Source of the DNA: Nitrososphaerota archaeon
Lineage (GTDB): Archaea > Thermoproteota > Nitrososphaeria > Nitrososphaerales > Nitrosopumilaceae
Direction of reading: 5' to 3'
NCBI GenBank assembly: GCA_021325615.1
Contig: JAJPGU010000013.1
Span: 1 to 42,479, forward strand
DNA length: 42,479 bases
Below the pieces are notes generated by a model. That model was not told the origin of the DNA and did not search any database. It saw only the letters and a program-made list of their open reading frames with translations. Position numbers and translations under genes: made by a program. Below, one piece after another: positions 1 through 42,479 of the stretch. Position 1 is the stretch's first letter. The number at the start of each line of letters is the position of its first letter.

Positions 1-16
1 GATTAAATTTGATTTT
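1..16. repeat. 16-bp direct repeat, copy 1
   Basis: The 16 bases here recur exactly at 470-485. The two copies bracket an A+T-rich stretch carrying two tiny ORFs. They could be insertion scars, attachment-site remnants or chance A/T-rich similarity. The window edge prevents seeing what lies to the left. Confidence 0.5.
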
Positions 17-93
17 TATGAAAATTTTTCTGAATCGAATCACCTAGCGATCTTAAAGATGACTTAAAAGATCGAACGATATTAATTGCAACT

Positions 94-267
94 ATGAGCA
101 AGGATGTAGAAGCAAGTCAATATGATATTGGAACGACTCATGTGAGGCTGATTCGTGTTGGCAATATGGTGCAGCTCCTCTTTAGCAGTTCTCTTGAAGC
201 AGGTTTCCTCTACAAGGAATTGGCAGCAAGATATAAACGGGCCGAGGACCAATTAAAGGGTGCATAG
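94..267 (+). CDS. small hypothetical protein (57 aa), possibly truncated
   Basis: An open frame with ATG at 94 and TAG at 265-267 encodes 57 residues ending in a charged, helix-forming tail. The frame stays open upstream to the stop at 31-33 and the upstream codons also look protein-like, so this may be the 3' remnant of a longer gene. I do not recognise the family. The next ORF starts 2 nt after its stop, which suggests a small operon. The base composition is clearly more A+T-rich than the genes to the right. Confidence 0.35.
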   Translation: MSKDVEASQYDIGTTHVRLIRVGNMVQLLFSSSLEAGFLYKELAARYKRAEDQLKGA

Positions 268-269
268 CA

Positions 270-389
270 ATGAGTAAACTCACTGAACAAAAAAAAGCTG
301 AATTGAAACTTATCGCCGAGCTTACACTTGATGCTACACTTGCAGCGGAACAAAAGATTTCAAAACTCGCTGCAAGAACAAAGCACTGA
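270..389 (+). CDS. tiny hypothetical protein (39 aa)
   Basis: ATG at 270 lies 2 nt behind the preceding stop, and TGA is at 387-389. The product is Lys/Glu/Leu/Ala-rich and should be a single amphipathic helix, possibly a coiled coil. No family is recognised. Support is only the tight spacing to its neighbour and the biased composition, so it may not be a real gene. Confidence 0.25.
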   Translation: MSKLTEQKKAELKLIAELTLDATLAAEQKISKLAARTKH

Positions 390-469
390 AGTCCACCGAT
401 ATCAATCGACTGTATTTTAGGTTGCAACATAGGAAATAGGAAAGATTACACCCTACTTGAGAAAAAATG

Positions 470-485
470 GATTAAATTTGATTTT
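470..485. repeat. 16-bp direct repeat, copy 2
   Basis: Exact second copy of bases 1-16, followed by further A+T-rich sequence. Together with copy 1 it delimits about 470 bp that differ in composition from the operon to the right. Confidence 0.5.
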
Positions 486-528
486 GAATCAAATATTCGG
501 GTAGCCACGTCATGCAAAATGCCAACCC

Positions 529-611
529 GTGCGGGTAGGGCTTGGGCCCTAGGACTGAGGTCGAACCGCTCTTCTTTTCAGAACCTCGCCATGCCACTAT
601 GCGACCCGCAC
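529..611. other. cloverleaf-like inverted-repeat structure, not a canonical tRNA
   Basis: In the gene-free stretch 390-740 the ends of this segment form an 8-bp stem (529-536 with 604-611). Inside it are a 5-6 bp hairpin (536-551) and a 5-bp stem closing a long loop (about 558-586). Read on the minus strand it resembles a cloverleaf with a 7-bp acceptor stem and a D-loop-like AGTGG. However the T-arm is 16 instead of 17 nt and lacks TTC, and the anticodon loop is too long. It could be a decayed tRNA, an attachment-site relic or chance. Nothing else is recognisable between 390 and 740. Confidence 0.3.
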
Positions 612-740
612 AGTTTCCAATAATGCAAGGTCTGCCTAAAAAACTGCGAGCAAGATTTTACGAAAAGATCATTCTGGTTGCAAGATACAGTTTGCCATGC
701 ATCTTGCAAGGAGCGACAAACATTTCCAGGGCATGCCCGA

Positions 741-1562
741 CTAGACCTCGAGGCTCAGGTCAAGCCCGGAGGCGGAGCTTGTGATCTTGCCGATTGATAT
801 CATGTCAACGCCGGTTCTTGCATAGGATGTGACGTTGGACTTGTCTATCCCGCCTGAGGCCTCGATTCTTACCTTCCTGCGGAGGCCTAGTCTCTCAAGC
901 TCGGCAATTATGCGGACGATTCCGCTTGGAGGTGTGTTGTCAAGCATGATTATTGAGGCGCCCCCCCGGGCTGCCTCTACGGCATCCGCAAGGCTCTCAA
1001 CCTCGACTTCGAATTTTCTGTGGCGCGACCTTGCCTTGCGCAAGAGATCCCCCAGCGGGGCAACAGCCAAGTGGTTGTCCTTGATCATCACCATATCGTC
1101 AAGCCTCAGGCGGTGCTTTTTCCCGCCCCCGGTCTCTACTGCTTCCTTGTCAAAATAGCGCAGCCCAGGTGCTGTCTTCCTAGTGGAATAAAGGTCGCAC
1201 TTTTTGTTTGCAGACTTGATCTTCCTTACAACCTCGCGGGTCGAGGTCGCAATCCCGCTCATCCTTGCAAGGAGGTTGAGGGCGGTCCTCTCGCACGAGA
1301 GCACGGAATAGGCGGGTCCGGAAACTGTCATGATGGTATCATCCGGCTTGACGGCATTGCCGTCCTTTTTTTGGATCCTGACACGGCATCCCCTCGATGT
1401 GAATATGTAGCCTGCGTACCTTGTCCCTGAAACAATTCCGTGCTGCCTTGAGACAATTCTTGCGGAAATTTTCATGTTTGGCAAGAGCCTGCTTGTAATA
1501 TCGCCGCTTCCTATGTCCTCGCGGAGAAATGAGTCCAGTGCCTTCTTTGCACGGGATTCCAA
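741..1562 (-). CDS. nadC: nicotinate-nucleotide pyrophosphorylase (carboxylating)
   Basis: Quinolinate phosphoribosyltransferase converts quinolinate and PRPP to nicotinate mononucleotide, CO2 and PPi in de novo NAD synthesis (cytosol). The 273-aa length is normal for NadC. The family pattern is clear: an N-terminal domain with ERTALNLLARMSGIAT, then STRKTAPGLR, GGGKKHRLRLDD and KDNHL in the barrel, then IMLDN and EASGGI. The TTG start lies 1 nt behind the stop of spt4, so it is probably translated as the last gene of the rpoE'-spt4-nadC operon. Confidence 0.95.
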   Translation of the reverse strand: MESRAKKALDSFLREDIGSGDITSRLLPNMKISARIVSRQHGIVSGTRYAGYIFTSRGCRVRIQKKDGNAVKPDDTIMTVSGPAYSVLSCERTALNLLARMSGIATSTREVVRKIKSANKKCDLYSTRKTAPGLRYFDKEAVETGGGKKHRLRLDDMVMIKDNHLAVAPLGDLLRKARSRHRKFEVEVESLADAVEAARGGASIIMLDNTPPSGIVRIIAELERLGLRRKVRIEASGGIDKSNVTSYARTGVDMISIGKITSSASGLDLSLEV

Positions 1563-1563
1563 T

Positions 1564-1752
1564 CTAGGTTACCTTGAGCGCGTACTTGCCTTTCTCGGTT
1601 ATGCCAAGCGACTTGGCGACAACAGAATTTGTCGGGTCTACTATCAGCACGGCACCGTGCCAGTCGGGGGTAAGGTCTGACGACTTGCAAATGGGACAGA
1701 CCTTGCCAATTGTCACTGCCTTGCACTTGCGGCATGCCATCTCTCGGACCAT
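1564..1752 (-). CDS. spt4: transcription elongation factor Spt4 (RNA polymerase subunit E'')
   Basis: A 62-aa zinc-ribbon protein with two CxxC pairs (CRKC and CPIC) near the N-terminus, followed by the short Spt4 fold. Known role: it binds Spt5 (NusG family) and raises RNA polymerase processivity. ATG lies 6 nt after the rpoE' stop, and the stop is adjacent to the nadC start. An internal Met at residue 5 is an alternative start. The rpoE'-spt4 pairing is widespread in archaea. Confidence 0.93.
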   Translation of the reverse strand: MVREMACRKCKAVTIGKVCPICKSSDLTPDWHGAVLIVDPTNSVVAKSLGITEKGKYALKVT

Positions 1753-1758
1753 GGCTTA

Positions 1759-2388
1759 TCACTTGGCCTCTGCAGCCTTCTTTGGCTTTTCTGCCTGAGC
1801 GGGCGCACTCTTTGTCTTTTCTGACGGTGCGGCTGCCGGGTTCTTTGCCTTCTTGATCTCTTCTTCTATCCACTCGTCGGCTCCAAGGAATGGCTGCCTG
1901 CAGGTGATTCCGACCTTCATGGCGGCTGTCTTGCCAAGGGAAACTGCGGTAATCCTTGCACGTAGGGTCGTCCCTATCTTCATGCTCCTTCCGCTCTGGT
2001 TTGCAAGTATCATTCCAGACTTGACATCGCTCTTGAGGTAGTCGTCCATTATTTGCGATAGGTGGAGCAGCGCGTCCGTTGCGCCTATCCTGACAAATGC
2101 GCCAAAGTCTGTAATCTCGACAATCTCACCCCGGACAATCTCCTGGAGCTTTGGATAGAATGTAAGTGCGGTAAACTCGACCCTGTGGTATGTCCCCCCG
2201 TCGCCTGCGATTATCTTGCCCATCTTCTCGACCTTGGTGTCCATTATCATTATGACATAGCCAAGCTCGGGGTTTATCATGGACTCGTACTTTTCCCTCA
2301 GTATGGTTATGGCTGCCTTTTTGAGCGACTCGCCAAACAGCTTGGGAGGTACCCTAACTACATCAGTAAGTGTCGATATAGAAAACAT
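1759..2388 (-). CDS. rpoE1: DNA-directed RNA polymerase subunit E' (Rpo7)
   Basis: Archaeal counterpart of eukaryotic Rpb7. It forms the polymerase stalk with Rpo4, helps open promoters and binds nascent RNA. The 209-aa protein has the N-terminal Rpb7 domain (residues 1-80) and an S1 RNA-binding domain containing GEIVEITDFGAFVRIG (about 85-165). It ends in an unusual Ala/Lys/Pro-rich tail of about 35 residues that is probably disordered. A CATAAAT box about 27 nt upstream of the ATG suggests a leaderless operon promoter. Confidence 0.95.
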   Translation of the reverse strand: MFSISTLTDVVRVPPKLFGESLKKAAITILREKYESMINPELGYVIMIMDTKVEKMGKIIAGDGGTYHRVEFTALTFYPKLQEIVRGEIVEITDFGAFVRIGATDALLHLSQIMDDYLKSDVKSGMILANQSGRSMKIGTTLRARITAVSLGKTAAMKVGITCRQPFLGADEWIEEEIKKAKNPAAAPSEKTKSAPAQAEKPKKAAEAK

Positions 2389-2571
2389 CCATTAAAAGTG
2401 CCCATGCCTGAATTTATGAACGTTTTGACGGAAAAGGGCCGATTTTGCCCTGAAAATTTGGCACGGATGCAACTGCCGGCCGTTTTTATGGAAAAACCGG
2501 CAACCGGGAAGCTGGCCGCGGTGGGGCAATGCAAATGAAACGGCAAGATAGGGGCCAGTCGATCAAGGCAT

Positions 2572-5034
2572 TCAATGGCCGGATGGAGCATATGGCCTCC
2601 TCCTGAGAGATACTGTTTTGTCCTTTATGGAGACGTAATAGCCGCGGTTTTCGAGGAGCTTTATTGCGAAGGTGCCATACCTTGGATGCAATACCAGCCC
2701 CTTCAGGCCCTGGTCGGAAAGCGAGGTAAAATCAAAGCCCTCCTGCAGCATGGTGCTTTCCTGCGGTTTGTCGGTGCTTGCCCTGCGTGACTCTTGGGGG
2801 AAATTGCCCTGCTTTGGAGGTCCCTCCATCTGCCTGCCCTCTTCTGTCGGGCCAAAGTACTCCAAACCCCTTGTCTCGCTTGTTATCCTGCCGTGTGCCG
2901 CGTCGACTGTTGTTTTCCTAACCTCGGCGCGTCCGCGTTCTGCGATGCCCTTTCTCTCAAGGCTCCAAAGGGTTCCCATCACATCGTAGGCCGAGAGTCC
3001 TGTCCTCTCCGCGACAAGCTCCGGCGTCGCGCCCTCCCCGAGCGCCCCGTACACCTCCAGCTCCTCGCGGGTCAGGTGCACCGACGGGTCATGCACCATG
3101 GAGGAGGCGCGCTCAACCGACTCGGGAAGGACCCGGACAATCTTGTAAAGGTTCGGGTCGACCTCGTTTCTGCCGAGAGTGTCTATGATAAACTGCATGT
3201 GTTTCTGGGAGAAAACCACGAACCAGACATCATAGCCCAGGTCAAAGTTCTTCCTAAAGTTTTTCACCACCTGCTGCTCGTGCTTTGTCGGGTCGGTCTC
3301 CACCTCCACCGCAATGGCCTTGTCAGACCAGGAAAGCGGGTCGTAATAGTTTCCGCCTCCCCTGCCCTCCATCCTTTTTGGCTCGAAGATGAGGAGGTCT
3401 GGCCTCTGCCTGGCGCTGTCGCCAAGATCGGGGATGCAGAACTTGAAGTTCCGCTCCTGCATCCGCATTATCATGAATATTGTTGCAAGGTGCAGGTCCG
3501 AGCCTGCCCTCCTGCCTGCTGCAGCATGCGAGAACAGGCTGTTGTATGCAAGGCCCGAAAGCGAATATGTGGTTGATGCCGTACCATCATCAAGGGCCAA
3601 TGTATGCCGCTCGACGACCCTGAGCTTACCGACTAGGATGTCATCAAGCTTTTCAGAGATCTCCCTCCTCTCCACTGGGAAGGCACTGCGCACCAGGTCG
3701 AAGATTTCGTCCCGTGAAACTCTTGCTCCCTTGTTGTAAAGTATCAGCAGGATGTGGGCCTCAAGAGGTGTTACCTCGGGGGACTCGCCCTTCTCCTTGG
3801 TGGGCACCATGTATTTCTCAAGGGACGTCTCCCTGCCGTGCCTCTGCAGGCTGTATCCTGCAAGTCCCGCCCACTCCTTTGACCTGTCCACTATTGGAAA
3901 GACCTTCAGCACCCCTGAGAGGGGCGGGTCTCCCTGAGAATAGAAGGCAAACCTTCCGTGGGTCATAGACGTGAGGGTCTCGATGTCAACAGGCATCACA
4001 GTCTTGAACATCGACGCGGTTTCCATGTCGACCTTGAAGCAGATTATTGTTCTTACGAGGGCGGAGACTTCCCTTGCAAACTCCCTCGGGAATGTGTTGA
4101 TTGTCTGGGAGGCGATGGTTACCTTGACGCTTGCCTTCCTCATGGTGTTTAGAAGTTCGCGCAGCACAAACGGAGCAAAGAGGTGGGCCTCGTCGATGTA
4201 CATGAAAAACGGCCTTGGCGGGGGCCCGGGCCTTCCGAACCTGCGCCTTGCCTCGACGTAAACCATGTTGATGAGGATGGTGCCCACAAACGATATCACG
4301 TCGTCCGACCCTCCGCTTGACAGGTCGATTACCACCCAGCCTCCAGAATCTATGATTTCAGCAAAATTGATTGTGGATTTGGGTGTGTCAAGCATCGCGG
4401 CAACCTGCGGGGTCGAGAGTATCTTGTCAAGCTTGTTGTATGCAGAGCGCCCCGCATCCTTCTGATACTGCTGCGGGAAGAGGACGCTCCAAAAGTGCTT
4501 GACGTCTCGGTTAGACACCTTGCTTAGGTAGACTGCCCGCATCCTCTCGTCGGTCATGATCTTTACAAGGTCGCGCAGGGTGGAGCCTTCTATCTCCACA
4601 AGTGCATTTGCCCCGTTGCGCAGCAGGGTCTCAAGCTGTGGGCCCCACGAGTCCCTGTAGATGTTGCGCAGCGCGTTTACGAGGTTCATGGCTACCACAT
4701 ACCTCTCGCACCCGTCCTTTACCTCCAGCGGGTTTATCTTTACCGTCCTTGACCATCTCGGTACCGAGTCTAGGCTGATGTAGACTACCCTGTCCTTTTC
4801 CGACTCGGGCACCATTCGCAGCGCGTCCTGGGCAAGCGAGCCGTGCGGATCAAGCACAAGGAACCCCTCGCCGCGGTTGATGTTTTGGTTTATCATCAGC
4901 GTGTCAACCGTGCTCTTTCCCGAGCCAACCTCGCCAAAGATTCCGGCATGGATCTGGTCCTTCCGCGGGATCCCCGCTGCGCGGCCCGAGTCGTCAAAGC
5001 CGATTACCGTGAATTCCGACCTCCCATTTTTCAC
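2572..5034 (-). CDS. HerA/TraD-like type IV conjugative coupling ATPase with PD-(D/E)XK-like nuclease and winged-helix domains
   Basis: The predicted product is an 820-aa DNA-pumping ATPase of the VirD4/TraD (DUF87-like) class. Numbered from the GTG at 5034, Walker A GEVGSGKST is at 34-42 and Walker B YIDEAH has its acidic pair at 281-282. A winged-helix-like region follows at about 425-500. Next comes a segment with PD (D546) and E-x-E (577/579) that looks like a PD-(D/E)XK nuclease core, then another winged helix. A TTTAAA box lies 19 nt upstream of the GTG. The 57 residues encoded further upstream look non-coding. The protein lacks the N-terminal region usual in this family; a similar region is encoded divergently at 5204. 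Confidence 0.85.
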   Translation of the reverse strand: MKNGRSEFTVIGFDDSGRAAGIPRKDQIHAGIFGEVGSGKSTVDTLMINQNINRGEGFLVLDPHGSLAQDALRMVPESEKDRVVYISLDSVPRWSRTVKINPLEVKDGCERYVVAMNLVNALRNIYRDSWGPQLETLLRNGANALVEIEGSTLRDLVKIMTDERMRAVYLSKVSNRDVKHFWSVLFPQQYQKDAGRSAYNKLDKILSTPQVAAMLDTPKSTINFAEIIDSGGWVVIDLSSGGSDDVISFVGTILINMVYVEARRRFGRPGPPPRPFFMYIDEAHLFAPFVLRELLNTMRKASVKVTIASQTINTFPREFAREVSALVRTIICFKVDMETASMFKTVMPVDIETLTSMTHGRFAFYSQGDPPLSGVLKVFPIVDRSKEWAGLAGYSLQRHGRETSLEKYMVPTKEKGESPEVTPLEAHILLILYNKGARVSRDEIFDLVRSAFPVERREISEKLDDILVGKLRVVERHTLALDDGTASTTYSLSGLAYNSLFSHAAAGRRAGSDLHLATIFMIMRMQERNFKFCIPDLGDSARQRPDLLIFEPKRMEGRGGGNYYDPLSWSDKAIAVEVETDPTKHEQQVVKNFRKNFDLGYDVWFVVFSQKHMQFIIDTLGRNEVDPNLYKIVRVLPESVERASSMVHDPSVHLTREELEVYGALGEGATPELVAERTGLSAYDVMGTLWSLERKGIAERGRAEVRKTTVDAAHGRITSETRGLEYFGPTEEGRQMEGPPKQGNFPQESRRASTDKPQESTMLQEGFDFTSLSDQGLKGLVLHPRYGTFAIKLLENRGYYVSIKDKTVSLRRRPYAPSGH

Positions 5035-5203
5035 GAGGTGAGATCCCTGGCTGTTTAAAAGTCGGGCGACCCGTACTGGAAGGCGGCAAATCCAACAACT
5101 TGGGGCTGCCAGTCTATGGCAAATGTCATGAATGCTTGAGGCCGGAAACTGCCGGCATGTCCTGTGCTTTTGCCTCCTTAAATTGTCACGCTCGTCATTA
5201 TGC
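5035..5203. promoter_or_regulatory. divergent promoter region for the two coupling-ATPase genes
   Basis: These 169 bp separate the divergent starts. On the minus strand TTTAAA lies 19 nt before the GTG at 5034. On the plus strand TTAAAT lies 20 nt before the ATG at 5204. Both distances fit leaderless archaeal transcripts. I saw no convincing shared operator. Confidence 0.5.
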
Positions 5204-6133
5204 ATGGATAGGGGAAAAAGAAATCCCGTTTGGCTGGAGCTTAGGCCCCAGCAAAATTTTCAGGATGACGACAAGAACATTATGCTTGACGTACTAGGGC
5301 ACGTTACCCAACTCGCGTTCTTTGTATTGTGCAGGAATCGGCAGATGGCGATGCTGGCAAGGATTCCGGAAGGTGAGGACGCCATCTTCAGGACGCTGCC
5401 TGGGATCACCACGGTAGTATCGGAGGGCCCAAAACTTGGCAATGTGATTGCAAAATCCCTCGTCCCAAGGGGGAGAAGTTCTGCCGTGCCGCTAGTAGAC
5501 CTCAGGGGCGTTAAAAAGGGAAATATATATCAGAAATTGTGGGCGTGCCGCAGGGATTGTTTCATGGCATGCTTTGCGTACGACAGGACAAGGCATGTGT
5601 TGTCATCACTGAACGCAAGGATAAGGTCGCTTGAAAGGACGGAAAAGGCAGGAGGGGAAGGGCTATCAAGCAGGAACAGGGCCGAACTTGCCGCGGCAGT
5701 GCAAAAGCGCGACGGGCATCACTCGTATTATTACTGCCGGGTGCTGCTTGGCATGGAAATAAATCCAAAGGACGGTGAATCTGTAAGGACGGCCCATGGC
5801 GATCTGGACAGCCTTGTTGGCGGAATGCTGCAAAACAGCTTTGCACACAGGATCTCGTCCAAGAAAACCGAGTTGTCTGCAGGACCTGTCGGTGTTGCTG
5901 AAAAGATCAGGGCACTTTTGGGCCGAAAGGCCTTCTGTGACCCGGACACGTTCGTGCCAAGGGCCCAGTACCCGAAAAATCTCGTGCTTACCGCGACTGA
6001 ACTTGCATACTTTGCCTCGTTTCCGGAGGAATATGACATCAGGACGATAAACTTCGGGATGGGCTCAACCCCTACCTTCGTACACGGGACGACGCAGGAG
6101 GTCGGGGATACTGATCTGACCCTGGGCTTTTAG
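5204..6133 (+). CDS. conjugative ATPase-associated protein resembling the N-terminal domain of TraD-like coupling ATPases
   Basis: A 309-aa protein with no Walker motifs. Its C-terminal 55 residues read LTATELAYFASFP followed by a short tail ending in Gly-Phe. This resembles the ELAxLxHLP element that precedes the ATPase core in single-chain TraD-like ATPases. The start was placed at 5204 because of TTAAAT 20 nt upstream; the longer frame from 5132 has a Cys-rich, gene-unlike extension. The divergent neighbour encodes an ATPase that begins just before its Walker A, so the pair could form one functional unit. The stop overlaps the convergent response regulator by 4 nt. Confidence 0.7.
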   Translation: MDRGKRNPVWLELRPQQNFQDDDKNIMLDVLGHVTQLAFFVLCRNRQMAMLARIPEGEDAIFRTLPGITTVVSEGPKLGNVIAKSLVPRGRSSAVPLVDLRGVKKGNIYQKLWACRRDCFMACFAYDRTRHVLSSLNARIRSLERTEKAGGEGLSSRNRAELAAAVQKRDGHHSYYYCRVLLGMEINPKDGESVRTAHGDLDSLVGGMLQNSFAHRISSKKTELSAGPVGVAEKIRALLGRKAFCDPDTFVPRAQYPKNLVLTATELAYFASFPEEYDIRTINFGMGSTPTFVHGTTQEVGDTDLTLGF

Positions 6134-6546
6134 GGGGCGCTTTTCACAATTGTGGCGCCGATGCTTTCAAGTTCCTGCTCGATCCGAGATACCAGGCCCT
6201 TCAGTGTTGCTGGCTTGGAGATGAACGAGTCGCCGTCAAGCTCTGGGAACGCCCTGCGGAACTCTTCGCGGTACTCTTGATCATGTGCGGTGCAAAAGCA
6301 GACCTTGGCCTCGTAATCTCGCTTTTTTATCTCGCGGTACAGCTCAAACCCGTTCATCCCTGGCATCTTGATATCTATGATGCAGAGGGAATATTTTGAC
6401 GGTGAGAACTGCCCAAGCGCAACAACGGGGTCTGAAAAGGCATCCACGGGGTAGCCCCTGCGCTCAAGGCCCATCTTGATTGACTGCAGTATGTCGGGCT
6501 CGTCGTCTACTACCAAAATCCTTGAGTTTCCTTTATCGTGATTCAT
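6130..6546 (-). CDS. stand-alone response regulator receiver protein
   Basis: A 138-aa single REC domain. The acidic pair is D14/D15, the phospho-acceptor is D58 in IDIKMPG, the switch Thr is T86 and the conserved Lys is K111 in SKP. No output domain follows, so it probably signals through protein contacts, as CheY- or Spo0F-like regulators do. No histidine kinase is encoded in the window. The 3' end overlaps the convergent gene by 4 nt. Confidence 0.9.
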   Translation of the reverse strand: MNHDKGNSRILVVDDEPDILQSIKMGLERRGYPVDAFSDPVVALGQFSPSKYSLCIIDIKMPGMNGFELYREIKKRDYEAKVCFCTAHDQEYREEFRRAFPELDGDSFISKPATLKGLVSRIEQELESIGATIVKSAP

Positions 6547-6652
6547 GCCTTTTCAAAACAGACGGTGCTAGAAAAGCAATTTGAAAGAATTTACCAGAAA
6601 ATTTCTATAAAACATCGTTCTCATGGCCTCTTCGCATCCGACAAATGGGGCA

Positions 6653-8812
6653 TCAATTTGCCGCAAGGCCAAGCGCCTCCGAAATGACGCGCCAGTATCT
6701 TTTCAATATCGCGAAGATTACCAGGCCGGCAAGTAGCGCAATCGCAGGCATGGAAACGTTGTAGTGGACGGCTGGCCGTGGTGCAGGCTCGGGCCTGAAA
6801 CTTTCAGAGGCCATGCCGCCCCACGGGTTGAAGGCCCGCACGGTTGAATTCCCAGTGCCTGAAATGATGACTGCGCATCCCTCCGTGCAGGGGACGTTCT
6901 GGATCCTGCCGTCCACAAGGACCATGGAGTAGGGGCCAAAGTTTTTGTCGGGAAAGACTGTCACGAGGCTGCCGTACCTTGTGCTGTTGAGGCGGTTGTT
7001 CTGGTCGGTATTTACCACATACTTCCAGCTTGTGTCAAACTGGAAGGCGCGCTCTATGAAGGAGAGGCTCCTGTTGCCTGCAGTTATGGTGATGTTGTAG
7101 GGCGAGGGCTGCTCGTAGACCAGATTGAGGGGAAGGTCAAGGGGGTTTTGTGCAAATACCCTGTAGATGTCAGGCATTGCCATCGACGTGAGGTTTGCCC
7201 TCATGTTGACAAGGCCCGTCCCTCCTGCAGAGTCATTCCTTCCGTACATGTCACCAAGCACTATTCCGGCAAAGATCTTGTCCGTGTCGTGCGCCACCTT
7301 TTCCCTTACAAAGTCCTGCTCGTAGGTCGCATTCTCCGCAGCGTCGGGGTTCATCCTGATTGTCAGAGGTATGCGGTTTATGGTCCCGTTGTCATGCAGG
7401 GCGATTACCATGACATCTGTGCTGAACCGGGTCTGGGGATATGAAAAATGATATCCGGTAAGGTTGTAGGCGTTGTAGCCTGCAAAATTCAGGGACTGGA
7501 GCATGTTGATTATGGTCGAGTTGTCGTACCTCGTCTCAAGTATGGTGTGAAGTATGGGGTGGAAGAATGCTATCTTGCCGTAGCCTGCATGCACAAACAC
7601 CGCCGAGTTGTCGCCGGCGTGCAGCGAGTCGTCGTGGTAGGTATGGCCGCCTTCCGTAAATCCTGCCTGGTAGGCACCAGCCCACGTCATGGACTCGTTT
7701 AGCGGAACCGGGTAAAGCACCCTGTATGCAAAGCTCTTGTATGAAAAGCCGTTTATCTTGCTCCTCCTGCCCTCGTGGACGGTTGCACCTCCGTCGTCGG
7801 TTCCGCCCCCTTCTGAACCGTAATAGTGCAGCGCGACGGCTGGAGTCTTGCCAAAACCCCACCATGAGCTTGCGTCCTTGAGCACGAGGTATGGATAGCT
7901 TGAATAGACTGGCCTGTACTGGACAACAAGGACCGAGGTCGAGTTCGAGCCCTCGGCTATCTTCCTGCCCAGGTTGTAGACGGTGGAGTGGTATGTGATT
8001 AAATGTAGTCCAAGATATGCTGGCGATGTAGAGTTGTATGCCGAGTGGCCCTCCTCGTATCCAAAGTCATATGGCCAAGGCGTGATGGCTGGAACCTTGA
8101 AAATGTGCGGGCACGACTTGGCGTGGCACTCGAACTTGCCGATGAGCGGCAGGTCCGAGGAAGCCGCAGTCCTTGCGTCTATCGTGCCAATCCTTTCATT
8201 CTTCCACTTGTATCCTGGGCTGTAAACCACGTTGATGCCGTCCCAAAGGTAGTATGTCCCGTCCTTGTTTCTCATGAGGTATCCGTCCCTGTCGGTAAAA
8301 TTTGCAATTTTCAGCCCGACAGTTGGCTCTGGTGCAATTATCGAGGGGGCGTAAGAGCCCTGCCCCGAGGTGTACCCCTTGGAACACTTTGAAATGTCGC
8401 ATACAAGCCCAAAGGCCCGCACGACCTGCGATACTGATGCCTCAAGGGAGCCTGTCCCTATCTCCGCATGGCCAGACTCGTAAAAATGGCCTCCCTCCTG
8501 AAAGTCATAATAGGTGGGCCCGCGCGTTACGTCTGAAAGGGTGACCCCTGATGGCAGGACCTGCTGGGGGTAGATCCGCCAGCAATTCCTCGTCCATGAA
8601 ACCAAGACGCCAAAGTCAAAGGCGTCGCCGGGATAGTATGTGCCGTCGGGATTCTGCCTTGGGACAAGCCTTGTGCCTACCTCGACTGAGGACTCCCTTG
8701 GGGTGAACTGGACCGAGACCTGGCATGATGGGTCGACATAGGCGCAGCACCAAAGCGAGGGAAATAGGGCAGCAACCGACAGGACAAAAAAAGCGACTGC
8801 GAGTTTCTTCAC
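6653..8812 (-). CDS. large secreted, C-terminally membrane-anchored surface protein
   Basis: A 719-aa protein with a signal peptide (KK followed by AVAFFVLSVAALFPSLWCCA) and one C-terminal transmembrane helix at about residues 685-705 followed by basic residues. It would be exposed outside and anchored by its C-terminus. It carries many N-x-S/T sequons, in line with an archaeal glycoprotein. The GTG at 8812 was chosen because TTTTAA lies 20 nt upstream and the signal peptide starts there. I do not recognise a catalytic family. It stands divergent to the fibronectin-III gene. Confidence 0.7.
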   Translation of the reverse strand: MKKLAVAFFVLSVAALFPSLWCCAYVDPSCQVSVQFTPRESSVEVGTRLVPRQNPDGTYYPGDAFDFGVLVSWTRNCWRIYPQQVLPSGVTLSDVTRGPTYYDFQEGGHFYESGHAEIGTGSLEASVSQVVRAFGLVCDISKCSKGYTSGQGSYAPSIIAPEPTVGLKIANFTDRDGYLMRNKDGTYYLWDGINVVYSPGYKWKNERIGTIDARTAASSDLPLIGKFECHAKSCPHIFKVPAITPWPYDFGYEEGHSAYNSTSPAYLGLHLITYHSTVYNLGRKIAEGSNSTSVLVVQYRPVYSSYPYLVLKDASSWWGFGKTPAVALHYYGSEGGGTDDGGATVHEGRRSKINGFSYKSFAYRVLYPVPLNESMTWAGAYQAGFTEGGHTYHDDSLHAGDNSAVFVHAGYGKIAFFHPILHTILETRYDNSTIINMLQSLNFAGYNAYNLTGYHFSYPQTRFSTDVMVIALHDNGTINRIPLTIRMNPDAAENATYEQDFVREKVAHDTDKIFAGIVLGDMYGRNDSAGGTGLVNMRANLTSMAMPDIYRVFAQNPLDLPLNLVYEQPSPYNITITAGNRSLSFIERAFQFDTSWKYVVNTDQNNRLNSTRYGSLVTVFPDKNFGPYSMVLVDGRIQNVPCTEGCAVIISGTGNSTVRAFNPWGGMASESFRPEPAPRPAVHYNVSMPAIALLAGLVIFAILKRYWRVISEALGLAAN

Positions 8813-8978
8813 TGAAAACGATGGCCTGGATGTTAAAAGGCAAAGGCTGCCTGTGGGTAAAACGGAACGCGAATATCTAAAACGATGACATAGTGATTTT
8901 ACGGATTGAAGATACGTACCGGTAAGACAGTAGATTGTAAGCATGCAAAGTTATATCATAGGTTCCAAGGTTGGCTAG

Positions 8979-11156
8979 TTGAGAAACACAAGTCCCATAC
9001 TCTTGGGATTGATGATATTTTCTATACTCATGCCGCTAGGTGCGGTACCGCATGCAAGTGCTCAGCTTATACTCGGGCCCCCGATGAACCTCATGGCAAG
9101 GGCTGCCTCTACCTCCCAGATTGACCTGAGCTGGTCTCCTCCTGCCGACCTTGGGGGCCTGCTCATAACCGGATACAAGATAGACAGGTCAACAAACGGC
9201 GGGTCGACGTGGTCAACTATTGTCTTTAGCACTGGAAACGCCCAAACGACATATGCCAACGGGGGCCTGTCGCCTGGAACCACATACTGGTACAGGGTGT
9301 CGGCCATTACCTTGATACTCACAAGCGCGCCCTCAAACACCGCATCTGCTACGACCTTGACCCCGGTCACGCCGCCGGGAGCCCCATCGGGCCTTGTCGC
9401 AACAGGCGGCAACTCGCAGGTTGCGCTATCCTGGAATGCGCCGTCCTCAAACGGCGGGTCTGCCATAACTAGCTATGACATTTACCGCGGGACGTCGCCC
9501 GGGGGCGAGGCCTCAGGCCCGGTGGCCAGCGGTGTCACGTCCACAAGGTACACCGACACCGGGGTAGCAAACGGCCAGGCGTACTACTACCAAGTGAGGG
9601 CCGTAAACTCTGCAGGCACCGGAGCGGCCTCAAACGAGGCATCGGCAACACCTTCCACTGCGCCGGGAGCCCCATCGGGCCTTGTCGCAACAGGCGGCAA
9701 CTCGCAGGTTGCGCTATCCTGGAATGCGCCGTCCTCAAACGGCGGGTCTGCCATAACAAGCTATGACATTTACCGCGGGACGTCGCCCGGGGGCGAGGCG
9801 GGAACTCCGCTTACCATCGTGGGGGGGTCGGCCCTCTCATATGCCGACACCTCGGCTGCCAACGGGCAGACATACTACTATACAGTCCGCGCCTCAAACT
9901 CTGCGGGCACGGGCCCGCAGTCAAACGAGGCAAGCGCTACTCCATCTGCACCGGTTACCCCGCCAAGCCCGCCCACCGGGCTTGCAGCATCGGCAGCATC
10001 GTCGTCGCAGATTGACCTGTCATGGAACACGCCCTCCTCAGATGGGGGGTCTGCAATAACAGGATACATGGTTGAAAGGTCCTCTGACAGCGGCTCGACA
10101 TGGTCTGCCATATCGCAGGACACAGGGAGCACGGCCACCAACTACTCTGACAGCGGGCTCCAGCCGGGCATTACATTTGAGTACAGGGTCTCGGCAATCA
10201 ACCCGGCAGGCACAAGCCAGCCATCCAACACCGCGTCTGCCACTACTGCGCCCCTCGGGATACACCTAGTCCAGGCGGGACTGATAGTGTCAGATCCGCT
10301 TGACAACGAGACTGAGACCCAGCAGCAACTCCAGGCAAATCCTGGATACTGGACATATGGCGGGGACGCGCCGGCTGAGGGCGCACCATACGACTTTTTC
10401 AAGGACACGCAGGGATTGCACATCGGGGCACAAGCTCCCAAGGACGGTACATGGGCGGGCTACTTTGCGATGAGCCAGAACACGCAAGGCCAGCTGTTCC
10501 ATGCTACCGTGACCACGCCGGTCAGGACCGTGTCAAACACCACAGACCCCACGTGGTACGAGAACGGCCTTTACGTCCAGACCTCGCAGCCATACGTTAA
10601 CTATGTGACATGCTTTGCGCTCTCGGGGGCGTGGGGCGCGCAATGGGTTGTTGCGTCAGTCACTGGAAACGCCAACCAGGGGACACAGGAAAACACCCTG
10701 TGGACCGACACCAGCACGAACCAGCCCCTTTCAAGGGAATGCACCATAATCACAAACGGAAGCAACTATCTCAAGGTATACCTTGACGGGAACTTGGTAT
10801 ACCAGAACAGCACGCTCAACCTGCAGATGCCGCCTCCATTCAACGCATACCTTGAGCCCCAGTCGTCCTACTCGGGCCAGCTGCTCAACGGTACCTATGC
10901 GGGCTATTACTCGACTGCAGGCGAGAATGTCCAGGTAAACGGCCTTCCGCCAGGCGCGGCAAGGGTGGACCTTGTGGACTCGCAGGGCAATATCATTGCA
11001 AGCTCGCCTGCCTCGTCCGGTACGGCGACTGTCGGGATAGGGCAGTTTGACTTTCCGCTTGCCGCATCCATAGTGGCCTACGACTCGCAGGGAAGGGCGG
11101 TGGCACAGTCGGGCGCCATGAGCATCTACGGGGGAGACGTCTATGCCGCAGGGTGA
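8979..11156 (+). CDS. secreted protein with four fibronectin type III domains and a C-terminal lectin-like domain
   Basis: A 725-aa protein with a signal peptide ending in ASA. Four FN3 domains span about residues 33-128, 132-226, 228-325 and 330-422, each with the W-x-P, Y and SNxASAT end pattern. The remaining 300 residues include VYLDGNLVYQNSTL and look like a concanavalin/LamG-type beta sandwich, so it is probably an adhesin or glycan binder. The start is TTG at 8979 with TTATAT about 22 nt upstream. FN3 domains 2 and 3 share nearly identical DNA (see the repeats). Confidence 0.8.
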   Translation: MRNTSPILLGLMIFSILMPLGAVPHASAQLILGPPMNLMARAASTSQIDLSWSPPADLGGLLITGYKIDRSTNGGSTWSTIVFSTGNAQTTYANGGLSPGTTYWYRVSAITLILTSAPSNTASATTLTPVTPPGAPSGLVATGGNSQVALSWNAPSSNGGSAITSYDIYRGTSPGGEASGPVASGVTSTRYTDTGVANGQAYYYQVRAVNSAGTGAASNEASATPSTAPGAPSGLVATGGNSQVALSWNAPSSNGGSAITSYDIYRGTSPGGEAGTPLTIVGGSALSYADTSAANGQTYYYTVRASNSAGTGPQSNEASATPSAPVTPPSPPTGLAASAASSSQIDLSWNTPSSDGGSAITGYMVERSSDSGSTWSAISQDTGSTATNYSDSGLQPGITFEYRVSAINPAGTSQPSNTASATTAPLGIHLVQAGLIVSDPLDNETETQQQLQANPGYWTYGGDAPAEGAPYDFFKDTQGLHIGAQAPKDGTWAGYFAMSQNTQGQLFHATVTTPVRTVSNTTDPTWYENGLYVQTSQPYVNYVTCFALSGAWGAQWVVASVTGNANQGTQENTLWTDTSTNQPLSRECTIITNGSNYLKVYLDGNLVYQNSTLNLQMPPPFNAYLEPQSSYSGQLLNGTYAGYYSTAGENVQVNGLPPGAARVDLVDSQGNIIASSPASSGTATVGIGQFDFPLAASIVAYDSQGRAVAQSGAMSIYGGDVYAAG
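9373..9511 (+). repeat. 139-bp internal repeat of the FN3 gene, copy 1
   Basis: Matches 9661-9799 with a single mismatch that I could find, at an offset of exactly 288 bp (96 codons, one FN3 module). Near identity at third codon positions points to a recent duplication or gene conversion. Confidence 0.9.
9661..9799 (+). repeat. 139-bp internal repeat of the FN3 gene, copy 2
   Basis: Second copy, in the following FN3 domain. Similarity falls off abruptly after the codons for GGEA, as expected for a conversion tract. Confidence 0.9.
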
Positions 11157-11222
11157 ATCATGGATTGATGTCATAGTAGATTCTATGCAAATTCAGATAA
11201 CTCTTGGAGTGGGGGATATGGC

Positions 11223-11447
11223 ATGAGCGGAAGGAAGCTGGTCCTGCTTGGGATCCTAGTTCTTGCAGTGCTTGTGATTCCGGTGGTTACCCACCTCTCG
11301 TCTGCCGTGCCGCAGCAGCACAAGGGGCCGTTTCCCTTCCCGCCAAAACTGATACCGCCGATAGACCCCAACAACCACCACCACCTGGTAAAGAAGGGGA
11401 TTGTGCCGATAGGCAAGGCACCGCACTTTCTAAAGGGCAAGCCATAG
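11223..11447 (+). CDS. small secreted or membrane-anchored Pro/His-rich protein
   Basis: A 74-aa product with an N-terminal hydrophobic helix (LVLLGILVLAVLVIPVV) after a basic start, then a Pro-rich segment and an HHH cluster. It starts 66 nt after the FN3 gene on the same strand, with a purine-rich GGAGTGGGGGAT before the ATG, so it may be co-transcribed. The family is unknown; metal binding through the His cluster is conceivable but unsupported. Confidence 0.55.
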   Translation: MSGRKLVLLGILVLAVLVIPVVTHLSSAVPQQHKGPFPFPPKLIPPIDPNNHHHLVKKGIVPIGKAPHFLKGKP

Positions 11448-11525
11448 GGTTCAAGTCCCGTCCTGCTGCGTTAACGGTATCTGGCGGGAGGGGTTTGCAA
11501 ACAGTCGTGCCATTCTACAGGGCGT

Positions 11526-12005
11526 CTACTCTGAAATTGTGACGCGAAGTATCTTTGCGTCTTGGGTGGGACACTCATTCCTGCCCCTGGGGAGGTGGCC
11601 TATCACATCGGCAACCTCCATTCCGCTTGTTACCTCGCCAAATGCAGTATACTGCCCGTCAAGGAACGTGCTGTCGCCAGTTACGATGAAGAACTGCGAG
11701 CCTGCACTGTCCGGGTCGTCGGACCTTGCCATGGAGACGACGCCCCTGACGTGGGATTTTGAGTTAAACTCGGCCTTTATGGTGTATCCCGGCCCTCCCA
11801 TGCCCCACTTGGTCCTGTCCGGCTGCCTCGTATTTGGGTCGCCCCCCTGGATTACCCATCCGGGGACAATCCTGTGGAAGAGCAGCCCGTCGTAAAAGCC
11901 GGACCTTGCCAGCTTGACAAAGTTCCTTACGGTTTCCGGCGCGTAGTTTGGCAATAGTTCAAAAACGATGTTGCCAAAGTTTGTCTCTACCGTAGCCTGG
12001 GCCAC
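11526..12005 (-). CDS. peptidyl-prolyl cis-trans isomerase, cyclophilin type
   Basis: A 159-aa cyclophilin catalysing proline isomerisation in the cytosol. The family pattern is complete: NFVKLARSGFYDGLLFHRIVPGWVIQGGDP, SMARSDDPDSAGSQFFI, FLDGQYTAFGEV. The catalytic Arg (FHRI) and the Gln/Phe pair (SQFFI) are present. There is no signal peptide. The start is GTG at 12005, directly followed by the AQATVETNFG strand. Confidence 0.95.
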   Translation of the reverse strand: MAQATVETNFGNIVFELLPNYAPETVRNFVKLARSGFYDGLLFHRIVPGWVIQGGDPNTRQPDRTKWGMGGPGYTIKAEFNSKSHVRGVVSMARSDDPDSAGSQFFIVTGDSTFLDGQYTAFGEVTSGMEVADVIGHLPRGRNECPTQDAKILRVTISE

Positions 12006-12217
12006 ACGTGGCAGGGTGGCGTTTTATCATAATAGTCTTTCCCAGATTCTTCCAGACTGTGGAAGGGGAAATTTTTAATCAAGGTTTTCCATGATCAAGC
12101 AGATGCCGGCTTGGTCGGGGCCGGTGTCTTCAGGATGTGGTTTTGTATATTAGTGGATGCCAAAAGATTTCCAAATTTTTTGCCTGGGGCGCCTTGTTGA
12201 CCCAACGCACAGGCCTG

Positions 12218-13306
12218 TCAGATCGGCTCAAACATCCGCGGGCCCTGCATAAAGTCAAATGCCGGTGCCATCCCGGTTGCCGAGGCATCGCGGGTGGAGA
12301 GGGGCTCAAGCCCGAACCTGTCCTCGATGAACCTCAGTACCGAGGTGTGGTCGTATACCGTGCTGTCGACAAAGCCCTTCCTTGCATATGGCGATATCAC
12401 AAGGCACGGCACGCGGAACCCGTAGCCCATGCTGTCGACCTGCGGGGGTGCCACGTGGTCGTAAAACCCCCCATAGTCGTCCCAGGTCACAAATATTGCC
12501 GACGAGGTCCAGTAGGCGCTAGATCCCACTGCGTTTACAATGTCGTCTGCGACCGAGTCCTGTCCCGCCTGGATGTTCTTTGGCGGGTGCTCGTCGCCCC
12601 CCGGGGCGCCGACAATCCAGCACACCTGCGGGAGGGCACCGCCTGCAAGATCCTGCGCAAATTCGGAAGCCTGGCCAAAGTGGGACTGCGCCGAGGGCAG
12701 CCCCTGGACATACTGGAAGCTCTCGTACCATTTTGTAAACCCGTATACCTTCCAAGAGATGCCCTTGGAGTCAAGCTGCTCAAATATCGGGGGAAAAGTG
12801 ATTGTGCGCGGCACCCTGTCGTCAGTCAGCCCGCCCGAGGTTCCCGCCACGAGGTAGAGGTGGTTTGGCGCGCTCTCGCTCATGACTGAGGTAAAGTACC
12901 TGTCGCAGAGGACGTACTGGCCTGCCGCCTTCCAGTACCTTGGCAGGTCCCCGCCGTCAAAGTATCCCATGGTCTCGCGGCTTCCCTCCGAGTAGACAAA
13001 GCCGTCCATCTTGCCCCCGTCATAGTCGGCCCTTGCGGCCTTCCAGTTGTGGTTCATGTCGACCGGAGTCAGGGTGGGGTCATGGTAGGGCTGGATGCAG
13101 TCAGAAGAGCCCGGTGTGACGGGTATGCAAATGGGCTTTCCCGCGGTGCCGTCTGCCCCCGGGAACGTGCCGAAATAGTTGTCAAACGTGTGGTTCTCCT
13201 GGAGCACCACGACGATGTTCTGTATGTTGCCTAGCCCTGCCTGGGGGGACCTGGCGCGGCCCTCCCGTCCCTTCCCTGCGAAAAACCGGGGCTTTTTTAT
13301 TCTCAT
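12218..13306 (-). CDS. phosphoesterase of the phospholipase C / acid phosphatase family
   Basis: A 362-aa member of the alkaline-phosphatase-like phosphoesterase family (bacterial PLC, AcpA). Visible motifs are [15 protein letters not shown] near residue 33, the [22 protein letters not shown] block, [17 protein letters not shown] and [16 protein letters not shown]. The Glu/Asn, Asp and His residues are the expected metal ligands. It should hydrolyse phosphoesters such as phospholipid head groups. No signal peptide is visible after the basic N-terminus, unusual for a family that is usually exported. TTTTAA lies 24 nt upstream of the ATG. Confidence 0.88.
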
Positions 13307-13407
13307 ATGCCAGAAGGTACGGGTCAGGAATTAAAAGACATGCGCATGATTTCTACAGAAGATTGATTCTGGACACCCGTGTGCCGCGTCGTCCAAGGAT
13401 TGCCGGT

Positions 13408-14367
13408 TTATCTTACAATTATCTTGCCGTACATCCCATCCTGCGCATGGCCGGGATAGGTGCAGACGTACCAGTATGTGCCGGGATTTGAAAGCGTTAC
13501 GGCATAGCTATACTCGTATGCCATGCCCTTGCCAGGATCGTCGTTTGGAAGAACCGGCATGGTTGCAACCATTCCGCCGTACATCATCCCCTGCATTGCC
13601 ATGTAGGGATACGGTGGCGGTGATGTCATTATTGCAAAGTTGTGTGCCATGTCCTCGTCGAGGTTGACCGAGGTGACGTTAAGGGTCGTCCCTCGGTTTA
13701 CCGTTATCGTGGGGTCTATCATGCCTCCTATAACAAAGGCGTCGTCCTTTGCGTACTGGGGTGCGGCTGTGCCGGTAAAGTTCCTTGCATCATAGCCTGA
13801 AAACGAGAGGGCTACAATGTCTGCCACCTGCGAGCTGAATGCCAGGGTATTGTTCTGGGTAAATTTTTGGGCAAGTGGGGGAAGGCCTGCCATTGACCTT
13901 GCCTCTGAAATCGGGATGGTCCCAAGCTGCTGGCCCTGGCCGCCGTACATCATCCCGGGTCCCATGTACGACCCTGGGGCCGGCTGGCCGGTAAATGCCG
14001 GAACCTGCGTGCCGTTGAGCCCGCCGGGGGATGCCTGGTGAGACCACTGCCTCTGGAACTGGGGGTTTTGCATCATCCATGGGCCCATGTACTGGTTCTG
14101 GAAGCTTGGGTTGCCCATCATGCCATACATGAAGTCCCTGTTCTGGAGCATGTAGCCATACATCTGCTGCCTCTGCGGGTTCTGCATCATGTATGACATG
14201 TACTGGCCTGCAAACTGCGGGTTTCCTGACATCATGCTGTAAAACGCCGGGCCCTGGGGTACGGCCTGGTAGGGACTGTATGCGGCCATAAATATGACAT
14301 ATCCAAGACCAATTCCAGCTACAAAAGCCCCGATGATTACTCCCGTGATAACATAACCGCGCGCCAT
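13408..14367 (-). CDS. membrane-anchored type I copper protein with Met/Gln-rich N-terminal region
   Basis: A 319-aa protein. An N-terminal transmembrane anchor (about residues 5-28) is followed by about 120 residues rich in Met, Gln, Asn and Tyr, with repeated M-x-N-P-x-F and MMQNP units. A cupredoxin fold follows. Ligands are H242 (AHNF), C302, H307 and M312 (CTYPGH then DGM), the plastocyanin arrangement. It probably carries electrons outside the membrane, as the many copper proteins of ammonia-oxidising archaea are thought to do. The Met-rich segment may bind Cu(I). Confidence 0.85.
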   Translation of the reverse strand: MARGYVITGVIIGAFVAGIGLGYVIFMAAYSPYQAVPQGPAFYSMMSGNPQFAGQYMSYMMQNPQRQQMYGYMLQNRDFMYGMMGNPSFQNQYMGPWMMQNPQFQRQWSHQASPGGLNGTQVPAFTGQPAPGSYMGPGMMYGGQGQQLGTIPISEARSMAGLPPLAQKFTQNNTLAFSSQVADIVALSFSGYDARNFTGTAAPQYAKDDAFVIGGMIDPTITVNRGTTLNVTSVNLDEDMAHNFAIMTSPPPYPYMAMQGMMYGGMVATMPVLPNDDPGKGMAYEYSYAVTLSNPGTYWYVCTYPGHAQDGMYGKIIVR

Positions 14368-14504
14368 TTTATCTTACAAACGCCGGGTTTTGTTATAATA
14401 CGGTTGCACGAATATCATCCTTGATAACAGTCATCTGTCATCAAAACCTGGCCTGTCCTGCGGAACCGTGAAGTGGGCCGGCAGCTCCTGGAATTCAGGG
14501 ACGC

Positions 14505-15032
14505 TCACTCCTGAAAGCTGAGCACAAGCGAGTTTGTGGTCGTGGTCGAGCTGCAGGACTTGCCAAGCGTCGACCTTATCAGCGTCTCAAGGAACGCCTT
14601 TAGAAACAAGGATCCCTTCCTTCCAAGGCCGTGGCGCACGCTAAACGTCACGCTGCCCCCGGCCCTTGCCTCGTCATGCGTCCCGTACCCGCAGTGGTCA
14701 AAATACATCTTGATGAACTTGGTCACGGTGTCTGGCGAGACGCCCTTCCACTTGAACAGGATGAACTCCTTTGGCGCCTTTTCAGCAATGTCTGCAGCCA
14801 GGATGGAAACGTCCTTGTCGTCCAGCAACTCAAGCGCAGTCTTGAAGGCCTCCCTGCTCAACACGATGGTCCCAAACTTTTCCATGTACCGCTGCCATTC
14901 CACATACTCGCCGAAAATCTGGTTTGCAAGCGTGTTTACGGTTATCTTTCTTTCCTCGGCCTCCTCGCGCAGTACCTTCTCGTATTCCTTGTCTATCCTG
15001 AATGTAAAGGTGGTTGTTTTCTTGCTACTCAT
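14505..15032 (-). CDS. ribbon-helix-helix DNA-binding protein with C-terminal sensor-like domain
   Basis: A 175-aa protein. The N-terminal residues 5-45 (TTTFTFRIDKEYEKVLREEA then ITVNTLANQIF) are a typical ribbon-helix-helix with a basic beta strand. The remaining 120 residues form an unrecognised alpha/beta domain containing FKWKGVSPDTVTKFIKMYFD and RHGLGRKGS. It lies divergent to the rhodanese/persulfide gene with 70 bp between starts, so it could control that promoter or itself; that is inference from position. Confidence 0.7.
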   Translation of the reverse strand: MSSKKTTTFTFRIDKEYEKVLREEAEERKITVNTLANQIFGEYVEWQRYMEKFGTIVLSREAFKTALELLDDKDVSILAADIAEKAPKEFILFKWKGVSPDTVTKFIKMYFDHCGYGTHDEARAGGSVTFSVRHGLGRKGSLFLKAFLETLIRSTLGKSCSSTTTTNSLVLSFQE

Positions 15033-15102
15033 TTAACATCTGAACACAATTGATTACACTGGAGACCCATTCGCTAAATACTTTCTTGTGACATACCAAC
15101 AC

Positions 15103-16521
15103 ATGGACAAAAATTTAGATTTGGAAAAACTCGCAGTCGCGCCGGAGGAACTTTCTTCAGACCTTGAGGGTGGAAGGCCGCTCCTAGTGTTTGACCTCAG
15201 GCTCAAGGAGAACTTTGCACGGGGACATGTCAAGGGGTCTGTCCACGCCGTGTGCGATTCGCGCGCCAAGGAGACCATAATGCCCAAGATTCCAAGGGGG
15301 GTAAGGATTGTGCTAATTGACGAGGACGGGTCCGTGTCTTCGCAGACGGCAGGCATGATGGCATCATACGGGCTTGATGCGCATTTCCTGCGTGGCGGGA
15401 TTAAAAGCTGGGCAGGGGACCTTGTCAGCAGGGACGTCCACATGACGATAACTCCGGAAGAACTCTGGCGCAGGATGGAAAACAACGAGGACCTGGTCCT
15501 CGTGGATGTGAGGCAGCCTGAAGAATTTTCAGACTTTGCGATACCTGGGAGCATAAACATCCCGCTTGGGGACCTGTTCAACAACGAGTCCCTTGATAAA
15601 ATTCCAAGGGGCAGGCAGGTGGTGACAGTCTGCCCGCATGGCAACAGGTCTATGGTTGCAGCCTTTGCCCTTGCAAGGAACGGCACGGAGGCACTCTCGC
15701 TTTCTGGGGGACTTGCAGGGTGGGGTCAGGTCCTAAGCCCAAAAACGCTGGCAAGAGATGGAGCCACGGTCTTGCAGGTGGAAAAGGTCGGAAAAGGCTG
15801 CCTCTCCTATGTCATAGGATCAGGGGGCGAGGCACTGGTGGTCGACCCCGTATATCCTGCAGAAAAGTACATCGAGATAGCAAGAGGCAAGGGACTGGAA
15901 ATAACGAAGGTGATAGACACGCACCAGCATGCCGACCATGTCTCTGCCGCACGCGACCTGGCAGGCCTTGCAGGGGCTGCGCTCTACATGAGCAGGTACG
16001 AGCAGTATGACTTTGAAAGCAGCAGGATTGGGGACGGCGACGTAATACCGGTGGGCGAGTCCTCGGTAAGGGCAGTCCACACGCCGGGGCACACCCCGGG
16101 AAGCCTGTCGCTACTGCTTGATGAAAAATATCTCTTCACCGGCGATGTCCTTTTTGTCGACGGCATAGGGAGGCCTGACCTGCGGGACAGGGCAAGGGAG
16201 TTTGCTGCAAGCCTTTACGACACGCTGCACGGCAAGCTGCTTGTGCTTCCCGGGGACACAAGAATTCTGCCGGCACACCGAGGCGAGCAGGTCCCTCGCG
16301 GGCGGGGGCCGTATCATTCCACAATACGGGCGGCACGAGAAATGGAAATTTTCAGACTGCCACGCGATGCCTTTGTGGAAAAGGTTGCAGGCATGGCACT
16401 TCCAAGGCCCATGAACTATGAGAAGATAATAGGCATAAACAGGTCCAGGGCAAGGGTTCCGGTACCGGAGGTTGCCGACCTTGAGATCGGGCCAAACAGG
16501 TGCGCCATAGCCACTGCCTGA
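15103..16521 (+). CDS. double-rhodanese / metallo-beta-lactamase fusion (persulfide dioxygenase-like)
   Basis: A 472-aa protein with two N-terminal rhodanese domains (about 15-110 and 120-215) and an ETHE1-like metallo-beta-lactamase domain (about 225-400). The first rhodanese lacks the active-site Cys (an IDEDGS stretch at that place). The second has CPHGNRS with Cys177. The metal site HxHxDH is at 274-279, followed by HTPGHTPGS, FTGDVLF and PAHRGE. Likely reaction: oxidation of glutathione- or protein-persulfide to sulfite. CTAAATA lies about 24 nt before ATG 15103, supporting this start over GTG 15088. The TauE-type gene follows directly. Confidence 0.9.
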   Translation: MDKNLDLEKLAVAPEELSSDLEGGRPLLVFDLRLKENFARGHVKGSVHAVCDSRAKETIMPKIPRGVRIVLIDEDGSVSSQTAGMMASYGLDAHFLRGGIKSWAGDLVSRDVHMTITPEELWRRMENNEDLVLVDVRQPEEFSDFAIPGSINIPLGDLFNNESLDKIPRGRQVVTVCPHGNRSMVAAFALARNGTEALSLSGGLAGWGQVLSPKTLARDGATVLQVEKVGKGCLSYVIGSGGEALVVDPVYPAEKYIEIARGKGLEITKVIDTHQHADHVSAARDLAGLAGAALYMSRYEQYDFESSRIGDGDVIPVGESSVRAVHTPGHTPGSLSLLLDEKYLFTGDVLFVDGIGRPDLRDRAREFAASLYDTLHGKLLVLPGDTRILPAHRGEQVPRGRGPYHSTIRAAREMEIFRLPRDAFVEKVAGMALPRPMNYEKIIGINRSRARVPVPEVADLEIGPNRCAIATA

Positions 16522-16535
16522 CCCCCTGGCATATT

Positions 16536-17363
16536 ATGAATCCTGAAGTCTTGAATGCAATAGCGCTGGCAGTGGCTCAACCTGCGGCCGGCCAACTCGG
16601 GCCCGCCGCGGCCCTCCTCTCGCTATTGTCCGGGACTGCTGTGGGGTTCAGCCTGGGGCTAGTGGGCGGCGGAGGCTCGGTCCTTGCCCTGCCCCTTTTG
16701 ATATACGTGGTGGGGCTGCCCCCGCACGTGTCCATCGGGACCTCGGCCCTTTCCGTGGCAGTAAATGCCGTTACAAACCTCGTGCAGCACGCAAGGCGGG
16801 GGCATGTGAGGGCAAAAAAGGGGGTCTTGTTTGCAGTTCCTGGCGCAGCAGGGGCTTTTTTTGGAGCCCAGCTTGGCCTTCTCACGCCGCCAAGCCACCT
16901 GCTTGTCCTGTTCGGCCTGTTCATGATGGGAATTGCGGCATTCATGCTAATCCACAGGCATGCTGCCCGTGGCGGCAACGCAGATGGCGGCAGCGTACGG
17001 CACACGGCGCGCCTTGTTCCCACGGGGGTTCTGGCGGGGCTTGCTGCGGGATATTTTGGAATCGGCGGGGGATTTCTTGTCACGCCGGCGATGATTTACG
17101 CGGGAGGGCTGGGCATTCTTGATGCCATAGGGACATCGCTTCTGCCGGTCAGCGCATTTGGGCTTGCAACGGCGGCAAGATATGCTGCGGAAACCCAGGT
17201 GGACTGGGCGGTATCGGGGCTTTTCATGGCAGGGGGGCTAGGCGGAGGCATGGTGGGCACGAGGCTTGCCGGGAGGCTGCCGCTGGGGGCGCTTGCAAAA
17301 CTTTTTGCGGCAATCCTTGTTGCGGTTGCAGTCTACGTCATTCTCCGCAACCTAGCGGCATAG
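16536..17363 (+). CDS. TauE/SafE family sulfite/anion exporter
   Basis: A 275-aa polytopic membrane protein with about 8 hydrophobic helices and the TauE/SafE repeats (GLVGGGGSVLALPLLIYVVGLPPH in the first half, GYFGIGGGFLVTPAMIYAGGL in the second). The family exports sulfite, sulfoacetate or related anions. ATG 16536 lies 14 nt after the stop of the persulfide dioxygenase-like gene, so the two form an operon: sulfite made by the enzyme could be removed by the exporter. The longer frame from 16500 overlaps that gene and adds a non-membrane stretch. Confidence 0.88.
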   Translation: MNPEVLNAIALAVAQPAAGQLGPAAALLSLLSGTAVGFSLGLVGGGGSVLALPLLIYVVGLPPHVSIGTSALSVAVNAVTNLVQHARRGHVRAKKGVLFAVPGAAGAFFGAQLGLLTPPSHLLVLFGLFMMGIAAFMLIHRHAARGGNADGGSVRHTARLVPTGVLAGLAAGYFGIGGGFLVTPAMIYAGGLGILDAIGTSLLPVSAFGLATAARYAAETQVDWAVSGLFMAGGLGGGMVGTRLAGRLPLGALAKLFAAILVAVAVYVILRNLAA

Positions 17364-17444
17364 GCCTTTAGGGGATTGGGGCCCTAAAACCAATCCTGGT
17401 AATCGTGGTTCGCTGTTAAATAAAAAAAAGGCCAAGGTAAGCAC

Positions 17445-17855
17445 GTGACAAAACCAGGCCTTCTTTTCTATGCGGTGGGTGCGCTGATGTTTGCAACTGG
17501 AGGAATCTATTTTTATGAATCGTATTCTGAGGCGCAGGAATTTGGCACTGAGCTTGCGGCACAGGCGGAAACGATGTTTTTTGCCACCGCCGGCGTGCTG
17601 TACGTCCCGTTTGGAATATGGATGGTCAGAAACAAGATGTCAAGCAGGGCGCCCTATGTGATTTCACTTGCGGGCTCGGCAATGCTGATTGTCCTTTACA
17701 TCGCGTCAAGAAGCGTCAACCTTCCAATAGTGGGCCAGCAGGAGGACGTGGGGGTGACCGACCTTGCAAGCAAGTTCCTCCAGGCCGGGATAATCGCAAT
17801 ATGCGGAGTCCTCCTTGCAAGATCAAAGGGATTCCAGGTAGCGGAGATAAAATGA
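17445..17855 (+). CDS. four-helix membrane protein of unknown function
   Basis: A 136-aa protein with four predicted membrane segments (about 7-23, 42-60, 72-88, 108-124) and short polar loops. The start is GTG at 17445, with TTAAATAAA about 20-25 nt upstream, so leaderless transcription is likely and it is probably separate from the upstream sulfur operon. The family is not recognised. Confidence 0.7.
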   Translation: MTKPGLLFYAVGALMFATGGIYFYESYSEAQEFGTELAAQAETMFFATAGVLYVPFGIWMVRNKMSSRAPYVISLAGSAMLIVLYIASRSVNLPIVGQQEDVGVTDLASKFLQAGIIAICGVLLARSKGFQVAEIK

Positions 17856-17939
17856 CAAATACATGGAAAGCACAGGGCGATGCGCCGGCACTGCCCTGTT
17901 TTAACCTGTCCTGAGGCCGGTTTCCAAAAGCGGGCCCGG

Positions 17940-19856
17940 TCAGGGACCTGCGGGGACGGGCGAGGTGCCAAACATTTCAAGCTCCTCAGAAGAGGGCGTG
18001 ACAAGCACCCGCAGCCTGTGGTGGCGCGTAATTACCAGCGCCTCGCCTGGGTTGAACGAAATTACCATGTCCCTCTCCTGCGGGGACAGGCCAAGCGACC
18101 CGGCAAGCTCGCCTGACGCAACCTCGTTGTTTCGCAGTATTACCTTGGTCTCGGCGTTGTCAAGGAAGGCGCGGCCTGCCTCGGTCCTTGTTACGTCCTC
18201 CACCCTTTGGGAAACAAAGACAAAGACGACGTTCTTCTTCCTGCCCATCCTTGCAAGCAGGTCGACAAACTTGGCGGCGGACGCAAACCTGAAGATGAGG
18301 TGCCCCTCGTCTATCAGGAGGATCTTTGGGACCTCCCTCGGGGCCGAGTCTATCCTCTTCCACAGCCTGGCAAGGGCAAGGAACGATATCCTTGCAACGT
18401 GGTCCTCGGCATAGGTCCCCTTGAGGGACATGACTGTCCTGTCGGAGACCCTCGGGTCGCCGCGGAAGAGCGTTGCGGCAGGGCCCGACACAAAACTGAC
18501 GAGGTACCTCTTCTCGGCGGCATCAAGCCTGTCGTAAAACTCGTCAAGGGACAAGACCCCGCCGCATTTTGCAAGAAAAGAGTTTGCCACAAGCGGCGGG
18601 GCCTGCACCATCTCGCAGAGGACGTTTACGGCATCGGAGGGAGAGTCAAACATTTTGAACGGGTCAAAGCCCAGCTCCTCGCCGCCGGTTATCCTTACAG
18701 GCTCTATACCGAGGTATCCTGCAATCCTCTCGTACTCGCCCTCGGGGTCGACCACGAAGGCCATGGCCCCGGGCCTCCTCTCGACCAGCCTCTTGAGTAT
18801 GAGCTTGGCAGTGACGGACTTGCCGGCCCCGGAGCTTGCAAGCACAAGTATGTTGTAGTTTGACCTCATGGCATAGTCAAATATCACGGGCGCGCCAGTC
18901 GCGCAGTTTGCGCCAAGCGCTATTCCGTCCGGGACCTCAAGCATGTCGGACGAGACAAACGGGTAAAAGACGTCGCACGACCCGAGGTCCACATAGAGCC
19001 TCTTGCCCCAGCCCCAGGCCATCCTTGCCTGGACGGCAGGGGTGCAGTCAAACCTCGAAAGCGATACGGCACACTGCCTTGCAAACTGCCTTCCGGCCTC
19101 GCGCAGCTCGCTTTTTCCTGCAGCAAAGACTGCCGCGTTGAGCGTCACCTCAAAAAGGCGCGTGTTGTTCTTCTCAAGCTCGGCCATCACCCCGAGGCAC
19201 ATCTGGATGTGGCGTGCGACCGTGGGGCTTGGCGAGAGGGTGGACCTCATCAGGTACGCCTTTTTCTGGAGCCTTGCAACGGCCTTTTCCTGCGGGACGG
19301 GTGCAAACTCCATCATTACCGCCCCTGCCGACGATAGCAGCGAGTGGGCCCAGCCGGGGCCAAGCGAGGACGACGGGGCGCAGAGCGTAAAGAACCTGGC
19401 AAGCCTCCCGTCCCGGAGTAGCACGTGGTTCCACATCTCGCGGGACGCCTCCAGCCTTGGCATGGGCGACCTTGCAAACGAAAACCCCTGGGACTCGAGC
19501 ATCCCGTCAAGCGCCTCGGTGCTTGACATGAAAGTCCTTATCACCTGGAGGGTAACCTCGTCTGCCCCCATCGCGACCCGGAGCGGTGCCCGCGACATTG
19601 TTATCCTGAGGGGCTGGCGAATCGACGCAAGTATTGCAAAGAACCTTGAAAGCATGGCAGACTGCTTCTCCGGGGGGAGGGTGAAAAAATTGGTGGGCAT
19701 TACCTCGTACTCGTGAAGGGCCAAGGTCTTCATGCGGTATGATGGCGCGCCGCTCTTAAGGCGCAGATAATCGGCGGCCTGATGAAAAAATGAGATGGAA
19801 AACTTTTCTGCATCGGTCTTGAGGGGGTCACTTTGGGGCAAAATTTTTGAACCCAA
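17940..19856 (-). CDS. VirB4-like type IV secretion ATPase
   Basis: A 638-aa cytoplasmic ATPase of the VirB4/TraC class that powers assembly and transfer in type IV secretion. Walker A ASSGAGKS is at 340-347, followed by the VirB4-type VVDPEGEYE at 368-376. Walker B KILLIDEGH has its acidic pair at 516-517, and a SQR sensor-like motif follows. The N-terminal 300 residues are the less conserved VirB4 domain. The start is TTG at 19856, which lies inside an 11-bp inverted repeat; a later start cannot be excluded. It is last in a run with VirB3- and VirB2-like genes. Confidence 0.88.
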   Translation of the reverse strand: MGSKILPQSDPLKTDAEKFSISFFHQAADYLRLKSGAPSYRMKTLALHEYEVMPTNFFTLPPEKQSAMLSRFFAILASIRQPLRITMSRAPLRVAMGADEVTLQVIRTFMSSTEALDGMLESQGFSFARSPMPRLEASREMWNHVLLRDGRLARFFTLCAPSSSLGPGWAHSLLSSAGAVMMEFAPVPQEKAVARLQKKAYLMRSTLSPSPTVARHIQMCLGVMAELEKNNTRLFEVTLNAAVFAAGKSELREAGRQFARQCAVSLSRFDCTPAVQARMAWGWGKRLYVDLGSCDVFYPFVSSDMLEVPDGIALGANCATGAPVIFDYAMRSNYNILVLASSGAGKSVTAKLILKRLVERRPGAMAFVVDPEGEYERIAGYLGIEPVRITGGEELGFDPFKMFDSPSDAVNVLCEMVQAPPLVANSFLAKCGGVLSLDEFYDRLDAAEKRYLVSFVSGPAATLFRGDPRVSDRTVMSLKGTYAEDHVARISFLALARLWKRIDSAPREVPKILLIDEGHLIFRFASAAKFVDLLARMGRKKNVVFVFVSQRVEDVTRTEAGRAFLDNAETKVILRNNEVASGELAGSLGLSPQERDMVISFNPGEALVITRHHRLRVLVTPSSEELEMFGTSPVPAGP

Positions 19857-19862
19857 AGTGAC
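19827..19862. promoter_or_regulatory. perfect 11-bp inverted repeat over the virB4-like start
   Basis: Arms at 19827-19837 (GTCACTTTGGG) and 19852-19862 (CCCAAAGTGAC) are separated by 14 bp. They cover the proposed TTG start, so the element could be an operator or an mRNA hairpin that hides the start. No TATA box is evident just upstream, which fits translation from a longer operon transcript. Confidence 0.6.
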
Positions 19863-19901
19863 TCGCGGGGGATGCGGCTGGCCGCCCCGTATGTCAAACC
19901 C

Positions 19902-20285
19902 CTAGGTGCGCGATGCAAGGAACCGCTTGTTTGAGTGCCAGGCAAGCAGGTGCGCAAGACCAAAGACCCCGGCCACCGATGCAAGCGACGCGGCGGTACT
20001 GCCCCTTCCTATCAGGAGGGATATTGCAAGGGCAAGCAGGATCTCAAAGGCTGCCTGGGCGGGAACCGCCCTGCAAGGGCCGAGCTTCCCTGCAAGGAAC
20101 CTGAACATGACGTTTGACTCGTACTCTGACATTTGCCTGAACGATATGGTGATGCGCGCGTCAAGCAGGAACGAGGCAGCCCAGAACGCAAACGACGCGG
20201 CCTGGTACGGCCACTGGGGGTATGCCCCAAGGAGAAAAAATGCGGCAGGGAGCAGGACAAGCGCCGAAGCTATCTTTTTTTTAGT
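19902..20285 (-). CDS. polytopic membrane protein of the T4SS operon, no canonical start (probable -1 frameshift product)
   Basis: The open frame runs from 20285 to the stop at 19902 and encodes about 127 residues with 3-4 hydrophobic helices. Two lie upstream of the first ATG (20132). No ATG, GTG or TTG occurs in frame between 20285 and 20132, although that part reads as a convincing membrane protein (LVLLPAAFFLLGAYPQWPYQ). The frame joins the upstream VirB2-like ORF through a -1 shift at an A8 run. The product could therefore be the C-terminal half of a fused protein, start at a non-canonical codon, or be split by a homopolymer error. Family uncertain. Confidence 0.6.
   Translation of the reverse strand, partial: TKKKIASALVLLPAAFFLLGAYPQWPYQAASFAFWAASFLLDARITISFRQMSEYESNVMFRFLAGKLGPCRAVPAQAAFEILLALAISLLIGRGSTAASLASVAGVFGLAHLLAWHSNKRFLASRT
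20270..20284 (-). promoter_or_regulatory. A8 slippery run at the overlap of two T4SS ORFs
   Basis: On the minus strand the VirB2-like ORF ends CTA AAA AAA AGA TAG. The A AAA AAA heptamer in zero frame (run at 20275-20282) is a classic -1 slippery pattern. A -1 shift avoids the TAG and enters the downstream frame that has no normal start codon. Polymerase slippage adding one A would give the same fusion. Confidence 0.5.
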
Positions 20286-20566
20286 TCAAGCATTATCGAG
20301 CCGCCCACTATGACCCCAAGCGCAATCAGGGTGCCAAGGAACTGGCCCGCCCCTGCCACCCTGTGTAGTAGGTCGGCAGGTATCAACTGCGCCGTGGCAG
20401 TGCCGTTGCCTGTGGGCACCTGGCCTGACAGGACGTTGCAGTTGCAAACAAAGTCTGCCCCGTTTGGCGCCACAAGCACTAGCAGGAGGCCTGCAACCCC
20501 CGCGATTACAATCTTGGTGTACCTGTTTCCAAAGTCAATGTTCTCGCCGTGAAATGACTGGAACAT
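20270..20566 (-). CDS. VirB2/TrbC-like pilin candidate
   Basis: A 98-aa protein with two hydrophobic helices (about 19-33 and 73-92) separated by a loop with two Cys and a sequon, and a basic C-terminus. This is the size and topology of VirB2-type pilins, but there is no diagnostic motif. ATG 20566 is preferred over 20614 because TTAAAT lies 20 nt upstream and because the longer frame would overlap the upstream gene by 26 nt. The ORF ends in the A8 run described separately. Confidence 0.55.
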   Translation of the reverse strand: MFQSFHGENIDFGNRYTKIVIAGVAGLLLVLVAPNGADFVCNCNVLSGQVPTGNGTATAQLIPADLLHRVAGAGQFLGTLIALGVIVGGSIMLELKKR

Positions 20567-20588
20567 GGAGCAAAGGGCCAGGGCGGAT

Positions 20589-21224
20589 TTAAGGAACCTT
20601 GGAGGCCCTGACATCGACCGTCTCGGAAAGGACGGGTGTCCCGCCGTCGGCCTCTACCGTTATTGTTTTCTGCCCCTCGGTACCCGGGATTATCACCGCC
20701 TCTACCGTGCCGTTGATGTCGGTAAAGACCGACTCGGTTGAGGCACCGCCAAGCATTATCTTAAAGGACCTGCAGCCAACCGGCCTGCCGCCGCCCTCAA
20801 GCCTTATGCGCAACAGTATGGGGCGCCCGGGGTCTGAAACAAAAATGGTGCGGGACCTCTTCTGGGGAGCCGTGCCGGGCCTTGGCGGGGGATTTTTTTT
20901 CCCCGGCATGCCGCTACGGGCCTTGGTGCCGGATGCGCGCGGGCCCCTCCTTGCGATGGACCTTGCAACAAAGAGAAGCGCGGCCATTGCCATCCACTCG
21001 GCCGGGCCGACGCTTGGCCTGACAAAGGTGAGCAGCGCGCCTATGCATGCGGGGATTGCCGCAAGCGGGCTGTGGCCCGACGAGAAGACGGCGTAGCTTG
21101 CAAGCAGGGACGTGCCAAGCACTACAAACTGCCTCATCGAGAGCCTTCCTATTACTGGAAATGACAGCACGGGCTCGTTGACCGGGCTTACGTCCTCAAA
21201 CCACATCATCTCGGTCTCCCGCAT
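20589..21224 (-). CDS. PrgI/VirB3-like membrane protein with C-terminal Ig-like domain
   Basis: A 211-aa protein. The N-terminal 95 residues have the VirB3/PrgI pattern: a short cytoplasmic lead ending VLSFPVIGRLSMRQFVVLG followed by two membrane helices. A basic, Pro-rich linker leads to a beta-rich domain of about 80 residues (RTIFVSDPGRPILLRIRLEG then DINGTVEAVIIPGTEGQ) like a carboxypeptidase-regulatory/CNA-B Ig-like fold. ATG 21224 is used. It is the first gene of the minus-strand T4SS operon and divergent to the prepilin peptidase. Confidence 0.65.
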   Translation of the reverse strand: MRETEMMWFEDVSPVNEPVLSFPVIGRLSMRQFVVLGTSLLASYAVFSSGHSPLAAIPACIGALLTFVRPSVGPAEWMAMAALLFVARSIARRGPRASGTKARSGMPGKKNPPPRPGTAPQKRSRTIFVSDPGRPILLRIRLEGGGRPVGCRSFKIMLGGASTESVFTDINGTVEAVIIPGTEGQKTITVEADGGTPVLSETVDVRASKVP

Positions 21225-21305
21225 CGCATGATAACCCCGCGCTGGATAAAAGGCAGGAAGGACACGCATCCTGCGGCCCCTTTATGGTACTGCATTTCTT
21301 GTCCC

Positions 21306-21920
21306 GTGGAAACGACCGAACTTGCGCGCCAGGTGCTCTGCCTTGCAATGCTTTCGGCTGGCTCGTATTGTGATATCAAAACCCGCAGGGTGGGGGACAT
21401 GGTCTGGATTGTTCCAGGCGCCGCAGGCCTTGCGCTCTCGTGGGGCGACGGGATGGCTGCCCTGCTCTCGCTTGTCCTTGGGACTGCGGTGGCGCTTGCA
21501 GCAAGAACTCTGGGGATATTCCCGGGGGGCGACTGCCTCTGCCTTGTGGCGCTCTCGGCAGTCCTCCCGTCCGTGCGCGGGGTCCCGGTCGTACTTTTTG
21601 TGGCGCCAATTGCCGTCCTTGGCTGCCTGGCATGCAGGATTGGCATGTCTGTTCGGCGCAACCTTGGCGGGATGGTGCGCGGGACGCTCTTTCTTGGCAT
21701 ATCGGACAATCCGTGCAGGAAGGCGCTTGGATTCTTCCTGCTGCACCGCAGGCGCCCAGGCGACAGGTTTGGACTGCCTGCCCAAAGGGGGGACAGGCTG
21801 AGGTTCCGAATTCCGGCGGCAAGCCCAGACCTTCCGCAGGATTTTGAGGGGTTTGTCTGCCCCGCGGTGCCTGCCATCCCGGCAATGCTTGCCGCAACGG
21901 CGCTGCTCATGATCCTGTGA
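21306..21920 (+). CDS. prepilin peptidase (A24 family, FlaK/PibD-like)
   Basis: A 204-aa polytopic membrane aspartyl protease that removes class III signal peptides from pilins. The catalytic Asp residues are in SYCDIKTRRVGD (near residue 21) and in the GxGD-type FPGGD (near residue 78). GTG 21306 is chosen because TTTATG lies about 19 nt upstream; the longer frame from 21228 runs into the divergent promoter. Its place inside the VirB cluster suggests it processes a pilin of this system. Confidence 0.85.
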   Translation: METTELARQVLCLAMLSAGSYCDIKTRRVGDMVWIVPGAAGLALSWGDGMAALLSLVLGTAVALAARTLGIFPGGDCLCLVALSAVLPSVRGVPVVLFVAPIAVLGCLACRIGMSVRRNLGGMVRGTLFLGISDNPCRKALGFFLLHRRRPGDRFGLPAQRGDRLRFRIPAASPDLPQDFEGFVCPAVPAIPAMLAATALLMIL

Positions 21921-21979
21921 GGATGGCACCGTGCCTGCACGGCATGAAACCCGGCGTCCCGCAAAACCCCAAGAAAAGG

Positions 21980-22282
21980 TCAGTACCGTATCTTGAGTTC
22001 CTTTGCAATCTCGTGGAACCTCTGGAACTCGCGGTAGAACTTGATCCCTTTCTCGGTTATCGCAAATATGTTGTTGCGCTTGGTTCGGATGGCAACAAGC
22101 AGGCCTGCAAGCGCAAGCCTCCTGCAGTTGCCAAGCGCGGCGTAGTGGGACAGGTTTGCCTTCCTTGAAATCTCCGATATGAGCGTACCCTGCATCCCCG
22201 AGTCCATGCACGCCTGCAGTATGTCCCGGATTATTCCAAGCGTTGAACGGTACTGGGGCTTGGATACCTGATCGTTTGACAA
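21980..22282 (-). CDS. winged-helix transcriptional regulator (short archaeal type)
   Basis: A 100-aa protein with a central winged helix: a helix with ISEISRKANLSHYAALGNCRRLALAGLL, then a wing (TKRNNIFAITEKGIKFYREF). This is the DUF4364/ArnR1-like type common in thaumarchaea. It lies between the prepilin peptidase and the VirB6-like gene and probably regulates one of them. Its 3' end contains one GTACCGTA copy (21983-21990), and another lies in the intergenic space before virB6. Confidence 0.8.
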   Translation of the reverse strand: MSNDQVSKPQYRSTLGIIRDILQACMDSGMQGTLISEISRKANLSHYAALGNCRRLALAGLLVAIRTKRNNIFAITEKGIKFYREFQRFHEIAKELKIRY

Positions 22283-22480
22283 CGTCTTTTCTTCCTGCCT
22301 CTAGTGTAAATTTCCGTGGTTATAATATATGGTGAAAGAATTCTACGGAAAACCGATACTCACTCCAGCGGTGAGTTTGAACCTAACATGCAGCCGTCTT
22401 ACTGGACATTTGACCAGAATCCAACTTCAGTTTGTGGTGTGCTAGCCAAAAATGGGAAATCATGCGCCTGATCGGGGGAG

Positions 22481-22493
22481 GGGTACCGTACCC
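22481..22493. promoter_or_regulatory. GTACCGTA-containing palindrome upstream of the VirB6-like gene
   Basis: GGGTAC-C-GTACCC is a perfect 6-bp inverted repeat around one base, about 67 bp upstream of the virB6-like ATG and upstream of its TTAAAAAG box. It contains the octamer GTACCGTA, which recurs at 21983, 25800, 25900 (reverse) and 26013. It is a candidate operator for a local winged-helix or AbrB-like regulator. Confidence 0.5.
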
Positions 22494-22559
22494 TGACGCA
22501 GCCGTCCCGGCCTGCGGTCCCCATGCGTCCCAGTTAAAAAGAACGGGACATCAACTGGC

Positions 22560-24305
22560 ATGAAGGCGCCGGGAAGGGTAAAAAAGCTGATGCCAAGGGA
22601 ACGGTACGCCTTTGGCCTTGACTCGCTCATAATGATAGTATCAGCCATTGTAATAATAGGAATAATGGTCGGAATATCGCGCGTGTTTGACAACCAGCTC
22701 GAGTCCTCGTACGTCTCCCTTACGACCTCGATGCCGATGTTTGACCCGTCCGGGCAGTACAACATGACGCTCAAGGGTGGGTTTGACAACCCTGCAGCCT
22801 CGCTGCTTTCGGTATATGGCGCCCTCAGGTCGGGCACGGCCTGGGCCATGGGGGCGCTGCTTGTAATGGCCGGGGTCTTTTTCATGCTAGAGCAGGCCGA
22901 TCTGGTCCAGCCATCGACTGCCTTTGGGGTGATATCAAAGGGGACCCTTTACTTTGTCCTGCTCTTTGGGTTTCCGCCGCTCTGGGACCTGTACTCGTAC
23001 GCCGTGGAGGCAGGCTCGCGCCAGATCCTGGGGCCGGAGGTCAACGGGACGGCACCTGCTGCCGTGGCAAGGGTCTTTGACACCATAAACGGCATGGGGA
23101 TATCGCAGGGCAGGGTGCCGCAGGTGGACAATGCGCTGCTTGCAAGCCTCATCCAGCAGTTCAACGGGGCGCCGCTCCTGACCGGGTTTTCAGACGACGC
23201 AAAATCCTTCATACTGGGACTCGTGGGCGGAATTATCGCCCTTGCATCCTCGTTTCTAACCTACATGTTCTCGGCAATAAGGCAGGTACTTACGGCAGTC
23301 CTCATAGCCGGGCTCCCGGTCATACTGCTGCTCTCTCTTGTACCGTGGTTCCGCGCCATATCGCGGAGGCTGCTTGACACGCTCTTTGGGCTGTCAATAG
23401 TGCCTGTCTTTTCATCGCTTGTGATGGTGACGGGAGCCGCGTACCTCGGGTCTATTGCGGGACACCCGGTGGAGGAGCAGTGGTTTGCAGCAGTCGCGGT
23501 GCTTACGCTTGCCACCTTTGTGCCAACCATCCTCGTGCCGATGCTAGGCTCGATGTTCTCCTCGGTAACAGGCATGATAACCTCGGGGATTGGGTACGCC
23601 GGGATGATGACAACAATAGCTACAGGCACCGGGCGCGGCATGGTGGCAGGTGCGGCAGGGGGATTCCTCTCGGCGCAGCAGCAGGGGCTGCCATATGGCG
23701 TGCCAAACCTCAGGACAAGGGCAGCCGCCGCGGGGGCATGGGGCGGAATCCTCGGCGGGATGGGAGGGGCGGTGCAGGGCACGGCAGGCGCAGGCTCGCA
23801 GGTGCTTCGCAGGGTAGGCGCAGGGGCGGTGGCCCCGGGGGTAAAGTCTGCAGGCGAGGAATTTGGGCGCATGATGCAGAAGGAGGCGCAGGAGCAGGCA
23901 AGGATAGTCATGCAGCCTGCGGTAGACAGGTCGCTTACCAGGTACTCGGCACTGATAATGGGCAAGTTCTCAACCATGCCCACCCCCGAAGACAAACGGG
24001 AGTTTCATGTCCGGGGAGGGGCAGACCTTCTTGGGCTTGCCCGCGAGTCGATTGAGACCAATAGCTATGCAAAGATGGCCTCGCACCCATACTTTAGGGC
24101 CGTCCCCGTAAGCGACAAGGAAACATTTGCAAAGGAAGTCTGCGCCGCAATAGTGAAGCACGGTGATAACCCGGACCGCCTTACCAACATTTCGTACAAC
24201 CTTGAGAGGATTGGGGGATTGAATGACCAGAATCTGAGAGAATTTATCCAAAAAGATAGGGCTAACAGATCTGACCATTCCGGGGAAAATTCAGCCTCGT
24301 TTTGA
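22560..24305 (+). CDS. VirB6/TrbL-like polytopic T4SS channel protein
   Basis: A 581-aa protein with about eight membrane segments in residues 20-350: a first helix at 20-43, helices near 92-110 and 128-149, a large block at 215-265, then 275-300 and 305-350. Next comes a Gly/Ala-rich linker (about 355-420) and a soluble helical C-terminus of about 150 residues. This is VirB6/TrbL organisation. TTAAAAAG lies about 20-25 nt before the ATG. It probably forms the inner-membrane channel used with the VirB4-like ATPase. Confidence 0.75.
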   Translation: MKAPGRVKKLMPRERYAFGLDSLIMIVSAIVIIGIMVGISRVFDNQLESSYVSLTTSMPMFDPSGQYNMTLKGGFDNPAASLLSVYGALRSGTAWAMGALLVMAGVFFMLEQADLVQPSTAFGVISKGTLYFVLLFGFPPLWDLYSYAVEAGSRQILGPEVNGTAPAAVARVFDTINGMGISQGRVPQVDNALLASLIQQFNGAPLLTGFSDDAKSFILGLVGGIIALASSFLTYMFSAIRQVLTAVLIAGLPVILLLSLVPWFRAISRRLLDTLFGLSIVPVFSSLVMVTGAAYLGSIAGHPVEEQWFAAVAVLTLATFVPTILVPMLGSMFSSVTGMITSGIGYAGMMTTIATGTGRGMVAGAAGGFLSAQQQGLPYGVPNLRTRAAAAGAWGGILGGMGGAVQGTAGAGSQVLRRVGAGAVAPGVKSAGEEFGRMMQKEAQEQARIVMQPAVDRSLTRYSALIMGKFSTMPTPEDKREFHVRGGADLLGLARESIETNSYAKMASHPYFRAVPVSDKETFAKEVCAAIVKHGDNPDRLTNISYNLERIGGLNDQNLREFIQKDRANRSDHSGENSASF

Positions 24306-24462
24306 AAATTCAATTCGAAACATACAGAGTTAATAAAATACAAAATTTCCAATTTTTGATATTTTCTTTCCGTTGGAAATTTCTAGGCGTCCACGAGGCC
24401 TTTTTCAATTGTCATGGTGGCCTCTTTCTGATCTCATTGAACGGATTAATCGAATGAACTGG

Positions 24463-25197
24463 TTACTGATTGCTGGATTGCAATTGCCTTCTTGCCCTGA
24501 CACTTTCGCATTTTTCCCGCGCTACTATAGAGACAAATTGGTAGAAAGTGAACCCTTTCTTTTTGTAATCGCGCGGCCTGCACATCTGGACGTCCATCTC
24601 CAACATGCTGACTGAGAATTCTTCAAAATCCCTGAAGACCACGGCGGCCATCTCTGCCTCCCCCTCTGTCATGTCCCCATACCTCCACCTGAGGAACCCC
24701 TTGAGGTCGGCAAAGTCCTTGTAGGTCAGGTTCTCGTGATCCACGACAAGGAGATACGGATCTACGCTTGGCGTGCCAATCCTGACATTCTTTACAAATT
24801 CGGAAAGGTATCCTGCCCTCTCCGGCTTGAGAAATGTCATGATATGGTCCCAGTTTGCCTCAAACCAGCGGGCCTCAGACTCGGAATGGGCGTCCTGGTC
24901 AAACGGGGCACCTGCAGGCATGCCGCGGATTCCCGAAATGGCCTTGACCGCGTCGGCAGCCCCGATCACCCTGAACTCGTAGGGCCTCTTGTTCTGGCCC
25001 CTTGGCACGAATACCATCCTGTCCTTTTTCACGACGGAAATCTCGCCTGCATCGCCAAAGCCAAGGTCAAGCACATCTCCCCGGCGGGACTCGAAGACAA
25101 GGCCCGAGTCGAGAAGGTACAGGACTCCCTTTCCAAGGGACGGGGCCTCGGCCTCAAATGCTCCAAGGATGGCTGCGCCCGACGGTACTGTAATCAT
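24463..25197 (-). CDS. hypothetical protein with N-terminal PH/GRAM-like domain
   Basis: A 244-aa soluble protein. The first 85 residues alternate short beta strands (GVLYLLDSGLVFESRRG, EISVVKKDRMVFVP, PYEFRVIGAADAVKAI) in a way that resembles a PH/GRAM-like fold. The rest is helical with acidic patches. ATG 25197 is preferred to GTG 25221 because TTAA lies about 24 nt upstream of it. No catalytic motif is seen. It is convergent with the virB6-like gene, so a link to the T4SS is only positional. Confidence 0.6.
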   Translation of the reverse strand: MITVPSGAAILGAFEAEAPSLGKGVLYLLDSGLVFESRRGDVLDLGFGDAGEISVVKKDRMVFVPRGQNKRPYEFRVIGAADAVKAISGIRGMPAGAPFDQDAHSESEARWFEANWDHIMTFLKPERAGYLSEFVKNVRIGTPSVDPYLLVVDHENLTYKDFADLKGFLRWRYGDMTEGEAEMAAVVFRDFEEFSVSMLEMDVQMCRPRDYKKKGFTFYQFVSIVAREKCESVRARRQLQSSNQ

Positions 25198-25368
25198 GGG
25201 CTCTATATGGCGCGATCTCACTTAAGGATTCAGGTACATCGATACCTATTTGGATTGAGGAAAAAGTTTCTACCAGAAGAAGGTTTAGGTGGAAAACATC
25301 GCACACTTTATAGGCAAGTGAACGGTACACCAGCCAATGGCTTGCCGGAAGGGGCATAAAGGCGGGAT

Positions 25369-25698
25369 GTGCAGTACACTGTACAGTACCCAGGAGGACG
25401 GAAATTGGCCCTGATAGGGAGCATGTCAGACCGCGGGCTCACAGGCTGGGGCAACCGCGGGTGGGTCGAGATTGTGGAGATGATACTTGAGACATGCCAG
25501 AAGGGCGCGCTCAAGACTCACATCATGTACAAGGCCAACCTCAATTCCAAGCAGGTCTCGCAGTACGTCAACTTTCTGGAATCAAAGCGGCTGATCGAGA
25601 GGCAGCACCCGGGTGGCGTAAGGTCTGTCTGGAAGACTACTGACAGGGGCAGGCATTACATGGATGCCTATGCGCAGCTTGCGATGCTCTTCAAGTGA
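25369..25698 (+). CDS. winged-helix transcriptional regulator
   Basis: A 109-aa protein. Residues 30-100 form a winged helix (EIVEMILETCQKGALKTHIMYKANLNSKQVSQYVNFLESKRLI then a wing ending TDRGRHYMDAY), the same class as the protein at 21980. The start is uncertain: GTG 25369 as given, TTG 25405 behind a GGAGG sequence, or ATG 25423. A 10-bp palindrome covers the first codons, a possible autoregulatory site. Confidence 0.75.
   Translation: MQYTVQYPGGRKLALIGSMSDRGLTGWGNRGWVEIVEMILETCQKGALKTHIMYKANLNSKQVSQYVNFLESKRLIERQHPGGVRSVWKTTDRGRHYMDAYAQLAMLFK
25378..25387. promoter_or_regulatory. 10-bp palindrome ACTGTACAGT at the regulator start
   Basis: A perfect 10-bp palindrome embedded in further GTAC repeats (CAGTACACTGTACAGTACC). 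It sits just upstream of two alternative starts of the winged-helix gene. Confidence 0.4.
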
Positions 25699-26208
25699 CG
25701 TTTTTAATATAAAAAGGTGGAGCACTGTAGTTTCCCCAGCGGAGAATACCTGAAGGGTTGGGACGTGCCTCAGTTGCCAGGTACTACAGGTCCGATAGAG
25801 TACCGTACAACTGGTTGATAAACCAATCGGTGGTTGGTTCTAGAACCATTATTCATATATATGGGATGGCGTCTGTCCAGTACCGGGAAATGTTTTAAAT
25901 ACGGTACAGCACAGCCCCGACAGCTTGGGGGTACGGAGACTGCTTGCCCGGGATGTGGGTGGACAGGATTGGTGCGGGATGGACTGGAGTGGTATGGCAG
26001 GATGATGATGCGGTACCGTAGGGAAATCATTAGAAAGTGGTAGGCAAGACAGGAAATGAATGGCAGGGTTTGGGCCAAGTAATGGCAAAGAAAGCAAGTG
26101 GATAACAGGGCAGCAAAAAGTGGCGATTTGGGTTTGGACTAGGGCAGGTGATGAAAGGTAGGGGGCCTGCAGGATTAGACTGTCTAAAAAAAATTTGCGA
26201 AAAAAAAG
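25699..26208. other. 510-bp non-coding region with clustered palindromes and strong G skew
   Basis: No credible gene. It holds three GTACCGTA octamers (25800-25807, 25900-25907 reverse, 26013-26020), a TGGTT-gata-AACCA hairpin (25812-25825), a perfect 14-bp palindrome (25835-25848) and a TTTAAAT box at about 25894-25900. From about 25915 to 26175 the plus strand is rich in G and poor in C. It is bounded by two small DNA-binding-protein genes. It could be a control region, an origin of replication or transfer, or encode an untranslated RNA. Confidence 0.5.
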
Positions 26209-26463
26209 CTATAGGGGGGAGTAAATAATATGGGGAGGTCCTAAAGGCGGATTTTCTTGGTTCTGGGGGTTGGATTGTTGCTGGGGCCTGTCCGGCGCCC
26301 GTACTATGGTGAGGGTGCCGTCTGAGCACGTTATCTCAAGGCGCTCACCGCCGGTCCAGCCAGTCTCGCGAACAAACTTGATGGGTATGGTTATTCTGTA
26401 CTTGAGGTATTGGCTGTTCCCCCGTTGCCGGGATCTCTGCTTCTGGAGTATGATTTCCAACAC
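26209..26463 (-). CDS. AbrB/SpoVT-like DNA-binding protein
   Basis: An 84-aa protein with an AbrB-type swapped-hairpin core (YRITIPIKFVRETGWTGGERLEITCSDGTLTIVRAP) and a Gln/Pro/Asn-rich tail. The start is GTG 26463 or TTG 26460; TTAAAT lies 18-21 nt upstream, which argues against the longer frame from 26514. The family acts as transition-state regulators or toxin-antitoxin antitoxins. No toxin partner is adjacent. Confidence 0.75.
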   Translation of the reverse strand: MLEIILQKQRSRQRGNSQYLKYRITIPIKFVRETGWTGGERLEITCSDGTLTIVRAPDRPQQQSNPQNQENPPLGPPHIIYSPL

Positions 26464-26711
26464 TTGGATGGGTTGCGGCCCATTTAACCGCCGGAGGCTG
26501 CTATTGGCTGCCAATCCTGACAGTTTGGCAAAACCTTGCTAGACCATGATACGTTACTTGGCGCCATCTTGGACCGTTTTGAGTGTTTTTGAAATCAAAG
26601 ACTCTGCGTTGGGGGGCCATGTAGCTGGCATGCATCTGCGTAAACATTCGTGGATTGAGCCTGCTGGCTCGAAAATAACGCGCGGGTTCCATAAAAGGGA
26701 CATTGCATGGC

Positions 26712-27029
26712 TTAGTTCCACACCCTGTGGCGGTAGCCGTCTCCCTGCGGTATCCAGAGGTCTTCCTGGCCTGGGTTGGTTGCATTCCACACTATGTTGA
26801 GCCCAAGCGACTCGGCATACAGGCCAGCCTCCTCCATTGCCGCATAGGCCACCTCTGCTATCTTTCGCGCCGACCCGTCAAGATAGCGGGCAAGTATGAT
26901 TCCAAGGACACGCGTCTCAGACTCGGTGCCAGAGTATTCCTCTGCAAGTCCCTCGGATATCTTGAGGTCGATGGCGGTCTTGATGAGTGCCATGGCTACC
27001 TTTTCCTCGGTCTTTTTCTCCCGGTTCAA
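26712..27029 (-). CDS. hypothetical helical protein, last gene of a secreted-protein operon
   Basis: A 105-aa cytosolic-looking protein with charged N-terminal helices (EEKVAMALIKTAIDLKISEG) and a C-terminal aromatic segment. The TTG start overlaps the stop of the preceding gene (TTGA, 27026-27029). Family unknown. The overlap and biased codon use support it as real. Confidence 0.6.
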   Translation of the reverse strand: MNREKKTEEKVAMALIKTAIDLKISEGLAEEYSGTESETRVLGIILARYLDGSARKIAEVAYAAMEEAGLYAESLGLNIVWNATNPGQEDLWIPQGDGYRHRVWN

Positions 27030-27271
27030 GGGGCTTGTCCTCCGTTTGGCATCGGTGCAATGTCTTGTGGCATCCGGCCGGTCAGGCCTTGGTTCCTTGG
27101 GGCTGTTGCGGTCCCCCTTACACTGTCTTCCGGATGCCTTGTGTCGGTTTCATCTTCTTGACACCATGTGGTTGGTGGTGATGTTACCGGTTTGCATGTG
27201 CGCGTAATTGTGTCTGAGCCTGCTGGCTCGCATGCAATGGACGTGTTGTAATTAAGGGAATTTTGCATCAT
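27026..27271 (-). CDS. small hypothetical protein (81 aa)
   Basis: Polar, Pro/Thr-rich, probably disordered, with three Cys. Support comes mainly from gene architecture: its ATG overlaps the upstream stop and its TGA overlaps the next start, so it is enclosed in a translationally coupled run. No family is recognised. Confidence 0.5.
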   Translation of the reverse strand: MMQNSLNYNTSIACEPAGSDTITRTCKPVTSPPTTWCQEDETDTRHPEDSVRGTATAPRNQGLTGRMPQDIAPMPNGGQAP

Positions 27272-28053
27272 GCTGATCCTCCGGTGGCCCCTATCTTGCT
27301 TAGGTACTCTAGCGCATTTAGAAAATCATCACGTGTTACCTCTCCTCCGATGGTCCACCTTGCAATAGTCTTGACCCATGCGGGTATGTAGGTGCCCGAC
27401 ATGTTCATCTCGCGCAGGAGGACGGCGTCAGTGATTGTAGGATTGGGACCGGCCCACTGGCGGATGGTGGAGGCCTGCTCATTTGTTATGGACATGTTTG
27501 TAACATTCGTGGTCCCGTCAGGAACCGTGACTGGAGGGGAAGTCAAGGGCTGGGTTGCCGTATGGTTGCCAACAAAGGGGCACACAAAGAAGGTATAATT
27601 CTCCTGCAGGTCGAGCAGCACCTTCTTCTGGTCTCCCGTGAGCGGGTACCAAAAATTCCCGTCCTTGTCGTACTTGCAAAGCTTGGCCTTTTCGCTTGCC
27701 TGCGACCATTGGTTAAAGCACTCGGGGCACCCATGGGGATAGTTCATGTCATCAAAGTAGAGTCGCTCGTCATACTGGAGGAGTCCGTTCTGCGGACTTG
27801 CATGCCCGTAGGCCTGCGATACCACCGTGGGGGTGCCTGTCGTGGGACACTTGCTGGATTCTGCGGAAACAAGAAACCCTAGCAGCGAATAGATGCACTG
27901 GGTGGTATCTGGGGACCCGTAGGAATCGATGGGGCTGGCAATCATGGTCGCGCAGAGCAGGACGGCAAGAAAGGCGGCAATCCTCATGGATGTGGATCCC
28001 ATTCCTTTTCTTATAGGGAACGTTGCAATTCGTTCTGTATTGGTAAAATTCAT
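27268..28053 (-). CDS. secreted protein of unknown function with a Cys-containing N-terminal half
   Basis: A 261-aa protein. A hydrophobic signal-type helix (MRIAAFLAVLLCATMIAS) starts about residue 21, after a basic lead. The mature part has several Cys (CPTTG, CPECF) and many sequons in LTSPPVTVPDGTTNVTNMSI. The C-terminal 60 residues look like a helical domain. ATG 28053 overlaps the upstream stop (ATGA); the longer frame from 28257 lies within the upstream gene. Confidence 0.7.
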   Translation of the reverse strand: MNFTNTERIATFPIRKGMGSTSMRIAAFLAVLLCATMIASPIDSYGSPDTTQCIYSLLGFLVSAESSKCPTTGTPTVVSQAYGHASPQNGLLQYDERLYFDDMNYPHGCPECFNQWSQASEKAKLCKYDKDGNFWYPLTGDQKKVLLDLQENYTFFVCPFVGNHTATQPLTSPPVTVPDGTTNVTNMSITNEQASTIRQWAGPNPTITDAVLLREMNMSGTYIPAWVKTIARWTIGGEVTRDDFLNALEYLSKIGATGGSA

Positions 28054-29723
28054 GGCAGCAGGCCTCCTTGGTGCTGGGTCGAGTTCCAGGCGGTTAAGCT
28101 TGCGACAAGGGTGGACCAAGCTGGGCTTGAGATGGACCCACCGCACGGGTTTTGGAGCAGGAACTCGCCGCTGAGGCGATGGTATTCGCCTGCAATCCAG
28201 ACCATGTCTGGATCTGCCGGGTCTGAGGCAGCCCCAAAGTAGTCGCCATACCTGCAACTGGTGTCATAGTTTGAGCCCTGGGCTACCTCAACCATGGGCT
28301 CGACCGAGTTTGGCAGGTCATACCTTGTCTGGACTGTCGCGTAGATGCTGGGATAGGACCTTGACGAGACTCCGTTGAAGGTCAGGTACATTGCCCCATG
28401 GCCATCGACTGATACGGCAGGATAGGAAAAGTTGTAGTCCGAGTTTGTAACCTCAAAGTCTATCGAGTTTCCGGTAGTTGTGTTGTACCCAAATACGTGG
28501 ACGCACGAGTAGACCCGCTTTGCAAAACCCTCGGCAGGCCTGCACGCATCGGTAAATGCTGACCAAATCTTGCCCTGGGACCAGGCCGCGTCCTCAAACC
28601 CGTGGGGAGGGGTAGAAACAAGCACCGAGGTGCCGTTCTGCGGGATGAATGGAGCATCAGCCTGCATCGTACTGGTGCCTGTAAAATTGGTTGATACCTG
28701 TACATATTCTGCAGGGCCTTCTAGCTTGTAGACTGTCAGGGTGTTCCCGATTACTGAGGGGTTGTTTGCAACCATGAACAATGGGGAGGTAGGAGAGAGC
28801 GACCTTGCAGGTGTGACTGAGAAGTTGGGATCGGTAAGGTCGGAGGATCCTACGTAGGTGCCGTGGCCCACAAGCTGGTCCTTGTCGAGCACAACCATCT
28901 CTGAGGCGGTGAATGTCTGGCAGCCACTTGTAAAGTCGTTTGTGCTGACCACAAATTTGTCATTGCTTGTGCCTATCTTTGGAAAGTCTATGCATGGATC
29001 GGAATATTGGATCATGTATGTGCTCCAGGTCCCGGCGGGGTCTCCAGTCTGGGAGACTGCAATAGATATGGTGCTGCTTGTCTGGTCCATGATCTCTGCA
29101 AACCACCGTCCGCTCTGCTGGTCGTAAATCACCCGAGGGTCTGAAATGAGGTGGGTTGGTGATAGCGAGAAGAACATGTCAAGCGGGAATTGTTTCACCG
29201 GGGCCCCGCCCTTGGTCCAGATTCCGCCCTCGAGATTGACCATCTCCATCACATCGTTGTTGCCTGCAGCCACCTGGACATCGGGAGGATATGGCTGGTT
29301 GGTCATGTTCTGTTCAAACCCGACAAATTTTGTTCCTGAAACTCTTAACATGGTTGCAGGTTGACCCGGCGTGACAAGCGGGATATCTTTTACTACGGGA
29401 ATCCATTCAAGAGGGATCTTTCCTGATTTTAGCTCCTCTTCATATGCTTGGTAAGATCTGGCGTTGATGGGAAAAGGTGGATGGGGTGGCATAGAATAGA
29501 CCCGTTCAGTTTTTTCTGGCAACCTTGAAACGTTGACAACGCCAGAAAGGAAAACTTTTGGACCTTCTGCATTTTTAATTGGGATTGGCGATGACGGAGA
29601 TTGGCGACCAATGGGAATATTGGATGTACCGTGTAATGGATTTGCTGCTGGGATTTGTGCAAATACCAGTGTAAAGGAGATCGTCACTGCAAGCGCGATT
29701 GCAAAAAGTGAGGGCTTGATCAT
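28050..29723 (-). CDS. secreted beta-propeller-like surface protein
   Basis: A 557-aa protein with a signal peptide (FAIALAVTISFTLVFA). The mature part has repeated beta-strand blades with motifs such as SDPRVIYDQQSGRWFAEI, IAVSQTGDPAGTWSTYMI and YPAVSVDGHGAMYLTFNG, typical of sialidase/exo-alpha-type propellers. Several Cys and sequons fit an extracellular site. No catalytic Asp boxes are evident, so a binding or adhesive role is as likely as hydrolysis. It is the first gene of a four-gene overlapping operon. Confidence 0.75.
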   Translation of the reverse strand: MIKPSLFAIALAVTISFTLVFAQIPAANPLHGTSNIPIGRQSPSSPIPIKNAEGPKVFLSGVVNVSRLPEKTERVYSMPPHPPFPINARSYQAYEEELKSGKIPLEWIPVVKDIPLVTPGQPATMLRVSGTKFVGFEQNMTNQPYPPDVQVAAGNNDVMEMVNLEGGIWTKGGAPVKQFPLDMFFSLSPTHLISDPRVIYDQQSGRWFAEIMDQTSSTISIAVSQTGDPAGTWSTYMIQYSDPCIDFPKIGTSNDKFVVSTNDFTSGCQTFTASEMVVLDKDQLVGHGTYVGSSDLTDPNFSVTPARSLSPTSPLFMVANNPSVIGNTLTVYKLEGPAEYVQVSTNFTGTSTMQADAPFIPQNGTSVLVSTPPHGFEDAAWSQGKIWSAFTDACRPAEGFAKRVYSCVHVFGYNTTTGNSIDFEVTNSDYNFSYPAVSVDGHGAMYLTFNGVSSRSYPSIYATVQTRYDLPNSVEPMVEVAQGSNYDTSCRYGDYFGAASDPADPDMVWIAGEYHRLSGEFLLQNPCGGSISSPAWSTLVASLTAWNSTQHQGGLLP

Positions 29724-29891
29724 TTTTGTAGGTTGTTATACCACGCATGATTATTTAAGACTACCTAATGTGGTGTTAGAATATTATTAGTAATTATTAA
29801 CCATTATGTATATGATAAGCCTAAATATGATTATGTAAAACTATTCTTTATATGCCTACAGTTTTTTGTCTAGTTTATCATCACTATATCA

Positions 29892-30221
29892 TTGAGTCAT
29901 AACGTCAAGCGGGATTTCCTTACATTCATGCGAAAAATGTCAAAGAAGGGATTCTACGACGTTCTAAACCACGTGAATGAGAAGAAGAATGTTCACTACA
30001 ATGATGTACTGAATTATCTTCTAGACAAGAAAATTGTGGATAGCAGGGCCTCGGTAACAATCATCCTCAATGGGCTGACAAACCTAGGCCTGCTTGAGAG
30101 GACCGTCACAAATACCCGGCCGGTCAGGACAATCTATCAGGTTAGCTCAAACGGCCATGCGATTCTAAAGATCCTGAGGGACCTTGAGACCTCGCATTCA
30201 AACCTGCACCATGTCGGCTAA
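29892..30221 (+). CDS. winged-helix transcriptional regulator
   Basis: A 109-aa protein with a winged-helix core (KGFYDVLNHVNEKKNVHYNDVLNYLLDKKI then TIILNGLTNLGLLERTVTN and a wing TIYQVSSNGHAILKIL). The start is TTG 29892, or ATG 29928. It is divergent to the secreted operon, with about 170 bp of A+T-rich DNA between. Its last 80 bp overlap the 3' end of the convergent gene at 30142. Confidence 0.7.
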   Translation: MSHNVKRDFLTFMRKMSKKGFYDVLNHVNEKKNVHYNDVLNYLLDKKIVDSRASVTIILNGLTNLGLLERTVTNTRPVRTIYQVSSNGHAILKILRDLETSHSNLHHVG

Positions 30222-30876
30222 GGTTGCATTGGTGCTGGCTTGGAAGTTCCTTTGCAAGTCTTGCTTTCTCCTGTACTAATGAGAAAATCCTGAATTCGTC
30301 GTCCTTCAATTTACTCGTTTGAGCCTCAAGGCTTTCAAGAATCTGCCGATATCTGCCCATGAGATCTTCCAAAATCTGGGGCGACACTACGATGGATTTT
30401 TTGTAATGCCTTGAGGCGTATCCTTTCTTCCTTAGCATCGTGAATATCCTGTTGATGTATTTTTGGGAATAATACTCCCCGAATATGTCCTCAAAGGCCT
30501 CCCTGGTGTAAAACCAAGTGCCTCCGTTCCTTGCATGCCTGTCCTGGGTGCAGCAGGCAGGTGCAAGCAGGCAGAGCGCGCTGAACCTGATTCCGAGGTG
30601 TCTTGATACCACAAGCCACCTCCCAAGGTCTGTAAGCGCATATTTGCTACCCGTCCTTCCAATGATGCCGCGCCTTGCCAGCCTCCTTACCGCGGTCCTG
30701 AGGCTCTGGGGTGCGGCATTTCTGACAATGGGGGATTCCATGCGCATCTGGGACTGGGCCATGGCACCATATGGAAAGAGGAGCCTTGCAACCTCGGAGG
30801 TTATCGGCCCCTCGGGTCCACGGGCATTGCCGTACGCATGTCTCCGCAACTCCTTCCGCAGCCTTGGCGGTATCAT
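30142..30876 (-). CDS. winged-helix DNA-binding protein at the end of the PolB cluster
   Basis: A 244-aa basic protein. Two winged-helix-like units are visible: about 25-90 (SLRTAVRRLARRGIIGRTGSKYALTDLGRWL) and 115-165 (FEDIFGEYYSQKYINRIFTMLRKKGYASRHYKKSIVV). A helical, coiled-coil-prone segment follows. The start overlaps the parB-like stop (ATGA at 30873-30876). The last 27 codons overlap a convergent gene and may be non-essential. It probably binds DNA; role unknown. Confidence 0.65.
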   Translation of the reverse strand: MIPPRLRKELRRHAYGNARGPEGPITSEVARLLFPYGAMAQSQMRMESPIVRNAAPQSLRTAVRRLARRGIIGRTGSKYALTDLGRWLVVSRHLGIRFSALCLLAPACCTQDRHARNGGTWFYTREAFEDIFGEYYSQKYINRIFTMLRKKGYASRHYKKSIVVSPQILEDLMGRYRQILESLEAQTSKLKDDEFRIFSLVQEKARLAKELPSQHQCNLSRHGAGLNARSQGPSGSLESHGRLS

Positions 30877-31910
30877 CTTGAAAGTATTACCACCATCCTG
30901 GCATGTGCGCCATTTTTGAAAGACGATGCAAGCTTCTCAAGGTCTTTTCTTGAGCCTATCTTTACAAAGCGCAGCGAGTCTACGTCGGCCTCCAGAAAGT
31001 CAAGTGCAGTCTCAGGTATCATGATGGCAGGCCTTGCAGGGTCCTCCCCCTCCAGCCTGACAAAACTGTCCCTCTCGTCGTCGCGGATGCTAGAGACAGC
31101 GCGGGTCTTGGTGTTGATGAGCATCCTCTTGCCGCATGTGCACATGAGTATCGAGTCATGGGCAGACCCCCTGACAAGATTCTCTGCCTCCTTCCTGCTT
31201 ATCCTTGCCCCATGGCTTCCTTCCTCTGGTTCGAATATGACTACCTCCTTTTCCTCCGCTTTTTTAGGCCTGAGCGACAGCGCAATCACATCAAGGTCTG
31301 CAGGCGACGGGAAGGCAAACCTCGACTCCTTTGCGCTCCTTACCGCGTTTAGCACAATCTTTACGGTCTTGAACTGCTCCTCCTTGTCCTCTATTGAGGC
31401 AAGCCGTGCAGCTACGTAGAATGGCATCTCGACTATCCGGTACTTTTTGCAGGCATCCGCAAGGAATTCCTCAATCATCTTCCGTGACTTTTCATGAAGG
31501 AAGCCCCTTGCAAGCAGCGAGTACCTCTGGGAGACAAGCCCCGGCGAATCGCGGGCCCCTATGTATGATAGGGCGTCCATCATGGCTATCGGGTTTATCG
31601 AGCCGTGCGTGTTAAGCTCGATGTGCAGCCTTACTGCCTCCCTGAGATCCTCAAGCCTTACCAGGCGCGCCCTTGAATGTCCGACTTTTGCCATGCCTAG
31701 TGCGGACGCGCGCAGGTGGCCGTCTACAAGGAACCTTTCGTTTCCGACAAGCGCAACCGTGATGGGCTCTATCCTTTCAGGGTGGGACCTTGCGGTATTG
31801 AAAACCTCGGAAAGGAGGTCTGCTGTCTGCAGTGTCACCTTGAAAGGGCACGGCTTGAGGTCCGCAAGGGGGACCTGCCCATCCTCAAACTTGTACATGG
31901 AGCCCGACAC
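30873..31910 (-). CDS. ParB-like nuclease-fold protein
   Basis: A 345-aa protein. The N-terminal ParB/sulfiredoxin-type domain carries ERFLVDGHLRASAL (DGHLR at 63-67), the ParB NTPase/nuclease signature region. The middle is helical and a CTCGK motif sits in the C-terminal half. Classical partners (ParA) are absent. In Sulfolobales a ParB-like protein is among the strongest UV-induced genes, which fits its place beside a PolB2-type polymerase and a TFIIB-like factor. It overlaps the TFB-like gene by 26 nt and the next gene by 4 nt. Confidence 0.8.
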   Translation of the reverse strand: MSGSMYKFEDGQVPLADLKPCPFKVTLQTADLLSEVFNTARSHPERIEPITVALVGNERFLVDGHLRASALGMAKVGHSRARLVRLEDLREAVRLHIELNTHGSINPIAMMDALSYIGARDSPGLVSQRYSLLARGFLHEKSRKMIEEFLADACKKYRIVEMPFYVAARLASIEDKEEQFKTVKIVLNAVRSAKESRFAFPSPADLDVIALSLRPKKAEEKEVVIFEPEEGSHGARISRKEAENLVRGSAHDSILMCTCGKRMLINTKTRAVSSIRDDERDSFVRLEGEDPARPAIMIPETALDFLEADVDSLRFVKIGSRKDLEKLASSFKNGAHARMVVILSR

Positions 31911-32772
31911 TCCTTCTTGCTATCTCAAAGGACCTCCTTGCCCTCTCGTCGTCCCTCCCCTTCAAGACCATCTCGAGGTTCCTAAACGCAAGTGCCGAGA
32001 CCCTGTTGTATACCTCGCCCGGGCCGATCTCGTCCTGCAGCCTTTTGAGGAGGAGCCTGAGGTGGTATGAGGCCTTGTCAAACTCCATGCTGATATCAAG
32101 GTCCCTGGCCGTAAGCTCTACAAGGGAGTAAGCCCTTAGCATCGTGAAATTTTTCTTTGACCCAAAGTTTGTGAGAACGGCCCCGATTATTGCGTCGTTT
32201 GAACGCGGGAGGGAGTTCCTGTTGCAGGCAAGGTGGATGGAAAAAGCTGCAACGTGGGCCTTTGTAAAATTCTTCGGCCTCTCCGGCCCGGCAGGGGCTC
32301 CTGCAACAGCCGGGTGATTCAACTGCGGGCGTTCATGTCCCCCTCTTGGGACTGCCCTGCCTTTCTGCTTGCTCCTGATTATCTTGACGTATGTTGTATA
32401 GGCCTCCTTTGCGGCATGCATGGGCATGTCAAGCTTGGCGCAGATGCTTGATATCCTAGACATGTCGCGGCTTGGTTCGTGGATGTGCCTTGCGCACTCT
32501 AGTGCAACCCTTGCCGTCCCAACGCCCTCGGCTTGGTACAGGTTCAGCTTGGATGCGGGGGCGGCCTCTGCCTGCTGGTACTCGACGCCTAGCACCGCGC
32601 CGCACCCAGTGCAGCATACCTCCGAGTCTGCAACGACCGTCCTTGCCGCCCCGCAGCTGGGGCACGCCGCATCTGGCGGAGCGGGTTCCAGGATATGGAT
32701 CTTTTCACGTGTTCCATTTTCTGTACCGTTCTTCTGGTTGATTGTACCGTCCCTCTTGGCTGTCCAGTACAT
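31885..32772 (-). CDS. TFIIB-like transcription factor
   Basis: A 295-aa protein with an N-terminal zinc ribbon (C37, C40, C54, C57 in CPSC and CTGC) and two helical cyclin-like segments (about 85-130 and 165-270). The B-reader/linker region between ribbon and cyclin folds is short and unlike general TFBs. It could be an alternative initiation factor for specific promoters, comparable to TFB3 of Sulfolobales. It lies 111 bp downstream of the polymerase gene, and its 3' end overlaps parB. Confidence 0.8.
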   Translation of the reverse strand: MYWTAKRDGTINQKNGTENGTREKIHILEPAPPDAACPSCGAARTVVADSEVCCTGCGAVLGVEYQQAEAAPASKLNLYQAEGVGTARVALECARHIHEPSRDMSRISSICAKLDMPMHAAKEAYTTYVKIIRSKQKGRAVPRGGHERPQLNHPAVAGAPAGPERPKNFTKAHVAAFSIHLACNRNSLPRSNDAIIGAVLTNFGSKKNFTMLRAYSLVELTARDLDISMEFDKASYHLRLLLKRLQDEIGPGEVYNRVSALAFRNLEMVLKGRDDERARRSFEIARRSVGLHVQV

Positions 32773-32883
32773 GCAAGTATGATATTCAGAGTCCTAATAA
32801 GGTAGATCGCATATATGACAAGAATCCATCTTCGGGGGCACTCTTCTAAATGCCGGATATTGAAGAGGGTTCGATCTCCAAAG

Positions 32884-35064
32884 TCAGGAACATCGGTCTG
32901 TAACTTCCATCCCGAAAGGGGCAGTAAGGGTATTGCAGCACTCTGCAAGGAGCCTGGAATACCTCCTTATGTCGTACCTCGCATCGCCCATCCCGAGGGG
33001 CGCGGCCCGGCGCGTCCTCCTCGAGTGGTCGGAAACCACATACCTGACCTTCTGGCCTGCCCGTACGTGCTCGCCCTCCTCCTCAAGCCAAAGCATGGCG
33101 TCCCTCTGGACCGACCTTGCAGTGTACTTGTCAAGGTCCTTTGAGGCCCTGGTGGTAAATGCAAGCTCAGACGGGGGGACAGTACCAGACCTGAGCATGG
33201 CGAGGTACCTCCGGTATATGGCACCTACCTGCGGCATGATCTTGCGGACCTCTGCGACGCTGCCTGCCGATGCCATGAGGCCGAGCACCTCGGCCTGGCA
33301 CCTCTTGAAGAACTGCGGCGTGTCGTGCCTCCTTGACTCTATCCCCCGTATCTTTGCCTTGCCCGTGTCAAACGCCCCAAAGTACCTGTTTGCAACGGGA
33401 AGCGAGGGGTCGTCCTTTGAGGGCAGGAATGCAACCCACTTGTAGATGTCAAGCGACATCTCAAACCCCGTTGCCTCTGATATCTCGCTTCGCACCGCCT
33501 CGCAGTCCTCCCTTGTCGCGCCCTCCTTTTTGAGCCACAGCGAGTCCACTATGCCGTGCAGCACTGTAAACCCGTTCTTCTCGGCAATCCTTACGGCCTG
33601 GAGCAGTATCCTCCTTGCAAAGGCGCAGACTGCCATGTGGGCGTCTATCCTGCCAAACTTGGCGTTGTTGAACCCAAGGTACCCAAACGATGTCACAAGG
33701 ATCCACTTGAGCGCCGACTTTCTTGCGTCGTATATGTGGCGCCTGCCGTCGTCGGGCCCTGCCAGAAGCTCGCCGTACCTCCTCCTCTTCCGCAGGAGTA
33801 TGCCAAGCGACTGCGGGACAATGCCCGTCCTCCGGCATATGTTGTACCCAAGCTCGGGAACCCTGTTCTCCGATCCGGGACAGCAGGGGCACAGGATTGT
33901 CTCGGCCGAGATGTTCTTCTTCTCCATTATGCTGCCATAAAGCGATGCAAAGTCAAGCTCAGCGACATTCTCGTACGTGCCTGCCCTCGGCTCGAAGATG
34001 AGCCCTCCCCTGTCGCCTATTATGAGCTCGGCGCGGGGCTTGAAGGCCTCCGCCATGACGGGCTTCCACGGAATGAGGAGTCCCCGCCTTGTCGCGTTGT
34101 AGAACTGGAGCGAGCTCATGCATTTTCCAATCGATGCCCTGCATGCCGTCTGCACCGGCATCCTGCAGACGCGCGCAATCTCGTACAGCCCGTGAAGGTC
34201 CGACATGCCGCCCCAGATGAAGCAGCCCGAGGTGTCTATGTGTAGGCGGCCAAGAAGCTTTACGGGGGACGGCTTGAAGTACATCCTGCCGTACGAAAAG
34301 TAGGACGTGCCTGCCTGCCTTGGCGCCTGGAGCGGGACCTTCTCCCTGCCCAAAACCAGCCTGTCGGAGACGCGACAGAGGCGGGCCCTGTAAATGAGGT
34401 ACGGCAGGTCAAACGAGTCGCCATTCTCGGTCAAGACAAGGTCGGGGTCCTCCCTTGACATCTCCCCTACAAACTGCAGTATCGTCTCGGCCTCGTCGCC
34501 ACACTGTATGGAAACGTCCCCTGCGGATATCGAGCGTATCCTGTCGGAGAATTTTGCAAGCCTCCCCTTCTTTTCGGGGTTGACTGACACCCGCATAACG
34601 CGGAGGGGCGGTATGTTGTAGTCAGTCGACTCTACATCGTCGTCAGGCGACCATGCGCTTCCCCTGGAGAACCATCCGAACGGGAATATGTCGTGCTCGT
34701 AAAAATAGCCCTGGGCTGGGGGGACGTCGACATTGTACAGCCTGCATCCAATCTTGCCGTCAAGCGACTCGACTGTCCTTGCAAGATGAAGGACGGAGTT
34801 TGAGTCCCTGAGCCGCACCTGGAGGACCGGGGACTTGGAGGCGTCGGTGGCCTTTTCAAACCTTGATGTTATCTCGCAAGACGCGGCAAGGGCGCACACC
34901 CTCCTGTCGGATGATATCTTTTCAAGCTTGCCCATGTCGTCGCACGCGACGTAGATGGAGGGCGTCCAGCCGTCCTCGATTCTGGCCGTCCTGTCGCCGT
35001 CCTTTATCCATGATACCATGGTACTCCCCACGGGATACGAGTCAAAGAGGAACCCTGATGTCAT
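32884..35064 (-). CDS. family B DNA polymerase, PolB2-like, with degenerate exonuclease I and variant motif C
   Basis: A 726-aa polymerase from ATG 35064. The exo I DxE is lost (RVSV at about 158-161) while exo II NGDSFD is kept (214-219). Motif A is DFASLYGSI (D371), with Gly for the usual Pro. Motif B region runs from K449 to LVTSFGYLGF. Motif C is GIVDS (D507), lacking the first Asp of DTD but keeping the metal-binding one. A Cys cluster (C392, C394, C395, C410) lies between motifs A and B. This pattern fits the archaeal PolB2 group linked to translesion synthesis and DNA-damage mutagenesis. The start overlaps the upstream stop (ATGA). Confidence 0.88.
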   Translation of the reverse strand: MTSGFLFDSYPVGSTMVSWIKDGDRTARIEDGWTPSIYVACDDMGKLEKISSDRRVCALAASCEITSRFEKATDASKSPVLQVRLRDSNSVLHLARTVESLDGKIGCRLYNVDVPPAQGYFYEHDIFPFGWFSRGSAWSPDDDVESTDYNIPPLRVMRVSVNPEKKGRLAKFSDRIRSISAGDVSIQCGDEAETILQFVGEMSREDPDLVLTENGDSFDLPYLIYRARLCRVSDRLVLGREKVPLQAPRQAGTSYFSYGRMYFKPSPVKLLGRLHIDTSGCFIWGGMSDLHGLYEIARVCRMPVQTACRASIGKCMSSLQFYNATRRGLLIPWKPVMAEAFKPRAELIIGDRGGLIFEPRAGTYENVAELDFASLYGSIMEKKNISAETILCPCCPGSENRVPELGYNICRRTGIVPQSLGILLRKRRRYGELLAGPDDGRRHIYDARKSALKWILVTSFGYLGFNNAKFGRIDAHMAVCAFARRILLQAVRIAEKNGFTVLHGIVDSLWLKKEGATREDCEAVRSEISEATGFEMSLDIYKWVAFLPSKDDPSLPVANRYFGAFDTGKAKIRGIESRRHDTPQFFKRCQAEVLGLMASAGSVAEVRKIMPQVGAIYRRYLAMLRSGTVPPSELAFTTRASKDLDKYTARSVQRDAMLWLEEEGEHVRAGQKVRYVVSDHSRRTRRAAPLGMGDARYDIRRYSRLLAECCNTLTAPFGMEVTDRCS

Positions 35065-35306
35065 CCCTTTGATTTTTTTATCAGGAACTCTATCATCTGC
35101 TGCTGGGACAGTATGAGGGACATGAGCACAGATTCGGTCGGGAGCGCCTCGCCCTTGGCATTGATTGCCCTGACATGGCGGTAGCATCTTTCAAGCATCT
35201 GGCGGAATGTTTCCCGGTCCTCTGCCCTCAGCCCGTCGGCAAACCCCTGCCAGGACTCTATCTCCCTTGCCAGTATGTCATCTTTTGGAAATAGGGCCAC
35301 GGTCAT
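35061..35306 (-). CDS. small helical protein, paralogue 2 of the PolB2 operon
   Basis: An 81-aa all-helical protein with the pattern W-x-x-F-x-x-x-L-x-x-x-DR-x-x-F and a C-terminal LILSQQQMIEFL helix. The upstream gene encodes a protein with the same spacing of W, F, L, DR/DE, F, R and a final LxxQ helix, so the two look paralogous and might form a heterodimer. ATG 35306 overlaps the upstream stop, and its TGA overlaps the polymerase start. Function unknown; probable polymerase accessory. Confidence 0.65.
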   Translation of the reverse strand: MTVALFPKDDILAREIESWQGFADGLRAEDRETFRQMLERCYRHVRAINAKGEALPTESVLMSLILSQQQMIEFLIKKSKG

Positions 35307-35539
35307 CCCTCCATGAGGGGGAGCACCTGGCCGTACTGGTACAGCAGCATCGCCATCATGATGCAGTGGATCCTGACAGGCCTTGCAGCCATCATGCACG
35401 CCGATATGTGTAGCCTTGATGATGCAAAGAGCCTGTCAAACATGCCGCGCTCGTCCCGGTCAAGCGCATCCCTGAAAGCCTTCCATTTTTTCTCCTCCTG
35501 GTAAAGCGCAATCCTAAACGACGGAACCGTCCTGCCCAT
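35303..35539 (-). CDS. small helical protein, paralogue 1 of the PolB2 operon
   Basis: A 78-aa protein from ATG 35539, 2 nt after the stop of the RecA-like gene. GGAGGT lies 5 nt upstream, a rare clear Shine-Dalgarno here, as expected for an internal operon gene. It contains KKWKAFRDALDRDERGMFDRLF and a Met/Leu-rich C-terminal helix. It is related to the next gene by residue pattern. The longer frame from 35587 overlaps the RecA-like gene. Confidence 0.65.
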   Translation of the reverse strand: MGRTVPSFRIALYQEEKKWKAFRDALDRDERGMFDRLFASSRLHISACMMAARPVRIHCIMMAMLLYQYGQVLPLMEG

Positions 35540-35541
35540 GT

Positions 35542-36363
35542 CTACCTCCGTGAAATGACCTCGAGATCGTCCTCTCTTATGGCGCACCTGCTCTCCTCGA
35601 GGCCTACCGATACCCCGTCCTCCCCGTCGTGCAGGTGGATGACCCTGTCAAACGATCTGGAAATGACATCGTCATACCTTGTGGGGCCGGACACCGATGC
35701 AATCACAAGGCACTCCCTTAACTTTGATATGGATTCCAGGATGGAGCCAATCTGCCTTGCGGCATCCTTCATGTCAAGGTGCGGGTCGGAAAACATTGCT
35801 AGCATGTCAGATATCATGACAATCTTGGCGCCGCGCTTTTTTACAACAGGCAAAAGCTCGCGCGATATCAAGTTCTCAAGCTGATATATCGTAAACGCCC
35901 GTGCCGAGATTATCCTTGACAGCGTAATGCTTACGTCAAGGCCGTACTGGCGCGCAAAATTTATGCAAAGATATGGATCGGAGCTGTTCCCGCCGTCCAC
36001 TATGACCACGTCGGAGTCAAGGCCGCCATGCCTGTGCGGAAGCTGGGCGCGCACCGCAAGCCTCTCGATTATCTTCTGCGACTGGCGCCCTGACAGGAGG
36101 ATCCTCTGCCCTAGGCTCAGGAACGGAAGCATGGAATCCACCTTCCTGATGTCTATTGTCAGCCGCGGGACCTTGGATGCCGCCTGGAAGACGGGGACGT
36201 TCCCAGCCTTCTGTCCGAGACGCCTCTTGCCAAGGCTCTCGGAGAGGAGCGAGCCGCAAAATGGGCATGGCTCTGATATGCCTCCGAGGATTATCTCGGA
36301 CTCGGTCTCCCGCAGAACGTTCTCGCACTTGGAGCAGTAGTATTGCAGCCGCTGGAATGCCAT
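35542..36363 (-). CDS. RecA/RadB-like protein with zinc ribbon and no Walker A
   Basis: A 273-aa protein. The N-terminal zinc ribbon is C10, C13, C33, C36. A RecA-type core follows: LSLGQRILLSGRQSQKIIERL in place of the P-loop (no GKT/S), then VVIVDGG, AKIVMISDM and ECLVIASVSGP strands. The fold is that of RadA/RadB paralogues but it should not hydrolyse ATP by the normal route. As first gene of the PolB2 operon it resembles ImuA, the RecA-like partner of bacterial mutagenic polymerases. TTTTATA is 26 nt before the ATG. Confidence 0.75.
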   Translation of the reverse strand: MAFQRLQYYCSKCENVLRETESEIILGGISEPCPFCGSLLSESLGKRRLGQKAGNVPVFQAASKVPRLTIDIRKVDSMLPFLSLGQRILLSGRQSQKIIERLAVRAQLPHRHGGLDSDVVIVDGGNSSDPYLCINFARQYGLDVSITLSRIISARAFTIYQLENLISRELLPVVKKRGAKIVMISDMLAMFSDPHLDMKDAARQIGSILESISKLRECLVIASVSGPTRYDDVISRSFDRVIHLHDGEDGVSVGLEESRCAIREDDLEVISRR

Positions 36364-36395
36364 AGGTACGGTAAATTACGGTAACAGCTATAAAA
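36364..36395 (-). promoter_or_regulatory. promoter of the PolB2 operon with two TACGGTA boxes
   Basis: TATAAAA (36389-36395 on the plus strand, TTTTATA on the minus strand) lies 26 nt before the ATG at 36363. Between it and the start are two TACGGTA copies, 36367-36373 and 36377-36383, exactly one helical turn (10 bp) apart. A repressor bound here would block the start site. The boxes share a 7-bp core with the GTACCGTA family near 22-26 kb. Confidence 0.6.
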
Positions 36396-36542
36396 CCTTT
36401 GAGATCTGGTTTTGGTAAGCTGGCATCTCTTTTTATCCCTGTTAAATACTCGTCACTTGATGCTAGAAGATTTTTCTTATTACGTTTTATTTTCAATGTT
36501 AATAATGGGAGTAACCTTAATACGGAAACTCACTATTAGCTA

Positions 36543-36642
36543 AGTTGGTGGGTAAAGTCTACTGAGCAATCAGTAGGATCTGAGCCGAACAAGCGATGCC
36601 CGTGGATACGGGATGGAATAAGTAAGCTCAGAGTCACCAATT
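36543..36642 (+). ncRNA. multi-hairpin structured RNA next to a DUF3800 gene
   Basis: A closing stem pairs 36543-36550 with 36635-36642 (one G-U). Inside are hairpin 1 (CTACTGA 36559-36565, loop GCAA, TCAGTAG 36570-36576) and a second arm (TCTGAGC 36579-36585 with GCTCAGA 36626-36632). That arm encloses hairpin CCCGT-GGAT-ACGGG (36599-36612) flanked by A-rich internal loops. A GNRA loop and purine-rich joints favour the plus strand. CCTTAATA about 25 nt upstream may be its promoter. Several published RNA motif classes are associated with DUF3800 genes. It overlaps the DUF3800 stop by a few bases. Confidence 0.6.
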
Positions 36643-37317
36643 AATTTTGTGATTCCAATCCCATGCCTTTTTATGCGATATTTTATTTTTAATAATATCA
36701 TAATATTTGGAGTTACCACGAGTAAATTTTGCGGATACTGCCCCAGCTACATAATCTGCCACCTGTAAACGTGAATCTGATTGAGAATCCAAATGTAGAA
36801 TCGAGGTTCTAATATTAGAAACGAAATGTCTTGGGAAAGCAAGGGTTTTGATTTTGCCTTCGCAGTATTCATTAAAAGACAATTCAGAAACGCTCGTGCT
36901 TTTATCAATTACATATGTGATTGAATTGTAGGGAGAATGCGGTTTAAGATACCTACTAACAATAGTATCTATAATTTCATGTACTGCAATATAATTATAC
37001 AACAAAGACTTGTCAGATTTTAAATGAGCTTGTACGCTGTCTTTACTCACAACAACTGCGCCAAGTTTTAGATCAAAAGTGTTGATTTTTGTAAGAAATC
37101 TTGTCCTCGTGATATCTGAATCGTTAGAAAATTTGAATTCCTGCATCCCAGTAATCTTCTTACATCTATTCATGTTCTTCCGTAATCTGCGGGCTCTATT
37201 TTCAATGACATTAGAGCTTTGATTCAACATTATAGCATAGCCGAGGGTAAAGAATGAGGAAGATCTAGGACCGAACCCCAAATCACCTGATTCATCCACA
37301 AATACGTATGCATCCAC
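36634..37317 (-). CDS. DUF3800 domain protein
   Basis: A 227-aa protein with the DUF3800 signature: N-terminal YVFVDESGDLGFG, then FTLGYAIM, a middle block of charged helices, YVIDKSTSVSELSF and a C-terminal LQVADYVAGAV. The fold is thought to be RNase H-like with acidic active-site residues. Biological role is not established; members often sit in mobile or defence regions. GTG 37317 is supported by TTTATTTA about 22 nt upstream. Base composition is far more A+T-rich than neighbours, which points to recent transfer. Confidence 0.85.
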   Translation of the reverse strand: MDAYVFVDESGDLGFGPRSSSFFTLGYAIMLNQSSNVIENRARRLRKNMNRCKKITGMQEFKFSNDSDITRTRFLTKINTFDLKLGAVVVSKDSVQAHLKSDKSLLYNYIAVHEIIDTIVSRYLKPHSPYNSITYVIDKSTSVSELSFNEYCEGKIKTLAFPRHFVSNIRTSILHLDSQSDSRLQVADYVAGAVSAKFTRGNSKYYDIIKNKISHKKAWDWNHKINW

Positions 37318-37364
37318 ATGTTATCAACGCAATAGACATTAAATAAAGCGGTCGGAGATTATTT

Positions 37365-37602
37365 TTACTCGCATTTTGAACTAACGTGATCCATTCGTTC
37401 TTTCCATCGACAGTTATGCTCGCTATATCTGCGGGGTCTTTCCATCCCAGGCCATGTGTAGTCTTACAAAGTTAAGATAAATGCGATGGCCTTCGATTAG
37501 TGGGGCATCCTCCTTTTTTATTCCCCTGACTGCCTTTTCACGACCTCGAGTTTCGCCACCTTGAGCTTTTTGAAAATCAGCATAGGTTCCATCCTCCGGC
37601 AT
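37365..37602 (-). pseudogene. transposase remnant (C-terminal part, frameshifted)
   Basis: Minus-strand translation gives RGREKAVRGIKKEDAPLIEG, then HRIYLNFVRLHMAWDGKTP. After a one-base shift it continues as DIASITVDGKNEWITLVQNA. This is the C-terminal end of a DDE transposase of the type with xYNFxRPHMxLxGxTPAexAGI. The upstream catalytic part is missing and the frame is broken, so it is inactive. It fills most of the otherwise gene-free stretch 37321-37640. Confidence 0.7.
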
Positions 37603-37640
37603 GGATACTACCTGCCTGAAGTCATGCCCGGCTCAATGCG

Positions 37641-37817
37641 CTATGGCAGTGGAAGGGCGTATCCTGCTACAATCTGGGCCGGCATGATGTAGTCTGCGGT
37701 CTTTGGCATTACCGGATGCATGCCCATGAGCACTAGTGCTACAATTGCAAAGGCTACTAGGAGCAGCAGTATCACAAACGACACGGTCCTCAACAGCCTG
37801 TGTTCCTGTACTGACAT
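37641..37817 (-). CDS. small single-pass membrane protein
   Basis: A 58-aa protein from ATG 37817: a short polar N-terminus, one strong membrane helix (VSFVILLLLVAFAIVALVLMG) and a short outer tail with a second hydrophobic patch. TATATA lies about 27 nt upstream. Family unknown. Confidence 0.5.
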   Translation of the reverse strand: MSVQEHRLLRTVSFVILLLLVAFAIVALVLMGMHPVMPKTADYIMPAQIVAGYALPLP

Positions 37818-37895
37818 GCATGTTATTCGTCGACTTGCTATATACGGCCGTAGCCCAAAACCCAAACTTGATAATTACCGAGGATTGAAAATTTG

Positions 37896-38105
37896 CTAAA
37901 ACCCCTCGACTTGCCCCGTTGCGGCATTTACCCTTATGTGGAATTTCTTAAATGACGGGTATGAGACGTCAATTTCAACCAGCCATGTGTTGCCTTCCAG
38001 CCTTGGCTCCTTGACCTCGCTGATGGAGTGGTGCTGCTTGACAAAATTCTCAGCTATAGCCTTTGCTTGCTCTGCTGTCATGATTTTCCCCGTCAACCTC
38101 TTCAC
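37896..38105 (-). CDS. PepSY-like small protein
   Basis: A 69-aa protein: an N-terminal helix (TAEQAKAIAENFVKQHH), then three beta strands ending in the PepSY-type VNAATGQVEGF. No signal peptide. GTG 38105 is used, with TTTTATT about 18 nt upstream; an internal ATG at 38081 is possible. A related protein is encoded at 40075 on the other side of the MFS gene. Confidence 0.65.
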   Translation of the reverse strand: MKRLTGKIMTAEQAKAIAENFVKQHHSISEVKEPRLEGNTWLVEIDVSYPSFKKFHIRVNAATGQVEGF

Positions 38106-38461
38106 TAGTGAAGCCGCATAACTAATAAAACTTAGGTAAAAATAATATAGAAAAAAGTTCTATTCCGGGACGAATTACGCGGGCAATGTAAATTCCATGT
38201 CTATGGACTTGCATGCAAAATAGTTAGATCCGCCCCTTTGGGATGCGCGACCGACACGTTTGGCGGGGCATGGCATGTGATTATGGGTTTTAAGGTAATG
38301 CTTGTGACAATCCATTGCCTTGAACCGCCTTCCCTATCTTTGGTCAGATGGCTGTGGCTGAGGAGGGATACGGACAGGCATCCGTCCCCTGGGACACATG
38401 GAAGTTGGAACCGTTCACTCAAAACAGAGAAATAGATTGGCGGTTTGCAACAAGAGATAAG

Positions 38462-39925
38462 ATGTCGGACAACAGGGATCAAGCGAGGGACGGGGGGCAC
38501 GAGGATCCAAAACCACTCTCAATTCCGTCACACGCCTGGGCCTCGCTTGCAATAATCAGCGGGCTTGCACTTACCACCATGTATGGGGAAACCATGGTCC
38601 TGCCGGCAATCCCGGACTTTATCAAAGACTTTCAAATCTCATACAACACCTCTTCCTGGATACTGTCGTCGTACCTCATTGCAGGGGCAGTGATGACGCC
38701 GATTGCGGGCAAGCTATCCGATATCTACGGCAAGAAAAAGGTGCTGCTTGTGGTGATGTCGATTTATTCGGCAGGAATGCTAGCAGGAGGGTTTGCAAAC
38801 TCGTTCTGGTTCATGATTGCAGCAAGGATTGCCCAGGGAGTGGGCATGTCGATGTTTCCAATCGGGTTTGGCGTGGTGCGGGACATATTCCCGCCAAGGA
38901 GGCTTGCCATGGCCCAAGGGGTCTTTACCTCGACATTTTTTGGAGGGGCGGTGGTAGGACTGCTTGCGGGGGCAAGGATAATCCTGGACCACGGGTGGCA
39001 CGCTACGTTCTTTTCGGTATTTCCAATCGCGGTGGGGCTTGCACTCGTGATGGCCCGCTTCATCTCGGTTAGGAAGCAGGACTTGGAAGGTGAGAGGCCA
39101 AGGATTGATATCAAGGGCTCGGTAGCGCTGTCGTTTGCAGTTACGCTCTTCCTCATGGGGCTCACCTCGCTTCAGGACATGTCGTCGGGGGGGCTTGGAA
39201 GCGTCGCCTTCTTTGCAGCCGCGGCGGGGGCAACTGCGGCATTTGTGGCAATCGAGAAAAGTGCATCCCAGCCGCTGGTAGACCTGAAACTCCTTTCAAA
39301 CCGCATCCTGCTCCCATCAAACATAATCATAATGACGGTGGGTACATCCACCTTCCTTGTTTACCAAACAATCCCTATTCTTATCCGCAGCCCGCAGCCG
39401 CTGGGCTTTGGGGGCGACCCGATATCGATAGCAAACGTCCAGCTGCCTTTCATGGTTGTCTCACTCGTGGTCTCGGCAGCCTCGGGTTTCTTCCTTGCAA
39501 AGATGGGGAACATAAGGCTCACAATTCTTGGCACCTGTGTCTGCACCGCGGGGTTTTTTGCAATATTTGCAATGCACTCTACCGAGCCGCTAATCTCGGC
39601 AACCCTTACGATAATCTCGGTAGGGCTCTCCTTCTCAATAGTGGGGGCATTTAACATCGTCCTTGTACGGTCTCCCAAGGGATCAGAGGGGATATCCCTT
39701 GGCATGACGGTGCTACTTGCGCTTGTGGGCAACTCGATTGGGCCCTCGCTTGCTGGCATGTACCAGCAAATGAACCAGGCAAAAGTTGCAGGTCTTTCAG
39801 GCTCGTTCCCGTCTGCCCAGGCCTATCAGGAGATCTTTCTTACCGCCGCTGTCATATCCGTCCTATCCGTCATACTGGTTATGGCCCTGAGGAGATCGGC
39901 AAGGGCTCTTGCCAGTGCGCAATGA
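38462..39925 (+). CDS. MFS multidrug exporter, DHA2 (14-TM, EmrB/QacA) type
   Basis: A 487-aa protein from ATG 38462 with about 14 membrane helices. Motif A of the major facilitator family is GKLSDIYGKKKVLL after helix 2, and ARIAQGVGMSMFPIGFGVVRDIFPP is the DHA2-type helix 4-5 region. Proton-driven export of drugs or metabolites is expected. The longer frame from 38348 adds polar residues of uncertain coding value. The 356 bp upstream of the ATG (38106-38461) hold no other gene. Confidence 0.88.
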   Translation: MSDNRDQARDGGHEDPKPLSIPSHAWASLAIISGLALTTMYGETMVLPAIPDFIKDFQISYNTSSWILSSYLIAGAVMTPIAGKLSDIYGKKKVLLVVMSIYSAGMLAGGFANSFWFMIAARIAQGVGMSMFPIGFGVVRDIFPPRRLAMAQGVFTSTFFGGAVVGLLAGARIILDHGWHATFFSVFPIAVGLALVMARFISVRKQDLEGERPRIDIKGSVALSFAVTLFLMGLTSLQDMSSGGLGSVAFFAAAAGATAAFVAIEKSASQPLVDLKLLSNRILLPSNIIIMTVGTSTFLVYQTIPILIRSPQPLGFGGDPISIANVQLPFMVVSLVVSAASGFFLAKMGNIRLTILGTCVCTAGFFAIFAMHSTEPLISATLTIISVGLSFSIVGAFNIVLVRSPKGSEGISLGMTVLLALVGNSIGPSLAGMYQQMNQAKVAGLSGSFPSAQAYQEIFLTAAVISVLSVILVMALRRSARALASAQ

Positions 39926-40074
39926 TTGATGCGCTCGGGGGATAATCAAATGTGGATTACAATCATATTATGTAAAATTGTTCCATAAGATTTGTATGAA
40001 ATTGCTATATACTTCGAGTTGTTCTGATAATTTGGTTTGCAGCACGTCCCTACTAAAACAGGGGAAGGGAGAGC

Positions 40075-40281
40075 ATGGCTAGCGTAACCTCGATAATAGA
40101 CTCCAAGGCTGCGATATGCATTGCGACCAAGTTTCTTGAGCAGCACCACTGCGTGATACTGGCAGACGCGGCCCTGGAGGGAAATGAATGGGTTGTTACC
40201 GCAAAGACTGGCGTAATGCTGCACCATGTCAAGCACGTAAAGATAGAGGCCTCCACCGGCAGGATAACCCAGTGCGCATAG
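40075..40281 (+). CDS. PepSY-like small protein, paralogue of the one at 37896
   Basis: A 68-aa protein: an N-terminal helix (AICIATKFLEQHHCV), EGNEWVV, then VKIEASTGRITQCA. Residues align with the 37896 product at F-x-x-QHH, LEGNxW and the final xxATGxxxxx. A purine-rich GGGGAAGGGAGAGC precedes the ATG. Function unknown; PepSY-like domains often sense or inhibit. Confidence 0.65.
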   Translation: MASVTSIIDSKAAICIATKFLEQHHCVILADAALEGNEWVVTAKTGVMLHHVKHVKIEASTGRITQCA

Positions 40282-40347
40282 GACCCATTCTGGGGCATCA
40301 ATCTGGGCTCAAATGAAATTATTTGCAAAATATTGAAAAGTATTGGC

Positions 40348-40794
40348 CTAGCCGCCTGCGCAGCCATTTGTGCAGGCATACCAAGCATTAAGGCGCGCAC
40401 CGACATGTGCGGCCCGCGGCCTCTCGGTGGTGTCGTCGCCCCAGTGCCTGAAAACAACATTGTGGTTTGATCCGTGGCACGAGTCGCAGTCCTCGGGATA
40501 AACATAGTATGTGGCGCCGGAATTAAGGCCCGTGAAGGTGTGGCCGTTCTCGTCGGCATACCCTCTGCGCACCAAGTTTCCTGCGGCGTTGTACACCTCA
40601 AAATACATGGACGCCCCAGGCCCTGTGCCCGCACGGCAGCTAGTCGCAAAGCACGGGTCCCAATACGAGGCGCGAATTCTATGCGCATAAACGGTGATGG
40701 TACCGTTTGCCGCCTCTGCAGGGATTACGCCGGGTACTCCCAAAAGGACAACGCCAAGCAGCGAAAACACAAGCAAGGAATTTCTAATCCTCAT
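40348..40794 (-). CDS. small secreted Cys-rich protein with Ig-like (carboxypeptidase-regulatory/SpaA-type) fold
   Basis: A 148-aa protein with a clear signal peptide (LLVFSLLGVVLLGVPGVIPAEA). The mature part is beta-rich with GNLVRRGYADENGHTFTGLNSGATYYVYPED, typical of CNA-B/SpaA-like folds. Six or more Cys (CFATSC, CDSC, CTNGC) suggest disulfides or metal binding. TATAT lies about 27 nt upstream of the ATG. Confidence 0.7.
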   Translation of the reverse strand: MRIRNSLLVFSLLGVVLLGVPGVIPAEAANGTITVYAHRIRASYWDPCFATSCRAGTGPGASMYFEVYNAAGNLVRRGYADENGHTFTGLNSGATYYVYPEDCDSCHGSNHNVVFRHWGDDTTERPRAAHVGARLNAWYACTNGCAGG

Positions 40795-41117
40795 TGCGGT
40801 ACCCTGTGTACCAATCCATATACCACTATGCTAAAACCATGCCATATTTTTGATACAAACCAGAAACTGGGGTGTTGCTCCATCTTTCTGGCCAAGATCT
40901 TGCAGACCTCAAAGGCATGGGACGGACATTCTAGCCAGAAAGCCATTTCATTGCAAACTGCAGGACCATGCCATCCTAAAACCATACTCCCGCCTGCTGG
41001 CATGCATTACATGCGGCAAAAATCCACGCAGTAAATGATATCATATTTTTTTCTATACGATTCTTAGCAAATCGGTATATTGATGATGAAACAGGAGAAT
41101 GAAGAGGTAAAAGTATT
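40795..41117. other. gene-free interval upstream of the repeat protein
   Basis: Short ORFs on both strands here are Cys/Trp-rich without convincing start or family and I do not call them. The interval holds the TATA box of the minus-strand secreted protein at its left end. At its right end is an A+T-rich leader with GTATATTGATG about 45 nt before ATG 41118 and GGAGAATGAAGAGG closer in. Confidence 0.4.
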
Positions 41118-42479
41118 ATGAATTCAAATAATTCCAAGGCTGTACCCGTCGCAAAAAAGGTGCTCGCCATCGCATTTGCATACGTTGTTCTTTCGTCGCT
41201 TGTAGTTTTTGCCACCGACGCCTATGCGCAGGTCGACTCGGCAGTCTCGACAGTTTCCGACACGGCTACCTCGGCAGTCGTCACTGCGAGCAATACGGCA
41301 AGCTCCGCAGTAGAGGCGGCAGACCAGAACTCCACGGCTGGAATCAACAACGCCGTGCCAGTTGCAATTGACAAGATCAAACTGGCGTCCCAACAAGCGA
41401 TAATCTCGGTTGAAAGTGCCGCACAGAATGCAACAGATGCGACAAACACGGCCTCAAGCGACGCAGTCTCGGCAGTCATGGCCGCAAACCAGTCGGCCAC
41501 TCCTACATCTGACACGGTTGCCCAGGCTGCAATCTTGGGAATAGCCAAGGTGAACAACACCGCAATCTCCGGGATTTCCAAGATTCCACCAGCAGCAGCC
41601 CGTGCAATATCACTTGCAAACAACACCTCGATTTCCGCAATTGAAACAGTGACCCCGGCTGCGGCATGTGCGATCGCCACGGCAAATAGGGAGTCTGACT
41701 TTGCTGTAAACACTGCAGGCAACGAGGCAGTATTGGTAGTCTCTGCCTCGACACCTGTGACAATCGAGACCGTCAACGCCGCGGACCAAAAGGGCGAGGC
41801 GCAGGTTGGAAGTACAAGCCAGTCGGCCGAGTCTGCAATAGTCTCTGCAAACGAGTCTTCAACATCGACGACAAACACCGTCACCCAGGCAGCCCTATCA
41901 GGAATCGCCCAGGTCAACCAGTCAGCATCGGAAGAGATAAGCACGGTTGCACCGGTGGCAACGACAGAAATAGGTATCGCAAACCAGACGGCGGTCGCCG
42001 AGGCAGGCATCGTAACGCCCACCTCAATATCCGAGATAGACATGGCTACCAAGGCGTCTCTTGATGAGATGAATATGGCAACGCAGGCAGCACTTGCCCA
42101 GATAAACATTGCAGGCCAGCTTGCAAACGGCCTGCCTGTGGCATCCACTGCCTCTTCCATAGTTACCGGGGCAAACCAGACCGGCTCTTCGGGGGTAATC
42201 CAGGCAAACCAGACCGCAACAACTACCATATCGTCCACGGGACAGTCTGCCCAGTCATCAATCATGAATTCGACCCCGCAGGCAATCACTGCGGTTAACG
42301 ACGCGGCTCAGAACGGAAACACCGCGGTCTCAGGTGCAAGCAACAATGCCGTTGCAGCTGTAGTTGCGGCAAACCAGACCCTAAACTCGCTCAAGGGCAC
42401 GGTTGCCCAGACGGCGATCACAGGAATATCTAAGGTAAACCAGACGGCAAACTCTGCCATTTCCGCAGTGACACCTGCC
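41118..42479 (+). CDS. long surface protein built from 11-residue (hendecad) repeats, truncated by the window end
   Basis: The frame is open for 454 codons to the last base. A signal peptide (VLAIAFAYVVLSSLVVFATDAYA) ends near residue 37. From residue 42 onward the sequence divides into about 38 consecutive 11-residue units, consensus A/G-I/V-x-x-A/V-N/T-Q/P-x-A-x-S, with one 2-residue phase slip near residue 350. Many units carry an NQT/NNT/NAT sequon at the same place. This predicts a long, glycosylated helical stalk or fibre. Composition is almost only A, S, T, N, Q, V, I. The C-terminal anchor lies outside the window. Confidence 0.8.
   Translation, partial: MNSNNSKAVPVAKKVLAIAFAYVVLSSLVVFATDAYAQVDSAVSTVSDTATSAVVTASNTASSAVEAADQNSTAGINNAVPVAIDKIKLASQQAIISVESAAQNATDATNTASSDAVSAVMAANQSATPTSDTVAQAAILGIAKVNNTAISGISKIPPAAARAISLANNTSISAIETVTPAAACAIATANRESDFAVNTAGNEAVLVVSASTPVTIETVNAADQKGEAQVGSTSQSAESAIVSANESSTSTTNTVTQAALSGIAQVNQSASEEISTVAPVATTEIGIANQTAVAEAGIVTPTSISEIDMATKASLDEMNMATQAALAQINIAGQLANGLPVASTASSIVTGANQTGSSGVIQANQTATTTISSTGQSAQSSIMNSTPQAITAVNDAAQNGNTAVSGASNNAVAAVVAANQTLNSLKGTVAQTAITGISKVNQTANSAISAVTPA

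Follow-up and report, generated by a model that had tools for sequence, protein, structure and literature searches.

The seven-gene cluster at positions 30142–36363 (minus strand) of the window, the whole 42,479-nt stretch of DNA that was analysed, consists of two known modules that adjoin each other: a PolB2 mutasome operon and a TFB–ParB–winged-helix operon of the type that marks integrative-conjugative elements (ICEs). We consider it likely that this known mutasome lies within an ICE-like island of ~41 kb, inserted between rpoE and mrp in a Candidatus Nitrosotalea-group archaeon. The cluster is mostly ordinary, and its new point is the apparent mobility of the mutasome. All seven reading frames described in the earlier note are present. 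iRadA, two PPB2 genes and PolB2 (36363–32884, minus strand) are tightly packed in one operon, each gene overlapping the next by 4 nt, counted with internal starts at 35539 for PPB2a, 35306 for PPB2b and 35064 for PolB2. The TFB-like, ParB-like and winged-helix genes form a second operon (32772–30142, minus strand), in which the first two overlap by 26 nt and the last two by 4 nt. Of the single operon of seven overlapping genes proposed before, the overlaps stand inside each half, but an intergenic gap of 111 nt (32773–32883, minus strand), from the PolB2 stop to the TFB-like start, parts the halves and forms the border of the two operons.

Judged by its genes and motifs, the stretch 36363–32884 is a PolB2 mutasome operon of the published type, in the variant with duplicated PPB2. 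PolB2 (32884–35064, minus strand), a family-B polymerase of translesion type, matches Pfam DNA_pol_B (4e-25) and, under the curated cut-off, the NCBIfam type B polymerase (1.7e-118), and it falls within the PolB2 clade of our tree, as the earlier note had claimed. Its motif C reads HGIVDS, replacing YGDTDS with loss of the first Asp of the DxD, and motif A is retained as DFASLY; GIVDS is found in all 12 aligned PolB2 sequences. The adjoining iRadA (35542–36363, minus strand) is an inactive RadA/Rad51 homologue that carries an N-terminal four-cysteine zinc-ribbon-like segment (CSKC...CPFC), matches Pfam Rad51 (7e-8) from residue ~97 onward only and also matches RadA/RAD51 structure chains. On direct reading its Walker A stretch is LLSGRQSQKIIER, with no GxxxxGKT, in agreement with the RecA-like protein lacking Walker A that had been described and with loss of the ATPase motifs. 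The two small helical proteins are PPB2 paralogues, of which only the first, PPB2a (35303–35539, minus strand), bears the MGRT motif at its N-terminus (MGRTVPSF...); it occupies the same place in relatives. Its start lies within a longer ORF (35303–35587). The second copy, PPB2b (35061–35306, minus strand), is likewise a conserved neighbour. In relatives the conserved PolB2 operon begins with iRadA, and iRadA, PPB2 and PolB2 are adjacent; profile searches at 60 PolB2 loci found iRadA at 45 and PPB2 at 46, many of the loci without a match being contig ends or diverged copies.

This combination of a PolB2-type polymerase, an inactive RecA-like protein and two small helical proteins was rightly read as a mutasome, and both the operon and heteropentamer models of its products are already published (PMC4104785, PMC11791011). 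The latter paper defines the MGRT motif of PPB2 and reports PPB2 duplications with one MGRT copy. With the operon described there, including that of Sulfolobales Dpo2, the present one shares the gene set, the order iRadA-PPB2-PPB2-PolB2, the inactive RadA, MGRT in one of two PPB2 copies and the substituted DxD. It differs in lying inside an ICE-like island, in the zinc-ribbon-like segment of iRadA and in a tandem TTACCGTA site, which the examined passages of both papers do not mention. On the published models, PolB2, three PPB2 and iRadA are expected to act as one translesion polymerase, to which iRadA would dock, as would PPB2 through its MGRT arm, and the predicted complex would extend mismatched or damaged primer ends. 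In contrast to bacterial ImuA-ImuB-DnaE2, with its family-C DnaE2 and Y-family-like ImuB, the polymerase here is of family B, and no Y-family gene occurs among the seven.

The second operon opens with the TFB-like gene (31885–32772, minus strand), whose product combines a zinc ribbon with cyclin-like repeats and matches TFIIB structures by fold (best 5.5e-4) and the TFIIB profile 1pft (0.011). It is followed by the ParB-like gene (30873–31910, minus strand), encoding a ParB N-domain with DGHLRASAL (Noc/ParB fold match, 3.9e-7; Noc profile match, 2e-4), so that both earlier assignments hold. Third comes the winged-helix gene (30142–30876, minus strand), identified by alignment, with a homologue directly downstream of the ParB-like gene at 20/20 loci. 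The trio is intact and in the same order at all 20 trio loci examined. A ParB-like gene directly preceded by a TFIIB homologue, as found here, is a described signature of thaumarchaeal ICEs (Krupovic 2019, PMC6563490). In line with this, VirB4, present in 76 of 400 genomes, occurs in 29 of the 37 that have the ParB-like gene (odds ratio 24, p = 1e-16). In relatives the trio usually has a divergent RHH gene; here PolB2 stands in its place. We suggest that 32772–30142 serves as a regulatory/partition operon of an integrative-conjugative element: its TFB-like factor probably steers transcription towards promoters of the element, and its ParB-like and winged-helix proteins would act in segregation or control by binding the element's DNA. 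Searches of IMG/VR for relatives of PolB2 or of the ParB-like protein gave pattern matches, none of them confirmed.

Besides both operons, the island appears to encode a VirB4/VirB6/VirD4-type transfer apparatus, and homologues of its transfer genes lie near the trio in other genomes too. VirB4 and VirD4 are recognised by profile, VirB3 and VirB6 more weakly, by a PrgI match and a conserved neighbourhood. The TraD/VirD4-like (HerA-type) ATPase (2572–5205, minus strand) matches DUF87 (2e-9), TrwB_AAD_bind (1.3e-4) and TraD (1.3e-7) and has a homologue in the ICE of relative G218. The VirB4-like ATPase (17940–19856, minus strand) matches the TraG P-loop (7.7e-10) and, under the cut-off, a VirB4-type NCBIfam family (2.5e-26). 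The PrgI/VirB3-like membrane protein (20589–21269, minus strand; weak PrgI match, 0.007) lies beside VirB4 in other ICEs, as do homologues of a large surface protein (6653–8944, minus strand) in the ICEs of G218, G095, G079 and G077. The VirB6-like polytopic membrane protein (22560–24305, plus strand) has no Pfam match and only a weak match to a mobilome membrane protein (0.003), and it is kept with the trio at five loci (L154, L155, L157, L159 and L171). An ICE-associated protein with no assigned function (24463–25221, minus strand) has homologues near the trio at L154–L157 and L159. The island may be a patchwork, as orthologues of some of its genes, among them the MFS transporter gene at 38348, are found at other places in the genus. 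Compared with the ICEs of PMC6563490, the island shares the TFB-like gene directly upstream of the ParB-like gene and the VirB4, VirB6, VirB3-like and VirD4-like genes; it differs in carrying a PolB2 mutasome, whereas only one of the ICEs in that survey is said to have a polymerase, which is a casposon-like PolB.

The island is bounded on the left by rpoE (RNA polymerase subunit E'; 1759–2388, minus strand), which has copies 89–97% identical in the genus and is directly followed by the VirD4-like gene as the first island gene. At the right end, an Ala/Thr/Ser-rich repeat protein (41118–42479, plus strand) runs off the window and continues on contig C32 (3–1136), where mrp follows (C32:1203). 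The join of the window's contig (C7) to C32 rests on gene order and this broken repeat gene, whose two parts are linked by a protein match (1e-45), with no overlapping sequence. rpoE adjoins mrp in 6 of the 7 relatives examined, which accordingly lack the ~41-kb segment that contains the mutasome here; relative G134 has ~15.5 kb between the two genes. An ORF at 5132–6133, considered as mrp, proved otherwise on translation. A search of the window for a tyrosine integrase gave neither a PF00589 match nor a homologue of the G218 integrase, in which the island departs from the known ICEs, and a search for attachment repeats at the two island ends gave short chance-like matches only. For these two reasons we speak of an ICE-like island rather than a proven ICE, and, with no integrase seen there, the island may be fixed. 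Both borders show a similarity, GATTT[T/A]GCC, that is suggestive at most.

Because the mutasome and the trio share one island with a transfer apparatus, we propose that the mutasome is accessory cargo. Such a position, if true, would explain the patchy occurrence of PolB2, which is present in 3 of the 32 sampled genomes of the genus, each time in another context. The main competing explanation, which we regard as unlikely although it keeps some weight, is that the genus holds the mutasome operon as a resident of its chromosome, and that an ICE or its remnants inserted beside it or rearranged around it, which would make it no cargo. The PolB2 tree follows host family and the three PolB2 of the genus group together, so the operon may be old in the genus and have been caught up in an element; the copy in relative G367 lies near housekeeping genes, and the failure to find an integrase on the window fits as well. 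Against it stand the scarcity and differing contexts of PolB2 in the genus, an integrase-like gene ~5 kb from the PolB2 operon in G218, and the enclosure of the operon here by both segment borders, rpoE and mrp.

Far less probable is the earlier reading, by which all seven genes make up one self-contained, transcriptionally controlled damage-response operon and the PolB2 mutasome is regulated or served by the TFB-like, ParB-like and winged-helix proteins. The genes do share a strand and are closely packed, and for Sulfolobales, titles cited in PMC8764526 and PMC11868833 report control of damage genes by a TFB paralogue and by an Orc1/Cdc6 protein. However, each half is kept far beyond chance separately, iRadA and PPB2 by PolB2 and the trio on its own, and our neighbourhood surveys found the two juxtaposed in this window alone. 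The trio adjoins PolB2 at 0 of the 60 PolB2 loci of the class; no ParB or winged-helix gene occurs near PolB2 in 80 named loci, which gave one weak TFB-only match; and among the 400 genomes PolB2 shows no co-occurrence with the ParB-like gene, 4 genomes holding both (odds ratio 0.36). Because of this, and because the trio goes with VirB4 and the TFIIB-ParB pair marks ICEs, homologues of the seven genes as a set must be said to co-occur rarely, an outcome that the earlier note itself named as refuting, and the seven-gene claim is not supported. The Sulfolobales damage regulon (TFB3, ParB-like, Dpo2, Ced/Ups) is alike in its list of protein classes and in having a T4SS-related transfer apparatus; the likeness of the TFB-like and ParB-like proteins to TFB3 and the Sulfolobus ParB-like gene product is one of protein class, and here their genes belong to an ICE operon. 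Recognising the apparent archaeal damage super-operon as a meeting of two known modules spares others the same reading. That the polymerase is no PolB2 but the element's replicative, casposon- or virus-like PolB, of which the thaumarchaeal ICE NitEve-E6 offers a casposon-like example (PMC6563490), can be dismissed almost outright, as the lost DxD Asp and the iRadA and MGRT-PPB2 neighbours speak against it, and so does its place, in a tree built without casposon PolB, within a clade characterised by the iRadA/PPB2 operon.

PolB2 also occurs on extrachromosomal elements, in 104 plasmid records (haloarchaeal plasmids) and 4 phages (Leptospira). These polymerases are distant (~30–33% identity among the matches listed) and belong to other element types; a Haladaptatus plasmid has Cdc6 and two small-to-medium genes upstream of PolB2, and no TFB-ParB-winged-helix operon was found in the stretches examined. 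With RumAB and MucAB, Pol V mutasomes of bacterial mobile elements named in PMC11791011, the island mutasome would share the carriage of a mutagenic polymerase complex on a mobile element. The likeness is an analogy only, as RumAB and MucAB use an unrelated Y-family polymerase with a UmuD-like partner. If the proposed cargo status is true, mobile mutasomes, known from bacteria, extend to ammonia-oxidising archaea.

Upstream of iRadA, between a TTTTATA box and the start codon, lies a 10-bp tandem repeat, TTACCGTAATTTACCGTA (36367–36384, minus strand), which from its sequence and position is a candidate operator of the iRadA promoter. The site recurs unchanged at the same position in relative G218, both genomes holding it only once in exact form, and 0.05 matches at ≤3 mismatches are expected in the window. 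As a sign of a regulon, a second exact TTACCGTA site was sought and none occurs in the genome; two-mismatch copies are about as frequent as in a reversed control. Control of the mutasome most likely acts through this tandem site, where a repressor, once bound, would keep the polymerase from being recruited, and the iRadA mRNA is probably leaderless. A further, rather doubtful idea is that transcription from the mutasome promoter, with its tandem operator, continues into the TFB-ParB-winged-helix genes. DNA damage would then switch on mutagenic repair together with element control or transfer, which would parallel, in archaea, the SOS-inducible conjugative elements that carry mutasomes. The trio here stands without the upstream region and the divergent RHH gene that it usually has. 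The 18-bp site itself offers a concrete handle on the control of PolB2 operons in archaea of the host's group.

All seven genes that the earlier note had read as one run of overlapping genes, forming a single damage-response operon, are present on the minus strand, but they form two compact operons in line, because the overlaps are interrupted by a 111-nt gap between PolB2 and the TFB-like gene. The first comprises iRadA, an inactive RadA homologue (36363-35542), two small helical PolB2 partners, PPB2a (35539-35303) and PPB2b (35306-35061), and PolB2 (35064-32884), each with a start common to relatives. With these starts, PPB2a/PPB2b and PPB2b/PolB2 overlap by 4 nt; the exception is iRadA/PPB2a, where the end of one gene and the start of the other have at most the stretch around 35539-35542 in common. 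The second comprises the TFB-like (32772-31885), ParB-like (31910-30873) and winged-helix (30876-30142) genes, overlapping by 26 and 4 nt, respectively. Gene by gene the earlier observation is sound, whereas its interpretation holds for the mutasome and fails for the other three genes, which belong to a conjugative element.

The polymerase is assigned to family B by Pfam and NCBIfam, and its motif C reads HGIVDS rather than YGDTDS, GIVDS being common to the aligned relatives. In the tree, it nests with PolB2 of two other genomes of the same genus (98-100% SH-aLRT), and this genus group sits within the Nitrososphaeria PolB2 clade, separate from PolB1. The closest named PolB2 loci, at 71% and 66%, belong to a Thaumarchaeota MAG and a Candidatus Nitrosotalea MAG, respectively, which places the window in the Nitrosotalea group of ammonia-oxidising archaea. 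In the RadA-like protein, the Rad51 match is restricted to the part beyond the ATP-binding loop. Across 60 PolB2 loci in 400 genomes of the class, the regular neighbours of PolB2 are iRadA and PPB2 homologues, their order usually kept. Makarova et al. 2014 (PMC4104785) already describe an iRadA-PPB2-PolB2 operon, and Timinskas et al. 2025 (PMC11791011) model a PolB2-PPB2(3)-iRadA heteropentamer and state that, of two PPB2 copies, only one has an MGRT arm; likewise, one of the two copies in the window has it. The window operon is this published PolB2 mutasome operon, and from the two papers we infer that it would function as a mutasome. At the iRadA N-terminus (gene at 35542-36363), a four-cysteine zinc-ribbon-like segment (CSKC...CPFC) precedes the RadA-like domain; the available text of PMC4104785 and PMC11791011 does not mention it.

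The TFB-like, ParB-like and winged-helix genes have homologues that occur together, in identical order, in 20/20 loci examined from two families. This trio is next to PolB2 in none of the 60 PolB2 loci, and 80 named PolB2 loci, in large part of the same species and many on short contigs, gave one weak TFB-only match and no other match to the trio. Among the 400 genomes, the ParB-like gene co-occurs with VirB4 (29/37 genomes, odds ratio 24, p=1e-16) and shows no association with PolB2 (4 genomes, odds ratio 0.36). The predicted structure of the ParB-like protein matches Noc/ParB structures (3.9e-7) and that of the TFB-like protein matches TFIIB (5.5e-4), both predictions being of moderate confidence. 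According to Krupovic et al. 2019 (PMC6563490), a TFIIB homologue is present in every thaumarchaeal integrative-conjugative element (ICE) that they identified, mostly with a ParB-like gene immediately downstream, and is accompanied by VirB4, VirD4, VirB6 and VirB3. The absence from PolB2 loci, the VirB4 association and this ICE signature place the trio in the conjugative element and outside the mutasome operon.

The remaining interest lies in the mutasome within an ICE-like island and in its candidate operator. The window encodes TraD/VirD4-like (2572-5205), VirB4-like (17940-19856), PrgI/VirB3-like (20589-21269) and VirB6-like (22560-24305) proteins, with two further ICE-associated genes. Its left end carries nadC and rpoE, and rpoE adjoins mrp across a short gap in six of seven relatives read. 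In the window genome, mrp lies 1.2 kb from the start of another contig, C32, which begins inside an Ala/Thr-rich repeat protein gene oriented like the gene leaving the window's right end; the encoded halves match (1e-45), and this gene probably breaks the assembly. The simplest reading is an insertion of ~41 kb between rpoE and mrp that encloses the mutasome, with the assembly broken at the repeats. A search of the window for an integrase gave no match; we therefore use the name ICE-like island and claim no present mobility. The rpoE-mrp gap (window 2388-2572; G000:C32:1136-1203) is ~41 kb here, about 15.5 kb in the exceptional relative G134 and short in six others, and looks like an insertion hot spot. 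The repeat protein (window 41118-42479 and G000:C32:3-1136) is long and Ala/Thr/Ser-rich, and its C-terminal part is fibronectin-like. Likely cargo of the island at 11526-17855 comprises peptidyl-prolyl isomerase, phosphoesterase-like, cupredoxin-like, RHH, rhodanese/metallo-hydrolase and permease genes. A small minus-strand gene (26712-27029) has one homologue in an ICE of genome G218 (L156:12587-12940) and a second beside the G218 PolB2 operon (L032:4611-4940).

PolB2 is present in 3/32 sampled genomes of the genus, in three different settings: this island, G218 near integrase-like and small ICE-type genes, and G367 near housekeeping genes. In G218, about 5 kb separate the PolB2 operon from the tyrosine-integrase-like gene (L032:16742-17821, contig G218:C44) upstream of it, and an ICE-type RHH gene lies in this interval. 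This distribution fits an accessory, movable operon, but the tree shows PolB2 to be a long-standing resident of the family. Additionally, 104 plasmid records (most of the listed ones haloarchaeal) and four Leptospira phages carry PolB2, which shows that it has repeatedly become associated with extrachromosomal elements; its occurrence on such elements is in itself no novelty. Among these phages and plasmids (L218, L219), Cdc6 lies upstream in the one haloarchaeal plasmid read.

The iRadA start is preceded by a TTTTATA box, and the interval between them holds the tandem repeat TTACCGTAATTTACCGTA (36367-36384), whose two copies are ten bases apart; it is identical at the equivalent site in G218 (L032:11608-11625), where PolB2 is 71% identical and the DNA further upstream has diverged. 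The exact sequence occurs once in each of the two genomes, and in no other locus examined. Its position suggests a candidate operator, putatively a repressor site, and the iRadA transcript is probably leaderless. In most relatives, a divergent RHH-type gene lies upstream of the TFB-like gene; PolB2 occupies that place in the window, and transcription from the mutasome promoter could therefore, though improbably, continue into the TFB-ParB-winged-helix operon. In related ICEs (L158-L162), ACATGTTA-type repeats (ACATGTTANNNACATGTTA...ACAAGTTTA) lie between the TFB-like gene and its divergent RHH-type neighbour, at most about 160 nt upstream of the former, and could be a centromere or operator. 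Downstream of the trio in L152, L154, L159, L160, L164 and L165 is an actin-like ATPase (MTAIGLDxGTGFVKCVSD...), followed in several of them by a ~94-aa protein, possibly an actin-based segregation system of related ICEs.
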